This document shows, in pieces, positions 1 to 64,000 of a stretch of 64,000 nucleotides of DNA. The stretch is taken from contig CM068583.1 in the NCBI GenBank assembly GCA_035048485.1, positions 67,005,806 to 67,069,805 of the forward strand. The letters are read 5' to 3'. Position numbers and translations under genes: made by a program. The notes beneath the pieces are model-generated. The model ran no database searches and was not told where the DNA came from. It saw nothing but the letters and a program-made list of their open reading frames with translations. Every line of letters begins with the position of its first letter. Within the stretch, counting starts at the first letter, position 1. Source of the DNA: Pteria penguin (taxonomy: Eukaryota > Mollusca > Bivalvia > Pterioida > Pteriidae).

Positions 1-810
1 AAATCGATGCTTGGCAGTTTCACATTCTGCATTGAACCATGGTGATTTAATGACTTTGGGTTGTTTTTCATACTTTTTACCTTTGACTCCACATTCATTG
101 AATGCTACATCATATAAAATATTTGAAAAATCAGTGACTGCATTGTCAATTGTTATTTGACCAATAGATAAAGAATGTGTAATATCGTTAAATGTTGGTA
201 TTGTATTTATCAACTCGTTTCTAATGTTTTGTACTTTGTCTCGATTCCATACAATTTTGTCATTTGTGGTTATGAAGTCGTTATATATTTCATAATTGCA
301 TTTAAAACTGAACGATATTGGTAGATGGTCAGAAAATTCAGAGATTTCTAAAACTTCAAAATTATTCAGAAAAAATACATCAGAAAAATTCATAAGTACG
401 TAATCAACAACACTTCTACCAGTGTACGATTTATAAGTAAAGTTACCAATATTTGCATCAGTTCCACACCTGCCGTTCACAATACTAAGACCAGTAGCTT
501 TACAAAGCTGTAAAAGTTTAGTGCCAAAATTGTTTACAACTTTATCCTTATAACGTCGTCTCGGCATATCAACATAATCATCAAACATGTCCTCCGGAAA
601 GACATCAAGATATTTGTCGAGATGAATATTTTCAACAAAGTCATCCCTATCAGCGGTTCTACAATTAAGATCTCCGCATATAACTACCATTCCAATTTCA
701 TTATAACGTGAAATGTCATTTTCAATATTTGTGAAAAAATCAAAGTTTTCGCTGTGATCATAAAACTTTGAACTTTCTGGTGGAATATAAGTGTTGATGA
801 ATATAATATA
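1..810 (-). mobile_element. LINE endonuclease-domain fragment, runs off the left edge
   Basis: The minus strand is open from about 810 to base 1 and encodes the second half of an apurinic-type (EEP) endonuclease as found in non-LTR retrotransposons. Visible motifs in order are [17 protein letters not shown] (the GDxN block), the stretch [25 protein letters not shown] and EFSDHLPIS (the SDH block). No stop interrupts it, so it is younger or better kept than the other LINEs here. It resembles the endonuclease of the 50-56 kb LINE (LLNLCKESGLRIVNGR there), so I infer the same clade. The amino-terminal side is lost at the (AT)n tract starting at 837. The reverse transcriptase would lie outside the window. 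Confidence 0.8.
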
Positions 811-833
811 TATAAATATTGATGAATGTATGC

Positions 834-1510
<677 letters not shown>

Positions 1511-1514
1511 CACA

Positions 1515-1574
<60 letters not shown>
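1511..1574. repeat. (CA)n microsatellite
   Basis: CA dinucleotide run of about 64 bp with one early T interruption at 1521. Confidence 0.97.
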
Positions 1575-1575
<1 letters not shown>

Positions 1576-1825
1576 GGCCAGGATATCTACTCTGATTGGG
1601 GTCAAAAGGTCAATATCAAGGCCATGACATCAGAACTTAGAGTAAAAAATATGGCAAAAACAGTTTTCATTTTCACTATCTCTGATTCAATACAAATTTG
1701 GAAACCTACTTGTTGTTAGTGTCATAGTCGTGTGACTCCACTTACTTTCGTACTTTACATGAATGTCACACTTGTTCTCTTTGCAGCGTGGAGCTCGTTA
1801 AAAAGTTCCCCGCGGAGTGTTTGAC

Positions 1826-2948
1826 TTAAAGTTGCACTAGCTGTCATTTTCCGTATTAAAACGAAAGCTGTAACTTTTAACCCTGGACTCTCTCCTGAAG
1901 TTAAGCCTTTATACGAAATTACAATGTTATATAACTTCGGTTAGTAGTGTAAAACTTATTAAAATGTAATTAAATAATTACGACCTACCCGCACAAATCG
2001 GTAATTTTTTCTTCACCTGGCATGCTCAGTGTATCAATGACCTAGCCAACTAACGCGAGATTAGGAAACTTTCACTAATAACAACAACACTGGTGACGTA
2101 GACAAAGCTATCGGAGATGAGACGTCCTCGATTAAAGACAGAATTCGATAACATCAGGGATGAAAAAAGTCTGTGACGAAACATTTTTAGAACAAGAACA
2201 GCATAGAATTTGCACTAGAGCGATGGGAAGGGGGGAGTGTTGTCAATTACACAAAATACTTCGCACAAGTCTTTAATGTTTACATTTTTCAATACCACGT
2301 CAGCACGAGGCCTTGACGTTCCATTGTATTGATTACTTGCGTGTTTGTATTATGAAAGCGGTCCGATATTCACTGTCATTAGGTAAGGTAATCTCCTAAA
2401 AATAACTGTTGATAATAATGTGTAAAGTGGACGACAGGAAAGAAACGTAAATACATTTTGTAAAATTCTGTAAAAGAAATTGTTTTAAGAGTCCCTTTTT
2501 GGGGCCCCTCGATCAAATCATGTGGGACTACTAATGTGACATAAAGCTTTAAAATGTGCGTTGTATATAGCCAATTTACTATTGACGGTATTACTGATGA
2601 CATTTTTCTTTTCTTCTGTGAATTTAGTATGCGCCTATATATCTTTGTGTTTACAAAGCTAGATAAAACATGTTTTTACGAAGATATACTCAGCGATACA
2701 CTTTACTACATTGTTATTATCACGTGATTTTCTGACCCGATCTACATTCGTGTCAAATGTTGTGTAAATGGTGAATGTAACGGACATTTCTCAATTTTCC
2801 GGTTTATAAAACGTGTCAATGTCGTCAAAAGAGTTTACTTTCGATGTAGTATAACTTTCTTTTGTAGTTTGATTGTATGTAATTTCAGATAATTAAATGA
2901 AACATAACATTCTTGTTATACCAATTTTTACAGCTAATGCAACTTTAA
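1826..2948 (+). mobile_element. Non-autonomous TTAA-flanked DNA transposon, copy 1 (full length, ~1.12 kb)
   Basis: The element starts TTAAAGTTGCACTAGCTGT and ends with the inverse of TTAAAGTTGCATTAGCTGT, giving terminal inverted repeats of about 19 bp with one mismatch, bounded by TTAA at both ends. The flanks differ beyond TTAA, which fits a TTAA target duplication as made by piggyBac- or Kolobok-type transposases. A second full copy lies inverted at 56887-58015, and a 5' fragment is at 24618-25056. No transposase is encoded. A 74-codon frame shared with the other copy diverges mostly at amino-acid-changing positions, so I treat the element as non-coding. The superfamily assignment rests only on TTAA. 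Confidence 0.82.
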
Positions 2949-4280
2949 TTATTATTATTACCTTTTCCCTGGTGTTATGTGGCAGTGGCGCTTTCTCCAC
3001 AGTGTTTGTTCATATTCATGTATATATGCAGTGCTGAATTATATTTGTTTCCACTATATGTGAGGGCATTCACGGCGGGTGTGGCTAGTCAAACAGGAGA
3101 CGCTCACTCCTTCTGGGAACCTGGTTTCACCTCTTGGTTTCGTGAATATCCACTATGGTACATTGTTTTTAGTGCAAAAGTCATGTGACACCAGTTACTT
3201 TCTTATTTTAAAAAACGAATATGCCTACGACGGTTTAGGTCAATGATCAAGATCATAACATCTGAACTTATTTGTGACAGTCTTGCATCTGCATTGCCCT
3301 TTATTGAATTTACTGGGACTAGTGGAACACCTGGACTGCTTGATTAGCAACACTCTCAAATGCTTGGTTTGTATATCTGTCATACAAATGCATTATATCA
3401 CAGATTCATTTTATCTGTGTAATGTATAGACTTAAATGACGTCGACTGTTACACAGTCGTTCCTCCAAGGACAAGTAAATTTCGGAGTCTGTTAAACAGT
3501 TATTTGGTTTACGATGATTTGTGAAAATCTTATTCAAGTCGGGTAGTTACAACTCAGTGATTTCGCTATATACGAATACACGTTCTGTTGTAAAACTCAT
3601 CCCTGGTGGAATTCATAAACCTTTTTCATATTAATTTCATCTTACATAAAATGTCCCACATATGATGTCGTTCAAAGTTGCGACATTGTACTGTGTCGTA
3701 ACAATCCACGCCTTGACGTTACAGTGAAAATTCCGGCAAAACGTAGTTTGTCGGACAATTGGCTCCTTGTATCATGTAAAATATTCAAATTCGTGTATTG
3801 CCAAATGGTAATGACCATGACGAGTAACCAAAATGTGACTATTTCAAACGCTGAGGTGATCCAGATTCGTGATTTGTTATGAGGTATACTTCTCGGGATT
3901 TATCTTCAATTTCTGAGTAAAATTTTATTTTTCAATCTTTTGTTTTTTTCCATGATTATTTTCTTAAATGAGAAAATAATGAAATATATATAATCCATGT
4001 ATACTTCTTCATTGAATTCAAATGTGGATTTCAAAACATTTATAACAGTATTTGTGAAAAATAACTGAAAAATTGCATTATAATCTAGGATAAAACCAAA
4101 GTCATACCCCTCATGCATTCGGAATCTCTCCCGCCTTTACTCATAAAAGAATGCTGCAATATGTAAAACTCAAAACGGATACGTTCAGTGAAATAGTCCC
4201 ATTCCAACGATAATACAATCTCATTATATGCCTCAGTATTTGTAGCATAACTTACAACTGGTTACGCATATCCATCGCCT
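2949..4280. other. Intergenic stretch, no gene recognised
   Basis: About 1.3 kb of AT-rich sequence with no convincing exon. The bases after the transposon (AAGTCATGTGACACCAGTTA near 3178) resemble those before it (TAGTCGTGTGACTCCACTTA near 1726), suggesting an old local duplication or an older repeat that the transposon entered. Confidence 0.5.
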
Positions 4281-5408
4281 GTACCTCATCAAGTATGTAC
4301 AAACTGATAAACACGAGTACAGATACTGGATCAAACTCAGCTACTGGACCAAAATCAGCGACAGCTACTGGACCAGAATCAGCGACAGTTACTGGACCAG
4401 AATCAGCGACGTACCTCGTCATGTAGTATCCAGTATGTACAAACTGATAAAATACGAGTACAGTTACTGGATCAAACTCAGCGACAGTTACTGGACCAAA
4501 ATCAGAGACAGGTACTGGACCAGAATAAGCAACAGCTACTGGACCAGAATCAGCGACAGTTACTGGACCAGAATCAGCGACGTACCTCGTCATGTAGTAT
4601 CCAGTATGTACAAACTGATAAAATACGAGTACAGTTATTGGATCAATTTCAGCGACAGTTACTGGACCAAAATCAGAGACAGGTACTGGACCAGAATAAG
4701 CGACAGATACTGGACCAGAATCAGCGACCTTACCTCGTCATACAGTATCCAGTATGTACAAACTGATAAACACGAATACAGTTACTGGACCAAAATCAGT
4801 GACAATTCCTGGACCAAAATCAGCGACGTACCTCGTCATGTAGTATCCAGTATGTACAAACTGATAAACACGAATACAGTTATTGGACCAAAATCAGCGA
4901 CAGTTACTGGACCAAAATCAGCGAGGTACCTCGTCCTATAGTATCCAGTATGTACAAACTAATAAACACGAGTACAGTTACTGGACCGAAATCAGCGACA
5001 GTTACTGGACCAAAATTAGCGACAGTTACTAGATCAGAATCAGCGTCAGTAACTGGACCAAACTCAGCGACGTACCTCGTCATACAGTATCCACTGTGTA
5101 CAAACTGTTAAAACACGAGTACAGTTGCTGGACCGAAATCAGCGGCAGTTACTCGACCAGAATCAGCGACAGTTACTGGACCAAAATCAGCGACAGTTAT
5201 TGGACCAGAATCAGCGATAGTTACTGGACCAAAATCAGCGACGTACGTCGTCATACAGTATCCAGTATGTACAAACTGATAAAACACGAGTACAGTTATT
5301 GGACCAAAATCAGTGACAGTTACTGGACCAAAATCAGCGACAGTTACTGGACCAAAATCAGCGACAGTTACTGTACCAGAGTCATCGAGTTACTGGACTA
5401 ATATCAAC
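4281..5408. repeat. Two-tier minisatellite: 24-bp monomers in 98-171-bp higher-order units
   Basis: A 24-bp monomer (AGCGACAGTTACTGGACCAAA plus ATC) is tandemly repeated and interrupted about eight times by a ~50-bp anchor containing GTACCTCGTCAT and CCAGTATGTACAAACTGATA. Anchors begin near 4281, 4411, 4582, 4730, 4828, 4926, 5072 and 5243. The spacings (about 130, 171, 148, 98, 98, 146, 171) mostly differ by multiples of ~24, so each higher-order unit is one anchor plus a variable number of monomers. Open frames cross the array on both strands only because the monomer is poor in stop codons. Confidence 0.93.
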
Positions 5409-5867
5409 GATATACTTGATATCATAACTGCTCATACATTATTCTTCATGCAATAGACGTCATGTGGACTACGCATCGTTACGTCGTATGCATACTGATT
5501 CTACTACTTACTTTATTACTCGAATAGGACACAGTCTCGGAGAAAAAATCAAAGGCCTGAAAGGCCATAAAGGCATCGAGCAGGATTGATTATCAAGCCG
5601 TTTAAAGTGCAAGTGGGACAATAAGCAACTATGTTGAATAATTTCTTCAAATTAACTATGACTGGATGCATATGACAACAAGGGTATGATAGAAGGTCTC
5701 CGGACAATTGTCCTGGCAAGCTAAACACTAGAGCTGTCCTAACGGGACAAATACCCCACGCGGCAAAAAGAAAGTTGAACATGCAATAATTCAGGAAGCT
5801 GAACATTTAGTCTTGCCAAAATCCAATCAGACATGAGTTTAGTCACCAAAGAAACAGCGACCTTGAA
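5409..5867. other. Spacer without recognised gene
   Basis: About 460 bp between two tandem repeats. An 85-codon minus-strand frame (5549-5806) has no recognisable domain and no supporting signals. Confidence 0.5.
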
Positions 5868-6719
5868 CTATACCACAACCTTAGGTCATGGACAACAATC
5901 CTGTGAAATATTATACAAGTCTATTAACCCATTAACAAGATATTGCCTGGACAGGATCTTTAACACCAAGTACACCGTGACTTTGATTGTTGACCTTCGG
6001 TCAAGGTCATGCCACACCCTTGGGTCATGGGCAATAATCCTGTGAGATATTATCCAAATCTATTGACCAAATGAAAAGATACGACCCGGACACGATTTTA
6101 ATAACCAAGTCCACATTGGACTTGACCTTTAAACTTGGGTCAAGGCCATGACACACCCTTGGGCGATGGGCAATAATCCTGCGAAATATTATCTAAATCC
6201 ATCAACCCCATATAAAGATATGGCCCGGATAGTATTTTAACAACCAAGTCCACAGTAACATCCACCTTTGACCCATGACCTTGGGTCAAGGTCATGACAC
6301 ATCCTTAGGCAAAGGGCAACACTAAATTCATCCGTCCAGTAAAAAGATATGGTCCGGACAGGATTTTAACAACCAAGTCCACATTGACCTTGACCTTTGA
6401 CCTTGGGTTAAGGTTATGATACATCCTTAGGTCATGGGCAACAATCCTGTGAAATATTATCCAAATCTATTGAACAAATAAGAAGTTATGCTCCGGACAC
6501 AAAGTGGCCCAGGATTTACTATCAAAGAGGTCTTAAGCCAATGTCAAGGTCACAGTGACCAAATTTTGGTACATGACACATCCCGTTCCCATGAGGCATT
6601 CACATACCAAGTTTGAGCATCCTGAGTCCTATGGTACATAAGTTATCAAGCGGACAAGAATCGGGACGCACGGACAGACGGACATGGTGATTCCTATATA
6701 GGAACCCCCCCCCCCCCCC
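5868..6719 (+). repeat. Degenerate ~140-bp tandem repeat ending in poly(C)
   Basis: About five diverged copies of a unit containing GGTCAAGGTCATGACACA, GGTCATGGGCAACAATCCTG, TGAAATATTATCCAAATC and AACCAAGTCCACATTGACCT. The first motif recurs near 5883, 6020, 6159, 6304 and 6428. The array runs into GACGGACATGGTGATTCCTA, a TATAGGAA box and a poly(C) tract at 6706-6719. I believe this is part of a dispersed molluscan repeat family, but that is recollection, not shown here. Confidence 0.8.
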
Positions 6720-6909
6720 AACTTCCTTAGCGGGGGTATCATGGTAAATATTTCCAAATCCTTGAAATTTGGAATCCCAAGTCTATAGAGTACATCAACG
6801 ACTCTGGTGCAGTAACTCTCGTTACAACGGCCATGTCTGTATTTCTGAATTTTGCAGTTTAAACGAATTTAAAATTGCTGATATATACGAATTGCTGCTA
6901 TTTCGTATA

Positions 6910-8042
6910 CAGGCGTGGATCCAGGACTTCATGTGCCCGGGGGAGGGGCACCTCACAATTGAGGCCCGAAGGACCGAATGGGGAGGGTATGGGAAGGGTT
7001 CGCCTCTCCTATAGGTGGGGGTTCGGGGGGCCTTCCCCGAGAAAATTTTGCAAAAATGAGGCAAAATGGTGCAATCTGGTGCTCTTTTTTGCATTATTCA
7101 TCAACATTTATTTGACTTCAAATATTCCGCAAAAACTCTGAAATCGGAAGAAAACTGTTGTAATATTTTCGGTCAAAAATTATCATGTTCACCCCTCCCT
7201 CCCTCCCATAGGTAGGGATGGGGTTTCCCTGAGAAGATATGACAAAAATATTGCAAAATCGTGTGTGCCATATTATGCCCCTTTTGTTCTAATTCACGGA
7301 AATTTCATCAGGCCTGGATCCAGATTTTCAGTTGGAGGAGGCGTAAAACTCGGCGCAAGGTCTAGGGACTGCCTATAGGTCCCCGGTGGATGCAGGGTAG
7401 ATCCTTGATAGGGTTGACAAGGTGCAAAGTCCCCCTCCACGGAAGCTCTTTTTGAGATACAAAATACGTTGTGAAATTAAACTATTCTAGAAATGGCTAT
7501 AAGTGAAATCCATCTTGTACATTGCGTAGCTTCAGTACAAGCGTTTCAAATATTTGTACTGAAGCTACACGATGTACAAGACGTATTTGAGTAAAATTGT
7601 ATGGATAAGTAAAATCCATCTTGTACAGCGCATAGCTTCAAACATTTGTAACATTTGCTACACCATGTACAAGTAGCCATACGATTTTACTCATCTGAGG
7701 CCAAGTGGCCGAACATTTGTGCGCTGGAAATTAATTTGGATTGCATATATATTTCGCTTACCTCTGGAAGATATTATGGATCATAAACGGGGATCAGGGG
7801 AGATTTATCATGAAATTGATCGTGAGTGAAGCGAGTCAACGATTTTTTTTTTCAAATGCAAATTTAAAGAAATATGAGATAATAACTGGCTAACGAGGCG
7901 AGCCAGCGAAATTTTGAAATTTAAGTCAGAAATGCAGTAAAATAGGCCCGAAAATAGAGAAGGGGGCACTGCCGGGGGGGGGGGGGGGCGCCCCACGGGG
8001 GCACGTGCCCCTCCCCCCTCCCCCCGGCTGGATCCGCGCCTG
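6910..8042 (+). mobile_element. CAGGCG...CGCCTG inverted-repeat transposon, long copy (1133 bp)
   Basis: Begins CAGGCGTGGATCCAGG and ends GGCTGGATCCGCGCCTG, the inverse of the start with one or two mismatches. It is flanked on both sides by GTATA (6905-6909 and 8043-8047), a 5-bp target duplication. The interior has GC-rich ends, a 27-bp-arm hairpin at 7514-7580 and a nested partial terminus (GGCCTGGATCCAG near 7308). A 720-bp copy with the same ends is at 40227-40946. It encodes no protein I can recognise. The superfamily is not assigned: the end sequence recalls CAG-starting families, but a 5-bp duplication fits several. Confidence 0.85.
7514..7580. repeat. Internal hairpin of the CAGGCG transposon
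   Basis: Arms CTTGTACATTGCGTAGCTTC (plus AGTACAA) and its inverse match at about 25 of 27 positions around a ~13-nt loop. The same structure, with one arm eroded, is in the copy at 40.5 kb. Confidence 0.85.
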
Positions 8043-8487
8043 GTATAAAATGATATAAATCAAAAATTTTCAATTGATTAACTTGGAGACAACTATAATT
8101 ACGGTCATTACCGAATTGTGTTCTGTTTAATTTATATATACAGTGCATGTAATGTATAAAATATTTACGTAGAAATACTGAGTGTAGAATAAACATATTC
8201 CAGTTCCTGCATAATTAGTAACAAGAAACAATTTGGTGCAAGCACCAAAGTGTGGGCCGGAATGTGATGATAATAAAACTGCAAAGAATTAAAAAAAAAA
8301 AACAAAATAATGTTTTAAAGTTTCCAGTATCACTTCCTTTTCAGTTATAATAGTTTATAAAATTGGTTCATTTACCCCATTAAGTACATAAGGCAATAGC
8401 GAGTTTATTAGACGGACGGATTAGCCTGCATTTAGTATGGAAATGTACTTTTAAAATTACTAGCCATATCATCTACCATTTGTTTTA
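8043..8487. other. Spacer without recognised gene
   Basis: About 440 bp of AT-rich DNA with an A-run near 8291-8300. No exon, repeat or RNA gene recognised. Confidence 0.5.
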
Positions 8488-8838
8488 AGCCGATGGGCTC
8501 AGTGGATAAGGTGACCGAAAGGTCCCGGGTTCGACTTCCGCCGTGTGCACATCGGTGAAACCGAGGTCCTGTGTCACGTTAGGCGTGGCACGTAATACAC
8601 CGTTCCACATTTCAGCATAGAAAGCGATGTTTAGCGGATTTTTGATTGTTATACTTTTGACGTCATAATCAAATGTCGGACTTGTCCAACCTTGCATGAC
8701 GTCATCATAGTCTGATTTTGCGCTAAAGTGCTTGACTTTTGACGAAAGTGGAACGGTGTATAGATCCCCCACTTCTTCGGGAGGGTCCGTTACGTGAAAT
8801 AATCGTGGAGTGACGTGAAACAATAATTAATCAATCTA
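8488..8838 (+). mobile_element. tRNA-derived SINE with conserved core, full length
   Basis: The 5' head is tRNA-like: box A TGGGCTCAGTGG (8494-8505) and box B GGTTCGACTTCC (8528-8539) are 22 bp apart, as in an internal RNA polymerase III promoter. A core follows containing GGTCCTGTGTCACG and TAGGCGTGGCACGTA, then a unique body and the tail GAAATAATCGTGGAGTGACG with AACAATAATTAATCAATC. The same core and tail recur at 47838-48000. This modular layout matches metazoan SINE superfamilies with highly conserved domains. The exact named family cannot be settled by eye. Two TGACGTCA motifs (8658-8665 and 8698-8705) lie in the body. The downstream part cannot fold as a tRNA gene, so this is a retroposon. 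Confidence 0.88.
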
Positions 8839-10640
8839 CTATTTATTTTCAACAACAAAACTTAACCAATCTATAAGCAACTGGCTGTTTACTGGGGTAA
8901 CAAACCTTTACTGGTTAAACTTGTGGTAATAGTGTGGCCGTGTTGGTAATCTTACTATTCTCAAGTTTTAATTTATAAACAATAATTAAGGTTTCAAAAT
9001 CGTCTTACCATAATAAACAATTGTAAAATATAATTGGTTATGTTAGTCCTTGTTAGCGCAGCATTCTGTATTCAGAAACGTTAGTAGGACTTGCATCACA
9101 CTATCATACAATCGCAACAACTCGTCCATTTCCGTACACAAATAAGATTTTTTTTTGTAAAAAATAGCGATGATGTTCCGATTGGATATTATTAACCGAA
9201 AGTCACTTAGGCAACCCAATAATAAGTTTGCTTATGAAGAAACCGCGTCAAATATTAAAAAATTGTAAGGTAACACTCATCCCCTGAAAATATTCCAACA
9301 AATTTTATACTTAAATCAGCGAAAGTCTCGAAGATACTACTCTTACATAAATCTATCAAACTGGGTCAGCGATGTGACACATGCTCTCTCCGCAGTGAAT
9401 ATAATCCTAATTTTATCATTGGTGTAAAATCCTGGGGGCGGGGCCTTGCTGTACCGCAGAAACGCATGCAACTTTTCCAAACCTATATCAAAGGATGGGC
9501 CGGCTAGTGCCGGCCCACAATAAATGCAGTTATTTCGAGTGACGTTGTAACGAGAGTGGACTGTATATACCATTGAGGTTTATTAACAACAAATAATGCA
9601 AATGCAGTTCAAACTTTCAAAATTCAATTCGCTGCTGTATCTACAGTTGCATACTCATAACTACGCGCACAGTTCACAAATCGATCTTTAATGAAAACAT
9701 GACAGCATGTACCCTTACGCCCCAATATCTAAGTTTATAAACAACATTCGGAACAATCTCGCCTTTTACATAATACAAGTTCGAGGATATCCGAAAGCAT
9801 AAACGTCGAATTTGACCCTTGGTTAAGGTCAAATCTTGTATATACCTTCGCATAATTTAATCATGAATCACAATGTTTACGTATGTCATTTACGTAACAT
9901 TGCATATTAAACATTTCTACGAATAAATGTTTCAAGGCAATAGAAGGCAATCAGGAAGTATAATTGCATTTCTAGAATCTAATACGAGCATTCAAAAGAA
10001 AGTACTATTTTCTTTCGCGAATGAGATTTGGCCAGGAAATGCGGCGAAGAGGTAAAACTTTACGATCGCTATAGGCTCTCGATCATGCTTCGCATGCTCG
10101 ATGCCTAAAAATTAATTTAAGAAATAAATTCAAGAGGTCTTGATGTCGCATCAGTTACCAGTTAATTTATACTATCAAAATCTTACATTGTCTATAGCCA
10201 GTATAGGTCTGCAATTTCGACCCAACGTTGCGCTAAAATTTCCACTTTCCCATGGGAATTTTTAACAACCGCCTTTGATATAAATTCAGAAACCCGATTT
10301 ACCTTTCATATAAATAAATAAATTACAAGCTCTAAAGAGGTTTTCCACTCAAAATATCAGTCCGCTGTTTATGTGAAAAGGTCTATATAACTGTTGTATG
10401 CAAAATATATTGCAGGTGGAGATGACTGAGAAAGAAATAGAAAGAGTATCAAAAAACTTCGGGTTCGTGAAAATTTGTTCGGGCTTCTTAATTTTGACTG
10501 TTATCTGCCTTTCGGGCTTGAATAGGTCATTGCTTACGCAAAGAGACCCGGCTAAACGACTCTCATTTACTCATGGAAACATTCACTGCAGGAAATAAAC
10601 TAACTTAAATAAGCTAACTTAAATTCAAATAAACATATTT
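8839..10640. other. Intergenic stretch downstream of the CRD gene
   Basis: About 1.8 kb without a supported gene. It contains a perfect 8-bp-arm hairpin (GGGCCGGC, TAGT, GCCGGCCC) at 9497-9516. A 66-codon plus-strand frame at 10398-10598 has a hydrophobic middle (ICSGFLILTVICLSGL) but no recognisable family. Confidence 0.5.
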
Positions 10641-10647
10641 AATAAGC

Positions 10648-10653
10648 TTTATT
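10648..10653 (-). terminator. Polyadenylation signal AATAAA of the CRD gene
   Basis: TTTATT on the plus strand, AATAAA on the minus strand, 143 bp past the TAA stop of the two-CRD gene. Position and strand fit a short 3' UTR. Confidence 0.6.
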
Positions 10654-10795
10654 CTAATAACTGATGATATATACAATACGGCTGAATGTTTTCAAGAAGG
10701 AGTCATAGGTACGTTTAAAAAGTGACACAAATACATGACGCGTCCTGTATACTATCCCAACGTAACAAATGAAAAAAGAGAACTTTTCTCAACTG

Positions 10796-11459
10796 TTAAT
10801 CTGTAGGCATTGAACATGCTTGTCTTCTGGAACCCGAAGGATAGCGGTGGCATTGGAGTTTGGCTGGCCACGGAAGGTTGGCAAAATGTGTTCGATACAA
10901 GGGTGTACACGCTGTGCGTACTTCCTCGCAAATCTCGCTACATGGTAACGAGAGCGGGCTTTCTTGACCAGTACAAAAGGGTTTGAATGTTCCGCATAGC
11001 AGAAACAAGAAATGTGGGTGACAATTGAATATTGGTCTATATTGTTCCATTTCAAGTTGAATTCTATATACATTACTCTGACGAAACATGTTGGGTAGTG
11101 ACCCTATATTAAAGGTAAGATTCTGACAGATTTCAAACTGGTTTGGTTCACAATAGGCGAATCGCACTTCTGTCCTCGCCTGCCTCTCTCGCCGTGATAA
11201 CGGTCGTAGACATCTCCGTTGCTTCCGTCTGCGTAATCGATTACACCTAAATGCGCGAAATGGCCATGTAATGTTTAGATTCTGCATTCTGCTTTTACAT
11301 CCCCTCTTTGCCCGGAAGCAAGTCTCTCGACACGGTTTTTCGATGACGTCAGTTCCCATTCTGTTAGTTGTGCATTTCGGGAGGTATGTTCCACAAGCTA
11401 GGGTACGAAAGTCCCCAGAGCAACCGTTATCCATGAACTGCCATAATGGATCCAGAGCC
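10796..11459 (-). CDS. Secreted double Frizzled-CRD protein, exon 2 (last coding exon)
   Basis: This exon carries the rest of CRD1 and all of CRD2. The acceptor is TTACAG at 11465-11460 on the minus strand; the split Arg codon AG/G joins it to exon 1, and the stop is TAA at 10798-10796. In the joined 280-residue protein CRD1 has cysteines at 27, 35, 73, 82, 89, 103, 107, 114, 132 and 143. CRD2 has them at 163, 171, 206, 215, 222, 233, 237, 244, 263 and 275. This is the full ten-cysteine Frizzled (Fz) pattern twice, with almost identical spacing. Landmarks are WPFRAFRCNRL in CRD1 and HFLFLLCGTFKPFC, SEICEEV and LPWPAKLQC in CRD2. The linker (LRRRKQRRCLRPLSRRERQAR, split here as LRRRKQRR and SRRERQAR) is strongly basic with possible furin-type sites. 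No netrin-like, transmembrane or kinase domain follows, so it is neither a receptor nor a standard sFRP. A role in binding Wnts or other lipidated or sterol ligands is inferred from the fold only. Confidence 0.9.
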
Positions 11460-11830
11460 CTGTAATTACATCGCGTAGAATCTGTAATGTAAAAACTGGG
11501 GTTTCGTTTGAAGTTTTGTTTTGCTTTATCTTCATCTGTTTTTTTATATTTCTATTTATTTCTTATTCATTTATTTACTTTTTATTTTATTATTGTTATT
11601 ATTTTCTTTTGGTAACTGGTTTTAAATACATCGCACCTAGATTATTTACCATCAACCAAAAAAAAAAAAAAAAAGAATGATATCCACAAATTCAGTTTAA
11701 ACAGTTTACAATATAAAGGAAGGAAGTTCAAAGAAGCATTCCGATCCGGAACTTCTCTCCAAGTTTTTCAAGTTCTTTAGTACACAACATTTTATAGTCA
11801 ACATTTTTCGACTGAACAATTATAACTTAC
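11460..11830 (-). other. Intron of the double-CRD gene (371 bp)
   Basis: GTAAGT donor at 11830-11825 and TTACAG acceptor ending at 11460, minus strand. It interrupts CRD1 after its second cysteine, in phase 2. A T-rich tract on the plus strand (about 11520-11620) and a 16-nt A run (11659-11674) lie inside. Confidence 0.88.
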
Positions 11831-12009
11831 CTGTACACCTCGGATTGAGTCCTATGACGCAAACTGTTGGGCAGTTTGGTATGAGTGTAACCTACAAGAC
11901 CTTTGCACATAGGAACAACAATCTCCTCACATTCTCCTCTGACGAGGGAGTACCGTAAAATAGAAACAAAGACAAGAAACCGAAACGGCCACTCCATATC
12001 AGTGCCCAA
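11831..12009 (-). CDS. Secreted double Frizzled-CRD protein, exon 1 (signal peptide and start of CRD1)
   Basis: The ATG at 12009 opens with MGTDMEWPFRFLVFVSILRY, a short polar start followed by a hydrophobic core that reads as a signal peptide, probably cleaved before ECEEIVVPMCKGL. That segment supplies cysteines 1 and 2 of CRD1 in the C-x7-C spacing of Fz domains. An in-frame second ATG at codon 5 (11997) would give an equally good signal peptide, so the start is uncertain by four residues. The exon ends GAGGTGTACAG before GTAAGT and joins exon 2 in phase 2, restoring EVYRALDPLWQF, the helix region before cysteine 3. No TATA box or other promoter was identified upstream. Confidence 0.86.
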
Positions 12010-12540
12010 ACTTCAAGTGAATACAAGTAAGGCACATGATGTATATATTGTTTGTACCGGATATGTCATATTTAGGTGCTACTCTCTCTTGACCTACTTC
12101 CTATATAATTGTAATGATTACTGTACTTTTTAACTTGTTAAGTACGATGAGGTTATGATCGGGTCACCGTAAAAAGCAGCCATACTGTTGTAGGGCCATG
12201 ATTGTATTAAGTAGGCTGGTAAGAGCTCATCTTTCCCGCTCGACTAATTACAGTGTCTCGTATTGATTCAGTTTCAACTTAGTTCTGAAGAATATAAATA
12301 TAGCACAGGATTTTTGACATAGATCATCTAGAAATATGAATTTCGGTCCATGCACGAACGACGAAAGGTTTATTATCGGCATACAAATACATTTTTAATC
12401 CTTTGATCGATTTTGCTATGAGTATTGGAATTGGATATATGTATTATTTATATATCTATTATTATTGTTTATTGTTATTTCTTTTTATAACTTATCTTTC
12501 GACATTCGACGAGTTATAGTTTGATATAGTAAAATGTTTC
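12010..12540. other. Region upstream of the double-CRD gene
   Basis: Presumed 5' UTR and promoter of the minus-strand gene. AT-rich, with no recognisable motif set. Nothing else supported. Confidence 0.4.
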
Positions 12541-12735
12541 TCGCATGAGGGTTTGGAATGGATCTAGGGCGGGACCACATAGGCCCAAGAGGATACCCAC
12601 TTTTGAAAAACTTCTTCAAACCGACTACATATACCAACAAACAGAATGCATCACAATGATCTAGAGGAAGTTCTTAAGAAGAAGTTTAGTTGTTTTTCCT
12701 TCAATTCCGAAATAATGTTTGATGCTTAATTGTAG
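12541..12735 (+). mobile_element. Diverged internal fragment of the GCTCACCTGAGC repeat family
   Basis: Matches the interior of the 45.0-46.7 kb element in order: GGATCTAGGGCGGGACCA, then TACCCACTTTTGAAAAACTT, CTTCTTCAAA and ACAAACAGAATGCAT followed by ATGATCTAGAGGAAG. Neither end of the element is present here. Confidence 0.65.
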
Positions 12736-13866
12736 TATTTTCGGACCTTGTCGTTTTTGCAGATTTTCAGGTACATGTAATTTCTTTTATTATCTTATAG
12801 AATGTTGCTTACAAAGCATTAATTTTATTTATTTCAAATTACTTTTTAAATAAATATAATAGGAAAGAACAGGAATTCTCGCCATGAGACAGACACAAAT
12901 ACCCCCGCGGGGAGATTGATTCTTTGAATATGGACTTGGCCTTGTGGAAATCAGGTCAAGAGTATGAAAAAACCACAGGCGAGAATAGGAAGTTGTGTCT
13001 TGTGAGTAGTATGAACTTGTGCAGTTGCTTTCCTTGATAAATGTGTGTTGTGATGACGTTAACCCAAGAGGAGAGGCCTTTATTGATGGACTTGTCACAC
13101 ACGCACATGTCAGATAAAGGTTCAATATATATGGGAAATTGTTGTACAGAATTGGAGAAGATTGAAATTGTGTGAGAGCCTAGAAACCAGTTACCTATAT
13201 CAATGCCCAATACACTTGACCTTTTACCGTTTGATCCCCAAATAGATAGTGATCTCCCTTGTCATATTAGGAGTGGCCTACTTAATTTTCTTAAATATTT
13301 TTCCATGTGTAAAATGTGATAATCATATTTTTTTTTACTCTTGTATGCAGTACACATGGATTCATTCATTCACAACTCTGTGTAACGAAAAGACTCCATA
13401 CACGTAAGGTAAATTTTTCAGGCGTAAAAATGTGATATATAAAATCAAGCCCATGATCCATTGAACACATCCTGAAATTTTCATCGAGAAGTTGTCTTTA
13501 AGAATAATTAAGTTATATAGTTTTAAATGTATTCGTTCAAGGGTTAAATATGTCATATTGGTGCCATTATTTACTATATGATATTGGTAATTTACAGTAC
13601 AAATCAATCAACAATTCTCTCAAAATACATACTACTGTGCCTACTTCAAGTGTCTATATCTCGATAAGTATATACATGCTTATCATTTTTAATACTAGAC
13701 CATTGAGTGACAGTGCTCAGATTTAATCAGTATTAGATTGCTTTATACTGTAAGCGGTAAATGATTCACAATTAACGTAATTTAAAGGGATACATGATCT
13801 TTAAACTAGCCTGAAATTTCACAGTGGTTGTTGACATGATGCTTGCGTATGCGCACTGGCCAATTT
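12736..13866. other. Intergenic stretch, no gene recognised
   Basis: About 1.1 kb. Two overlapping minus-strand frames (12829-13210) are open for 84-98 codons but show no known domain and no clear splice context. Left uncalled. Confidence 0.45.
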
Positions 13867-14005
13867 CAGTGGCGGATTTAGAGGGCCCCCCCTCCTTTTG
13901 GTCACATATTTACTAGTAAAATCCAGATTTTGCACCAGAAATTTCTAAGTAGTTTGGCTAACATACACGTGGGCCCCCTTTTCGGAAATCCTGGATCCGC
14001 CACTG
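13867..14005. mobile_element. Short CAGTGGCGG-type MITE (139 bp)
   Basis: Starts CAGTGGCGGATTTAGAGGG and ends CCTGGATCCGCCACTG, so the ends are inverted repeats of about 9-13 bp. The flanking 5-mers AATTT and GATTT match at four of five positions. A relative with the same ends is at 43014-43180. The ends also resemble those of the CAGGCG transposon (CAGGCG.GGATCC), suggesting related transposases. Confidence 0.75.
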
Positions 14006-14100
14006 GATTTCACGGTACTGGAGGATTTCACGTTACATCGGTTCGTTTCGGAGAGTTCGAAATAAGAAATTCCAGATAACATCAGTTTAAATAAAGTAAA

Positions 14101-14150
14101 GCAATGTGATATAGTACTAATCCTGCTTGTTCCAAACTATCAACAAGCAG
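14101..14150 (+). repeat. 50-bp hairpin-ended repeat, copy 1
   Basis: ATGTGATATAGTACTAATC followed by CTGCTTGTT, a 10-nt loop and AACAAGCAG. It is almost identical (2 differences) to 16310-16359, 2.2 kb away in the same orientation. It resembles the terminal hairpin of a transposon, but the family is unknown and no CTRR end follows. Confidence 0.75.
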
Positions 14151-15423
14151 TAACGAAATTATGTCCCGTCACTTCTGGGTAAAAAGTTGGACTTTTTTGA
14201 GAAGCATAGGCACCATATTGTAATTTGCACAATACCAACTAAGGCCATTACGTCAATTCACATGATGCCCATAAGATTTGCATGCATGAATTAATTGAGC
14301 ACCATTCTGTCTAGTGCATTTCTAATTTGAAAAAGGTTTTAACAAAGCCCATTACCTTGTTAGTCAGCATGCAAAGTTAAGCAAAAATCGGTAGAAGACT
14401 AGAAGGACCCCATACAAAACTTACTGTCTTTTTGATGATCTCCGGGTCATATTGTCGATGACGTAGCCATATCATTATTTTGGAATCAACTAGATGAACT
14501 TATGGAACCTTAAACTCTCCTAAGTTTGTACACAAGATCATCATGGGATGGGAAAATCCATTGGATACATATTGTTGCATTAGTAATATTTCCGAATTTT
14601 GATAAAAGTTCTGAATAAGACCAAAAAAGAAGTTCCGAAGGTTTTTTCAAGTTTATACCTGTAACGCCGAGTTAAAAGTTCCAACGTTATTTGTGTGTGT
14701 GTGTGTGTGGGGTGGGGGGTGGGGGTCCAAAACGATACTTCAGGCTCGGGCAAATCAAACCAAATGAATTATATAAATGTCATATGATGGTAGTCTAGGA
14801 ACATATGTAGCCGTCCAAATAAGAAAAATTCACAAAAAGAAATTTAAAATCGTTACGTGTATCTTAAATATTGGTATGAATTTTATGGTTAATTATCTTA
14901 ATGTATAGGTCCAAGAAAGGTGGCTATATGTCAGTATTATATATTTCGACCTCCGGGTTATCGAAAACTAAGATGTTGTCAATATAGAAGTACATGTAGC
15001 TAGAGGCACCATCATTGAACATCTCAATAAGATCGAAACGTTTAGATTTTTGAAAAGAATGCATGAAATCCCTTGCATAACAATATAGAATCAAATCTGC
15101 TTTTAAAAGGAAAAATTGAGTTCTAAAACTTTTTTTTCTAAAGTATGATTTTAGATTACACTAGTCTATTGGAGATAGATTATATTTTTACTGGTCACTG
15201 GGCAAGAGCCTCTTTTTTTTTTTTTTTTGGTCAAAATCAGGGTAAGAATTTTTTCCCAATAAATCACAGCCCCTCCCCCCCCCCCCCCCAGAATATCAAA
15301 AACAGCACCCTTTCCTGCCCAGTTGGAAGGTTATCGTTAGGATCAGTTTTCGACATCATAGTCACAATGACGCCACAATAACTCTTAAACTAATGAGTAA
15401 GGTGAAGCACTCGTAAACTTACT
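14151..15423. other. Intergenic stretch between small repeats
   Basis: About 1.3 kb with a short (GT)n/G-rich run near 14692-14726, a T run near 15213-15228 and a C run near 15274-15289. No gene recognised. Confidence 0.5.
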
Positions 15424-15580
15424 ATTCACCCTTCCACGGTTCTTAAAAGAACGTGACATTCCGTCTATTTTTGATTGATATATCTATGACGTCATAAACA
15501 TATGCGTTGTTTGTCGGAGTTTTGTCTGACCTCTGATGACGTCATCACAATGAAAACTTGCGTTTTGTGGAAGGGTGAAT
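15424..15580. mobile_element. 157-bp MITE with ATTCACCCTTCCAC ends
   Basis: Perfect inverted ends ATTCACCCTTCCAC (15424-15437) and GTGGAAGGGTGAAT (15567-15580). The interior has two full TGACGTCA motifs (15487-15494 and 15537-15544). No unequivocal target duplication; T or TA is possible. Confidence 0.7.
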
Positions 15581-16309
15581 TAAAATCGAAAGTTTTTCTT
15601 CGGACTTTTTGTGAATATGCTCGTAATCTTAAGACCGGTCGAGTAATTTTACACTAAACGACTAGTTGCGAACACGACCACTAGGCGCAACCCAGTAGGA
15701 TCCGCTCTGATAAAAGCTAATATGACGACGCTATTACGTTTCGTACGTCTGAAATGACGTAACATATTACGTCATACACACTAACCCATTTATTCATTTA
15801 GAAGTAGGCAATTTATATCAAAATATTGTCTTCTGAAAATGACAGACCCAGTTTCTATTATTATCAAGGTAATAAAGATTAAGATTGCTTTGAACAGGCT
15901 ATCTAGAGCCAAGGAGAATGCTGTGCGTGTGCATATGGGATATCCTCCAATAATACCCTGGTAAGTACTCATTAGGGCATATCCATGTTGCAGATGTAAT
16001 CCTGACCTGAGAGTGCCAACGTGATACATACAGTCATGTACGTCATATTATTCACGTTACTGAGTAAAGCTATGTGCCCACTTCACCAAGTCTGTTCCTT
16101 TTCATATTCTTGAATGATTATAGATCTATAGATTTAATAGAAAATGTCTGTATGAGTATAACGAGTCCGTTACTAAATTACCTGACCAAAATATAAAACA
16201 ACCATTTGGCCATCGCATGAACCACAGTCGATATTCATCAGTAAGCGGGTGGATTTGGGCACTGGGCGTTTTGACGGATATCGGAATGGCTCTGACATGA
16301 GAATATAAA
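15581..16309. other. Intergenic stretch, no gene recognised
   Basis: About 730 bp. A 79-codon minus-strand frame (15790-16029) has no known domain. Nothing else supported. Confidence 0.45.
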
Positions 16310-16359
16310 GCGATGTGATATAGTACTAATCATGCTTGTTCCAAACTATCAACAAGCAG
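16310..16359 (+). repeat. 50-bp hairpin-ended repeat, copy 2
   Basis: Second copy of the unit at 14101-14150, same orientation, again ending in TGCTTGTT, loop and AACAAGCA. Flanking bases differ on both sides apart from a shared AAAG before it. Confidence 0.75.
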
Positions 16360-16670
16360 AACTTTTGTCAGATTTTTCTAAGAAAACATACACTTATAGA
16401 AATAGAATTTTTATTAATACATATTCAAGGAATATACCATCAATGTGGCATTTTGACCTGACCTGGACAAAGAAACCTGTTGAACGTTGGTGAATGAAGC
16501 AAATTTTCAGTAATGTAAAGTTGAGGAATGATTTGAGGAAAATCTCAAATTTGAGTTGAGTGGAGATTTTATACAATGTAATTTGAGGGAAAACTCACAT
16601 TTCTTGAGGATTTACTCAAATTTCAGGAAATACTCAACTGATTTTTTTTTTATACAATTGGGGCCAGAAA

Positions 16671-17218
16671 CAGTTCCCGGACGATTTTTTGAGGTTTTCG
16701 GCAAACAACTTTTGCTACAGTAAACCTAAATACATGAAGTTTGGTACAGTGCATGGATTACCCATTATGTATAGAACAATGTCAAACTTGTGACAAAACT
16801 CATGCATTCACCAAATATTTTCTGTATTTTTACGACTCTCCCTTTCAGCCATTTTTAAATCTACCGATTTTACTGTAATAGTTCCCGGACGATCTAGTCT
16901 ACTGATATTGTAAGTGTATAAAAATACTAAACATTTGATAAAGTCAAAGGTCAGTCTTTTATAAAAATGCTTATAATGCAAATATTGCATTATTCGACCT
17001 TAAAAACTGATATTAGGTTCATTGATCAAGAGCATCTTTCCCCCGCGTATGGATATTGAAAGTAGGTCAGAATGTGATAAATAAAATAAGATAGAAGACA
17101 TGAAACAAACTTTTTACCAGAAAAATCTTATTCTCCTTTAAATATCATTTATTCTGTATAAATATTTTGGATGGTTTCTTTTCCATTATGATCAGACCAG
17201 CAAAACGTCCTGGAACTG
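16671..17218. mobile_element. Inverted-repeat element with CAGTTCCCGGACG ends (~550 bp)
   Basis: The left end CAGTTCCCGGACGATTTT and the inverse of the right end CAGTTCCAGGACGTTTT agree at 15 of 17 positions. An extra internal copy of the end (AATAGTTCCCGGACGAT) at about 16876-16892 suggests a nested or rearranged element. No open frame of interest and no clear target duplication. Confidence 0.6.
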
Positions 17219-17645
17219 TTACTGTACGTATCAAAATCAAAATTCGTGAAATTAGAGTGAGAAACGTCAAAAACTTTGCAAAAATGAAATTTTGAGACTA
17301 CCCCTTGAAAAAAAAACCAAGGCGGTGAAATTTTTATGAGGTATCATTTTGTCCATGACCACAAGTGTTATATACTAGAAAAAATAAAGAAAATCATTGG
17401 AGCCGATTTTAGATTTTAGATAGGTGCAAAGATTCATTTTATTGATTTTTATCATTGGATCTCATTAAAAATGGCGGATAACTTTGAAATAGTCTTTACA
17501 GAAAACTCTGCGGTAAAGGTTATTTTTACATGTAATGTATGATTTTTCTCCAAACTTCAATCAATAAAATATCAAAATATGACAAAACTCATCGGAGCCA
17601 ATTGAACTGTGACCAGCCTCGTTGAGAGTTTTTTTTCCCATATGA
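17219..17645. other. Spacer upstream of the DCST2-like exon 1
   Basis: About 430 bp of AT-rich DNA between two inverted-repeat elements. No gene or motif supported. Confidence 0.4.
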
Positions 17646-17755
17646 GTATCTGACGTCTAACCATTGTGACGTCATCCAATTTCTATATCATTTCCGGTAA
17701 TTTCACACCAGTTTCCACAAAACTGGTTGACGTCACAATGGTTAACGTCAGATAC
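17646..17755. promoter_or_regulatory. Inverted repeat with two full CRE sites upstream of DCST2-like exon 1
   Basis: The arms GTATCTGACGTCTAACC with ATTGTGACGTCA and their inverse on the right differ by one indel over 28 bp. Each arm contains the consensus cAMP-response element TGACGTCA (17667-17674 and 17728-17735). A smaller hairpin, ACCAGTTT/AAACTGGT, sits inside. The structure ends about 170 bp before the proposed DCST2-like ATG. CREM-type factors acting on CREs drive many sperm genes in mammals. Use of these sites here is inference, and the structure could simply be a MITE. Confidence 0.45.
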
Positions 17756-17925
17756 CTGCTCTCTATAATAATAAAAACCTACTGGGCTGACCCGAAAGTT
17801 GGGGACGATTTACGTGGTATTGGCTTACAGATCTTTAAAGTTATGAAATGGAGAAAATTATTTCGATTTTTCACAGTGATATCACAGCAGTCTGTTGTAG
17901 GTACGATAAAGTGTCTATTGGATGT

Positions 17926-18082
17926 ATGACAGCGATCAGGCGCTTCCTACTGGAAACATTCTGCCCATGTACTATATACGACCGGAATCGACATCTCAAG
18001 AGACAGGAAATGCCAAAGTCAACATGGAAACGAATGTGGAAGGAAGGAACATACGAAAATCAGGTTTTTAAGAATGTAGTAG
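17926..18082 (+). CDS. DCST2: DC-STAMP-domain protein (DCST2-like), first recognised coding exon
   Basis: Encodes the cytoplasmic amino-terminal segment from MTAIRRFLLE through CTIYDRNRHLKRQEMPKSTW to ENQVFKNVVG, then donor G/GTACGT at 18083, phase 1. Joined to exon 2 it reads VFKNVVGGFMSGMLLGVLLY, which matches the start of the first membrane segment of DCST2 proteins (VV.SVGGF pattern). DCST1/DCST2 (sneaky in flies, spe-42/spe-49 in worms) are multi-pass sperm membrane proteins needed for gamete fusion or fertilisation. The same frame is open upstream to an ATG at 17848, and an acceptor-like TGTTGTAG ends at 17900, so the true start or a 5' exon could lie upstream. I chose 17926 because conserved-looking sequence follows it directly. 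Confidence 0.72.
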
Positions 18083-18189
18083 GTACGTTCACGTCTTAGC
18101 AATACACAGGGATACAGTTCAGTATTTAATTTCTTCATTGAACACAATGACCCAACCGTATAGTCACGGTGTACCCGTACTATACAGTG

Positions 18190-18597
18190 TAATGGCCGAT
18201 TGTCACTTTTGATGGCTTGTCGGTATAGCTGCTGACTGTGTGTCACTTTCTCCGCTGATGGTTTGTCGGAATAACTGCTGATTGTTTGTCACCTTATCCG
18301 CTGATGGTTTGTTGGTATAGCTGCTGATTGTTTGTCACCTTATCCGCTGATGGTTTGTCGGTATAGTTGCTGATAGTTTGTCACTTTCTCCGCTGATGGT
18401 TTGTCGGTATAGTTGCTGATTGTTTGTCACCTTATCCGGTGCTGATTTATCGGTATAGCTGCTGGTTGTTTGTTACTTTAACCGCTGATTGTTTGTCGGT
18501 ATAGTTGCTGATAGTTTGTCACTTTCTCCGCTGGTGGTTTGTCGGTATAGTTGCTGATTGTTTGTTACTTTATCCGCTGATTTCGTTTGTCAATATC
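18190..18597. repeat. 46-bp minisatellite, block 1
   Basis: About eight diverged units built from TTGCTGATTGTTTGTCAC, TTATCCGCTGATGG and TTTGTCGGTATAG. It starts ~110 bp inside intron 1 and is interrupted on its right by an AT-rich insertion. Blocks 2 (18951-19236) and 3 (25057-26700) are the same array separated by inserted elements. Confidence 0.93.
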
Positions 18598-18950
18598 CCG
18601 CTTTTGAAAATTTAAGAATTAAATATTTGAAGAATTATTATTACAGAAGACCCTCCGTCTTCAAACTAGTTCAACTTTTAAGTTCTCGTAATACCAAGGA
18701 ACTTTTGTAATTTTGGTAAATTTTTAAAGAATGCTTTTAAAATGAAAAGTACTATAAGTTAAATTTCATAGCTATATATTATACATGTATTATATCTACT
18801 ATATTCCATATAAAATTTATATTAAGTTTATTGTGATATTTCTATTTATTGCGTTGACCTTGACATTATATTATATTATTGTTGAGTTTTATATATTGTA
18901 CAATGTATAAGCTGTACAGCTTTTGATTAATAAACAATACATTACAATAT
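18598..18950 (+). mobile_element. AT-rich insertion, probable LINE 3' end, splitting the 46-bp array
   Basis: About 350 bp unlike the satellite on either side. It ends with GTACAATGTATAAGCTGTAC, a TTAATAAACAAT polyadenylation-like motif and a short repeat-like tail (ACATTACAATATAG), as at the 3' end of a 5'-truncated non-LTR retroelement. No coding sequence is left, so the family is unknown. Confidence 0.5.
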
Positions 18951-19236
18951 AGCTGCCGATTGTTTCTCGTTTCATCCTCTGGAAGTATGTCGGCATAGTT
19001 GCTGACTGTTTGTTACTTTATCCTCTGGAGGTTTGTCGGCATAGTTGCTGACTGTTTGTTACTTTATCCGCTGGTGGTTTGTCGACATAGTTGCTGATAG
19101 TTTGTCACTTTCTCCGCTGGTGGTTTGTCGGTATAGCTGCTGATTGTTTGTCACTTTCTCCGCTGGAGGTTTGTCGGCATAGTTGCTGACTGTTTGTTAC
19201 TTTATCCGCTGGTGGTTTGTTGGTATAGTTGCTGAA
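18951..19236. repeat. 46-bp minisatellite, block 2
   Basis: About six units of the intron 1 satellite, including variants with CCTCTGGAGG in place of CCGCTGATGG. The right end passes into non-satellite DNA at an EcoRI-like GAATTCAGGAAACG whose inverse CGTTTCCTGAAT lies ~95 bp on. Confidence 0.92.
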
Positions 19237-19423
19237 TGAATTCAGGAAACGCAGAGACCTCCTACTCAGTGTGCGTGTGTTCCACCAGAACTTGGGATAC
19301 GGTATAGGACTGTATGTTGGACTACGTTCATGGTAAACGTTTCCTGAATCTTGTCATATATAATTTAATTTCCAATATGTATATACATATGGGACCGTAT
19401 GTATATTCTGTATGTATACAGGT

Positions 19424-19547
<124 letters not shown>

Positions 19548-19656
19548 GTGTGTGGTGTGTGTGTAGCAGTGAATACACAAATATAAAACCACTACCCGAC
19601 AAATTTAACAAAGTTATTTTATCAATGTATTTATATGTTATTCACTCTTTAGGTAA

Positions 19657-20523
19657 ATGAACAAGCTAAATATTGCATCATTGAATATACGAGGGTTGAA
19701 CTCTGATGTAAAGAGACAAAAATTTTACGAATGGCTAAGAAGTAGTAATTTTGATATAATTTTCCTACAAGAAACTCATTTTATCAATGAAAAAATTGAA
19801 TTATATGAAAGAAATTGGGAGGGTGAAGCTTATCACTCTTTTTCAGATTCACAGTTTAGTCGAGGACTCTCTATATGTGTGCGTAATGGTGCTGATATTG
19901 TTGTTTTAGATAAGCATGCATCTAATGACGGACTTATTCTTGTACTTAATCTTAAAATTGAAGATACGTTATATTCCGTAATGAATGTGTATGCACCTAA
20001 TGAAGAAAAGTCAAAACTAGCTTTCTTTGATAAGTTTAAGAAATATTTACCAAAATTTGTACATTATGATGATAATATATATATTTGTGGTGATTTTAAT
20101 TGCTATTTTGAGAAAGAAAATGGAAGGTGTGAAAGAAAATTATTATCTATACTTAAAGAGAAAAAATTAATAGATGTTTGGAAAACTCAACATGAAGAAA
20201 AAAATGGTTTTACATGGTGTGATAATTAAAATATACCTAAAAGTCGAATAGATTTTATTTTTACAAATTCTTCGAATATGGAAAAGGTAAACTTTATACT
20301 TATTAGACGTGTACCTGGTACACAAGACGATGGAAAAAGATTAACAGATCACAGATCATTAGTTCTAAAAATAAAAACACATGTGTTAAAAACAGGGCCT
20401 GGTTGTTGGAAACTTAATGTGAAATACTTAGAAGATCCAAAATATAAAGAGGGTATTAAATATATTGTTAACTCTTTAGGAAACGATGACCCTTTAATGA
20501 AATGGGAAACTTTTAAATCTTAA
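19657..20523 (+). pseudogene. LINE endonuclease domain (Tx1/L1-like), one in-frame stop, 3' truncated
   Basis: Reads MNKLNIASLNIRGLNSDVKR, then IIFLQETH, NVYAPNEE, YICGDFNCYF, SRIDFIF and RLTDHRSL, which are the ordered blocks of an EEP-type retrotransposon endonuclease with the catalytic Glu, Asp-Asn and Asp-His present. A single TAA at 20227-20229 breaks the frame after FTWCDN, and the frame resumes at once (NIPKSRIDF). No reverse transcriptase follows: the copy stops at about 20523, where the 3' end of a minus-strand LINE begins. The start is chosen at the ATG because the conserved block begins directly there. A dead element. Confidence 0.85.
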
Positions 20524-20881
20524 GTCAAAGATTTTTCGATTCAATTTAGTTTAAACAATATTTATTTCCAAATAAGCAACATGTACAATGTATAGCAATA
20601 TATAAATTAATAGGGATTTGGAAAAAAGTGGATCACTTATATTAATCCATCTCCTTGTATAGATAGACATACATAAGAGGACAATATCAATAAATGTATA
20701 TTTATGTTAATACATTAGTGTAACTAACGATTAATACATTATTACAACTAATATACAATGTATACTATTTATATACATGTATTGTATGGATGCTTTGCAG
20801 AAATACATAAATCATTACTTTTAGTCATAGTTGAATATCAAATTGATACATACATGCACATATACATACACATACATACAT

Positions 20882-21048
<167 letters not shown>

Positions 21049-22319
21049 AGTACCCAACAATAAAATATATATGTTTTTATTTATATATGGTGAAATACGG
21101 AATACATTATATGTTCGTAATTACATACAAAATACTAAAAGTCTTTGCATGAAGAAATTTTGGTGTTAAAACAAAAACAAAAAAAAAGGGGTGGGGGTGG
21201 GGGTTGTTCAAGAGGTTTTCAAATAAACTACGTGAATCTTTTGGTAACAAAAATATAATTATGAACTGCTATGAAAATTTGTACATTAGTGTCATATGTA
21301 TTGTTGCCATCACCTGAAAGAAGTAAATGTGTAGTAAGTGGCATATTCAGAGTATTCCAATAAACAGTTCGTTGGTTAGAATGATTTTGACAATAAAAGA
21401 GACTCAATACCTCCGCATGTGCAATACGGATTCGGTTCTATATTTTTAAAAAACAAGTGATGGCGGAGACTGCTACAACCCATTCGTAGTCGAGCGTGAA
21501 GAACTTGACCATGACGACTACCAACATATAATAACACTTGGGGATTGATATAGGATGTTTTAATTTGCCTAATTGTGATTTGAATGTATGGATATTGTCT
21601 ATTTCTGTTATATTTTTGGGAAGGGAGTTCCAAAGGCGAATACAAGAGGGGAAAAACTCTTCATATGGTGAGTAGTATTACAGTTTATATAAGTGAAGCT
21701 GTCCGCATGTCTAGTATGATAACCATGTTGTAGATGTTGAGGAGGGAGGAGATCATTTAGAGATTGAGGAGATAAACCATTTACTATTTTGAAAAATTGG
21801 ATTAATTTATGAGAATTTCTTCTGTCTTCAAGTTTTTCCCACCCACATTCTTGATATAAATTTCGTAAACTCACCAATTTTGTAGCCCCAGTTACAATGC
21901 GAGCACCTTCAATATTGATTTGTTCAATTTTTTCTTTATAATATATTGGACAATTGTCCCATATTATATCCGCATACTCTAATATGGGACGTATTAATGA
22001 GAAATACATAGCTTGTAATGTCAATCTGTCAAGATTGAACTTCAGTTTCCTAAGAATATTTAATTTGTTTAGAGCTTTTGTTGTTATTGCGTTAATATGG
22101 TCATTCCATTGGCATGATTTATTAAAAACTAAACCAAGATGTTTGTGTGTACCAAAATCTTGTATACGATTGTTGTTTAAGAAAAGAGGGGGGTGATGGT
22201 TTTGGTTGTTTTTACATGAAATTAATAGAGTTTCAGTTTTTTGAGGATTAAAATTGACTAGCCATTTATTAGACCAAGAGTAAACTTTTTCTAGTTTATA
22301 GTTAAAATTTCAGCTGAGA

Positions 22320-23088
22320 CGTTTGGGTCTTCCACAATTACATAAATTGTCGTATCATCCGCAAATAATTTGATGGAACAGTTTATTTCGAAAACAATAT
22401 CATTTATGAATATTAGAAAAAAATACAGGACCGAGAATCGATCCCTGTGACACACCTGCGTTTATTTCGACAGTATATGATTCTTTGCCATTAATTATTA
22501 CTTTCTGATTTCTTGATGTTAGATAATCAGATATCCATAACAGTAAATCACCATTAATACCAATATTTTGTAATTTGTGTAATAGTCCTCGATGCCAAAC
22601 GCGGTCAAAGGCTTTACTAATATCGAAAAAGACAACGCGAATTTCTTTACCTTTGTCAAGAGCTTGAGAAAATTCATTAGATAAAAACAACAATTGATTT
22701 ACTGTGGAATCACCTAGCATAAAGCCAGATTGATGGGTTGTGAGAAGACTATGAGCAAGAATGTGATTAAATATGTATTTATAAACACATTTTTCAAAAA
22801 GTTTGCTGACAACACTAAGCAAAGATATCGGACGGTAATTTTCGACTTTTTGTGGGTAATTTTTTTAAAAGCAGGAACAACAGCAGCTGTCTTCCAATAA
22901 GAAAGAAAAGATTTTAAACGTAATGACATGTTAAATAACAATTTGAGTGGATGGACAAGCTCATTTTTCGCTTCCTTTATAAGCCTGGGACTTAATAAGT
23001 CAGGACCGCATGCTTTGTTTATATTTAAACAGTGGATGGCATCACTAACATCATTTTCAGTAATTTCAATATTGCTTAAATTATTCAT
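22320..23088 (-). pseudogene. Reverse transcriptase domain of the Jockey/CR1-like LINE
   Basis: Spans the fingers-palm blocks. An N-terminal part reads MNNLSNIEITENDVSDAIHC with KACGPDLLSPRLIKEA (23088-22714). After a frameshift near 22800 come SVVSKLFEKCVYKYIF, TTHQSGFMLGDSTVNQLL and FFDISKAFDRVWH (first catalytic Asp), then GVSQGSILGPVFF. A second frameshift precedes LFADDTT, which holds the two further catalytic Asp. All catalytic residues are present, but the frame is broken at least twice, so it is inactive. Confidence 0.85.
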
Positions 23089-24467
23089 TTGTTTATGTTG
23101 AAGGATATCAGGTAGTTCTGTGTTGGGTTCTGTTATTATAGACTGCGAAGCAAAATAGTTATTTAAGAGATTGGCTTTTTGACAATCATCATTTGTGGGG
23201 AGTTGTCGTCAGTGCAAAGACTATGGATACCATGGTTTTGGTTAGTTATGCATGCTATTTGTTTAACCAGTTTCCACCAGTCTTTGGTTGCAAATTTATT
23301 ACTTTTTATTTTATTACAAATATTTTCATTGAAGTCAGATTTAGCTTTTCTTAAAAGGTTAGTTATCTCATTTCTTAGTTTTTAAAATTTATTCCAGTGA
23401 TAAGGATTATTAGGGGGGGGGGGGGGTTGCCCTTTTTCGTAATCTGTTACGTTTTGGCATTAGTTTGCGAATATGACTTGATAACCATGGAAGGTCGTTT
23501 TGCCTGACAGTTATAATTTTGTTTGGAATTGTTTGATTCCCTGCATCAAGTATTTTATCTGTAACAGACAAGACATTGTCATCTTAAGTCTTATTATTTG
23601 AAATTAATACATTCCAGTCAATTTCAGACAAAATATTTCTATAATCAGTAAAATTGCCTCTACTATAAAGCCATATTTTCCTTTTAAAAGACGATAATTT
23701 GCTTTTTTCTGCTTTTACTAGGCAAATGATTGGACAATGATATCTGACATTTACATCTAGAAATGGCTCCATTACATCACTATAGACAACATTATTAGGA
23801 TTGCTCGTTATAATGAGATCTATAAGTGTTGCTGATGTTTCTGTAATTGATGTTGGTTGTTTAAATAATTGTGTAAACCCCGAATTATTTAAGATATGTT
23901 GAATTTTTGTGTCAGTAGGGCGTTGTTGGATTTCGTTAAAATCACCTGTTATAAAAATGTCTTTTATTTGTGTATCATTAGCAAGTTCGATTGTTCTAGT
24001 AAATCCCATGTAGAATTAGGACTATTAGGGGGTCTGTAGAATGTACCAATTAAAATATCTTCTTGTTTATATTAACCTCAATCCAAACACATTCAAGACC
24101 TAAAACTTCAAGGTCACGTCGACGCTTGCAACACAAGTTATTTTTACAATAGACAAGGACTCCCCCACCTGGTCGGTCAGCTCGGTCACACCTGAATGGT
24201 TCCTTGAATTCATCTAACAAAATATCAGAAATTAAAATACCATTGTGCCGCCAACTTTCCGTGAAACACAGGATATCAAAGTCAAATAAATTAGCATTGA
24301 TAATATCGCGTTTAGGTAAGAGCTTTGGACATTTAAATGAACAATTGACAAATAATTAAATAATTAAAAAATTATTTGCAATGTAACATGTTTCGATGTT
24401 CTTGTTATCACCTTATCCTAACTCGGGATATGGCGAATTGTAAAGAGGGTTTATAATGTATGAATAA

Positions 24468-24581
<114 letters not shown>

Positions 24582-24617
24582 GCTGAATGTTTGTCACTTT
24601 ATCCTCTGTTCAAAACT

Positions 24618-25056
24618 TTAAAGTTGCACTAGCTGTCATTTTCCGTATTAAAAACGAAAGCTGTAACTTTTAACCCTGGACTCTCTCCTGAAGTTAAGCC
24701 TTTATACGACATTACAATGTTATATAAGTTCGGTCAGTAGTGGAAAAAATCATTAAAATGTAATTAAATATTTACGACGTACCCGCACAAAGTCGGTAAT
24801 TTTTCTTCACCTGGCATGCTCAGTGTATCAATGACCTAGCCAACTAACGCGAGATTAGGAAACTTTCACTAACAACAACACTGGTGACGTGGACAAAGCT
24901 ATCGGAGATGAGACGTCCTCGATTAAAGGCAGAATTCGATAACATCAGGGATGAAAAAAGTCTGTGACAAAACATTTTTAGAACAAGAACAACATAGAAG
25001 TTGCACTAGAGCGATGGGAACGGGGGAGAGTTGTCAATTTACCCAAAATACTTCGC
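24618..25056 (+). mobile_element. TTAA-flanked transposon, copy 3 (left 439 bp only)
   Basis: Nearly identical to 1826-2270: TTAA, AAGTTGCACTAGCTGT, the GACGTCCTCGATTAAAG block and ACAAAATACTTCGC equivalents in order. It stops abruptly at 25056, where the 46-bp satellite resumes (TGAATGTTTATCACTTTATC). The right terminus is missing, so this copy is deleted or was cut by satellite rearrangement. Confidence 0.88.
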
Positions 25057-26700
25057 TGAATGTTTATCACTTTATCCTCTGGTGGTTTGTCGGCATAGTT
25101 GCTGATTGTTTGTTACTTTATCCGCTGGTGGTTTGTCGGAATAGTTGCTGAGTGTTTATCAATTTATCCACTGATGATTTTTCAATGTAGTTGCTGATTA
25201 GTTGTCACTTTATCCTCAGGTAGTTTGTCGGTTTAGTAGGCGATTTTTGTTACTTTATTAGCTTGTGGTTTGTCGATATAGCTGCTGATTGTCACTTTCT
25301 CCGCTGATGGTTTGTTGGTATAGTTGCTGATTGTTTGTTACTTTATCCGCTTATGATTTGTCGGTATAGTTGCTGATTGTTGGTCACCTTATCCGCTGAT
25401 TGTTTGTCGGTATAGCTGCTGATTGTTTCTCACTTAATCCGCCGATGGTTTGTCCGTATAGTTGCTGATTGTTTGTTACTTTATCCGCTGATGGTTTGTT
25501 GGTATAGCTGCTGATTGTTTGTTAATTTATCCGCTGATGGGTTGTCGGATTAGCTGCTGATTGTTTGTTACTTTATCCGCTGATTGTTTGTCGGTATAAC
25601 AGCCGATTGTCACGCTATCCGCTAATGGTTTGTCGGCATAGCTGCTAATTGTCACATTATCCGCGATGGTCTGTCGATATAGCCACTGATTGTCACTTTT
25701 TCCGCTGATGGTTTGTTGGTATAGTTGTTGATTGTTTGTTACTTTATCCGCTGATGGTTTGTTGGTATAGTTGCTGATTGTTTGTTACTTTATCCGCTGA
25801 TGGTTTGTCGGTATAGTTGCTGATTGTTTGTCACCTTATCCGCTGATGGTTTGTCGGTATAGCTGCTGATTGTTTGTCACTTTATCCGCCGATGGTTTGT
25901 CGGTATAGTTGCTGATTGTTTGTTACTTTATCCGCTGATGGTTTGTCGGTATAGTTACTCTATCCGCTGATGGTTTGTTGGTATAGTTGCTGATTGTTTG
26001 TTACTTTATCCGCTGATGGTTTGTCGGTATAGTTACTCTATCCGCTGATGGTTTGTCGGTATAGCTGCTGATTGTTTGTCACTTTATCCGCCGATGGTTT
26101 GTCGGTATAGTTGCTGATTGTTTGTTACTTTATCCGCTGATGGTTTGTCGGTATAGTTACTCTATCCGCTGATGGTTTGTTGGTATAGTTGCTGATTGTT
26201 TGTTACTTTATCCGCTGATGGTTTGTCGGTATAGTTGCTGATTGTTTGTCACCTTAATCGCTGATGGTTTGTCGGTATAGTTGCTGACTGTTTGTCACTT
26301 TATCCGCCGATGGTTTGTTGGTATAGTTGCTGATTGTTTGTTACTTTATCCGCCGATGGTTTGTCGGTATAGTTGCTGATTGTTTGTTACTTTATCCGCT
26401 GATGGTTTGTCGGTATAGCTGCTGATTGTTTGTCACCTTATCCGCTGATGGTTTGTCCGTATAGCTGCTGATTGTTTGTCACTTTATCCGCCGATGGTTT
26501 GTCGGTATAATTGCTGATTGTTTGTTAATGTATCCGCTGATGGTTTGTCGGTATAACTGCTGATTGTTTGTTACTTTATCAGCTGATTGTTTGTCGATAT
26601 AACAGCCGATTGTCACGCTATCCGCTGATGGTTTGTCGGCATAGCTGCTAATTGTCACATTATCCGCGATGGTCTGTCGGTATAGCTGCTGTTGTTTCTT
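25057..26700. repeat. 46-bp minisatellite, block 3 (main block)
   Basis: About 36 units. The middle part (25700-26500) is the most homogeneous. A ~16-bp-deleted variant ending GTATAGTTACTCTATCC recurs (25952, 26028, 26155), showing multi-unit duplications. Confidence 0.95.
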
Positions 26701-27311
26701 TCTCCAGACACTTAGGATTTCCCCCATCAAAACATGGCCACCGCCATGGTATAAGTGAAATTTCTGGTCTCGTTTAAACACATGTACAGAAATATATTTA
26801 TATTCCAACAACGGTTCGCTTAAATGAAGGTACTAACAACTACTGCACTTTAATATCAAAATTTCCTCACTTGTCATATATTCGTAGTTTAAGTCCATTT
26901 TCGTGTTGTAGATCAAATTGTAGATCAAATTTGAATAAACATTATAATTAATATGAATTTTGCTATCAGAGTGATAAATTTAAAGTATTATTATTCTACC
27001 ATAGCTATCCCCTGATATCACATTTTTTTAAACAGAGGTTAGTAACCCGTTGAGGTAAAAATTACATCTAGACACAGCGGAAAATATAACGTAAATACAA
27101 TGTATAAGAATTGTTTTAGCGTTATGTGCTTCACTGGTGTGTATTAGCAGTAGGGAATTGGTAATTTTTTCCATTCCCTACTGACAATACTTACGAATGA
27201 AGCACAAAAATATAAAAACAATCCATAAATATGTGTGACTTCAATGGTGTCATTAATTATAAAAATTCAACTAGAATTAAATAGTAATGGTATCATCTGT
27301 AAAACTGAAGT
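26701..27311. other. Intron 1 spacer with a hairpin
   Basis: About 600 bp between two satellites. No exon recognised. An imperfect inverted repeat centred on 27165 is described separately. Confidence 0.5.
27126..27205. repeat. Imperfect 33-bp-arm hairpin
   Basis: Arms start GTGCTTCA and end CAGTAGGGAAT on the left, with inverse counterparts ATTCCCTACTG and TGAAGCAC on the right. About 23 of 33 positions pair. Weaker pairing (ATTGTTTT/AAAACAAT) extends outwards. Probably an old MITE. Confidence 0.6.
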
Positions 27312-27520
27312 ATGTTTTAGTATTGCTAGGTATGTTTTAGTATTGCTAGGTATGATTTAGTATTGCTAGGTATGATTTAGTATTGCTAGTTATGTTTTAG
27401 TATTGCTAGGTATGTTTTAGTGTTGTTAAGTATGTTTTAGTATTGCTAGGTATGATTTAGTATTGCTAGATATGATTTAGTTTTGCTAGGTATGTTTTAG
27501 TATTGCTAGGTATGATTTAG
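27312..27520. repeat. 20-bp minisatellite, left part
   Basis: About ten units of GTATGTTTTAGTATTGCTAG with A/T variants (GTATGATTTAG). Each unit contains a donor-like GTATGT and an acceptor-like TTTTAG. A MITE at 27521 splits the array. The right part is 27967-28090. Confidence 0.95.
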
Positions 27521-27966
27521 CAATCTCCAAAGCAGAGTTACGGTCCTTGCACTCCCTTTAATCTCTACTAACTACTGAAAGTATTCCCTAGTCGGAAGGC
27601 AAAAAATATAGACTGTTTTGCGTGTTTTGGGAAAAAATGTCATCGTATTCAAGTTATCTTGGCAAAAATTAGACAATGAGGTGCAAATGATAGTGTTATA
27701 GACAAAATATATTACCTAGGTTTGCTGATTTGTACGCTGAGAAAATATAGTGCGGTATAAATTCGGGGTTTATTTCATGTAGAAGCCCGATTAAAACTCC
27801 ATGTAACATGGTAAATGCTTTAAATTTAACTAATAAAGCCGTTGAATACCAAGTCATGTCGTCTAGAGGCAAAACTCTGATTTTACAAGAATCTTGTAAA
27901 ACCTGAGACGTTGGCAGAGGTGTGTGTGTGGATTGTAAAAGAACGACAACTCTGCTTTGGAGATTG
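27521..27966. mobile_element. 446-bp MITE with 19-bp inverted ends and 9-bp target duplication
   Basis: Ends CAATCTCCAAAGCAGAGTT and AACTCTGCTTTGGAGATTG are perfect inverse repeats. ATGATTTAG flanks both sides (27512-27520 and 27967-27975). Because that 9-mer is also part of the satellite unit, the duplication needs caution, but removing the element plus one copy restores an ordinary 20-bp unit. A 9-bp duplication fits Mutator-like elements (Merlin makes 8-9 bp). There is an internal hairpin TTTTACAAG/CTTGTAAAA and no coding capacity. Confidence 0.85.
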
Positions 27967-28090
27967 ATGATTTAGTATTGCTAGGTATGTTTTAGTAATG
28001 CTAGGTATGATGTAGGTATGTTTCAACATTGCTAGGTATGTTTAAGTATTGCTAAATATGTTTTAGTATTGCCAGGTATGTTTAGTGTTA
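27967..28090. repeat. 20-bp minisatellite, right part
   Basis: About six degenerate units of the array, ending ~90 bp before exon 2 of the DCST2-like gene. Confidence 0.88.
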
Positions 28091-28180
28091 AAGATAAAAA
28101 TACGAACTACATAACGAATTCAGATATATGATATAGATAAAAATTAGCAAATGACACACACTAATGTTGTAATATTTCAG

Positions 28181-28363
28181 GATTTATGAGTGGAATGTTA
28201 CTTGGTGTGCTTCTCTACTTCATGATGGTGTTTCAGATGGATTATACCTCTAGGAATGCTTTTATTATAGGCACACTATTGGGACCAGTCTTGACTGTGG
28301 GACTAGCATTCTCCACAAATATCCGTTGTATTATTTTGCTGATGATGCCGCAACTATTCTCAA
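28181..28363 (+). CDS. DCST2: DCST2-like, exon 2 (first membrane segments)
   Basis: Acceptor AATATTTCAG, then 183 nt in phase 1 to phase 1, and donor A/GTAAAT at 28364. It encodes GFMSGMLLGVLLYFMMVFQM, then SRNAFIIGTLLGPVLTVGLA, then NIRCIILLMMPQLFS. These are two hydrophobic helices followed by the positively marked turn and ..LLLPQ.FS motif seen in DCST proteins. The exon keeps an open frame only between its splice sites plus a short read-through. Assignment to DCST2 rather than DCST1 rests on the match over exons 2-5 together, recalled from the family and not aligned. Confidence 0.82.
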
Positions 28364-29013
28364 GTAAATATCATTCTGAAAGAAAATGCACCAGACATTC
28401 TGGCAGATTAAGTTCTACTAGAGTAGAATATGATCTTATATATAGGTGTCTATTTATATATTCCGAGGACATCCTTATCTTAACGGTAGATTAATTCTCG
28501 GTCTTTTATGGGCAGTAATACACTTAAAATTTTAAATTTGAGACTTCTATAAGGTTTCGAATGAGTGTCGTGTCTGGAAAGCTTTATAGTCATATTGACA
28601 ACCTTTGCTGTGATTTCTTACAAGACAGCTCTGGCTGCTCTTTAATGGATAAAGGTAGGGACGTCAACACTACTTCAGCTATTCCCTATGAATTGCATAT
28701 AAAGTTTTCTTAATTTTCGTGTAGATCCGAATACAAACATTTCCCCTGTCTTCTGATTGGCTGCGACTTTCAAAATATATCGAGAAACTGTAGCTTGACC
28801 TTATAAAGAGATACACATTTACAAAGGTTCTTTTGATATCGCAAACGACTGGTATATTATTGTTCTAATCATCATCAGGTATCAATTTTGTTTATAGTTT
28901 GAATATAACTAAACTTTTCTGTCTTTTTAGCATTGGTTTACTTTGTTTTTAATGTATATCTTGTATAATGAAAGTGATTGTATTGTAGTATATTTTCTTT
29001 CTTTTATATTTAG
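28364..29013 (+). other. DCST2-like intron 2 (650 bp), ordinary
   Basis: GTAAAT donor; acceptor TTCTTTCTTTTATATTTAG. The only intron of this gene in the window without a minisatellite. No repeat recognised. Confidence 0.75.
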
Positions 29014-29184
29014 GCAAAGGACGGACTTTTCTTTTACTATATTGCATGATTTTGGTCATGAATCATCCAGTAAAAAACTTTAACAAAAATATTGTCGTTA
29101 TGTCGGAAAGTTCAACATGTGGACAGCAGATGGCACTAAACCAAACCAAGGAATTGATGAGGAATTCGCAGTCACCACTGGCGG
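29014..29184 (+). CDS. DCST2: DCST2-like, exon 3 (membrane helix and first extracellular stretch)
   Basis: Encodes SKGRTFLLLYCMILVMNHPV, then KNFNKNIVVMSESSTCGQQM and ALNQTKELMRNSQSPLA. The pattern (QGRTLLL helix, conserved Cys, LNQT glycosylation-like site, ..PL at the exon end) matches DCST2 closely. Donor G/GTAAGT at 29185, phase 1. The last ~15 exonic bases (AGTCACCACTGGCGG) are repeated as part of every unit of the 38-bp array that follows. If splicing used a later unit's donor, the protein would gain repeat-encoded residues; read through, this frame stays open only to 29580. Confidence 0.85.
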
Positions 29185-32100
29185 GTAAGTATCAACCAGA
29201 AACATATTGTCACCGCTGGCCGATATGTATCAACCAGCAAGATACAGCCACCACTGGCGAGTATGTATCAACCAAAAACATATTGTCACCACTGGCGAGT
29301 ATGTATCAACCAGTAAGATACAGCCACCACTGGCAAGTATGTATCAACCAGAAAGATATTGTCACCACTGGCGGGTATGTATCAATCAGCAAGATACAGT
29401 CACCACTGGCGAGTATGTATCAACTTACAAGTTACAGTCACTACTGGCGTGTATGTATCAACCAGCAAGATACAGTCACCACTGGCGGTATGTATCAACC
29501 AGCAAGATACAGTTACCACTGGCGGGTATGTATCAACCAGAAAAATACAGTCACCACTGGCGGGTATGTATCAACTAGCTAAATACAGTCACCACTGGCG
29601 GGTATGTATCAACTAGCAAAATACAGTCACCACTGGCGGGTATGTATCAACCAGAAAGATATTGTCACCACTGGCGGGTATGTATCAACCAGCAAGGTAC
29701 AGTCACCACTGGCGGGTATGTATCAACCAGAAAAATATTGTCACCACTGGCAGGTATGTATCAACCAGCAAAATACAGTCACCACTGGCGGGTATGTATC
29801 AACCAGCAAGATACAGTCACCACTGGCGGGTATGTATCAATCAGAAAAATATTGTCACCACTGGCGAATATGTACCAACTAGCAAGGTACAGTCACCACT
29901 GGCGGGTATGTATCAACCAGAAAGATACAGTCACTACTGGCGGGTATGTATCAACCAGCAAGATACAGTCACCACTGGCGAGTATGTATCAACCAGAAAG
30001 ATATAGTCACCACTGGTGGGTATGTTTCAACCAGCAAGATACAGTCACCACTGGCGGGGATGTATCAACCAGCAAGATACAATCACCATTGGCGAGTATG
30101 TATCAACCAGAAAGATATTGTCACCACTGGCGAGTATGTATCAACCAGAAAGATATTGTCACCACTGGCGGGTATGTATCAACCAGCAAGATACATTCAC
30201 CACTGGCGGGTATGTATCAACCAGAAAGATATTGTCACCACTGTCGGGTATGTATCAACCAGCAAGATACAATCACCACTGGCGGGTATGTATCAACCAG
30301 AAAGATATTGTCACCACTGTCGGGTATGTATCAACCAGCAAGATACAATCACCACTGGTGGGTATGTATCAACCAGCAAGATATTGTCACCACTGGCGTG
30401 TATGTATCAATCACCAAGATACAATCACCACTGGCGGGTATGTATCAACAAGCAAGATACAGTCACCACTGGCAGGTATGTATTAACCAGCAAGATACAG
30501 TCACCACTGGCGAGTATGTATCAACCAGCAAGATACAGTCACCACTGGCGAGTATGTATCAACCAGCAAGATACAGACACCACTGATGGGTATGTATCAA
30601 CCAGCAAGATACAATCACCACCTCTGGGTATGTATCAACCAGCAAGATACAGTCACCACTGACGGGTATGTATCAACCAGCAAGGTACAGTCAGCATTGG
30701 CGGGTATGTATCAACCAGCAAGATACAGTCACCACTGGCGAGTATGTATCAACCAGCAAGATACAGTCACAACTGGCGGGTATGTATTAACCAGCAATAT
30801 ATTGTCACCACTGGCGTGTATGTATCAACCAGTAAAATATCGTCACCACTGGCGGGTATGTATCAACCAGCAAGTTACAGTCACAACTGGCGGGTATGTA
30901 TTAACCAGCAAGATATTGTCACCACTGGCGTGTATGTATCAATCAGCAAGATACAATCACCACTGGCGGGTATGTATCAACAAGCAAGATACAGTCACCA
31001 CTGGCGTGTATGTATCAACCCTTAAAATATCGTCACCACTGGCGGGTATGTATCAACCAGCAAGATACAGTCACCACTGGCGTGTATGTATCAACCCGTA
31101 AAATATCGTCACCACTGGCGGGCATGTATCAACAAGCAAGATACAGTCACCACTGGCGTGTATGTATCAACCCTTAAAATATTGTCACCACTGGCGGGTA
31201 TGTATCAACCAGCAAGATACAGTCACCACTGGCGTGTATGTATCAACCCGTAAAATATCGTCACCACTGGCGGGTATGTATCAACCAGCAAGATACAGTC
31301 ACCACTGGCGTGTATGTATCAACCCGTAAAATATCGTCACCACTGGCGGGTATGTATCAACAAGCAAGATACAGTCACCACTGGCGTGTATGTATCAACC
31401 CGTAAAATATCGTCACCACTGGCGAGTATGTATCAACCATCAAGTTACACTCACCACTGGCGGGTATGTATCAATCAGCAAGATACAATCACCACTGGCG
31501 GGTATGTATCAACAAGCAAGATACAGTCACCACTGGCAGGTATGTATTAACCAGCAAGATACAGTCACCACTGGCGAGTATGTATCAACCAGCAAGTTAC
31601 AGTCACCACTGGCGGGTATGTATCAACCAGCAAGATACAGGCACAACTGGCGGGTATGTATTAACCAGCAAGATATTGTCACCACTGGCGTGTATGTATC
31701 AACCAGCAAGTTACAGTCACCACTGGCGGGTATGTATCAACCAGCAGGATACAGTCACCACTGGCGGGTATGTATCAACCAGCAAGTTACAGTCACCACT
31801 GGCGGGTATGTATCAACCAGCAAGATATTGTCACCACTGGCGTGTATGTATCAACCAGCAAGTTACAGTCACCACTGGCGGGTATGTATCAACCAGCAGG
31901 ATACAGTCACCACTGGCGGGTATGTATCAACTAGCAAAATACAGTCACCACTAGCGGGTATGTATCAACCAGCAAGATACAGTCACCACTGGCGGGTATG
32001 TATCAACTAGCAAAATACAGTCACCACTGTCGGGTATGTATCAACCAGCAAGATACAGTCACCACTAGCGAGTATGTATCAACCAGAAAGATATTGTCAC

Positions 32101-34650
32101 CACTGGCGGGTATGTATCAACCAGCAAGGTACAGTCACCACTGGCGGGTAAGTATCAATCAGAAAAATATTGTCACCACTAGCGGGTTGGTATCAACCAG
32201 CAAAATACAGTCACCACTGGCGGGTATGTATCAACCAGCAAGGTACAGTCACCACTGGCGGGTATGTATCAACCAGAAAAATATTGTCACCACTGGCGGG
32301 TATGTATCAACCAGCAAGATACGGTCACCACTGGCGAGTATGTATCAACCAGCAAGATACAGTCACCACTGGCGGGTATGTATCAACCAACAAGATAGAG
32401 TCACCACTGGCGGGTATGTATCAACCAGCAAGATATTGTCACTACTGGCGGGTATGTATCAACCATCAAGATGCAATCACCACTGGCGGGTATGTATCAA
32501 CCAGCAAGATACAGTCAGCACTACTGGGTATGTATCAACCAGCAAGATACAGTCACCACTGGCAAGTATGCATCAACCAGCAAGATACAGTCACCACTGG
32601 CGGGTATGTATCAACCAGCAAGATACAGTCACCACTGGTGGGTATGTATCAACCAGCAAGATACAGTCACCACTGGCGAGTATGTATCAACCAGAAAAAT
32701 ATTGTCACTACTGGTGGGTATGTATCAACCAGCAAGATACAGTCACCACTGGCAAGTATCTATCAACCAGCAAGATATTGTCACCACTGGCGGGTATGTA
32801 TCAACCAGCAAGATACAGTCACCACTGGCGAGTATATATCAACCAGCAAGATACAGTCACCACTGGCGAGTATGTATCAACCAGCAAGATACAGTCACCA
32901 CTGGCGGGTATGTATCAACCAGCAAGATATTGTCACTACTGGCGGGTATGTATCAACCATCAAGATGCAATCACCACTGGCGGGTATGTATCAACCAGCA
33001 AGATACAGTCACCACTAGTGGGTATGTATCAACCAGCAAGATACAGTCACCACTGGCAAGTATGTATCAACCAGCAAGATACAGTCACCACTGGCGGGTA
33101 TGTATCAACCAGCAAGATACAGTCACCACTGGTGGGTATGTATCAACCAGCAAGATACAGTCACCACTGGCGAGTATGTATCAACCAGCAAGATATTGTC
33201 ACCACTGGTGGGTATGTATCAACCAGCAAGATACAGTCACCACTGGCAAGTATCTATCAACCAGCAAGATATTGTCACCACTGGCGGGTATGTATCAACC
33301 AGCAAGATACAGTCACCACTGGCGAGTATGTATCAACCAGCAAGATACAGTCACCACTGGCGAGTATGTATCAACCAGCAAGATACAGTCACCACTTGTG
33401 GGTATGTATCAACCAGCAAGATGCTGTCACCACTGGCGGGTATGTATCAACCAGGAAGATACAGTCACAACTGGCGGGTATGTATTAACCAGCAAGATAT
33501 TGTCACCACTGGCGGGTATGTATCAACCAGCAAGATACAGTCACCACTAGCGAGTATGTATCAACCAGAAAGATATTGTCACCACTGGCGGGTATGTATC
33601 AACCAGCAAGGTACAGTCACCACTGGCGGGTAAGTATCAACCAGAAAAATATTGTCACCACTGGCGGGTTGGTATCAACCAGCAAAATACAGTCACCACT
33701 GGCGGGTATGTATCAACCAGCAAGGTACAGTCATCACTGGCGGGTATGTATCAACCAGAAAAATATTGTCACCACTGGCGAGTATGTATCAACCAGCAAG
33801 ATACAGTCACCACTGGCGAGTATGTATCAACCATCAAGATACAGTCACCACTGGCGGGTATGTATCAACCAGCAAGATACGGTCACCACTGGCGAGTATG
33901 TATCAACCAGCAAGATACAGTCACCACTGGCGGGTATGTATCAACCAGCAAGATAGAGTCACCACTGGCGGGTATGTATCAACCAGCAAGATATTGTCAC
34001 TACTGGCGGGTATGTATCAACCATCAAGATGCAATCACCACTGGCGGGTATGTATCAACCAGCAAGATACAGTCACCACTAGTGGGTATGTATCAACCAG
34101 CAAGATACAGTCACCACTGGCAAGTATGTATCAACCAGCAAGATACAGTCACCACTGGCGGGTATGTATCAACCAGCAAGATACAGTCACCACTGGTGGG
34201 TATGTATCAACCAGCAAGATACAGTCACCACTGGCGAGTATGTATCAACCAGCAAGATATTGTCACTACTGGTGGATATGTATCAACCAGCAAGATACAG
34301 TCACCACTGGCAAGTATCTATCAACCAGCAAGATATGGTCACCACTGGCGGGTATGTATCAACCAGCAAGATACAGTCACCACTGGCGAGTATATATCAA
34401 CCAGCAAGATACAGTCACCACTGGCGAGTATGTATCAACCAGCAAGATACAGTCACCACTTGTGGGTATGTATCAACCAGCAAGAGGCTGTCAGCACTGG
34501 CGGGTATGTATCAACCAGCAAGATGCAGTCACCACTGGCGGGTATGTATCAACCAGCAAGATATTGTCACCACTGGCGAGTATGTATCAACCAGCAAGAT
34601 ACAGTCACCACTGGCGGGTATGTATCAACCAGCAAGATACAGTCACGTTA
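29170..34650 (+). repeat. 38-bp minisatellite seeded at the exon 3 / intron 3 junction (~144 units)
   Basis: Unit: GTATGTATCAACCAGCAAGA followed by TACAGTCACCACTGGCGG. The first unit is the real splice junction itself (AGTCACCACTGGCGG/GTAAGTATCAACCAG). So each unit holds ~23 bp of intron start plus ~15 bp of exon end, and shows an intact GTATGT donor-like site. GTAAGT is seen again at 32148 and 33630. Sub-variants (GAAAGATATTGTC, CCCGTAAAATATCGTC, CTAGCAAAATACAGTC, CAAGTTACAGTC) define domains. Blocks are re-duplicated at offsets that are exact multiples of 38: the GTAAGT/GTTGG marker pair recurs 1482 bp later (39 units), and the ATCAAGATGCAATC marker recurs at 494 and 1064 bp (13 and 28 units). 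The consensus lacks TAA, TAG and TGA, so long frames are open in all three forward phases. Confidence 0.97.
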
Positions 34651-34860
34651 GCGTTAGTACTATCACATGCATTCTTTAAATCAATAGAAATTGCAGGTAT
34701 TGACCTGTTCAGGATATGAGGATAAATAAGTAGTAATATATTAAAATGTATTTATTATAACACAGACATTTACCCTGTATTGCAAATATTCACAAGTAAC
34801 AGTGTGATAGATAAGAATCACAGCTAAACAAACCATTTCCATTTATATATTTCATTGTAG

Positions 34861-34962
34861 GCATTATAGGAACTGTGGGTGGTGTCTTAAAATCCCTGAA
34901 GGAATTCGCCGATAACGTGCGAAAATCTTTCAAAGCCTTAAAAAGTGCCATTGAAGAAATAG
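34861..34962 (+). CDS. DCST2: DCST2-like, exon 4 (amphipathic extracellular helix)
   Basis: Acceptor TTTCATTGTAG, 102 nt, phase 1 to phase 1, donor G/GTATGA at 34963. It encodes GIIGTVGGVLKSLKEFADNV and RKSFKALKSAIEEI, a lysine-rich amphipathic helix like the KEVADRVRKFF segment of DCST2 that follows the conserved NQT and PL motifs. Joined to exon 3 it reads SPLAGIIGTVGG with no break. It is flanked by satellite-filled introns on both sides. Confidence 0.85.
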
Positions 34963-35016
34963 GTATGAATGCATTTGACTTGTGTTCTCGTTAATTTCGA
35001 AAATATCATTTTTGAG

Positions 35017-35122
35017 TAATAGCTTGCAAATTCGATTTGAGACATTCACAGTTGATACATGAGGAAAAGCAATAGCTTGCTAATCTGACTTGATACATTT
35101 ACAGTTGGTACATTTGGAATTC
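35017..35122. repeat. Outlying units of the 53-bp minisatellite
   Basis: About two diverged units (TAGCTTGCTAATCTGACTTG, ATACATTTACAGTTGGTACA) just inside intron 4, separated from the main array by ~280 bp of unique DNA (35123-35402) in which I see no exon. Confidence 0.8.
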
Positions 35123-35402
35123 CAATTCACTTGGTTTGTTTTGACAATTCTGATTAGTCCACACATTAGGGTTCAGACATGTATAACCACCGTCCTCAAA
35201 TGTATTACTACATTGTACCTACTCTTTGTCCACATTGCCTCTGCCTCCAAATATATCAAAAATCCTGTCAGTAACAACTTCATTCAGTGCTCTTAACGTC
35301 AATCAAGGACGATTTGCAAGTTCTACCTTTCATTTGCACGATTAGTACAATCAAGTTCAACCAACAAAACTGACAACGTACATAACATTACATGATGATG
35401 TA

Positions 35403-37257
35403 TATTTACAGTTAGAAAGAGAAAAGTCTTGCTAATCTGACTTGACACATTTACAGTTGGTACATGAGGAAGTGTAATGTCTTGTTAATCTGACTTGATA
35501 CATTTACTGTTGGTACATGAGGAAGTGTAATGTCTTGTTAATCTGACTAGATACATTTACTGTTTGTACATGAGGAAATGTAATGTCTTGTTAATCTGAC
35601 TTGATACATTTACTGTTGGTACATGAGGAAGTGTAATGTCCCGTTAATCTGACTTGATACATTGACTGTTAGTACATGAGGAAGAGTAATGTCTTGTTAA
35701 TCTGACTTGATACATTTACTGTTGGTACATGAGGAAGAGTAATGTCTTGTTAATCTGACTTGATACATTTACTGTTGGTACATGAGGAAGAGTAATGTCT
35801 TGTTAATCTGACTTGATGCATTGACTGTTGGTACATGAGGAAGTGTAATGTCTTGTTAATCTGACTTGATACATTTACTGTTGGTACATGAGGAAGTGTA
35901 ATGTCTTGTTAATCTGACTTGATGCATTGACTGTTGGTACATGAGGAAGTGTAATGTCTTGTTAATCTGACTTGATACATTTACTGTTGGTACATGAGGA
36001 AGTGTAATGTCTTGTTAATCTGACTTGATACATTTACTGTTGGTACATGAGGAAGTGTAATGTCTTGTTAATCAGACTTGATACATTGACTGTTAGTACA
36101 TGAGGAAGAGTAATGTCTTGTTAATCTGACTTGATACATTTACTGTTGGTACATGAGGAAGTGTAATGTCTTGTTACTCTGACTAGATACATTTACTCTT
36201 CGTACATGAGGAAGTGTAATGTCTTGTTAATCTGACTTGATACATTGACTGTTAGTACATGAGGAAATGTAATGTCTTGTTAATCTGACTTGATACATTT
36301 ACTGTTGGTACATGAGGAAGTGTAATGTCTTGTTGATCTGACTAGATACATTTACTGTTGGTACATGAGAAAGTGTAATGTCTTGTTAATCTGACTTGAT
36401 ACATTGACTGTTGGTACATGAGGAAGTGTAATGTCTTGTTAATCTGACTTGATACATTTACTGTTGGTACATGAGGAATAGTAATGTCTTGTTAATCTGA
36501 CTTGATACATTTACTGTTGGTATGTGAGGAAGTGTAATATCTTGTTAATCTGACTTGATACATTGACATAGGTACATGAGGAAGTGTAATGTTTTGTTAA
36601 TCTGACTTGATACATTTATTGTAGCTACATGAGGAAGAGTAATGTCTTGTTAATCTGACTTGATACATTTACTGTTGGTACATAAGGAAGTGTAATGTCT
36701 TGTTAATCTGACTTGATACATTTACTGTTGGTACATGAGGAAGTGTAATGTCTTGTTAATCTGATTTGATACATTGACGTTGGTACATGAGGAAGTGTAA
36801 TGTCTTGTTAATCTGACTAGATACATTTGCTGTTGGTACATGAGGAAGTGTATTATCTTTTTAATCTGACTTGATACATTTACTGTTGGTACATGAGGAA
36901 GTGTAATGTCTTGTTAATCTGACTTGATACATTTACTGTTGGTGCATGAGGAAGAGTAATGTCTTGTTAATCTGACTTAATACATTTACTGTTGGTACAT
37001 TATGAAGTGTAATGTCTTGCTAATCTGACTTGATACAGTTACAGTTGGTACATTAGGAAGAGTAATGTCTTGCTAATCTGACTTGATACATTTACTGTTG
37101 GTACATGAGGAAGTGTAATGTCTTGGTAATCTGACTTGATACATTTACTGTTGGTAATAAAGTCTTGCTAATCTGATTTGATACATTTACAGTTGGTACA
37201 CTAGGAATAGTAATGTCTCGCTAATCTGATTTGATACATTTACAGTTGGCACATTAG
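35403..37257 (+). repeat. 53-bp minisatellite seeded at the intron 4 / exon 5 junction (~35 units)
   Basis: Unit: GAAGTGTAATGTCTTGTTAA, TCTGACTTGATACATTTACT, GTTGGTACATGAG. The last unit runs into the real acceptor: GATACATTTACAGTTGGCAC, ATTAG, then exon 5 starting GAAGAGTAAGGGCTTGGCTA, ATCAG. So each unit contains a copy of the AG boundary (ACATGAG/GAAG) and of the first ~24 exon bases, with a 1-bp indel. Units nearest the exon (37020-37257) keep ACAGTTGG like the junction, whereas central units read ACTGTTGG. Confidence 0.95.
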
Positions 37258-37366
37258 GAAGAGTAAGGGCTTGGCTAATCAGTATAACACAGACATGTAA
37301 TGATAAAATGGGTAAACCATACCAGAAATGCGTCAAAGTATTTGATGAAGCCTTTTCAAACTGCAA
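37258..37366 (+). CDS. DCST2: DCST2-like, exon 5 (cysteine-containing extracellular segment)
   Basis: The acceptor ACATTAG is chosen because it alone preserves phase 1 from exon 4 and gives EIGRVRAWLISITQTCNDKM, then GKPYQKCVKVFDEAFSNCK. The C(N)(D/S)..G.PY.KC..VFD.A...C pattern is the hallmark cysteine segment of DCST2 proteins. The alternative acceptor CTAATCAG at 37283 would give the wrong phase. Donor AA/GTAAGT at 37367, phase 2. The first ~24 coding bases are homologous to the 53-bp satellite unit to their left. Confidence 0.83.
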
Positions 37367-37860
37367 GTAAGTGCACTGTAATTTATAAATCATAATTGAT
37401 CTACATGTATATTTAAAAAAAACCTTTGAAACTTATTATTTCTTATATAATGGATCGCGGATAAATAGACTTGCTTCCTTTTCTTTAGTTTTGGTTTAAA
37501 ATCATTTAAATAAAAGACAACTTTGGATGAACTGTAATTACGACTTTCTGGTATGAATTGAAATATAGTAAATATGTCGTTCATACAAATATCAGATGTT
37601 TTATCCAAGGTAATCTGATGTGCAAAAACACTGCTGACTACCATGCTAATGAAAGGATTTTAGAATGTCTTGAGTCAACAATCGAGACAAAATAATTAAA
37701 ATGAAGACATGCACCGTCTACAATCATTACTGATTTCTAAGCAGGGAAGTCACATACTTCCAAAATATGTATGTTGTAAACGGTTTCTTACCATTATCTA
37801 ACAGTATTTTATTAGCAATCGGGGTTCTTATACGATACTTTGAGTCATTTATTTAAAACT

Positions 37861-38822
37861 GGCATCAGTATACTGGCCTTTCATTATCATACTTCTTATC
37901 AATACAATGTGATGTTAGTATAGTGGCCTTCCATTATCGTACAACTTATCCATGCCATTTGATGTCAGTTTACTGGTCTTCCATTATCGTACTACTTATC
38001 AATACCATGTGATATCAGTATACTATACTGGCCTTCCATTATCGTACTACTTATCCATGCCATGTGATGTCAGTATACTGGCCTTCCATTATCGTACAAC
38101 TTATCCATGACATGTGATGTCAGTGCACTGGCCTTCCATTATCGTACAACTTATCCATGACATGTGATGTCAGTGTACTGGCTTTCCAGTATCGTACTAC
38201 TTAGCCATGCCATGTGATATTTGTATACTGCCCTTCCATTATCGTACAACTTATCCATGCCATTGGATGTCAGTATACTGGCCTTCCATTAACGTTCTAC
38301 TTATCCATGTCATCTGAATTCAGTATACTGGCCTTCCATTATCGTACTACTTATCCATACCATGTAATATCAGTATACTGGCCTTCCATTAACGTACTAC
38401 TTATCCATACCATGTGATATCAGTATACTGGCCTTCCATTAACGTCCTACTTATCCATACCATGTGATATCAGTATACTGGCCTTCCATTAACATACTAC
38501 TTATCCATACCATGTGATATCAGTATACTGGCCTTTCATTAACGTACTACTTATCCATACCATGTGATATCAGTATACTGTCCCTCCATTAATGTAATAC
38601 TTATCTATATCATGTGATGTCAGTATACCGGTCTTCCATTATCGTACTACACATCTATGCCCTGTGATGTCAATATACTGGCATTCCATCCTCGTACAAA
38701 TTATTCATGGCATATGATGTCAGTATACTGTCCTTCCATTATCGTACTACTTATCCATGTCATCTGAAGTCAGTATACTGGCCTTCCATTATCGTACTAC
38801 TTATCCATGCCATGTTATAGAT
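37861..38822. repeat. 50-bp minisatellite, block 1 (~19 units)
   Basis: Unit: GATATCAGTATACTGGCCTT, CCATTATCGTACTACTTATC, CATACCATGT. Units near 38380-38560 are the most alike. Block 2 (44091-44850) is the same family in the same orientation. Confidence 0.95.
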
Positions 38823-39044
38823 CATTGTACTGCGTAGTTACTCAATAGTTATCTGCCCTTTACCGATAGGTGTCGCGATCTTATCCGCCATTACGGTACT
38901 GAAAAAAAGTTATAGTGATGACCTATGAGCGTAGTGGTTAAAACAATATTTTTGCTTATTAACGTTTAATTGAATGATCTGATCGGTGAATATGATTAAA
39001 AATTATAAAAATAATCGTGTTTGTTTTATAGTTTAATATGAATT

Positions 39045-39203
39045 ATGGCAGTGCCATTGGAAGGACGTCGTTATCGTTATACGCCAAAACATTTAGGGCC
39101 AATATTTGATAAACAAAATATATTCAAAGACTTTTTAAAATTTCATTCTGGTTTAAATAATCATAATGATATACTTCTATTTATTATAGATAGTTTTCAC
39201 TGA
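39045..39203 (+). CDS. Small hypothetical ORF (52 codons) cut by a MITE
   Basis: ATGGCAGTGCCATTGGAAGG opens a frame reading MAVPLEGRRYRYTPKHLGPI, then FDKQNIFKDFLKFHSG and onwards. It ends at TGA inside the MITE that begins at 39193. Composition and residue use look protein-like, but the family is not recognised. About 160 bp upstream is TCCGCCATTACG, whose inverse resembles an ATGGCGG element. It may be a fragment of a gene or retrocopy trapped in the intron, or a chance frame. Confidence 0.25.
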   Translation: MAVPLEGRRYRYTPKHLGPIFDKQNIFKDFLKFHSGLNNHNDILLFIIDSFH

Positions 39204-39701
39204 GTGTACATTTATTGGAGTTACCTCCCGTAGTCAGCCATACTTGGGGTCAAACAAGAGATTTTTATTCATAGTATTACCGATTTTAAGACCTTCAAAA
39301 CGATAAATCGCAACTACTAACATCCGTCACGGTTTGCATTTAGTCACCTACCAAATCCATTATTCTTGATGTGGGCACTTTTATGTGGGCAACTTACGTC
39401 ATAATTATATGCCGTCATAACAATCACAAAGTGCGCGTGTATGTTGACGTTATTGTAGTTGCGATATTCCGTATTCGGGAGGGTTTTCACAATTTTGCGC
39501 AAAAATTAACAGTTTTGAAATAAATTACTTTACCTTTTAATATTTACTGGTATTGGTTTGTAAGCAATTTATAATTTCAAAGATGATTTTAAAGAAATTT
39601 AGTCTGTATTTTTGTTGCTTAAAGCACTAAACTTCACACTTTGACCCACAAAATGACAGACCATGGGAGATAACTTCTGTGAATTTTCACTCAGTGAAAA
39701 C
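39193..39701. mobile_element. 509-bp TA-flanked MITE (Tc1/mariner-like)
   Basis: Left end GTTTTCACTGAGTG and right end CACTCAGTGAAAAC are perfect inverse repeats, bounded by TA on both sides (39191-39192 and 39702-39703). Beyond them, AGTTACCTCCCGTAGTC pairs with GACCATGGGAGATAACT, so a second inverted block extends the ends to ~44 bp. No transposase. Confidence 0.82.
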
Positions 39702-40226
39702 TATATATTGATATTTAACATACAGTATGATAACAACCTTAATTGATGCTTTTGATCAATTATACATGTCTGGCAGTCTGCTAGCACTGAAACATGATAT
39801 GATCAGTTAGTAAAACTTAGTCTAACTTCTCAGAAAAAGTATTAAATTGATTGGTTAGTGCCAATAATAGACAATTATATATCAGATTGATTTATTTATC
39901 AAGGGATAACATGCCTGCCTGTGTTTTCAAAATATGAAAACACATGCAAGCATATTATCCCCATTCTTATGCAAACTGTCTACACTGCATTTAGAAGCCT
40001 ACAGATATGGAGAAGTCAAACAGCTGATTGTGCTCATTTACTTATATGTGTATTATATACACACACTACAAAATACTTCGCATTTTGTAGTTACTGTCTT
40101 ACATGGATATTAAAAATGTATGATTGAATTGAAACAATATTATTCATCATCAATATGTTGCTCTCAATAAAATTTGTGTTGTCTGCACAAAAAAACTCAT
40201 CATCCCTCTCAGAGTGTATTCTAATC

Positions 40227-40946
40227 CAGACGCGGATCCAGAACCTCATGTGCCGGGGGGGCACCTCACAATTGAGGCCCGAAGGACCGAATGTGGAGGG
40301 TATGGGAGGGGTCCGCCCCTCCCACAGGTGGGGGTTCGGGGGGCATCCCCTAGGGACTGCCTATAGGTCCACGGTGGATGCAGGGTAGATCCTTGGAAGG
40401 TGGGACAAGGTGCAAAGTCCCCCTCCACGGAAGCTCCTGTATTTGAGACTTTTGGAGATACAAATTACGTTGTGAAAATAAACTATTCTAGAAATGGCTA
40501 TAAGTGAAATCCATCTTGTACATCGCGCAGCTTCAGTACAAGCGTTTCAAAAATTTGTACTGAAGCTACACGATAACATTTGCTACACGATGTACAAGTA
40601 GCCATACGATTTTACTCGCCTAAGGCCAAGTGGCCGAATATTTCTGCGCTGGATATTAATTTGGATTGCACATATATTTCGCTCCCCTCTGGAAGATATT
40701 ATGGATCATAAACGGGGATCAGGGGAGATGTGTCATGAAATTGATCGTGAGTAAAGCGAGTCAACGTTTTTTTTTTTCAACTGCAAATTTAAAGAAATAT
40801 GAGAGAATAACTGGCGAGCGAAGCGAGCCAGCGAAATTTTGTAAATTTAAGACAGAAATGCAGTAAAATAGGCCCTAAAATAGACTATGGTGCCCCCTTT
40901 GGCGAGCACTGCCGGGAGAGGGGGGCACGGGTTGGATCCGCGCCTG
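40227..40946 (+). mobile_element. CAGGCG...CGCCTG transposon, short copy (720 bp)
   Basis: Same ends as 6910-8042 (CAGACGCGGATCCAG and TTGGATCCGCGCCTG) and the same interior in order: ATTGAGGCCCGAAGGACCGA, GACTGCCTATAGGTCC, GATCGTGAGTAAAGCGAGTC and GGCCAAGTGGCCGAA. It lacks about 410 bp that the long copy has, chiefly after GGGGTTCGGGGGGC. The flanking 5-mers TAATC and AAATC match at four of five positions. Confidence 0.85.
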
Positions 40947-41695
40947 AAATCCATCTAAAAATTTCGATGTAGTAAAAATATCTTGTTGAATCCGCTAGAG
41001 TTCGATCCAGGCGTGTTCTCAAGATCTGCCATATATTGTTTACATTGACAATCCTCCGTAATACAAATTAAGTCAAATATTTACATACCTGAAATTTATA
41101 AATTTACTGTCATCATCCAATGAAATTTCGAGTTACATATATGTGTGCTTTAGAATATATTTTTATCAGAGAGCATTTATGACACAGTTCATTTACATAT
41201 TTTCAAGTTTATCTTTTTTCTTTATATACTTTAGATTTATAAACCCTTTTACTTTCTGATTTTGAATTAAATTTATTCAAGGTATTTTCGATTTGAATAC
41301 ATGTATCTTCTTTTCTATCAACATTACATGTTCTCAACTATTGAAAATGGTTGTTTTGTAATAGCAAATTAATAGCTTTGTTGTATTGTTCTGCTCAAAA
41401 TTTTTAAGAAAGTAAACATATTTGATTATGCAATTTAATGTGGGACAAGATAAAAAATCAGTTTTGCATTAAAAAGCATACATGCAGCCTTAATTTCACA
41501 CACAGTAGCCCATCCCCCACTGACCATTTGACATAGATATGATTCAGTGCCATCACACTGATCATAAAAAGGTAAAATTTCAAACATATAATCTGCAATG
41601 TATTTTTAAGGAAAATCAATAATTTTCTTTTCATTTGAAAAGCAAAGGTAATTATCATTTTCATTTGCCACTCTTTCACGATATTTTCACAATAC
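40947..41695. other. Intron 5 spacer
   Basis: About 750 bp of AT-rich DNA. A 73-codon minus-strand frame (41458-41679) has no known domain. Nothing supported. Confidence 0.4.
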
Positions 41696-41702
41696 GTAGA
41701 AA

Positions 41703-41742
41703 CAGGGACGTATATATCTATCTTTAGATATGTACGTCCCTG
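41703..41742. mobile_element. 40-bp foldback mini-element with 7-bp target duplication
   Basis: CAGGGACGTATATATCTA, a TCTT loop, TAGATATGTACGTCCCTG: arms pair at 17 of 18. GTAGAAA flanks it on both sides (41696-41702 and 41743-41749). CAGGGACGTA-type ends with a 7-8-bp duplication suggest an hAT-family transposase acting in trans on little more than two terminal repeats. Confidence 0.75.
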
Positions 41743-42008
41743 GTAGAAACGTTCATTCCATTTCCATAATGAACTGCATCAGCATAAGTTTTTCTCTGTT
41801 TTCGCCACTTAGGTAGACCATAATTGATTAGGGCTTTAGACTTAATTATTGGTGATTGACATTTTACCTAAAACTGTATCAAATAGAAATTCAAAATATG
41901 TAATTACCAATATATTTTAAACCTATTTAGACTTACATACCAGTTGAAATCGATAATCTTTGTTTTCTTTTGGGCTCAGTAAGCCATACAGTAGCACAAC
42001 ACGATCTC

Positions 42009-42371
42009 TGACGTCACGAATTGACGTCACGGATTGTCATAATTTGTGTTAGAAGAAAACTCTAGAGAATGTCTATTCGGAATTTTTCGGATTCATACAA
42101 GTGCTTTTATTTATCCATTTCGATTTATAGCAATTCATATGTGATGATTTATTTTAAAAATCATTTATGTTTATTTCATTGTATTTGAAATTTAAAAAAG
42201 CCGTTTAGATTCTCGACTTATCTCGCGATGATGTGGTTATGCTACATCTCGTCTAATCTCGCGATACCAGCAGCCATTATTCTCAATCACTCAAACGTTT
42301 TAATTAAAAGGGGCTTATTCTTATCAAGCTTCTATGTAGCACAGATAGCATTGTAAACAAATATGGCGGCG
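42009..42371 (+). promoter_or_regulatory. Candidate promoter: two CRE, two TCTCGCGA and one YY1-type motif
   Basis: TGACGTCA at 42009-42016 and 42022-42029, TCTCGCGA at 42221-42228 and 42257-42264, and AATATGGCGGCG at about 42360-42371. These three motif classes co-occur in constitutive animal promoters, and the ATGGCGGC (YY1) element usually sits on the sense strand just past the start site, which suggests plus-strand transcription starting near 42360. No downstream exon could be identified, so it may be an orphan or retrocopied promoter. Confidence 0.35.
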
Positions 42372-43013
42372 TTTTAGCTGACGAAATTTGAACTCATTAG
42401 TATACAGGATTTTTTTCATTAAACTTTTTTTTTTTTGCTTAATTTTCTTATCGTTGGAGGACTTCGTCCCGGCCTTCGGCCGATACGACGTCCTTATTAT
42501 GAATTTCAGTTTTAAATTTAAATATGAAAAACAGAAAAAAAGAAACCTTTCTCCTTACAAACATGTTGGCCACCAAGCTAAGTAATATATTTAGTAATGA
42601 ATGATGAATTTATATATTACAGATTAATTAGATAATTATTAAACAATAATAAAACTTACTAAATAACAGAGACATAAACTACTTTCAAAACTTAGTCTAT
42701 GTTTCGGCAAATTTCGATATCAACACCTAGACCATTTCACAAACGAAGATTTTTCGTAACTTTTACTCAGATAGAGTATCATTATAATATGCAGATAAAT
42801 TGTTGTATCCGGGGATGATATTATCATCTTATTTAACTATAATTTTCCAAATTCAGGCTATCCCTATTTGCAAAACCTGGCGTTGAAAGTTTCAGAAAAT
42901 CTTTTTGAAAATTAGGATCATGACCTGCAGTTCTATGAAAATTGAATACAACTCTACAGAGACGATACTTTGCAAGTACCGAAATCAACTTGTCAAAAAA
43001 AAATTAACTTAAA

Positions 43014-43180
43014 CAGTGGCGGGTTTTGGGGTAGCGGAGGGGGCCCTCGCCCCACCCCCGACAGTGACCTAAAATTTTACCTATTTATATAATATATAAC
43101 GGCCCATTTTCTTTTTTTTTGTTAAAATTGACAAAAATCACCCTTCTTACCCCGGCAAAGGGGCGCTGGATCCGCCACTG
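43014..43180. mobile_element. CAGTGGCGG-type MITE (167 bp)
   Basis: Starts CAGTGGCGGGTTTTGG and ends GCGCTGGATCCGCCACTG. The interior is C-rich near the left end, then AT-rich. Same ends as 13867-14005, but the interior is unrelated by eye. Confidence 0.75.
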
Positions 43181-44090
43181 GATAAAGAACAAACATCAAT
43201 TCAATATGCATTACTTCCCTCGTGTATGCGATGTTAATTAATTTGCTCCAATCAACATACACGTGTATCAATAATAGTCTTACGAATGATAGGGATAAAA
43301 AGCCGACATAAATCCAGTAAGTTTATTGCGTAATACGGACGACCGTTTCTGGAATGTAGTTTTCACTTTTTACTGACCACAGGTGACAACCTGGTTTTAC
43401 ACCTGTTACACAATCCATTTTCTGTTAGCACAAGCTACAACTCCACATAGGGACATGGATCGAAGTTACAATCATGGGAATAATCAGAAACTTGTGTCTC
43501 TGAAATAATTTAATTTTTTTTTCTAGATCAGTACTAAACAGTCAATTATTCATAAAAAAATGACTCGCATTATAAGCGATAAAATTGGATCTACATGTAT
43601 TTCCGTTTGCTTTAGGTTATGTAAAGAATGTTACTAAGACAACCTATGGCAAATAGTCTGTATTTCAGACATAATCACTGTCAAGATCGTAAAACAACTT
43701 AATAAAGATACAAATGGTGAAAAAAAAGAAAAGAATCAGTAGGTATTATCAGCTGATGCAAGGACTTGGATACGAGGCTAGGGGCAAGCGCCATAAACTG
43801 AGAATATACCTATGTCAATTTTTTCATTTTGATTTATTCCCTTATCAAACCTTCAAATAAGCTGTCATGCAGAATGGTTTATTTCTATTTATTGATAGTA
43901 TAAAACTCAATGAAATCCAACTCCCAGTTCTTCATTCACTGTTGAACAGAATAATTTGAAATTTGATTTAAGTATTTTCTCAGTTTATGGCGCCGGACCT
44001 AGGCTGATGATAGCAATATTCAGTACCTTAATGGCGTATAGTCACGTGATCTGAAGGTGGCCGCATCAGTGTAAAACACCAATCAACCAA
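43181..44090. other. Intron 5 spacer before satellite block 2
   Basis: About 900 bp. Contains GGCGCC-bearing pieces near 43788 and 43990 (AAGCGCCATAAACTGAGAA and TTTATGGCGCCGGACC) that form a loose inverted pair ~200 bp apart, perhaps the ends of another small element. No exon recognised. Confidence 0.4.
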
Positions 44091-44850
44091 CTACATATCC
44101 ATACCATGTGATGTCAGTATATTGGCCTTTCATTATCGTACTACCTATCCATGACATCTGATGTCAGTATACTTGCCGTCCATTAACGTACTACTATCCA
44201 TGTCATGTTATATCAGTATACTGGCCTTCCATTATCGTACTACTTATACATACCATGTGATATCAGTATACTGGCCTTCCATTATCGTACTACTTATCCA
44301 CACCATGTAATATCAGTATACTGGCCTTCCATTATCGTACTACTTATCCATACCATGTGATTTCAGTATACTGACCTTCCATTAACGTACTACTCATCCA
44401 TACCATGTGATATCAGTATACTGGCCTTCAATTATCATACTACTTATCCATACCATGTAATATCAGTATACTGGTCTCCATTATTGTACTACTTAGCCAT
44501 GCCATGAGATGTTAGTATACTGACCTTCCATTAACATACTACTTATCCATGTCATTTGAAATCAGTATACCCGCCTTCCATTAACGTACTACTTATGTAT
44601 ACAATGTCAGGCATGTGATATTAGTATACTAGCCTTCCATTATCGTACTACTTAGCCATTCCATGTGATGTCAGTATACTGGCCTTCCATTATCGTACTA
44701 CTTATCTATATCATGTGATATCAGTGTTCTGGCCCTCCATTATCGTACTACTTATCCATGCCATTTGATATCATTATACTGGCCCTCCAGTAAGTTCATA
44801 CTTATCCATGCCATGTTACTGGCTTGCCATAGATGTACTACGTATCATGT
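44091..44850. repeat. 50-bp minisatellite, block 2 (~15 units)
   Basis: Same unit as 37861-38822, more diverged at its right end. It runs to within ~20-45 bp of the exon 6 acceptor: the last degenerate unit (CCATGTTACTGGCTTGCCAT) passes into CATGTGTATTTTCTTTTTCAG. Confidence 0.93.
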
Positions 44851-44871
44851 CATGTGTATTTTCTTTTTCAG

Positions 44872-44948
44872 GCGTTTGCTTGGTTGGTTCCTCGAATGGA
44901 TATGCCATATTGTTACCGGAGTCAAAGCACTGTGTAATGTAGCTAGAG
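44872..44948 (+). CDS. DCST2: DCST2-like, exon 6 (helix after the cysteine segment)
   Basis: Acceptor TTTTCTTTTTCAG, 77 nt, phase 2 in and phase 1 out, donor G/GTTCGT at 44949 (acceptable but weak). It encodes (K)RLLGWFLEWICHIVTGVKAL then CNVAR. DCST2 has a hydrophobic stretch with a Cys-containing end (..LALCGLA.L) at this point, so position and character agree even though identity is low. Later exons carrying the DC-STAMP-like domain proper and the RING-like tail were searched for by eye in 45-64 kb and not found, so the gene either continues beyond the window or is truncated. Confidence 0.7.
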
Positions 44949-45041
44949 GTTCGTCTTAGACGTTTTATGTTGTTTAATTCAATATTAATACATTAATTTT
45001 TGCCAGTACATACTAGTATAACGACCAGAAATTGAATTGCG

Positions 45042-46698
45042 TTTAGCTCACCTGAGCCTTCGAAGTGAGGTATAGTCATAGTGCGCCGTCCGTCGTCCGT
45101 TAGTCCGTCGTTAACTTTTTCACATTTTCCTCTTCTTCTCTGGAACTGCATTGCAGATTTGGATCAAAGTTTTTATATATGAAGTACTCAAGGTCCCCTA
45201 CTAAAATTGTGTTCGGGATCCAGATTCCCTCAGGGGTGGATCCAGAGCGGGGCCAAAAGTGCCCAAAACGGTACCCCTCTTCAAAAATCTTCTTCTTCAG
45301 AACCAGTGCATAAATTTGGAAACTTATTGCATTTAAACAATCTATAAAGATGGGTTATCAAAATTTGTGTCCGGGGTTAAGATCCGTCAAATAGAAATTT
45401 GCGCTTTTTTGAGGTGTTTCTGGACTTAGTAGAAAAGTGTAATGTTTTTCAGTTAATTGATATTGATGATTTCTTAATGACGATTTTGACCATTAGTATG
45501 GTAAGGAATATTATTATGAAAGAATTTTGTAAATATCTCAATTTTTGGATTTTTTATGAATTATTTAAGACTTCCAAAAAAAAAAAAAAAAGGGGGGGGG
45601 GTTTGGCCATTTTTCACATTTTCAACTTTTTTTTACAAAAACTGTTGGAAGGATTTTAATAAATCTTGGTAGAAATAAATCACTTATAATCCCCTTCAAA
45701 TTCTGTGAAATTCATCTGGGTCACAGAAGAGCACCCTCCTTTGACAATATTCTTCTTCATACTGGCTGTATTCAGAGACAAACAGAATGCATAGAAATTA
45801 TCTGGAGGGATGAGTGAAGACGTATCATTTTGGTTTCCTTCAAAAATTAAATTTTAGAATTTTTTTTTTCGACATTTGTTTGGACTTGGTGATTTCAATG
45901 CAGAAAAGTGTTATATTTCCTAGTTAATTGATAATGATGATCTCGTATGGACTATTGTGATCATAACTATGGTAAGAAATGTTACTTTCAAAGAATTTTG
46001 TCAATATCTAAATTTTTGGATTTTCTATGAATTTGTTAAGACTTCCATATGAGGGTGTATAGTGACAATTCTTCACATTTTTAACTTCTGTTGTCATACC
46101 ACATGAAAGATTTCAATTAAACATGGTATACATGAAGCACTATAAGTCTTCTATCAATTTTGTACATTTCATCCAAACTGGTCAACAAATAATGCCACCA
46201 TGTCTAAAAACTAGGTCTCACGATTGTACATATACCACTTAGTAATTAAAATATGGAGAGTAGCGGTTCAAATCCAGCTGTGGTCAATTTTATTTTCATT
46301 TCTTTACACAACTAAATAAGTTTTTAGATGTTTCTCAACATTCAACATATGAAATTAGGCCATTTTAAGTTGGATGTGGACAATATTTTAAAACAATTGT
46401 TGTTCATGACCCAGACTTGAAATCAGTCAACAAAAGGCCCCACCGAAGGAAAATGACTAACTTGTTGCCCTAAATCACATCTTGCAGAGACAAAGCAAAT
46501 GCTTAATATCAAAATCACCTAAATGGATGTGCAAAAAAGTGTTGTGTTTTATTCTGGTCTGAAATAAAATTTGACATATTTTCAATATTTGTGTTGACTT
46601 AGTCACTTTTATGCAAAAATAAATAAATTTTTCCTTCCTGCATGCTTGATCATCTAGGTACTGAGGTGAGCGATATAGGCCCACTTGGGCCTCTTGTT
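45042..46698 (+). mobile_element. GCTCACCTGAGC repeat element, long copy (~1.66 kb)
   Basis: Starts TTTAGCTCACCTGAGCC with CGTCCGTCGTCCGTTAG, and ends CTGAGGTGAGCGATATAGGC with CCACTTGGGCCTCTTGTT, giving short sub-terminal inverted pieces (GCTCACCT/AGGTGAGC). The interior repeats a module (AACTTTTTCACATTTTCCTC, CTTCTTCAGAACCAGTGCA, GAATTTTGT.AATAT) two to three times. A second copy starts at 63497, and a fragment is at 12541-12735. No coding capacity. I recall this family as very common in bivalves. Confidence 0.8.
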
Positions 46699-47022
46699 AT
46701 TCAATTATCAATCAGAAATATTAGCTGTGATCAAAGCAAAAGTGTTAATATTCTCCTTTAATATTACTTCTTTATTAAAAATATAAACTTTCGGAACTGT
46801 GAATAATTAAGATTATCTTAGGAGTGAATGGTCATCGATGATGAGACGTGTAACTGAGGAACTCCTCTTTTTTTTTTTTTTGGACAATTTGGGCGTTTTA
46901 TTGGTGATTTTCTCGCTTAAAATTTGTGAAGAGTGTTTTCTGCTTAGCCTAAAATATATAGTGCTCTAATTTACGGAAAAATAACCAGAAAAGCTGAGTT
47001 TATAGGAGAAAAAGTCACCGTC
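46699..47022. other. Spacer without recognised gene
   Basis: About 320 bp with a T run at 46868-46880. Possibly the 5' UTR of the LINE ORF1 relic that follows. Confidence 0.4.
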
Positions 47023-47828
47023 ATGATGGAAAATGCAGGTGAGAACAGTTCAGTTAAATTTGTCAACGCTAGCATCGATTACCAGGATGGCAACCAAACG
47101 AATATCTTAAAGGAGATCCAGGTGTCCTTGAATAATATAAATAAACGTTTAGATATATACGATAAAACCACAAAAGATGTAGAAGAAATCAAGAAGGATG
47201 TCTATGAGGCCGATGGGATCGAGCGCCGTTTGGAGTATACCTCCCAGCAGTCCGAACAATGTTGTACGGAACTTGATGAAATTAGGTACGAGAACACACA
47301 ACTACATGTACGGCGTAAATGGATAAGCGTATGTCCATTATGGACGAAGTCGTTCAATGAGAGATAACATCTTAATCCACAACTTCCCATATTCTACCAA
47401 TGAAGACCTTGCGAAAGCGGTTCCAGAGGCATTAAAACAACACCTAGGAGATGATGTGGAATTCGTAAGAATTCATCGGAATGGCCAGAGATCGCAAGCT
47501 TACAAACAGGGAGAAAAAAGATGAACTTTTAAAATCACAAAGAGATAAAAAGTAACGCCATATCAGCATTCCATTCTACATCACAGCGCAGGATCCGCCG
47601 CAGACAGTAGAGGCACGCAGGAGGCTCTATAACAAATCCGACTCCTTCCTCCAACAAAACATCGCAACAAAGGTACAGAAAGGAAACATTATCATGCCAA
47701 ATGGGTCGAAATATGAGGACGAAGTACCGCTCTTATTGAATGCTGATATTCTGCAGATCAGTGAGGACGAGTACACAGATTTTGAAAACGTCAGCGTAGC
47801 ATCGTCAGATCCGATCGAGAGGGGTGGT
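47023..47828 (+). pseudogene. L1-type LINE ORF1 relic (RNA-binding protein), frameshifted
   Basis: The first frame (47023-47367) reads KEIQVSLNNINKRLDIYDK and onwards, a coiled-coil start. After frameshifts come NILIHNFPYSTNEDLAKAVP with EALKQHLGDDVEFVRIHRNG (the RRM-like part), then YHIPFYITAQDPPQTVEARR with RLYNKSDSFLQQNIATKVQ (the carboxy-terminal part). This is the usual order of L1/Tx1 ORF1 proteins, nucleic-acid chaperones for retrotransposition. No ORF2 follows; it ends against a SINE core. It may belong with the Tx1-like ORF2 type at 59.7 kb. Confidence 0.78.
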
Positions 47829-47835
47829 AGTAGAA

Positions 47836-48000
47836 ACCGCGGTCCTGTGTCACGGTAGGCGTGGCACGTAAAAGATCCCTCACTGCTTCAGGTAGGTCCG
47901 ATGCAAAGGTCTAAATATGTATGCAATGCATCAGGCAGATGCCGTCACCATATACTTGAAATAATCGTGAAGTGACGTAAAACAATAATCAATCAATGGA
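47836..48000 (+). mobile_element. SINE conserved core and tail (5' truncated)
   Basis: GAAACCGCGGTCCTGTGTCA with CGGTAGGCGTGGCACGTAAA equals the core of the SINE at 8488-8838, and GAAATAATCGTGAAGTGACG with AACAATAATCAATCAATG equals its tail. The tRNA-like head is missing, as expected after incomplete reverse transcription. Confidence 0.85.
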
Positions 48001-49954
48001 AATTTTACAGGTTAAGTATGGGGAAACAATGGGACAATGTTAGTCAAATGTATTGAAAATATATAATGTACGATTTGGATTATTAGCCATGGTTGGCTGT
48101 AGTACATTATGCACTGGTCTTTATACACTGAATATAAATGGGACAATTGTCATCTAACACATACGAAGTATAGCACAAGGCACAGTGCTCGTCGTGATTT
48201 AAACAGCATATAAAAAGAGAGGTGGATCACCACCCTGCCCGCATTTTCTATGGATCAGCAAATGTGATCTATTATATGTAGATAAAATGGTCTATTCGTA
48301 AATTAAAAGATAAAGGTTTTGTCTGCGGTATTGAGGATGCGTAGTTCATTATGTCCTGTTTGTAAGACACCAACTTGTGAAGTGACTGCAACGTTTGCTG
48401 TTCTATTAGGCAAGGTCTGCAATTGTCTGAGAGTTTGTCTTTGGAAGTTTTCTAGCCCTGGAGGCCCTATTTCCTATAATTTAGAAGCTCAATGCCATGT
48501 AAGATTCTAGGAATTGCAAAAGTCATCCACATATTGGTGGTTATCATTGGGGAAAGTCCATTTTTCCGTGCATACCGCTTCCAAGTAAAGCATATATTAT
48601 TTTGCGGTCCATGACTATGCTATGGTCTATATCTAGGTATTAATAGGGTTCCTTTCTCTTTACAAGTTTAGATCTTCGCGCAGCGATAGCAAGCATGAGG
48701 ACCTGAACTGACCTTCGTCGAAAGGAAAAGAGAACACCCCCCCCTTCCGAAATCCGGGGGTGGGGGTGTTTCCCGAACCCCCCCCCCCTCCCCAAACACC
48801 CCTAAATCCACCCTTATGTCTGGGATACGCCCCAAAAGAAAAAACCTTGACTAACGTAAACAGAAGAAAAATATTTGTAAAATTGCAGTTGTCTTTGGAA
48901 ATGAAGTTATCGATTAATATTATTAAGCTGAAGATTTGAAAGAGAAAACATTCATTGCCCTCTTTTACGTCTATTTGTACTTTCTTGATAAACATTTACG
49001 GCCACAGAGGTCAAACAATATAGCGTGCATTCAGTTTTAATCGTGTCCAATATAACGACCGTAATGGTAATCTAAAGTTATGATGCTACTATCATGACTT
49101 ATCCTTTTCTGACCCAATAATCCAAAAACTCATTCTTTAACCGATGTTTTAAATAAAGACCAAGATGCTTTTATCGTGTAATTTGGGAACGTATACTTTT
49201 ACTTTCGATTTCGCTCGTTACAATACGCGACGAAAATCGACCGCATTTCATGTCCATTGTTATGAATGTAGTTAACCATTTTGTTATTTTAGTGGTTGTT
49301 TCCAAACATAAACTATATAAGAATAAAGTCCAAACATTCTTCATTTTGTATTTTAACCATTTATATCGAGTGTTTTTGAAAGTTGTATTGAGAATGTGTA
49401 ATGTAATTTTCGATTACCGGTACGCTCGTTATGTTGTAGTCACATTCTTCTTAGAATACACAAATAAGGTGATACTTGAATTAAGGTTTTTAAAATAGGT
49501 ATGCATGAGACAAAAATGAGCATTATTACAATGTTACAATGTTATTTCAGATATTTTGTGAAATTTAATTGATACATCCTAATTTTTCGTGTCCTGTTAT
49601 GCACGTAATTTAGTTTTTTAAAAAGCGTCATTAATAGAACTCTGGTCATGATATATCGATTTAATCTTGCCCTACACTCTAGTCTATCTTAATTATTGTA
49701 TCTGATAACCATAGTGCAGAATGACTCTTCATAATTTTGATTTCATAACTAAAATAGATTACGATAAATACGTATGTTATGGTGTCCAATTTGCTTGACA
49801 TTTTTAAAACCTTTTAAACATATATGTATTTTCAAAACTTTTTTTTCTCGATAAAAGCATTAGATAGTACATCAGAGTTCATACAATGAACATGAAAGCT
49901 GTTTCATTTGCTTATGTTATAAAATTATTTAGGACACCATGTCACGCGCGTAAT
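48001..49954. other. Intergenic or intronic stretch, no gene recognised
   Basis: About 1.95 kb. There is a C/G-rich patch at 48735-48805 (imperfect inverted C and G runs, likely a MITE remnant). Open frames of 60-110 codons show no domains. Possible further DCST2-like exons were looked for and not found. Confidence 0.45.
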
Positions 49955-51118
49955 GAATTCAAATTCAAATTCTTTATTGGCGTAACACATCTAATCTTAC
50001 AATGGTTATTGCCTAAGAATAAACGAACAAACAATATGACAGTATAAAGCGTATATGGCAATAGAGTGTCATAAAGTATTAATCTGCCTTTGTTAAAATT
50101 AAGGGTCTTTAAAAGTTGGTGGAAATGCCCACAGAACGATACAATGCTATACTGGCATGAGCCCAACAGAAAATACAATAATACAGAGGTATGAAAATGA
50201 TACACAGTTCATAAATGGTATAGAGAGATTACAGTATATTAATGTGTATTTATAATGCACAATGAGTCCTCTCAATACGAGACACATTAAATATGACTAT
50301 GTTTGTAATGACTCACATCTAATTTTAACAAGGTTAGTATGTAATTAGATGTTGCCTTTAACACACTAGCACTCTCAGCATTAAACAATAAAGTAGATTT
50401 TGACCCTGAATTAAAAAACAAAATCTATTATAACGTTTAGACATTGAGTCAATGAAAATATTTCTTTCATTTCATATTTACAACATTCCCATAAGAAGTG
50501 GGTTTCATTTTCAACAATATTATCATTACAGACTTTACACAGTCTGTCATTTTTATTTATTTTAATATATCTTCCCCTTTCAATTTCGAGCTTGTGAGCA
50601 CTAAGTCAAATTTTTGCCAAGGTCCCTTTATCAAGTTTAGATGGAATTATATCAACATATGGTGCTCTATGGTTAAATTCATAGATACAAGTTTTCTAAA
50701 ATTCTATTTTTTCTGAATTCATCACTTTAAAATGTTGTTTTTGTAAACATAAATCTTTAAAACGTTGAAATAACTGTGGAAGTAACGGTTTGATTGAGCG
50801 AGTAGGAATAAGTTGGTTTAGAAAGGGAAAACCTGCTAATTGTAAGCAAGTTTTAATACTGTTTACCCATGGATTACAATTGCAAGTTACCAGCAGTATT
50901 TCATGCGCTAGTAAATCACTTCATGAAATTAGATGTTCTAAAAACTTAAAAGAGGAACAATGGATATAATTTTTAATGGCAGTCTAACCAGTTCTGCCAA
51001 ACACGCAGCATTGTTGGTCTTACAATAGACACCAAGAATTTCTTTGACAAATTTTGAGTGTAGGAGTTCATAGGATTCTGAACCTTTATTTTTTAGTACA
51101 AAATCAAGACCCAAGATT

Positions 51119-52151
51119 TCACAACAATACAGAAGGATGGGTTTTACTAATGTGTTTTTCTAGGAGTTTACATGGATTATTAAGTCCAATAGAGGTTTTT
51201 ATTTTGAAGTATGCTTTACGGGCTTTTTCCATTAGGGTTGTAACCCCCAAGTTAAAATTGCCATTGTTTTTCAGAATCACTCCAAGGTAACAGAACTTGG
51301 TTACTGTCTCAATGGTTTTGTCATTGTAATTAAATGGGTTAATAAATGATTTTCCATTGGCGTTAAAAATAAGTACTTTCGATTTTGTAGCATTAACCTC
51401 TAATTTCCAACAAACACAGAATTCATATAATTTATCAAGACATTTTTGTAATCCAGTAGGGCTTGTGGATAATAGAACCAGGCCGTCTGCATATAATAAG
51501 CAGCTGATGTTCAAATTGCCAATTACAATTGGATCGGGGTTGTCATCTTGTATTTCACTAACAATATTATTGATGAATATGTTAAACAGAGCTGGGCTTA
51601 ACACGTCTCCCTGCTTGACACCGCGGTTTGATAGACAGGGTTCACTTAAACCATCTATAAATTTGATTCTGCTCTTTGTATTTACATACAGGAACTGGAT
51701 AACGTAATAAATCTTTTTTTGGGATACTATGTTTTAGAAGTAAGTAGAATAGCCCTGATCTCTAAACAGTATCATATGCTTTCTTCAGATCAATGAAGGC
51801 GGTAAAAACTTTCTTTTTCTCTTTTTTTTTATAGTGACTTATAATTGATTTAAAAGTAAAAATATGATCTGACGTACGACGTTTTTCCCTGAGATCTATT
51901 TGGTGTTTACTAATAAGATCATTTGCATTAACAAACTCAAGTAGTCTAGCATGAATTATTTTGTTGAACAGTTTGTCTAAATTTGAACTAATTGAAATGC
52001 CTCTATAATTATTAGGGCCCATTCTACTTCTCTTCTTATGCAATGGGACCAAGACATTTTCATTCCATAATTTAGGGAAAACACCACAATCAAAAATGTA
52101 GTTAAATTTTAGTAATGGGTTTGTTATGGCATTTAAACCATATTTTATCAT
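51119..52151 (-). pseudogene. Reverse transcriptase domain of the 6.6-kb LINE
   Basis: Blocks in order: VFPKLWNENVLVPLHKKRSR, NNYRGISISSNLDKLFNKII, AFIDLKKAYDTV (first catalytic Asp; frameshift near 51762), GVKQGDVLSPALFNIFIN, then CLLYADGLVLLS, where the usual YADD is YADG, so one catalytic Asp is lost. NATKSKVLIF and FCYLGVILKNNGNF are the usual blocks after the palm. Inactive by frameshift and by the Asp-to-Gly change. Confidence 0.85.
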
Positions 52152-52824
52152 CTCATTAGAGATTAAGTCGTCAGCTGAACTCTTGCCAATTTTAAGAGAC
52201 TTAACAGCCTTGATTATCTCATCTTTACCAATCTTACAATTAAGGTTATTATGGCTATTACTAGATTCAAGCTCACACTCGAGATTTTCTAAATTTTTTA
52301 TAACCTTAGATTGGAAGGCATCAAGGGTATTGTCACTTGTGTTTAGTAATTTGAAATGTTGGATTAATTCATTATGAGGAATTGAGTCATTTACATTATT
52401 AGGGGAAGAATTAAGTTTGTTAATAAGCTTCCAAAATGTCTTTGGATTCTTTTCATTTCTAAGAAAAAAGAGGAGTTACCGGCTCAGTTATGTGGCAGAA
52501 GTCACCATGGATCTATACAATACATGAATATAAATAATATAATAGAACATTTAATAGTACTTATGTCCTGACAAATCTTTTGTTTATATAGTTTTTGTTC
52601 ATGTTCACATTTCCGTCTGAATTTCGCCTTTAGAGAGTAAAAAGATTGTCTATAGCTATCATTAAAAGGAAATTTATTAACAAGTTATCCATAACTTTTG
52701 ACCATGTTACGTAAATCGGTACAAGATTCTGTAAACCAGGGTTTTCTGATTTTTTTTTTTGTACAATTCCTTTTAGATTTAATGTTTTTAAATACAAATT
52801 TAGCAGAGTTTTTGGATACTTCAA

Positions 52825-53894
52825 TTATAATAGAATTGAATGAGTCTTACCAGTCAAAGGAGACAATAATTGTTCTTGAAAATCATAAAAATGATGTGAA
52901 TAAATGCTACATACAATTGGACAATGATCTGTAAAAGCCGAGAATTGTAACACTTTGAAAAGACCAATCTGATTTAGCAGTTCCGTAGATGATGAAGTAT
53001 AATCTACAAGACAACACCCATTATATGTAATACATGAAGGTTTACCATGTAGGTCACCAATAGTTCTTCCATTTACAATTCTCAAGCCCGATTCTTTACA
53101 TAAGTTTAGCAAACTTTTACCACTATTATTAATACGTTTGTGGTCCTGGTTGTTTCTTGACATCATATGGTCTATTTTATAATGACTGTCATCTGAAACA
53201 CTATGATCAGATTGATCATTTAAGACAAAATCAGCATTGGTATTCGTGTAGGCATTAAAATCACCCAGAATCATTATATCACCAAATTTACTGTATTTTT
53301 CTATGCCCTGAAGCAAATGGGCATACACTGACTCTTGGTCAGGTACATTGCCTGAATTATTTTCAGGAGAAATATATACAATAGCAAGGTATAAATCCCT
53401 AGAAAAATTAAAGAAACTACAATCTAGTTTTAATCATAATATATCTGTATGGTCATTTTGTAATATTTTAATACCTTTTACTGAACAACATTTAGCATAT
53501 ACACAGATACCACCAGAGAGTTGACGTGCTTTCTTCCGTTTTTTTTTCTTGAGCTTGATGAGACAAGTTCGAAATTTGGTATATGGAGATGTTGGTTAGA
53601 TTCACTACCACACCATGTTTCAACAAAACTGAGAATATGCATTTTTCTGTTTACATTTAAAAAGTGATTATCAACTAATTTGTCAGCCCTTAGCCCTTCA
53701 ATATTCCACATTGCTATATTAAGCAAGGGCTGGTTGAGAGGATTCAAGTACCTTTTTCTCTTCATGACATAATATCGTTGTATATAAGGATGTTGGGTAA
53801 AACAACAAGATATTAGGATAATTTCAAGAGAGGTCAATGATATTATTATTAGTGTAACAACAAATTCCTTTGTGGTGTCACAAAAGTTACACAT
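52825..53894 (-). pseudogene. Endonuclease domain of the 6.6-kb LINE
   Basis: First part (53894-53478) has LLNIAMWNIEGLRADKLVDN and ILSFVETWCG (the Asn and Glu blocks). The second part (53328-52825), after a break, has IMILGDFNAYTNTNADF, SLLNLCKESGLRIVNGRTIG, CLVDYTSSS and FSAFTDHCPIV. The SDH block reads TDH, so catalytic Asp-His is kept. Breaks between the parts make it non-functional. It is the closest relative here of the fragment at 1-810. Confidence 0.83.
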
Positions 53895-54480
53895 ATAACA
53901 TATTTTATGGCGATTACTAAATTTAAAACATAGTTGTTCTACAGTGAAAACCTACAATTAAGTTGATTCTAAAAAAGAAGTACATCAACAAAATTCATGT
54001 ATGACAAGTACTGTATAACAACTGAAGTATCACACACCTTTCTACATTGACAGGTTCATATATAATATTATCTGTAATACAATTTGTATTAAACTAACAA
54101 ACTATAATGTATCTACATGTACATGCAAGGAAAAAGAGAAAAAATATAACATCAAGAATGATATGTACATTTGTGAGGAAAAACTAATTGGCCAGTAATT
54201 TTGCTGCCTTAAAAATTTTGACTAGTAATTCAATAGACCACATTCCGAATCTAGCACCTAATGCCACCCCGACCGAGCCAATACAACCTGTCGCAGGTTC
54301 CTCTTTTGAGACCACAACAAAAACACGTCTTACATTGTGACGTTACATCAGATCACCTAACCATACCGGCCCCGACAAAATGACACAAAAAACCGGAACC
54401 GGAACATGGCCTATTGATCTAAATATATATGCAAAAAGACAAGAGTTTTAAGTCCCATGGCATTATAGGGGTATAAAATA

Positions 54481-56555
54481 TCAGTTCCTTGTGGCAATGG
54501 AGTGTGGGTTCGCTGACCAATTCATGGGTTGAGACCAGGCCCACGAATTGTTTATCGGAAAGTTTTGATATGGGTTTTGATGGGTCTGCTGGGGTCCAGG
54601 GATCCATGGCGGAGGACACACAGAGTTTGTGCAGACAAATGGCATGAACGGAGGCGGAGTATTTTGGGTGATTGGTCGGTAGGTGTTCAAGGGTGGTGAC
54701 ATATTTGATGGTGGATATACTGGCTTTGACTCTTGATAACTGGCACTGTCATTACGGTACGGTTTCCTAGAACTGCCAGAATTTTGCTGTGTAATTGTAA
54801 CAGACCCAGGACGGATTGAATTTCTCGCACCACGATTTGTGGGTTTAGATAATCCGACAGCTTGCTTGAGATGGGAAACTAGAGAAGCAAGACCGGTGTT
54901 GTTCATATGAACGTCATCATAAAACATGTTGTCCGATGGTTCGAAGTTGTTGATGATTTTACACATACGGATAATGCTCACACACTGATCTGATACGGAG
55001 GTTTGCCTCACGGACCCTGTCACATGACAGATCTTTTTGACGGAATATCGGTAGTAGGAAGATTTTCGCATTATTCCAAGATAGAGTGCAGTAACATCCT
55101 TGAGAAATCAGCCTCATCTACCCCCTTCTCTTGCAAGTCGCAAGTTCCAACATGTATGATCGCATTCTTTGGGTTGAAGGAGCTAATATTGTTTTCAATG
55201 AAATTAGCACAAGTTGCTGCTCCCCCGCTTATGAAGCGCTTTATTGGTTTTGCCTTTGGAGTAAAACGTTTGGGAATAACCCTTCGAAGAATTGAATCAC
55301 TTAGGATGAGGAAATTGCAATCATTCCGTTTTCCTGTAGTCGCCAAATCCTGATTACTCCGTGTTTCATGTACATCATTTGACAGTGAAACACTACCTGT
55401 ATTCAAAGAAGAGAATGTTTCAGGAACTTCAATTCTTGCTGGACAATCATTACTAGCACAGGATTCTGGCTTCTTTACAATGGTATTACTTTGATACTCA
55501 GCATGGTCAGTATTATACGGGATATATTTTGATGTTGACCCAGGGATACTTTCTAAAACTTGCGAGACTTTGCTGTCTAAATCTACTATATGGTCACTGA
55601 GTTTTTCCACAACAAGCGTTATAGTGTCCACTTTAGTTAGAAGCTCATCATGTCGCGTTGCTAGGGATTTAATTTGCGTGTCCATAACATTGGACTTTAC
55701 ATGGAAGGAGTCAATAGTTGTTGAGCAATGTTTAATGCTGGACTCTGATGATTCCAGGTTTTCCACGATTTTTTCTTATGGTTGTCTATGTATTCCTTAA
55801 CTATTGTGTGTGCGGAATCTGGAACAGAGGAGCTCATGGTTGATTGAATGTCACCAAGCTTCTGCACAAAGGATACTAATGCAGTTTCCATTGTTGTCAA
55901 TATTGTATTTATTTCTATAAATTTAGAGTCCATTGTTTTGCTTAGCAACTGTGCCTTCTCTCTGGGGTTAGTTTTTGCTTTTATAGGAGTCTCATTCAGC
56001 GGGGTGGGTATCGGTGTGTGAAATAGATCCTCATTACTTCTAGCTTTTTGTAATCTCTTGTTACATGGAGGGTTTTCATCAACTATTTTCGGTACCGTGG
56101 ATTCACCTTTTACGTGAACTTCCCCATCTTCAAAGTTATCACATTTAGCTTTTAGTTTTTCAAAGAATGAATCTGAAAACAGAGTGCATTTATCACCTTG
56201 GATCACAACAGAACCAGAATTGACAATGTTAACTTTAACTGTGTTATTTTGGTCATGATCTTAGTCGAAAACTATTGATATCGTACAACCAGTGCTTTTC
56301 GGCTGAATACTCAATTTGTCTTTCCCAAAAAGAGGTCAGAACCTCTTTCCACGTTTTGGTTCGAGTGGTTTTGAAAGCATTGTTTGTTTTCCCATTTACT
56401 TGGAGGTGATTGCGGAGTTTTTCATACATAATTTCATCAGACTGTTCATTCACGTTATTCAAGGTTTGCTCCATTTCATCACCGACGAAACAATCATCGT
56501 ATATGCTAGAGGGCCTCGTTTCACGAGATTCAGACACACGAGGTTCAGACGCCAT
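54481..56555 (-). pseudogene. LINE ORF1 with SGNH hydrolase/esterase-like domain and Pro-rich tail
   Basis: Segment 1 (56555-56253) begins MASEPRVSESRETRPSSIYD. Segment 2 (56206-55697) holds a long predicted helix (KFIEINTILTTMETALVSFV). Segment 3 (55766-55071) continues the coil, then CNFLILSDSILRRVIPKRFT (block I, DS), FISGGAATCANFIENNISSF, and AIIHVGTCDL (block III, where GTND is usual; the Asn is Cys here). Segment 4 (55071-54481) has FYDDVHMNNTGLASLVSHL (block V Asp-x-x-His) and a proline-rich tail (TQNTPPPFMPF, SVCPPPWIPGPQQ). The frameshift between segments 3 and 4 lies in the esterase domain. Such ORF1 esterases are thought to aid membrane or RNP association. Confidence 0.8.
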
Positions 56556-56886
56556 TTTCGTTAATTTTTCGTGAGTGATGTCTCGCCTTCAACTCAGTTT
56601 TAATAGATATCCCAACATCCTACACAACAATCACATAGTTCAATGGATGCACATTGGTAAAGTAAAGTAACATAAGCAAAATTATCACAATTGACCTTGG
56701 ATTCGATCCACAAAAATCTAACAACATTGCTTTAAAAAATACACAACTATCTTGAAACGAAGGACAACTCGTATCGTAATATTTCGTATTGTCCTTCTAT
56801 GATGCTAAATTACTAAGAAAATGCCCATTAAGTTATCTTCTAAATCTTCCCCTACTGTAAAATGCTTTGGTACTATTTGACCACCG
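56556..56886. other. LINE 5' UTR or spacer
   Basis: About 330 bp between ORF1 of the LINE and the TTAA transposon. It contains a hairpin (GAAGGACAA...TTGTCCTTC, 56759-56797). No gene. Confidence 0.45.
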
Positions 56887-58015
56887 TTAAAGTTGCATTA
56901 GCTGTCAAAATTAGTATAACAAGAATGTTATGTTTCATTTAATTATTTGAAATAACATACAATCAAACTACAAAACATAGTTATACTACAACTACATACT
57001 ACAACTCTTTTGACGACATTGACACGTTTTTATAAATCGGAAAAATGGAGAAATGTCCGTTATATTCACCATTTGCACAACATTTGACACGTATGTAGTT
57101 CGGGTCAGAAAATCACGTGATAAAAACAATATACTAAAGTGTGTCGCTGAGTATATCTTCGTAAAAACATGTTTTATCTAGCTTTGTAAACTCAAAGATA
57201 TATAGGCGCATACTAAATGCACAGAAGAAAAGAAAAAATGTCATTAGTAATACTGTCAATAGTAATTTGGCTATATACAACGAACATTTTAAAGCTTTAT
57301 GTCACATTAGTAGTCCCACATGATTTGATCGAGGGGCCCCAAAAAAGGACTCTTAAAACAATTTCTTTTAAAGAATTTTACAAAATGCATTTACGTCTGC
57401 CATGTCGTCCACTTTACACATTATTATCAACAGTTAATTTTAAGTGATTACCTTACCTAATGACAGTGAATATCGGACCGCCTTCGTTATACAAACACCC
57501 AAGTAATCAATAAAATGGAATGTCAAGGCCTCGTGCTGACGTGGTATTGAAAAATGTAAACATTAAAGTCTCGTGCGAAGTATTTCGTGTAAATTGGCAA
57601 CTCTCCCTCGTTCCCATCGCTCTAGTGCAACGTCTATGTTGTTCTTGTTCTAAAAATGTTTCGTCACAGACTTTTTTCATCCCTGATGTTATGGAATTCT
57701 GTCTTTAATCGAGGACGTCTCATCTCCAATAGCTTTGTCTACGTCACCAGTGTTGTTGTTATTAGTGAAAGTTTCCTAATTTCGCGTTAGTTGGCTAAGT
57801 CATTGATACACTGATATACCAGATGAAGAAAAAATTACCGACTTCGTGTGGGTAGGTCGTAATTATTTAATTACATTTTAATGACTTTTTCCACTACTAA
57901 CCGAACTTATATAACATTGTAATTTCGTATAAAAGCTTAACTTCAGGAGAGAGTCAGGGTTAAAAGTTACAGCTTTCGTTTTTAATACGGAAAATGACAG
58001 CTAGAGCAACTTTAA
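56887..58015 (-). mobile_element. TTAA-flanked transposon, copy 2 (full length, inverted)
   Basis: Inverse orientation of 1826-2948 and similar along the full length. Ends TTAAAGTTGCATTAGCTGTC (left) and the inverse of TTAAAGTTGCTCTAGCTGTC (right), with TTAA at 56887-56890 and 58012-58015. Flanks outside TTAA differ from copy 1. Many single-base differences from copy 1 indicate an old family. Confidence 0.85.
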
Positions 58016-58024
58016 TGTCATTTA

Positions 58025-59353
58025 GAGCTAATTTAAGTTGTGCTCAATTAGCTTTGTTTCGGATTTCATCATTTAAGTTATTCCAGAGATTCGTAATAAA
58101 GGGAATATATGAAAGCAAAGAACTATGAAGACGAAAAGAAGGGACTTGATAATTTTGATTATTTCTTAGATTATAAGAAGTTGTCTCTTGAACCTGAACT
58201 AGTAGAAGATTTTTGAGATCCTGTGGTGTTTGATTATTTTTTATCTTATAAAAAAGTTAACTTTCTTTTTCCCGTCGTGATTTCAAAGATACCTACCCTG
58301 TTTCTTTAAATAACGAGGGTGGACCTGTAACAATTCTAGCTGCTTGATATTGGGAGTTCACACGCGTATTCGAGAAGAGGGAGAATGAAGGTCAAATAGA
58401 TTTTGTTTAGAGTACACCGACTAAGGACATATTTTAGTTTTCGAAGAACATTTATTTGATTTAGAGCTGTCATACAAATATTACTGATATGATTAGACCA
58501 TTTACCATCAGAATTGAATATGACACCTAAGTGCCTGCGACTCTGCGTAGCATTAAGTGGGTTGTTACCAAATCGAAGGTCAAGGTCATTCGTGTTACTA
58601 TTACTGATAATAAGAATATCTGTTTTTGTAGGGTTAAAGGAAACTATCTATTTTTTTTAAGACCATACATGTATCTTATCTAAATCGGCATTAATCACAC
58701 GTTCTATATCATTAAGATGTTTAGAAGAATAAAGTAACGACGTGTCTTCAGCAAAATGACTCGTAAGACTTAAAAGATTTTCGGCAATGTCGTTAATATA
58801 AATTAGGAAGAGAAATGGACCCAGGACTGACCCCTGGGGGACGCCTGCTGATGTGTACCTGAACGAAGAATTGTTATTATTAACTACTACAGATTGTTCG
58901 CGCTTAGCTACGTAATTTTCCAAAAAAAAAGCAAGACAGAACCGCCAATCCCGTATGATTCTAATTTGGTTATCGATCCCCGATGCCCAACTTTATCGAA
59001 AGCTTTTGATATATATCGAAAAATACCAAGCATGAATGTTCATTTCTTTCTCTATTTAAACAAATATGATGATACAATTCTATTAACTGATGTACAGTTG
59101 AGTGGTTTGGAAGAAACCCCGACTGAAATTCGTAGAACAATTTATTATCGATCATATAAATATGCAAATGTTTAAACACACACCTTTCAAAGACTTTGCC
59201 AACAGTACTGAGAAGAGAGATCGGTCTATAATTAGATGGTAACTGTCTATTTTCTTTTTTAAAAAAGGGTATTACCATTGCTTTCTTCCATACAGTTGGA
59301 AAAATACTTTCTTTTAGACACATGTGCAGTACTGAAGACTTACTTACCTGCAT
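58025..59353 (-). pseudogene. Jockey/CR1-like reverse transcriptase fragment
   Basis: From 59353: ESIFPTVWKKAMVIPFFKK, NYRPISLLSTVGKVFERCVF, FQSGFLPNHSTVHQLI and LVFFDIYQKLS (the first Asp block, FFDI, after which the frame shifts). Then YTSAGVPQGSVLGPFLFLIY and LTSHFAEDTSLL, in which the usual FADD is FAED. The 5' half of the element is missing and the 3' part runs to about 58025, next to the TTAA transposon. It has no close match to the 21-24 kb LINE in wording but the same motif style. Confidence 0.85.
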
Positions 59354-59665
59354 ACAAGTTAGTGAACTTTATATTTATTCATCGATTGGTGCTATTAAAT
59401 ACTTTGTAAAGCCCGTTTTGCCAAAAGCGTAGGATTTCCCGCGGTTCTTTATATTTCTATGCTACAGCAGCACTAACTGAATCTTCTACAAATTCTTAAC
59501 CTCTCCCCCTACTTCACTTCACTCCTTGCAATACGATTATGCATTTATCCGTACGAGTTGAGTGCATCTTTATTTATATAATTACCTTGAAGATCAATCA
59601 GAACATAAACATGTGGTCGTCGTTCATTATAGACACAGCTGTATTCTTTAAACACATTATTAAAT
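59354..59665. other. Spacer between two LINE relics
   Basis: About 310 bp without a recognised feature. It may include the 5' UTR of the Tx1-like element. Confidence 0.4.
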
Positions 59666-62600
59666 ATGGTTGACATAACTGTGAATTGTCAAGGCTTAGG
59701 TTGCTATAGAAAAAGAAAAGATGTATTTCAGTTTCTAAGAAAATATAATGCAAATATTTACTGTCTACAAGATACCCGTTTTACAACAGATATAGAGGGA
59801 GGACCAAATAAGAAATGAGTGGGGATTTCAATGTATATTTAATTCCTATACTTCAAATGCAAGAGGTGTATGTATCCTTCTCAACAATAATTTCGATTTT
59901 AAGTTGGGTAGTAGTTATAAAGACAAAAATGGAAATGTATTGATGATAGAAGTGATTATTAAGGATAGAAAGATATTCATCTGTAATATATATGGGCCTA
60001 ACAGTGACACTCCTGATTTTTATGAAGAAGTTTTCAGTAAAATTGATGAATTTCAAAATGAAAATATGATTATATGTGGAGATTTCAGTTTAGTACAAGA
60101 CACAGTATTGGATTATAGTAACTATCTACATATAAATAATCAAAGGGCCAGAGATACTCTGTTAGAAATTAAAGAAGATATTGGACTTATTGACCCTTTT
60201 CGTGAACTATATCCTGATGCTCAAAAATATACATGGCGCAAAAAAAAAATCCCATAAAACAAACCAGACTCGGCTTTTTATCTATTGACAGAGAAATTAT
60301 TTAGTAGTATTTCAGATTGTATAATAGAAACTGGCTACAGATCCGACCACTCACCGGTGAGATAAAACTTGTATTTAATGAATTTAAAAAAGGTAAAGAG
60401 CTATGGAAATTTAATAATTCATTGTTATATGATAAAGTGTTCGTAGATAATATAAAGAAACATATTTTAGAAATCATAAGACAATATGCTTTACCAGTTT
60501 ACAATTTTGAATAATTTGTTGTTTAGACACCATACAATTTACTATAGATGATCAACTATTTCTTGAAACACTTTTAATGGAAATAAGAGGGAAAACAATT
60601 TCATACTCAAGCTTTAAGGCAAAAGAACAGAATCAAAGAGAAAAGGAATTGCTTGAAAATATAAAAATCTTAGAGAATAATTTTAATACAGTGAACAATT
60701 TAGAGGAGATTGAGGTAAAAAAATCTCAACTTGAGGAAATCAGACAAAAAAGGCTGGAGGGAAGTATAATTAGATCCCGTGCAAAATGGCTCAATGATGG
60801 TGAGAAGCCTACCAAATATTTTTGTAATCTTGAATCAAGGAACTTTGTATAAAAAATTATACCCAAGATTGAAACCGAAAATGGACTCGTTATACATAAC
60901 CAACATAACATGAAATTCTATCAGAATTTTTATCACAATTTATACCAAAATAGAAATGTAAACGAAGAAATAAATCTTGACATAGAATTTAATGACCCTT
61001 TTTCCCGAAATTAAGTAGCAGTGAGGCTGAGCTCCTTGAAGGTTGTATAACTCTAAAAGAAACTTCCTTAGTTTTAAAAAATATGAAAAATAATAAAACC
61101 CAGGCTGTGATGTTTTCACATCTGAGTTTTTCAAATTTTTTGGGAAAATATTAGGACCTGTTCTTGTTAGAGCTTTAAATCATGGATACAGGAAAGGCGA
61201 GTACCTTAAAAATTGGCGTCCAATTACTTTATTAAACACAACTTACAAAATTGGATCATGTGTTTAAGCTAATAAAAAAAAACACTAGATAAACTTATTA
61301 ATAAGGATCAAACAGGTTTTATTGCAGGTAGGTACTTAGGAGAAAATACCAGACTCTTTTATGACATTTTTAATGTACAGAAGAAAATAATAATCCGGGC
61401 TTGCTTCTTTTTATAGATTTTGAAAAAGCCTTTGACTCAGTGTCATGGAATTTTTTGCAAAAAGTACTTGAATTTTTTAATTTTGGAGACTCTTTAAGAA
61501 AATGGATTAAAACACTATATTGCAACATTAAGTCAAAAATTAATCGAGGAGGGAGACTGTCAGAGTAGATGAATCTAGGGAGGGGCTGTAGACAGGGGAT
61601 CCAGTTTCACGGTATTTATTTATATTGTGTGCTGAAATTTTATTAATTAAAATAAGGAATAACAGTCATATTAATAGCATTAAAATAGATCGTTTTGAAT
61701 ACAAAATAAGTCAATATGCCGATGACACGACAATGCTTTTAGATCGATCAGAACGCTCATTGCAACAATCCCTTCATATATTACAGTGGTTTGAAAGCAT
61801 TTCAGGTTTGAAAGTAAGTTTTGATTAAACACAAGTTGTGTGGATAGGGAGTAAAAATATAGAGTAAATCTAGAGCGTGTGTGTGAAATCAATTTTAGAG
61901 AAAAAAATTATCAAAACTAAAAGTATACTTAAAAACTGGGAAAAAAGGAATTTAACTCTAGTAGATCTAGGTCGGATTACAATTATCAAATCATTGCTTA
62001 TTTCTCAATTTAATCACTTATTTATTTCCTTACCCAATCCATGTCAGAAAATCTTCAAAGAAATCAGAACTATGTTATATGAATTTTTATGGAACTCTAA
62101 AACTGACAAAATAAAAAGAGAAATTGTTAACCTAGACTTTGAAAAAGGAGGAATGAATGAATATGATTGATTTAATTGCATATATACATGCCCTGAAAAC
62201 AACTTGGATACGTAAAGTTTGGAATAATGAGGGTGCGTGGCAAAATTTACTATTCTAAAATATAAACAAAGCTTTCTTACTGCACTGTGGTACAAGTTAT
62301 GTTGAAAAATGCTTTAAAGATACTAAAAACAAATTTTGGAAAGATGTATTTGCTTCCTGGAGTGATTTATTATAAAATACAAAATCTTTTAAGGAAAGTA
62401 TTAATGCCTCATTGATACCATTATGGTACAATCCAGACATTATTATCGATAGGAAAACAGTATTTTATAATCATTGGTACGAGAAGGGAATCTTATACAT
62501 AAATGTTATTTTGAAAGAGGGTAGACAACTATATACCAATAACGAATTTATAGAAATATATCAACTAAATATAAATATCTTGGAATATGAAGGATTAATA

Positions 62601-63490
62601 TCTGCGATTAGAAAATTACTTCAGCAGAACAGAAATTTTAATTTAGAGAAACAATATGGCCCTGTGATTCTAAAACATTTGTCCTACTTTATTTTATGTA
62701 CAAAAGGGGCAAAGTACATGTATGATATACTTAAACAGAAAGATGTAATGATATTATCCCAGAGAAAGTGGAATGCTGTTTTCAATCATCTTCAATGGTA
62801 CAATATCAATAGGTCAATCAAACGTATTTATGATACAAAACTAAATGATTTCAATATAGCATTAATCATTCAGCACTAACAACCACTTTGTCAGCTTTTA
62901 AAATGAAAATTTGGGACCATCCAATGTGTACTTTTTGTAACTTAGAGGAAGAGTCAATACTTCATCTTCTATGGAATTGTGCACAACCGTGTACAAATCT
63001 TTATAGTTCAATCAGAAACCATTTCTTATCATTTGGAATTGACGTAAACTTATCAATGGCAAAAACTATTCTCGGGTCCTATATAAATTCAGATAATGCA
63101 GAAAATATAATTATTTTAAACATTAAGTACTATGTATATACATCTAAATGTCTGAAGAAGACATTGTCTTTTAATTCATGCTTGTCATATCTTACAAATG
63201 TATATAAGACAACTAAGTTATCTTATTTAATGAGAGGCAAACTAAATTTTGTTCTATGATAACTGGAGTAAGTACCATATACTTTTTACATATACTGAAC
63301 AACAAACGTATTATTTTCTGGAAGCTTTATTTTCTGGAAGCTTTAATGATGCAATAATAATTTACGTGTACCATACATTTAGAGTCTTAATTCTGAATAA
63401 CATACAAAGCCATACATCTACAATTATTGATATTTATATACAAATGTGCATAACAATGTCTTATGATTTTTATAATCGATTTTACAGTCT
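59666..63490 (+). mobile_element. Tx1/L1-like LINE ORF2 (endonuclease + RT + C-terminal Cys region), heavily decayed
   Basis: ORF2 starts MVDITVNCQGLGCYRKRKDV with IYCLQDTRF (59666 on), then IFICNIYGPNSDTPDFYEEV, MIICGDFSLVQD and GYRSDHSPV (EEP endonuclease; GDFN reads GDFS). Next come the long linker, NWRPITLLNTTYKI, TGFIAGRYLGENTRLF, LLLFIDFEKAFDSVSWNFLQ, GCRQGI and ISQYADDTTMLL (RT, catalytic Asp kept), then a C-terminal part with MCTFCNLEEESILHLLWNC (62888-63259). At least ten stops or frameshifts intervene. The wording IDFEKAFDSVSW and CTFC..E.E...HL.W.C is typical of the Tx1 group. A short direct repeat TATTTTCTGGAAGCTTTA (around 63312-63345) lies in the 3' UTR. Confidence 0.85.
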
Positions 63491-63496
63491 CTTTTT

Positions 63497-64000
63497 AGCT
63501 CACCTGAGCCAAAGGCTCAAGTGAGCTATTGTCATCACTCTTCGTCCGTCCGTAAACTTTTCACATTTTCAACTTCCTCTTCAGAACCGCTTAAAGGATT
63601 TTCATGAAACTTGGTATGGATGAAGTACTAGGGGTCCTCTACCAAGTTTGTTCATTTCGTATAAATCCCTCAACAGGTGACGCCACCATTGCTAAAAATA
63701 GATCTCATAGGGTACCCTCTTTGAAAATCTTCTTCTCCAGAACCAGTGTATGGACTATAAAACTAATGGCATCTGAGTGATCTAGAAGGATGTATGTCTC
63801 AAGTTTGTTCATATCGTTGAAATCCGATAAATAATTTTTGACGTTTTTTTTTTGGACTTTGTAATTTTAATGGAAAAAAGAGGTATTTTTTTCTTTTAGT
63901 AAACATTGATGCATTAATTCGGTTTAATTTGATCATTTTTATGGTAAGAAATACTACTGTGAAGAATTTTTTTCAATATTTCATGTTTTGGATTTTTTAT
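63497..64000 (+). mobile_element. GCTCACCTGAGC repeat element, second copy, runs off the right edge
   Basis: Starts with the hairpin AGCTCACCTGAGCC, AAA, GGCTCAAGTGAGCT (63497-63527), then CTTCGTCCGTCCGTAAAC, and modules like those of 45042-46698: AACTTTTCACATTTTCAAC, CTTCTTCTCCAGAACCAGTG, TATGGTAAGAAATACTACTG. It lies immediately after the end of the Tx1-like LINE. Confidence 0.8.

Follow-up and report, generated by a model that had tools for sequence, protein, structure and literature searches.

Splice-junction-spanning minisatellites in two introns of a DCST2-like gene of the bivalve Pteria penguin

Intron 3 of a predicted gene of the bivalve Pteria penguin is filled by a tandem repeat whose unit spans the boundary between exon 3 and the intron itself. 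Such an arrangement raises the question of which came first, the exon or the repeat, how the array grew, and whether the copied splice donors are of any use to the gene. We addressed this in a 64,000-nt stretch of contig CM068583.1 (GCA_035048485.1, positions 67,005,806 to 67,069,805), which is called the window here and in which all positions are counted from its first letter. An earlier reading made from the letters alone (the sequence-only reading) had proposed that the satellite was made from the splice junction of a DCST2-like gene.

On the forward strand of the window, six exons with predicted exon-intron boundaries splice in frame and stop-free into a predicted chain of 296 aa (Table 1). 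A search with this chain among 5.8 billion proteins, in a length range that left out full-length relatives, gave one match, a scallop 'DC-STAMP domain-containing protein 2-like, partial' (P0001; E 6.5e-83; 51% identity over 91% of the query). A profile search, in which the 7995 candidates with the most words in common were scored, yielded a mussel protein (P0002; 55% identity over 61% of the 296-aa query). With tblastn, the scallop protein matches all six exons and the mussel protein four of the six. The mussel relative matches the Pfam family DC_STAMP (PF07782, 62.9 bits), and the chain of the six exons found matches no Pfam family above cut-off. The chain of exons 2-4 has sub-threshold matches only in Pfam and NCBIfam, a PDB search by sequence gave no relevant match, and exons 7 onward were not found within the 64-kb window. 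Judged by this homology, which extends over the N-terminal membrane half, the gene is a DCST2 relative, kin of a sperm-egg fusion gene; any function in the host would follow from homology only. The six in-frame exons and the two homologs bear out the gene assignment of the sequence-only reading, and the end of exon 3 is supported where that reading had put it.

Table 1. Predicted exons of the DCST2-like gene and repeat arrays derived from its junctions (window coordinates)
Feature	Positions	Strand	Remarks
Exon 1	17848..18082	+	ATG at 17848, or at 17926 by scallop protein alignment; donor GTACGT
Exon 2	28181..28363	+	
Exon 3	29014..29184	+	ends CCA CTG GCG G, then GTAAGT; exonic half of the first 38-bp unit at 29169-29184 (last 16 nt)
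38-bp donor-junction array	29169..34646	+	144 complete units, then a 7-nt stub
Exon 4	34861..34962	+	
Two detached copies of the 53-bp unit	35035..35115	+	upstream of the 53-bp array, both with ACAG; outside the 35 units
53-bp acceptor-junction array	35426..37273	+	TRF limits; 35 units from 35438, ending with the true intron 4/exon 5 acceptor
Exon 5	37246..37366	+	the 53-bp unit takes its exonic part from the first ~34-35 nt
Exon 6	44872..44948	+	last exon found; donor GTTCGT weak, uncertain

In intron 3, TRF delimits a repeat of period 38 with 144.2 copies and 88% matches, and wraparound alignment resolves it into full units and the stub CAGTCAC (34640-34646), the only indel being a 1-nt deletion in unit 8 (29473). 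The array accounts for 5462 of the 5676 nt of the intron. Each unit combines 16 nt from the end of exon 3 with 22 nt from the start of intron 3, which refines the earlier estimate of some 144 units of about 15 exonic and 23 intronic nt. The first unit is the true junction itself, with the exonic 16 nt CAGTCACCACTGGCGG followed by 22 intronic nt from GTAAGT; the array consensus differs from it at 3 of 38 positions, one of them in the donor hexamer. Junction scores of the 38-bp and 53-bp units include the intronic flank and hence array sequence, and the exon-only control was kept separate. In this control, aligning the unit to the exon 3 boundary, a check that had been suggested with the original proposal, gave a match of 16/16 nt that ends exactly where exon 3 does, and none of 1000 shuffled units reached that score on any of the six exons. 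The RNA fold of 29150-29450 is no better than that of shuffles (z -1.26), and Rfam has no match within the window.

A second junction-derived array of the same gene, absent from the sequence-only reading, is located in intron 4. Its 53-bp unit comprises 19 intronic nt and about 34 exonic nt of exon 5, and in the exon-only comparison its match begins with base 1 of this exon (1 in 1000 shuffled units scores as high). The acceptor AG is present in four of the 35 units (35438, 37026, 37174 and the true acceptor at 37227) and missing from the other 31, and a TGA in the exon's frame occurs in 29 of the 34 decoys. Among the first 40 positions compared, the consensus differs from the true unit at five, one of them in the AG. 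This array is thus the mirror image of the 38-bp case, with an amplified unit that had lost its splice signal. The loss of AG here and the change from GTAAGT to GTATGT in intron 3 are single events spread by amplification, and the loss of AG, being one event, gives no statistic. The changed donor and acceptor were also considered as a sign of selection; with 3/38 and 5/40 differences, chance may have placed one of them in a splice signal, and the idea was dropped.

Letter identity between exon and unit would be equally expected if the end of exon 3 came from a pre-existing intronic satellite, into whose first unit the splice site had moved, and array and exon are indeed continuous. The related proteins argue against this. 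Across the exon 3/4 junction, S-P-L-A-G of the window aligns without gaps with A-P-I-A-G in the scallop and S-P-M-A-G in the mussel (P-x-A-G common), and the start of exon 5, LGRVRAWL, corresponds to IGRVLSWL and LGRALKWL (G-R and W-L common). Since scallop and mussel have these residues too, the coding sequence in the exonic half of either unit is old, and it was the junctions that gave rise to the arrays. Moreover, the 38-bp unit occurs nowhere else in the window, allowing up to 5 mismatches in a 22-mer. As far as two relatives can tell, the exon preceded the array, and the reverse direction is hardly credible. The proposed origin of the satellite from a splice junction is supported both by the flush exon match and by the age of the exonic half. 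An artefact of assembly, with the array misplaced or its copy number inflated, could draw on the internal structure of the array: in a unit-by-unit comparison, 15-unit blocks reappear 28 and 41 units away, and a 13-unit block 13 units away, each with 7 or 8 mismatches, and such near-identical blocks of about 15 units could be haplotype duplication. However, the 144 units comprise 87 distinct sequences (mean pairwise identity 0.89) with only a single 1-nt indel, the left side of the array is continuous with a coding exon, and an array of the same type occupies the next intron, which makes an artefact very unlikely.

The recurring blocks form the pattern that unequal exchange would leave, and block duplications would fit length instability between haplotypes, one of which is represented here. 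Within the 38-bp array, divergence is somewhat higher next to the coding junction, falling from a mean of 3.5 changes in the first ten units to 2.3 in the last ten (Spearman -0.24, p 0.004, with units that are not independent). No trend with position is seen in the distance from the first unit (Spearman -0.07, p 0.41). The divergence trend in the 53-bp array is weak (0.30, p 0.075). The stub CAGTCAC has the same letters as the unit's opening 7 nt; it could reflect a 7-nt direct repeat, 38 nt apart, that served as seed for the first duplication, or just be a partial last unit.

Repeats with splice signals at intron edges have precedents. A minisatellite with multiple splice donors in human IFI6 (6-16) was reportedly described by Turri and colleagues in 1995; it resembles the present case in lying at an intron edge with donors within its units, and reportedly differs in its short units, several donors of which are used, against a 38-bp unit in Pteria. 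In lancelets, passages of PMC3087553 and PMC3902484 describe boundary-spanning repeats termed 'mirages' in Adh3, troponin C, the globins BflGb6 and BflGb9, and PGBD5 (those of PGBD5 and troponin C in PMC3902484). According to these passages, many mirage units keep AG/GT, and in BflGb6 the boundary units escape homogenisation. Both Pteria arrays share the testable defining features: their units span predicted exon-intron boundaries with the exonic part flush, the exonic half is coding (in-frame exons, residues common to two bivalve proteins), and many but not all units keep the splice dinucleotide (GT in 139/144 of the first array, AG in 4/35 of the second). The kind is therefore already published in lancelets; new are the lineage, the array length, and the occurrence of the donor and the acceptor kind in one gene. 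Lancelet units measure 10-72 bp in Adh3, about 150-160 bp in the globins, and 60 and 108 bp in PGBD5 in the same passages, compared with 38 and 53 bp here, and BflGb6 has 6 and 3 repeat units where the Pteria gene has 144 and 35. No molluscan mirage was found in the titles, abstract openings and passages of the literature searched. A long intronic minisatellite with a 27-bp unit is described in intron 3 of an abalone TSSK1-like gene, a molluscan testis gene (PMC6905558), and the passages of that paper do not state a boundary-spanning unit. Tandem duplication of splice sites is also the core of the Rogers model, in which introns are gained via tandem duplication of AG/GT proto-splice sites (cited in a passage of PMC3087553); here, two existing introns were lengthened and no new intron is seen.

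Both arrays are very probably junction-seeded intronic minisatellites of the mirage kind and functionless by-products. We infer that a short tandem duplication copied the exon 3/intron 3 boundary and that this copy came to sit harmlessly inside the intron, as the exon was still delimited by its outermost donor. Unequal exchange or slippage would then have multiplied this copy to 144 units, and a mirror-image process would have acted at the intron 4/exon 5 acceptor. Splicing would proceed normally from the first donor, with rare use of a decoy leading mainly to nonsense transcripts.

This explanation must be weighed against the quality of the decoys. GT is kept in 138 of the 143 decoys; over all 144 units, the donor hexamer is GTATGT in 128, GTAAGT in 3 and another in 13, and the commonest contexts before GTATGT are GCGG (66), GCGA (25), GCGT (12) and GTGG (11), in agreement with the donor-like sites given by the sequence-only reading (mostly GTATGT after GCGG, GCGA or GCGT). 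The same reading had called the true donor the best version. None surpasses it, but GTAAGT also occurs in inner units 78 and 117 (counting the first unit as 0), so that the true donor is tied best and not unique. ViennaRNA was used to predict pairing with the 5' end of U1, whose sequence is assumed for the host. The true exon 3 donor scores -13.3 kcal/mol and the most frequent decoy -9.5, and the remaining five predicted donors of the gene range from -3.0 to -6.7. By this prediction, two of the 143 decoys equal the true donor, none exceeds it, and 91 outpair all five other donors; the silence of the decoys is thus not self-evident. In intron stretches poor in arrays, 0.4% of the 534 GTs reach the strength of the commonest decoy. 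The + strand of the array has 98 U1 sites at -8 or better, including the true donor (17.9 per kb), and the - strand has 1, against 0.66 and 0.62 per kb outside arrays. When decoy n replaces the true donor, the frame stays open to the end of exon 6 only for n = 3, 6 and 8, adding 38, 76 and 101 residues, and a stop precedes the end of exon 6 for the other 140 (five units without GT counted in). The expected return to frame at every third unit consequently holds for the consensus and fails for the array, which opens at these three decoys only and carries the 1-nt deletion in unit 8. Read-through in the exon's own frame ends as had been described (open reading frame 28989-29579, stop at 29580).

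Appreciable use of the decoys, regulating the gene through frameshifted NMD transcripts or through the three longer isoforms, would be in line with the retention of GT, the strong predicted U1 pairing of the 91 decoys and the open frame of decoys 3, 6 and 8. Selection on the decoy donors is not apparent, however, as conservation within the unit puts the donor hexamer in 6th place among 38 windows and GT in 11th place among 38 dinucleotides. Nearly all decoys lead to a premature stop, and lancelet boundary-spanning repeats leave regular splicing undisturbed according to passages of PMC3087553 and PMC3902484. We consider such a functional ladder of donors unlikely. Still less probable is that the array is a selected U1 platform on the pre-mRNA, acting against premature polyadenylation or delaying transcript release to the right stage. 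This idea draws on the roughly 97 decoys with strong predicted pairing, their position on the sense strand, the sperm-type gene and the density of 17.9 versus 0.66 sites per kb outside arrays; neither AATAAA nor ATTAAA occurs in the 5.5-kb array.

The window holds further repeats and elements. In intron 1, a donor-like 20-bp array (GTATGTTTTAGTATTGCTAG; 27310-27520 and 27967-28083) fits none of the known junctions. It is interrupted by an element of ~446 bp that has inverted ends of 28 nt (27521-27548 and 27939-27966), probably a transposable element inserted into the array. The same intron contains a 46-bp array in pieces (18210-18581, 18974-19235 and 25055-26697), with a LINE-type endonuclease open reading frame (19657-20226) between two of them, which suggests that insertions broke up an older array. 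At 4338-5410 lies a compound array of 24-bp units (ACAGTTACTGGACCAAAATCAGCG), on which a longer period near 147-171 bp is superimposed. As copies of a junction, the 46-, 20- and 24-bp arrays score no better than shuffled units (p 0.69, 0.305 and 0.245, respectively; 200 shuffles). A 50-bp unit forms two arrays ~5 kb apart in intron 5 (37865-38815 and 44090-44816), the second of which nears the exon 6 acceptor; its match with the exon 6 junction (p 0.015) is wholly intronic, thus the array's own tail, and it was rejected as a junction copy. On the - strand, a 251-aa open frame (10799-11551) has two frizzled cysteine-rich domain matches (Fz, PF01392, 115 bits), and remains of a LINE-type retroelement (51122-53433) match reverse transcriptase and endonuclease.

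If borne out, these arrays would mean that boundary-spanning repeats are not peculiar to lancelets and that one bivalve gene carries both donor- and acceptor-derived arrays, with copy numbers far above the globin mirage examples. Donor-derived units, which kept GT, and acceptor-derived units, which lost AG, may differ in fate; with one array of each kind, this is an observation and not a rule. The locus would offer a natural test of splice-site choice, in which about 140 near-identical donors stand in series and the first alone is correct, and it would illustrate one route of intron growth.
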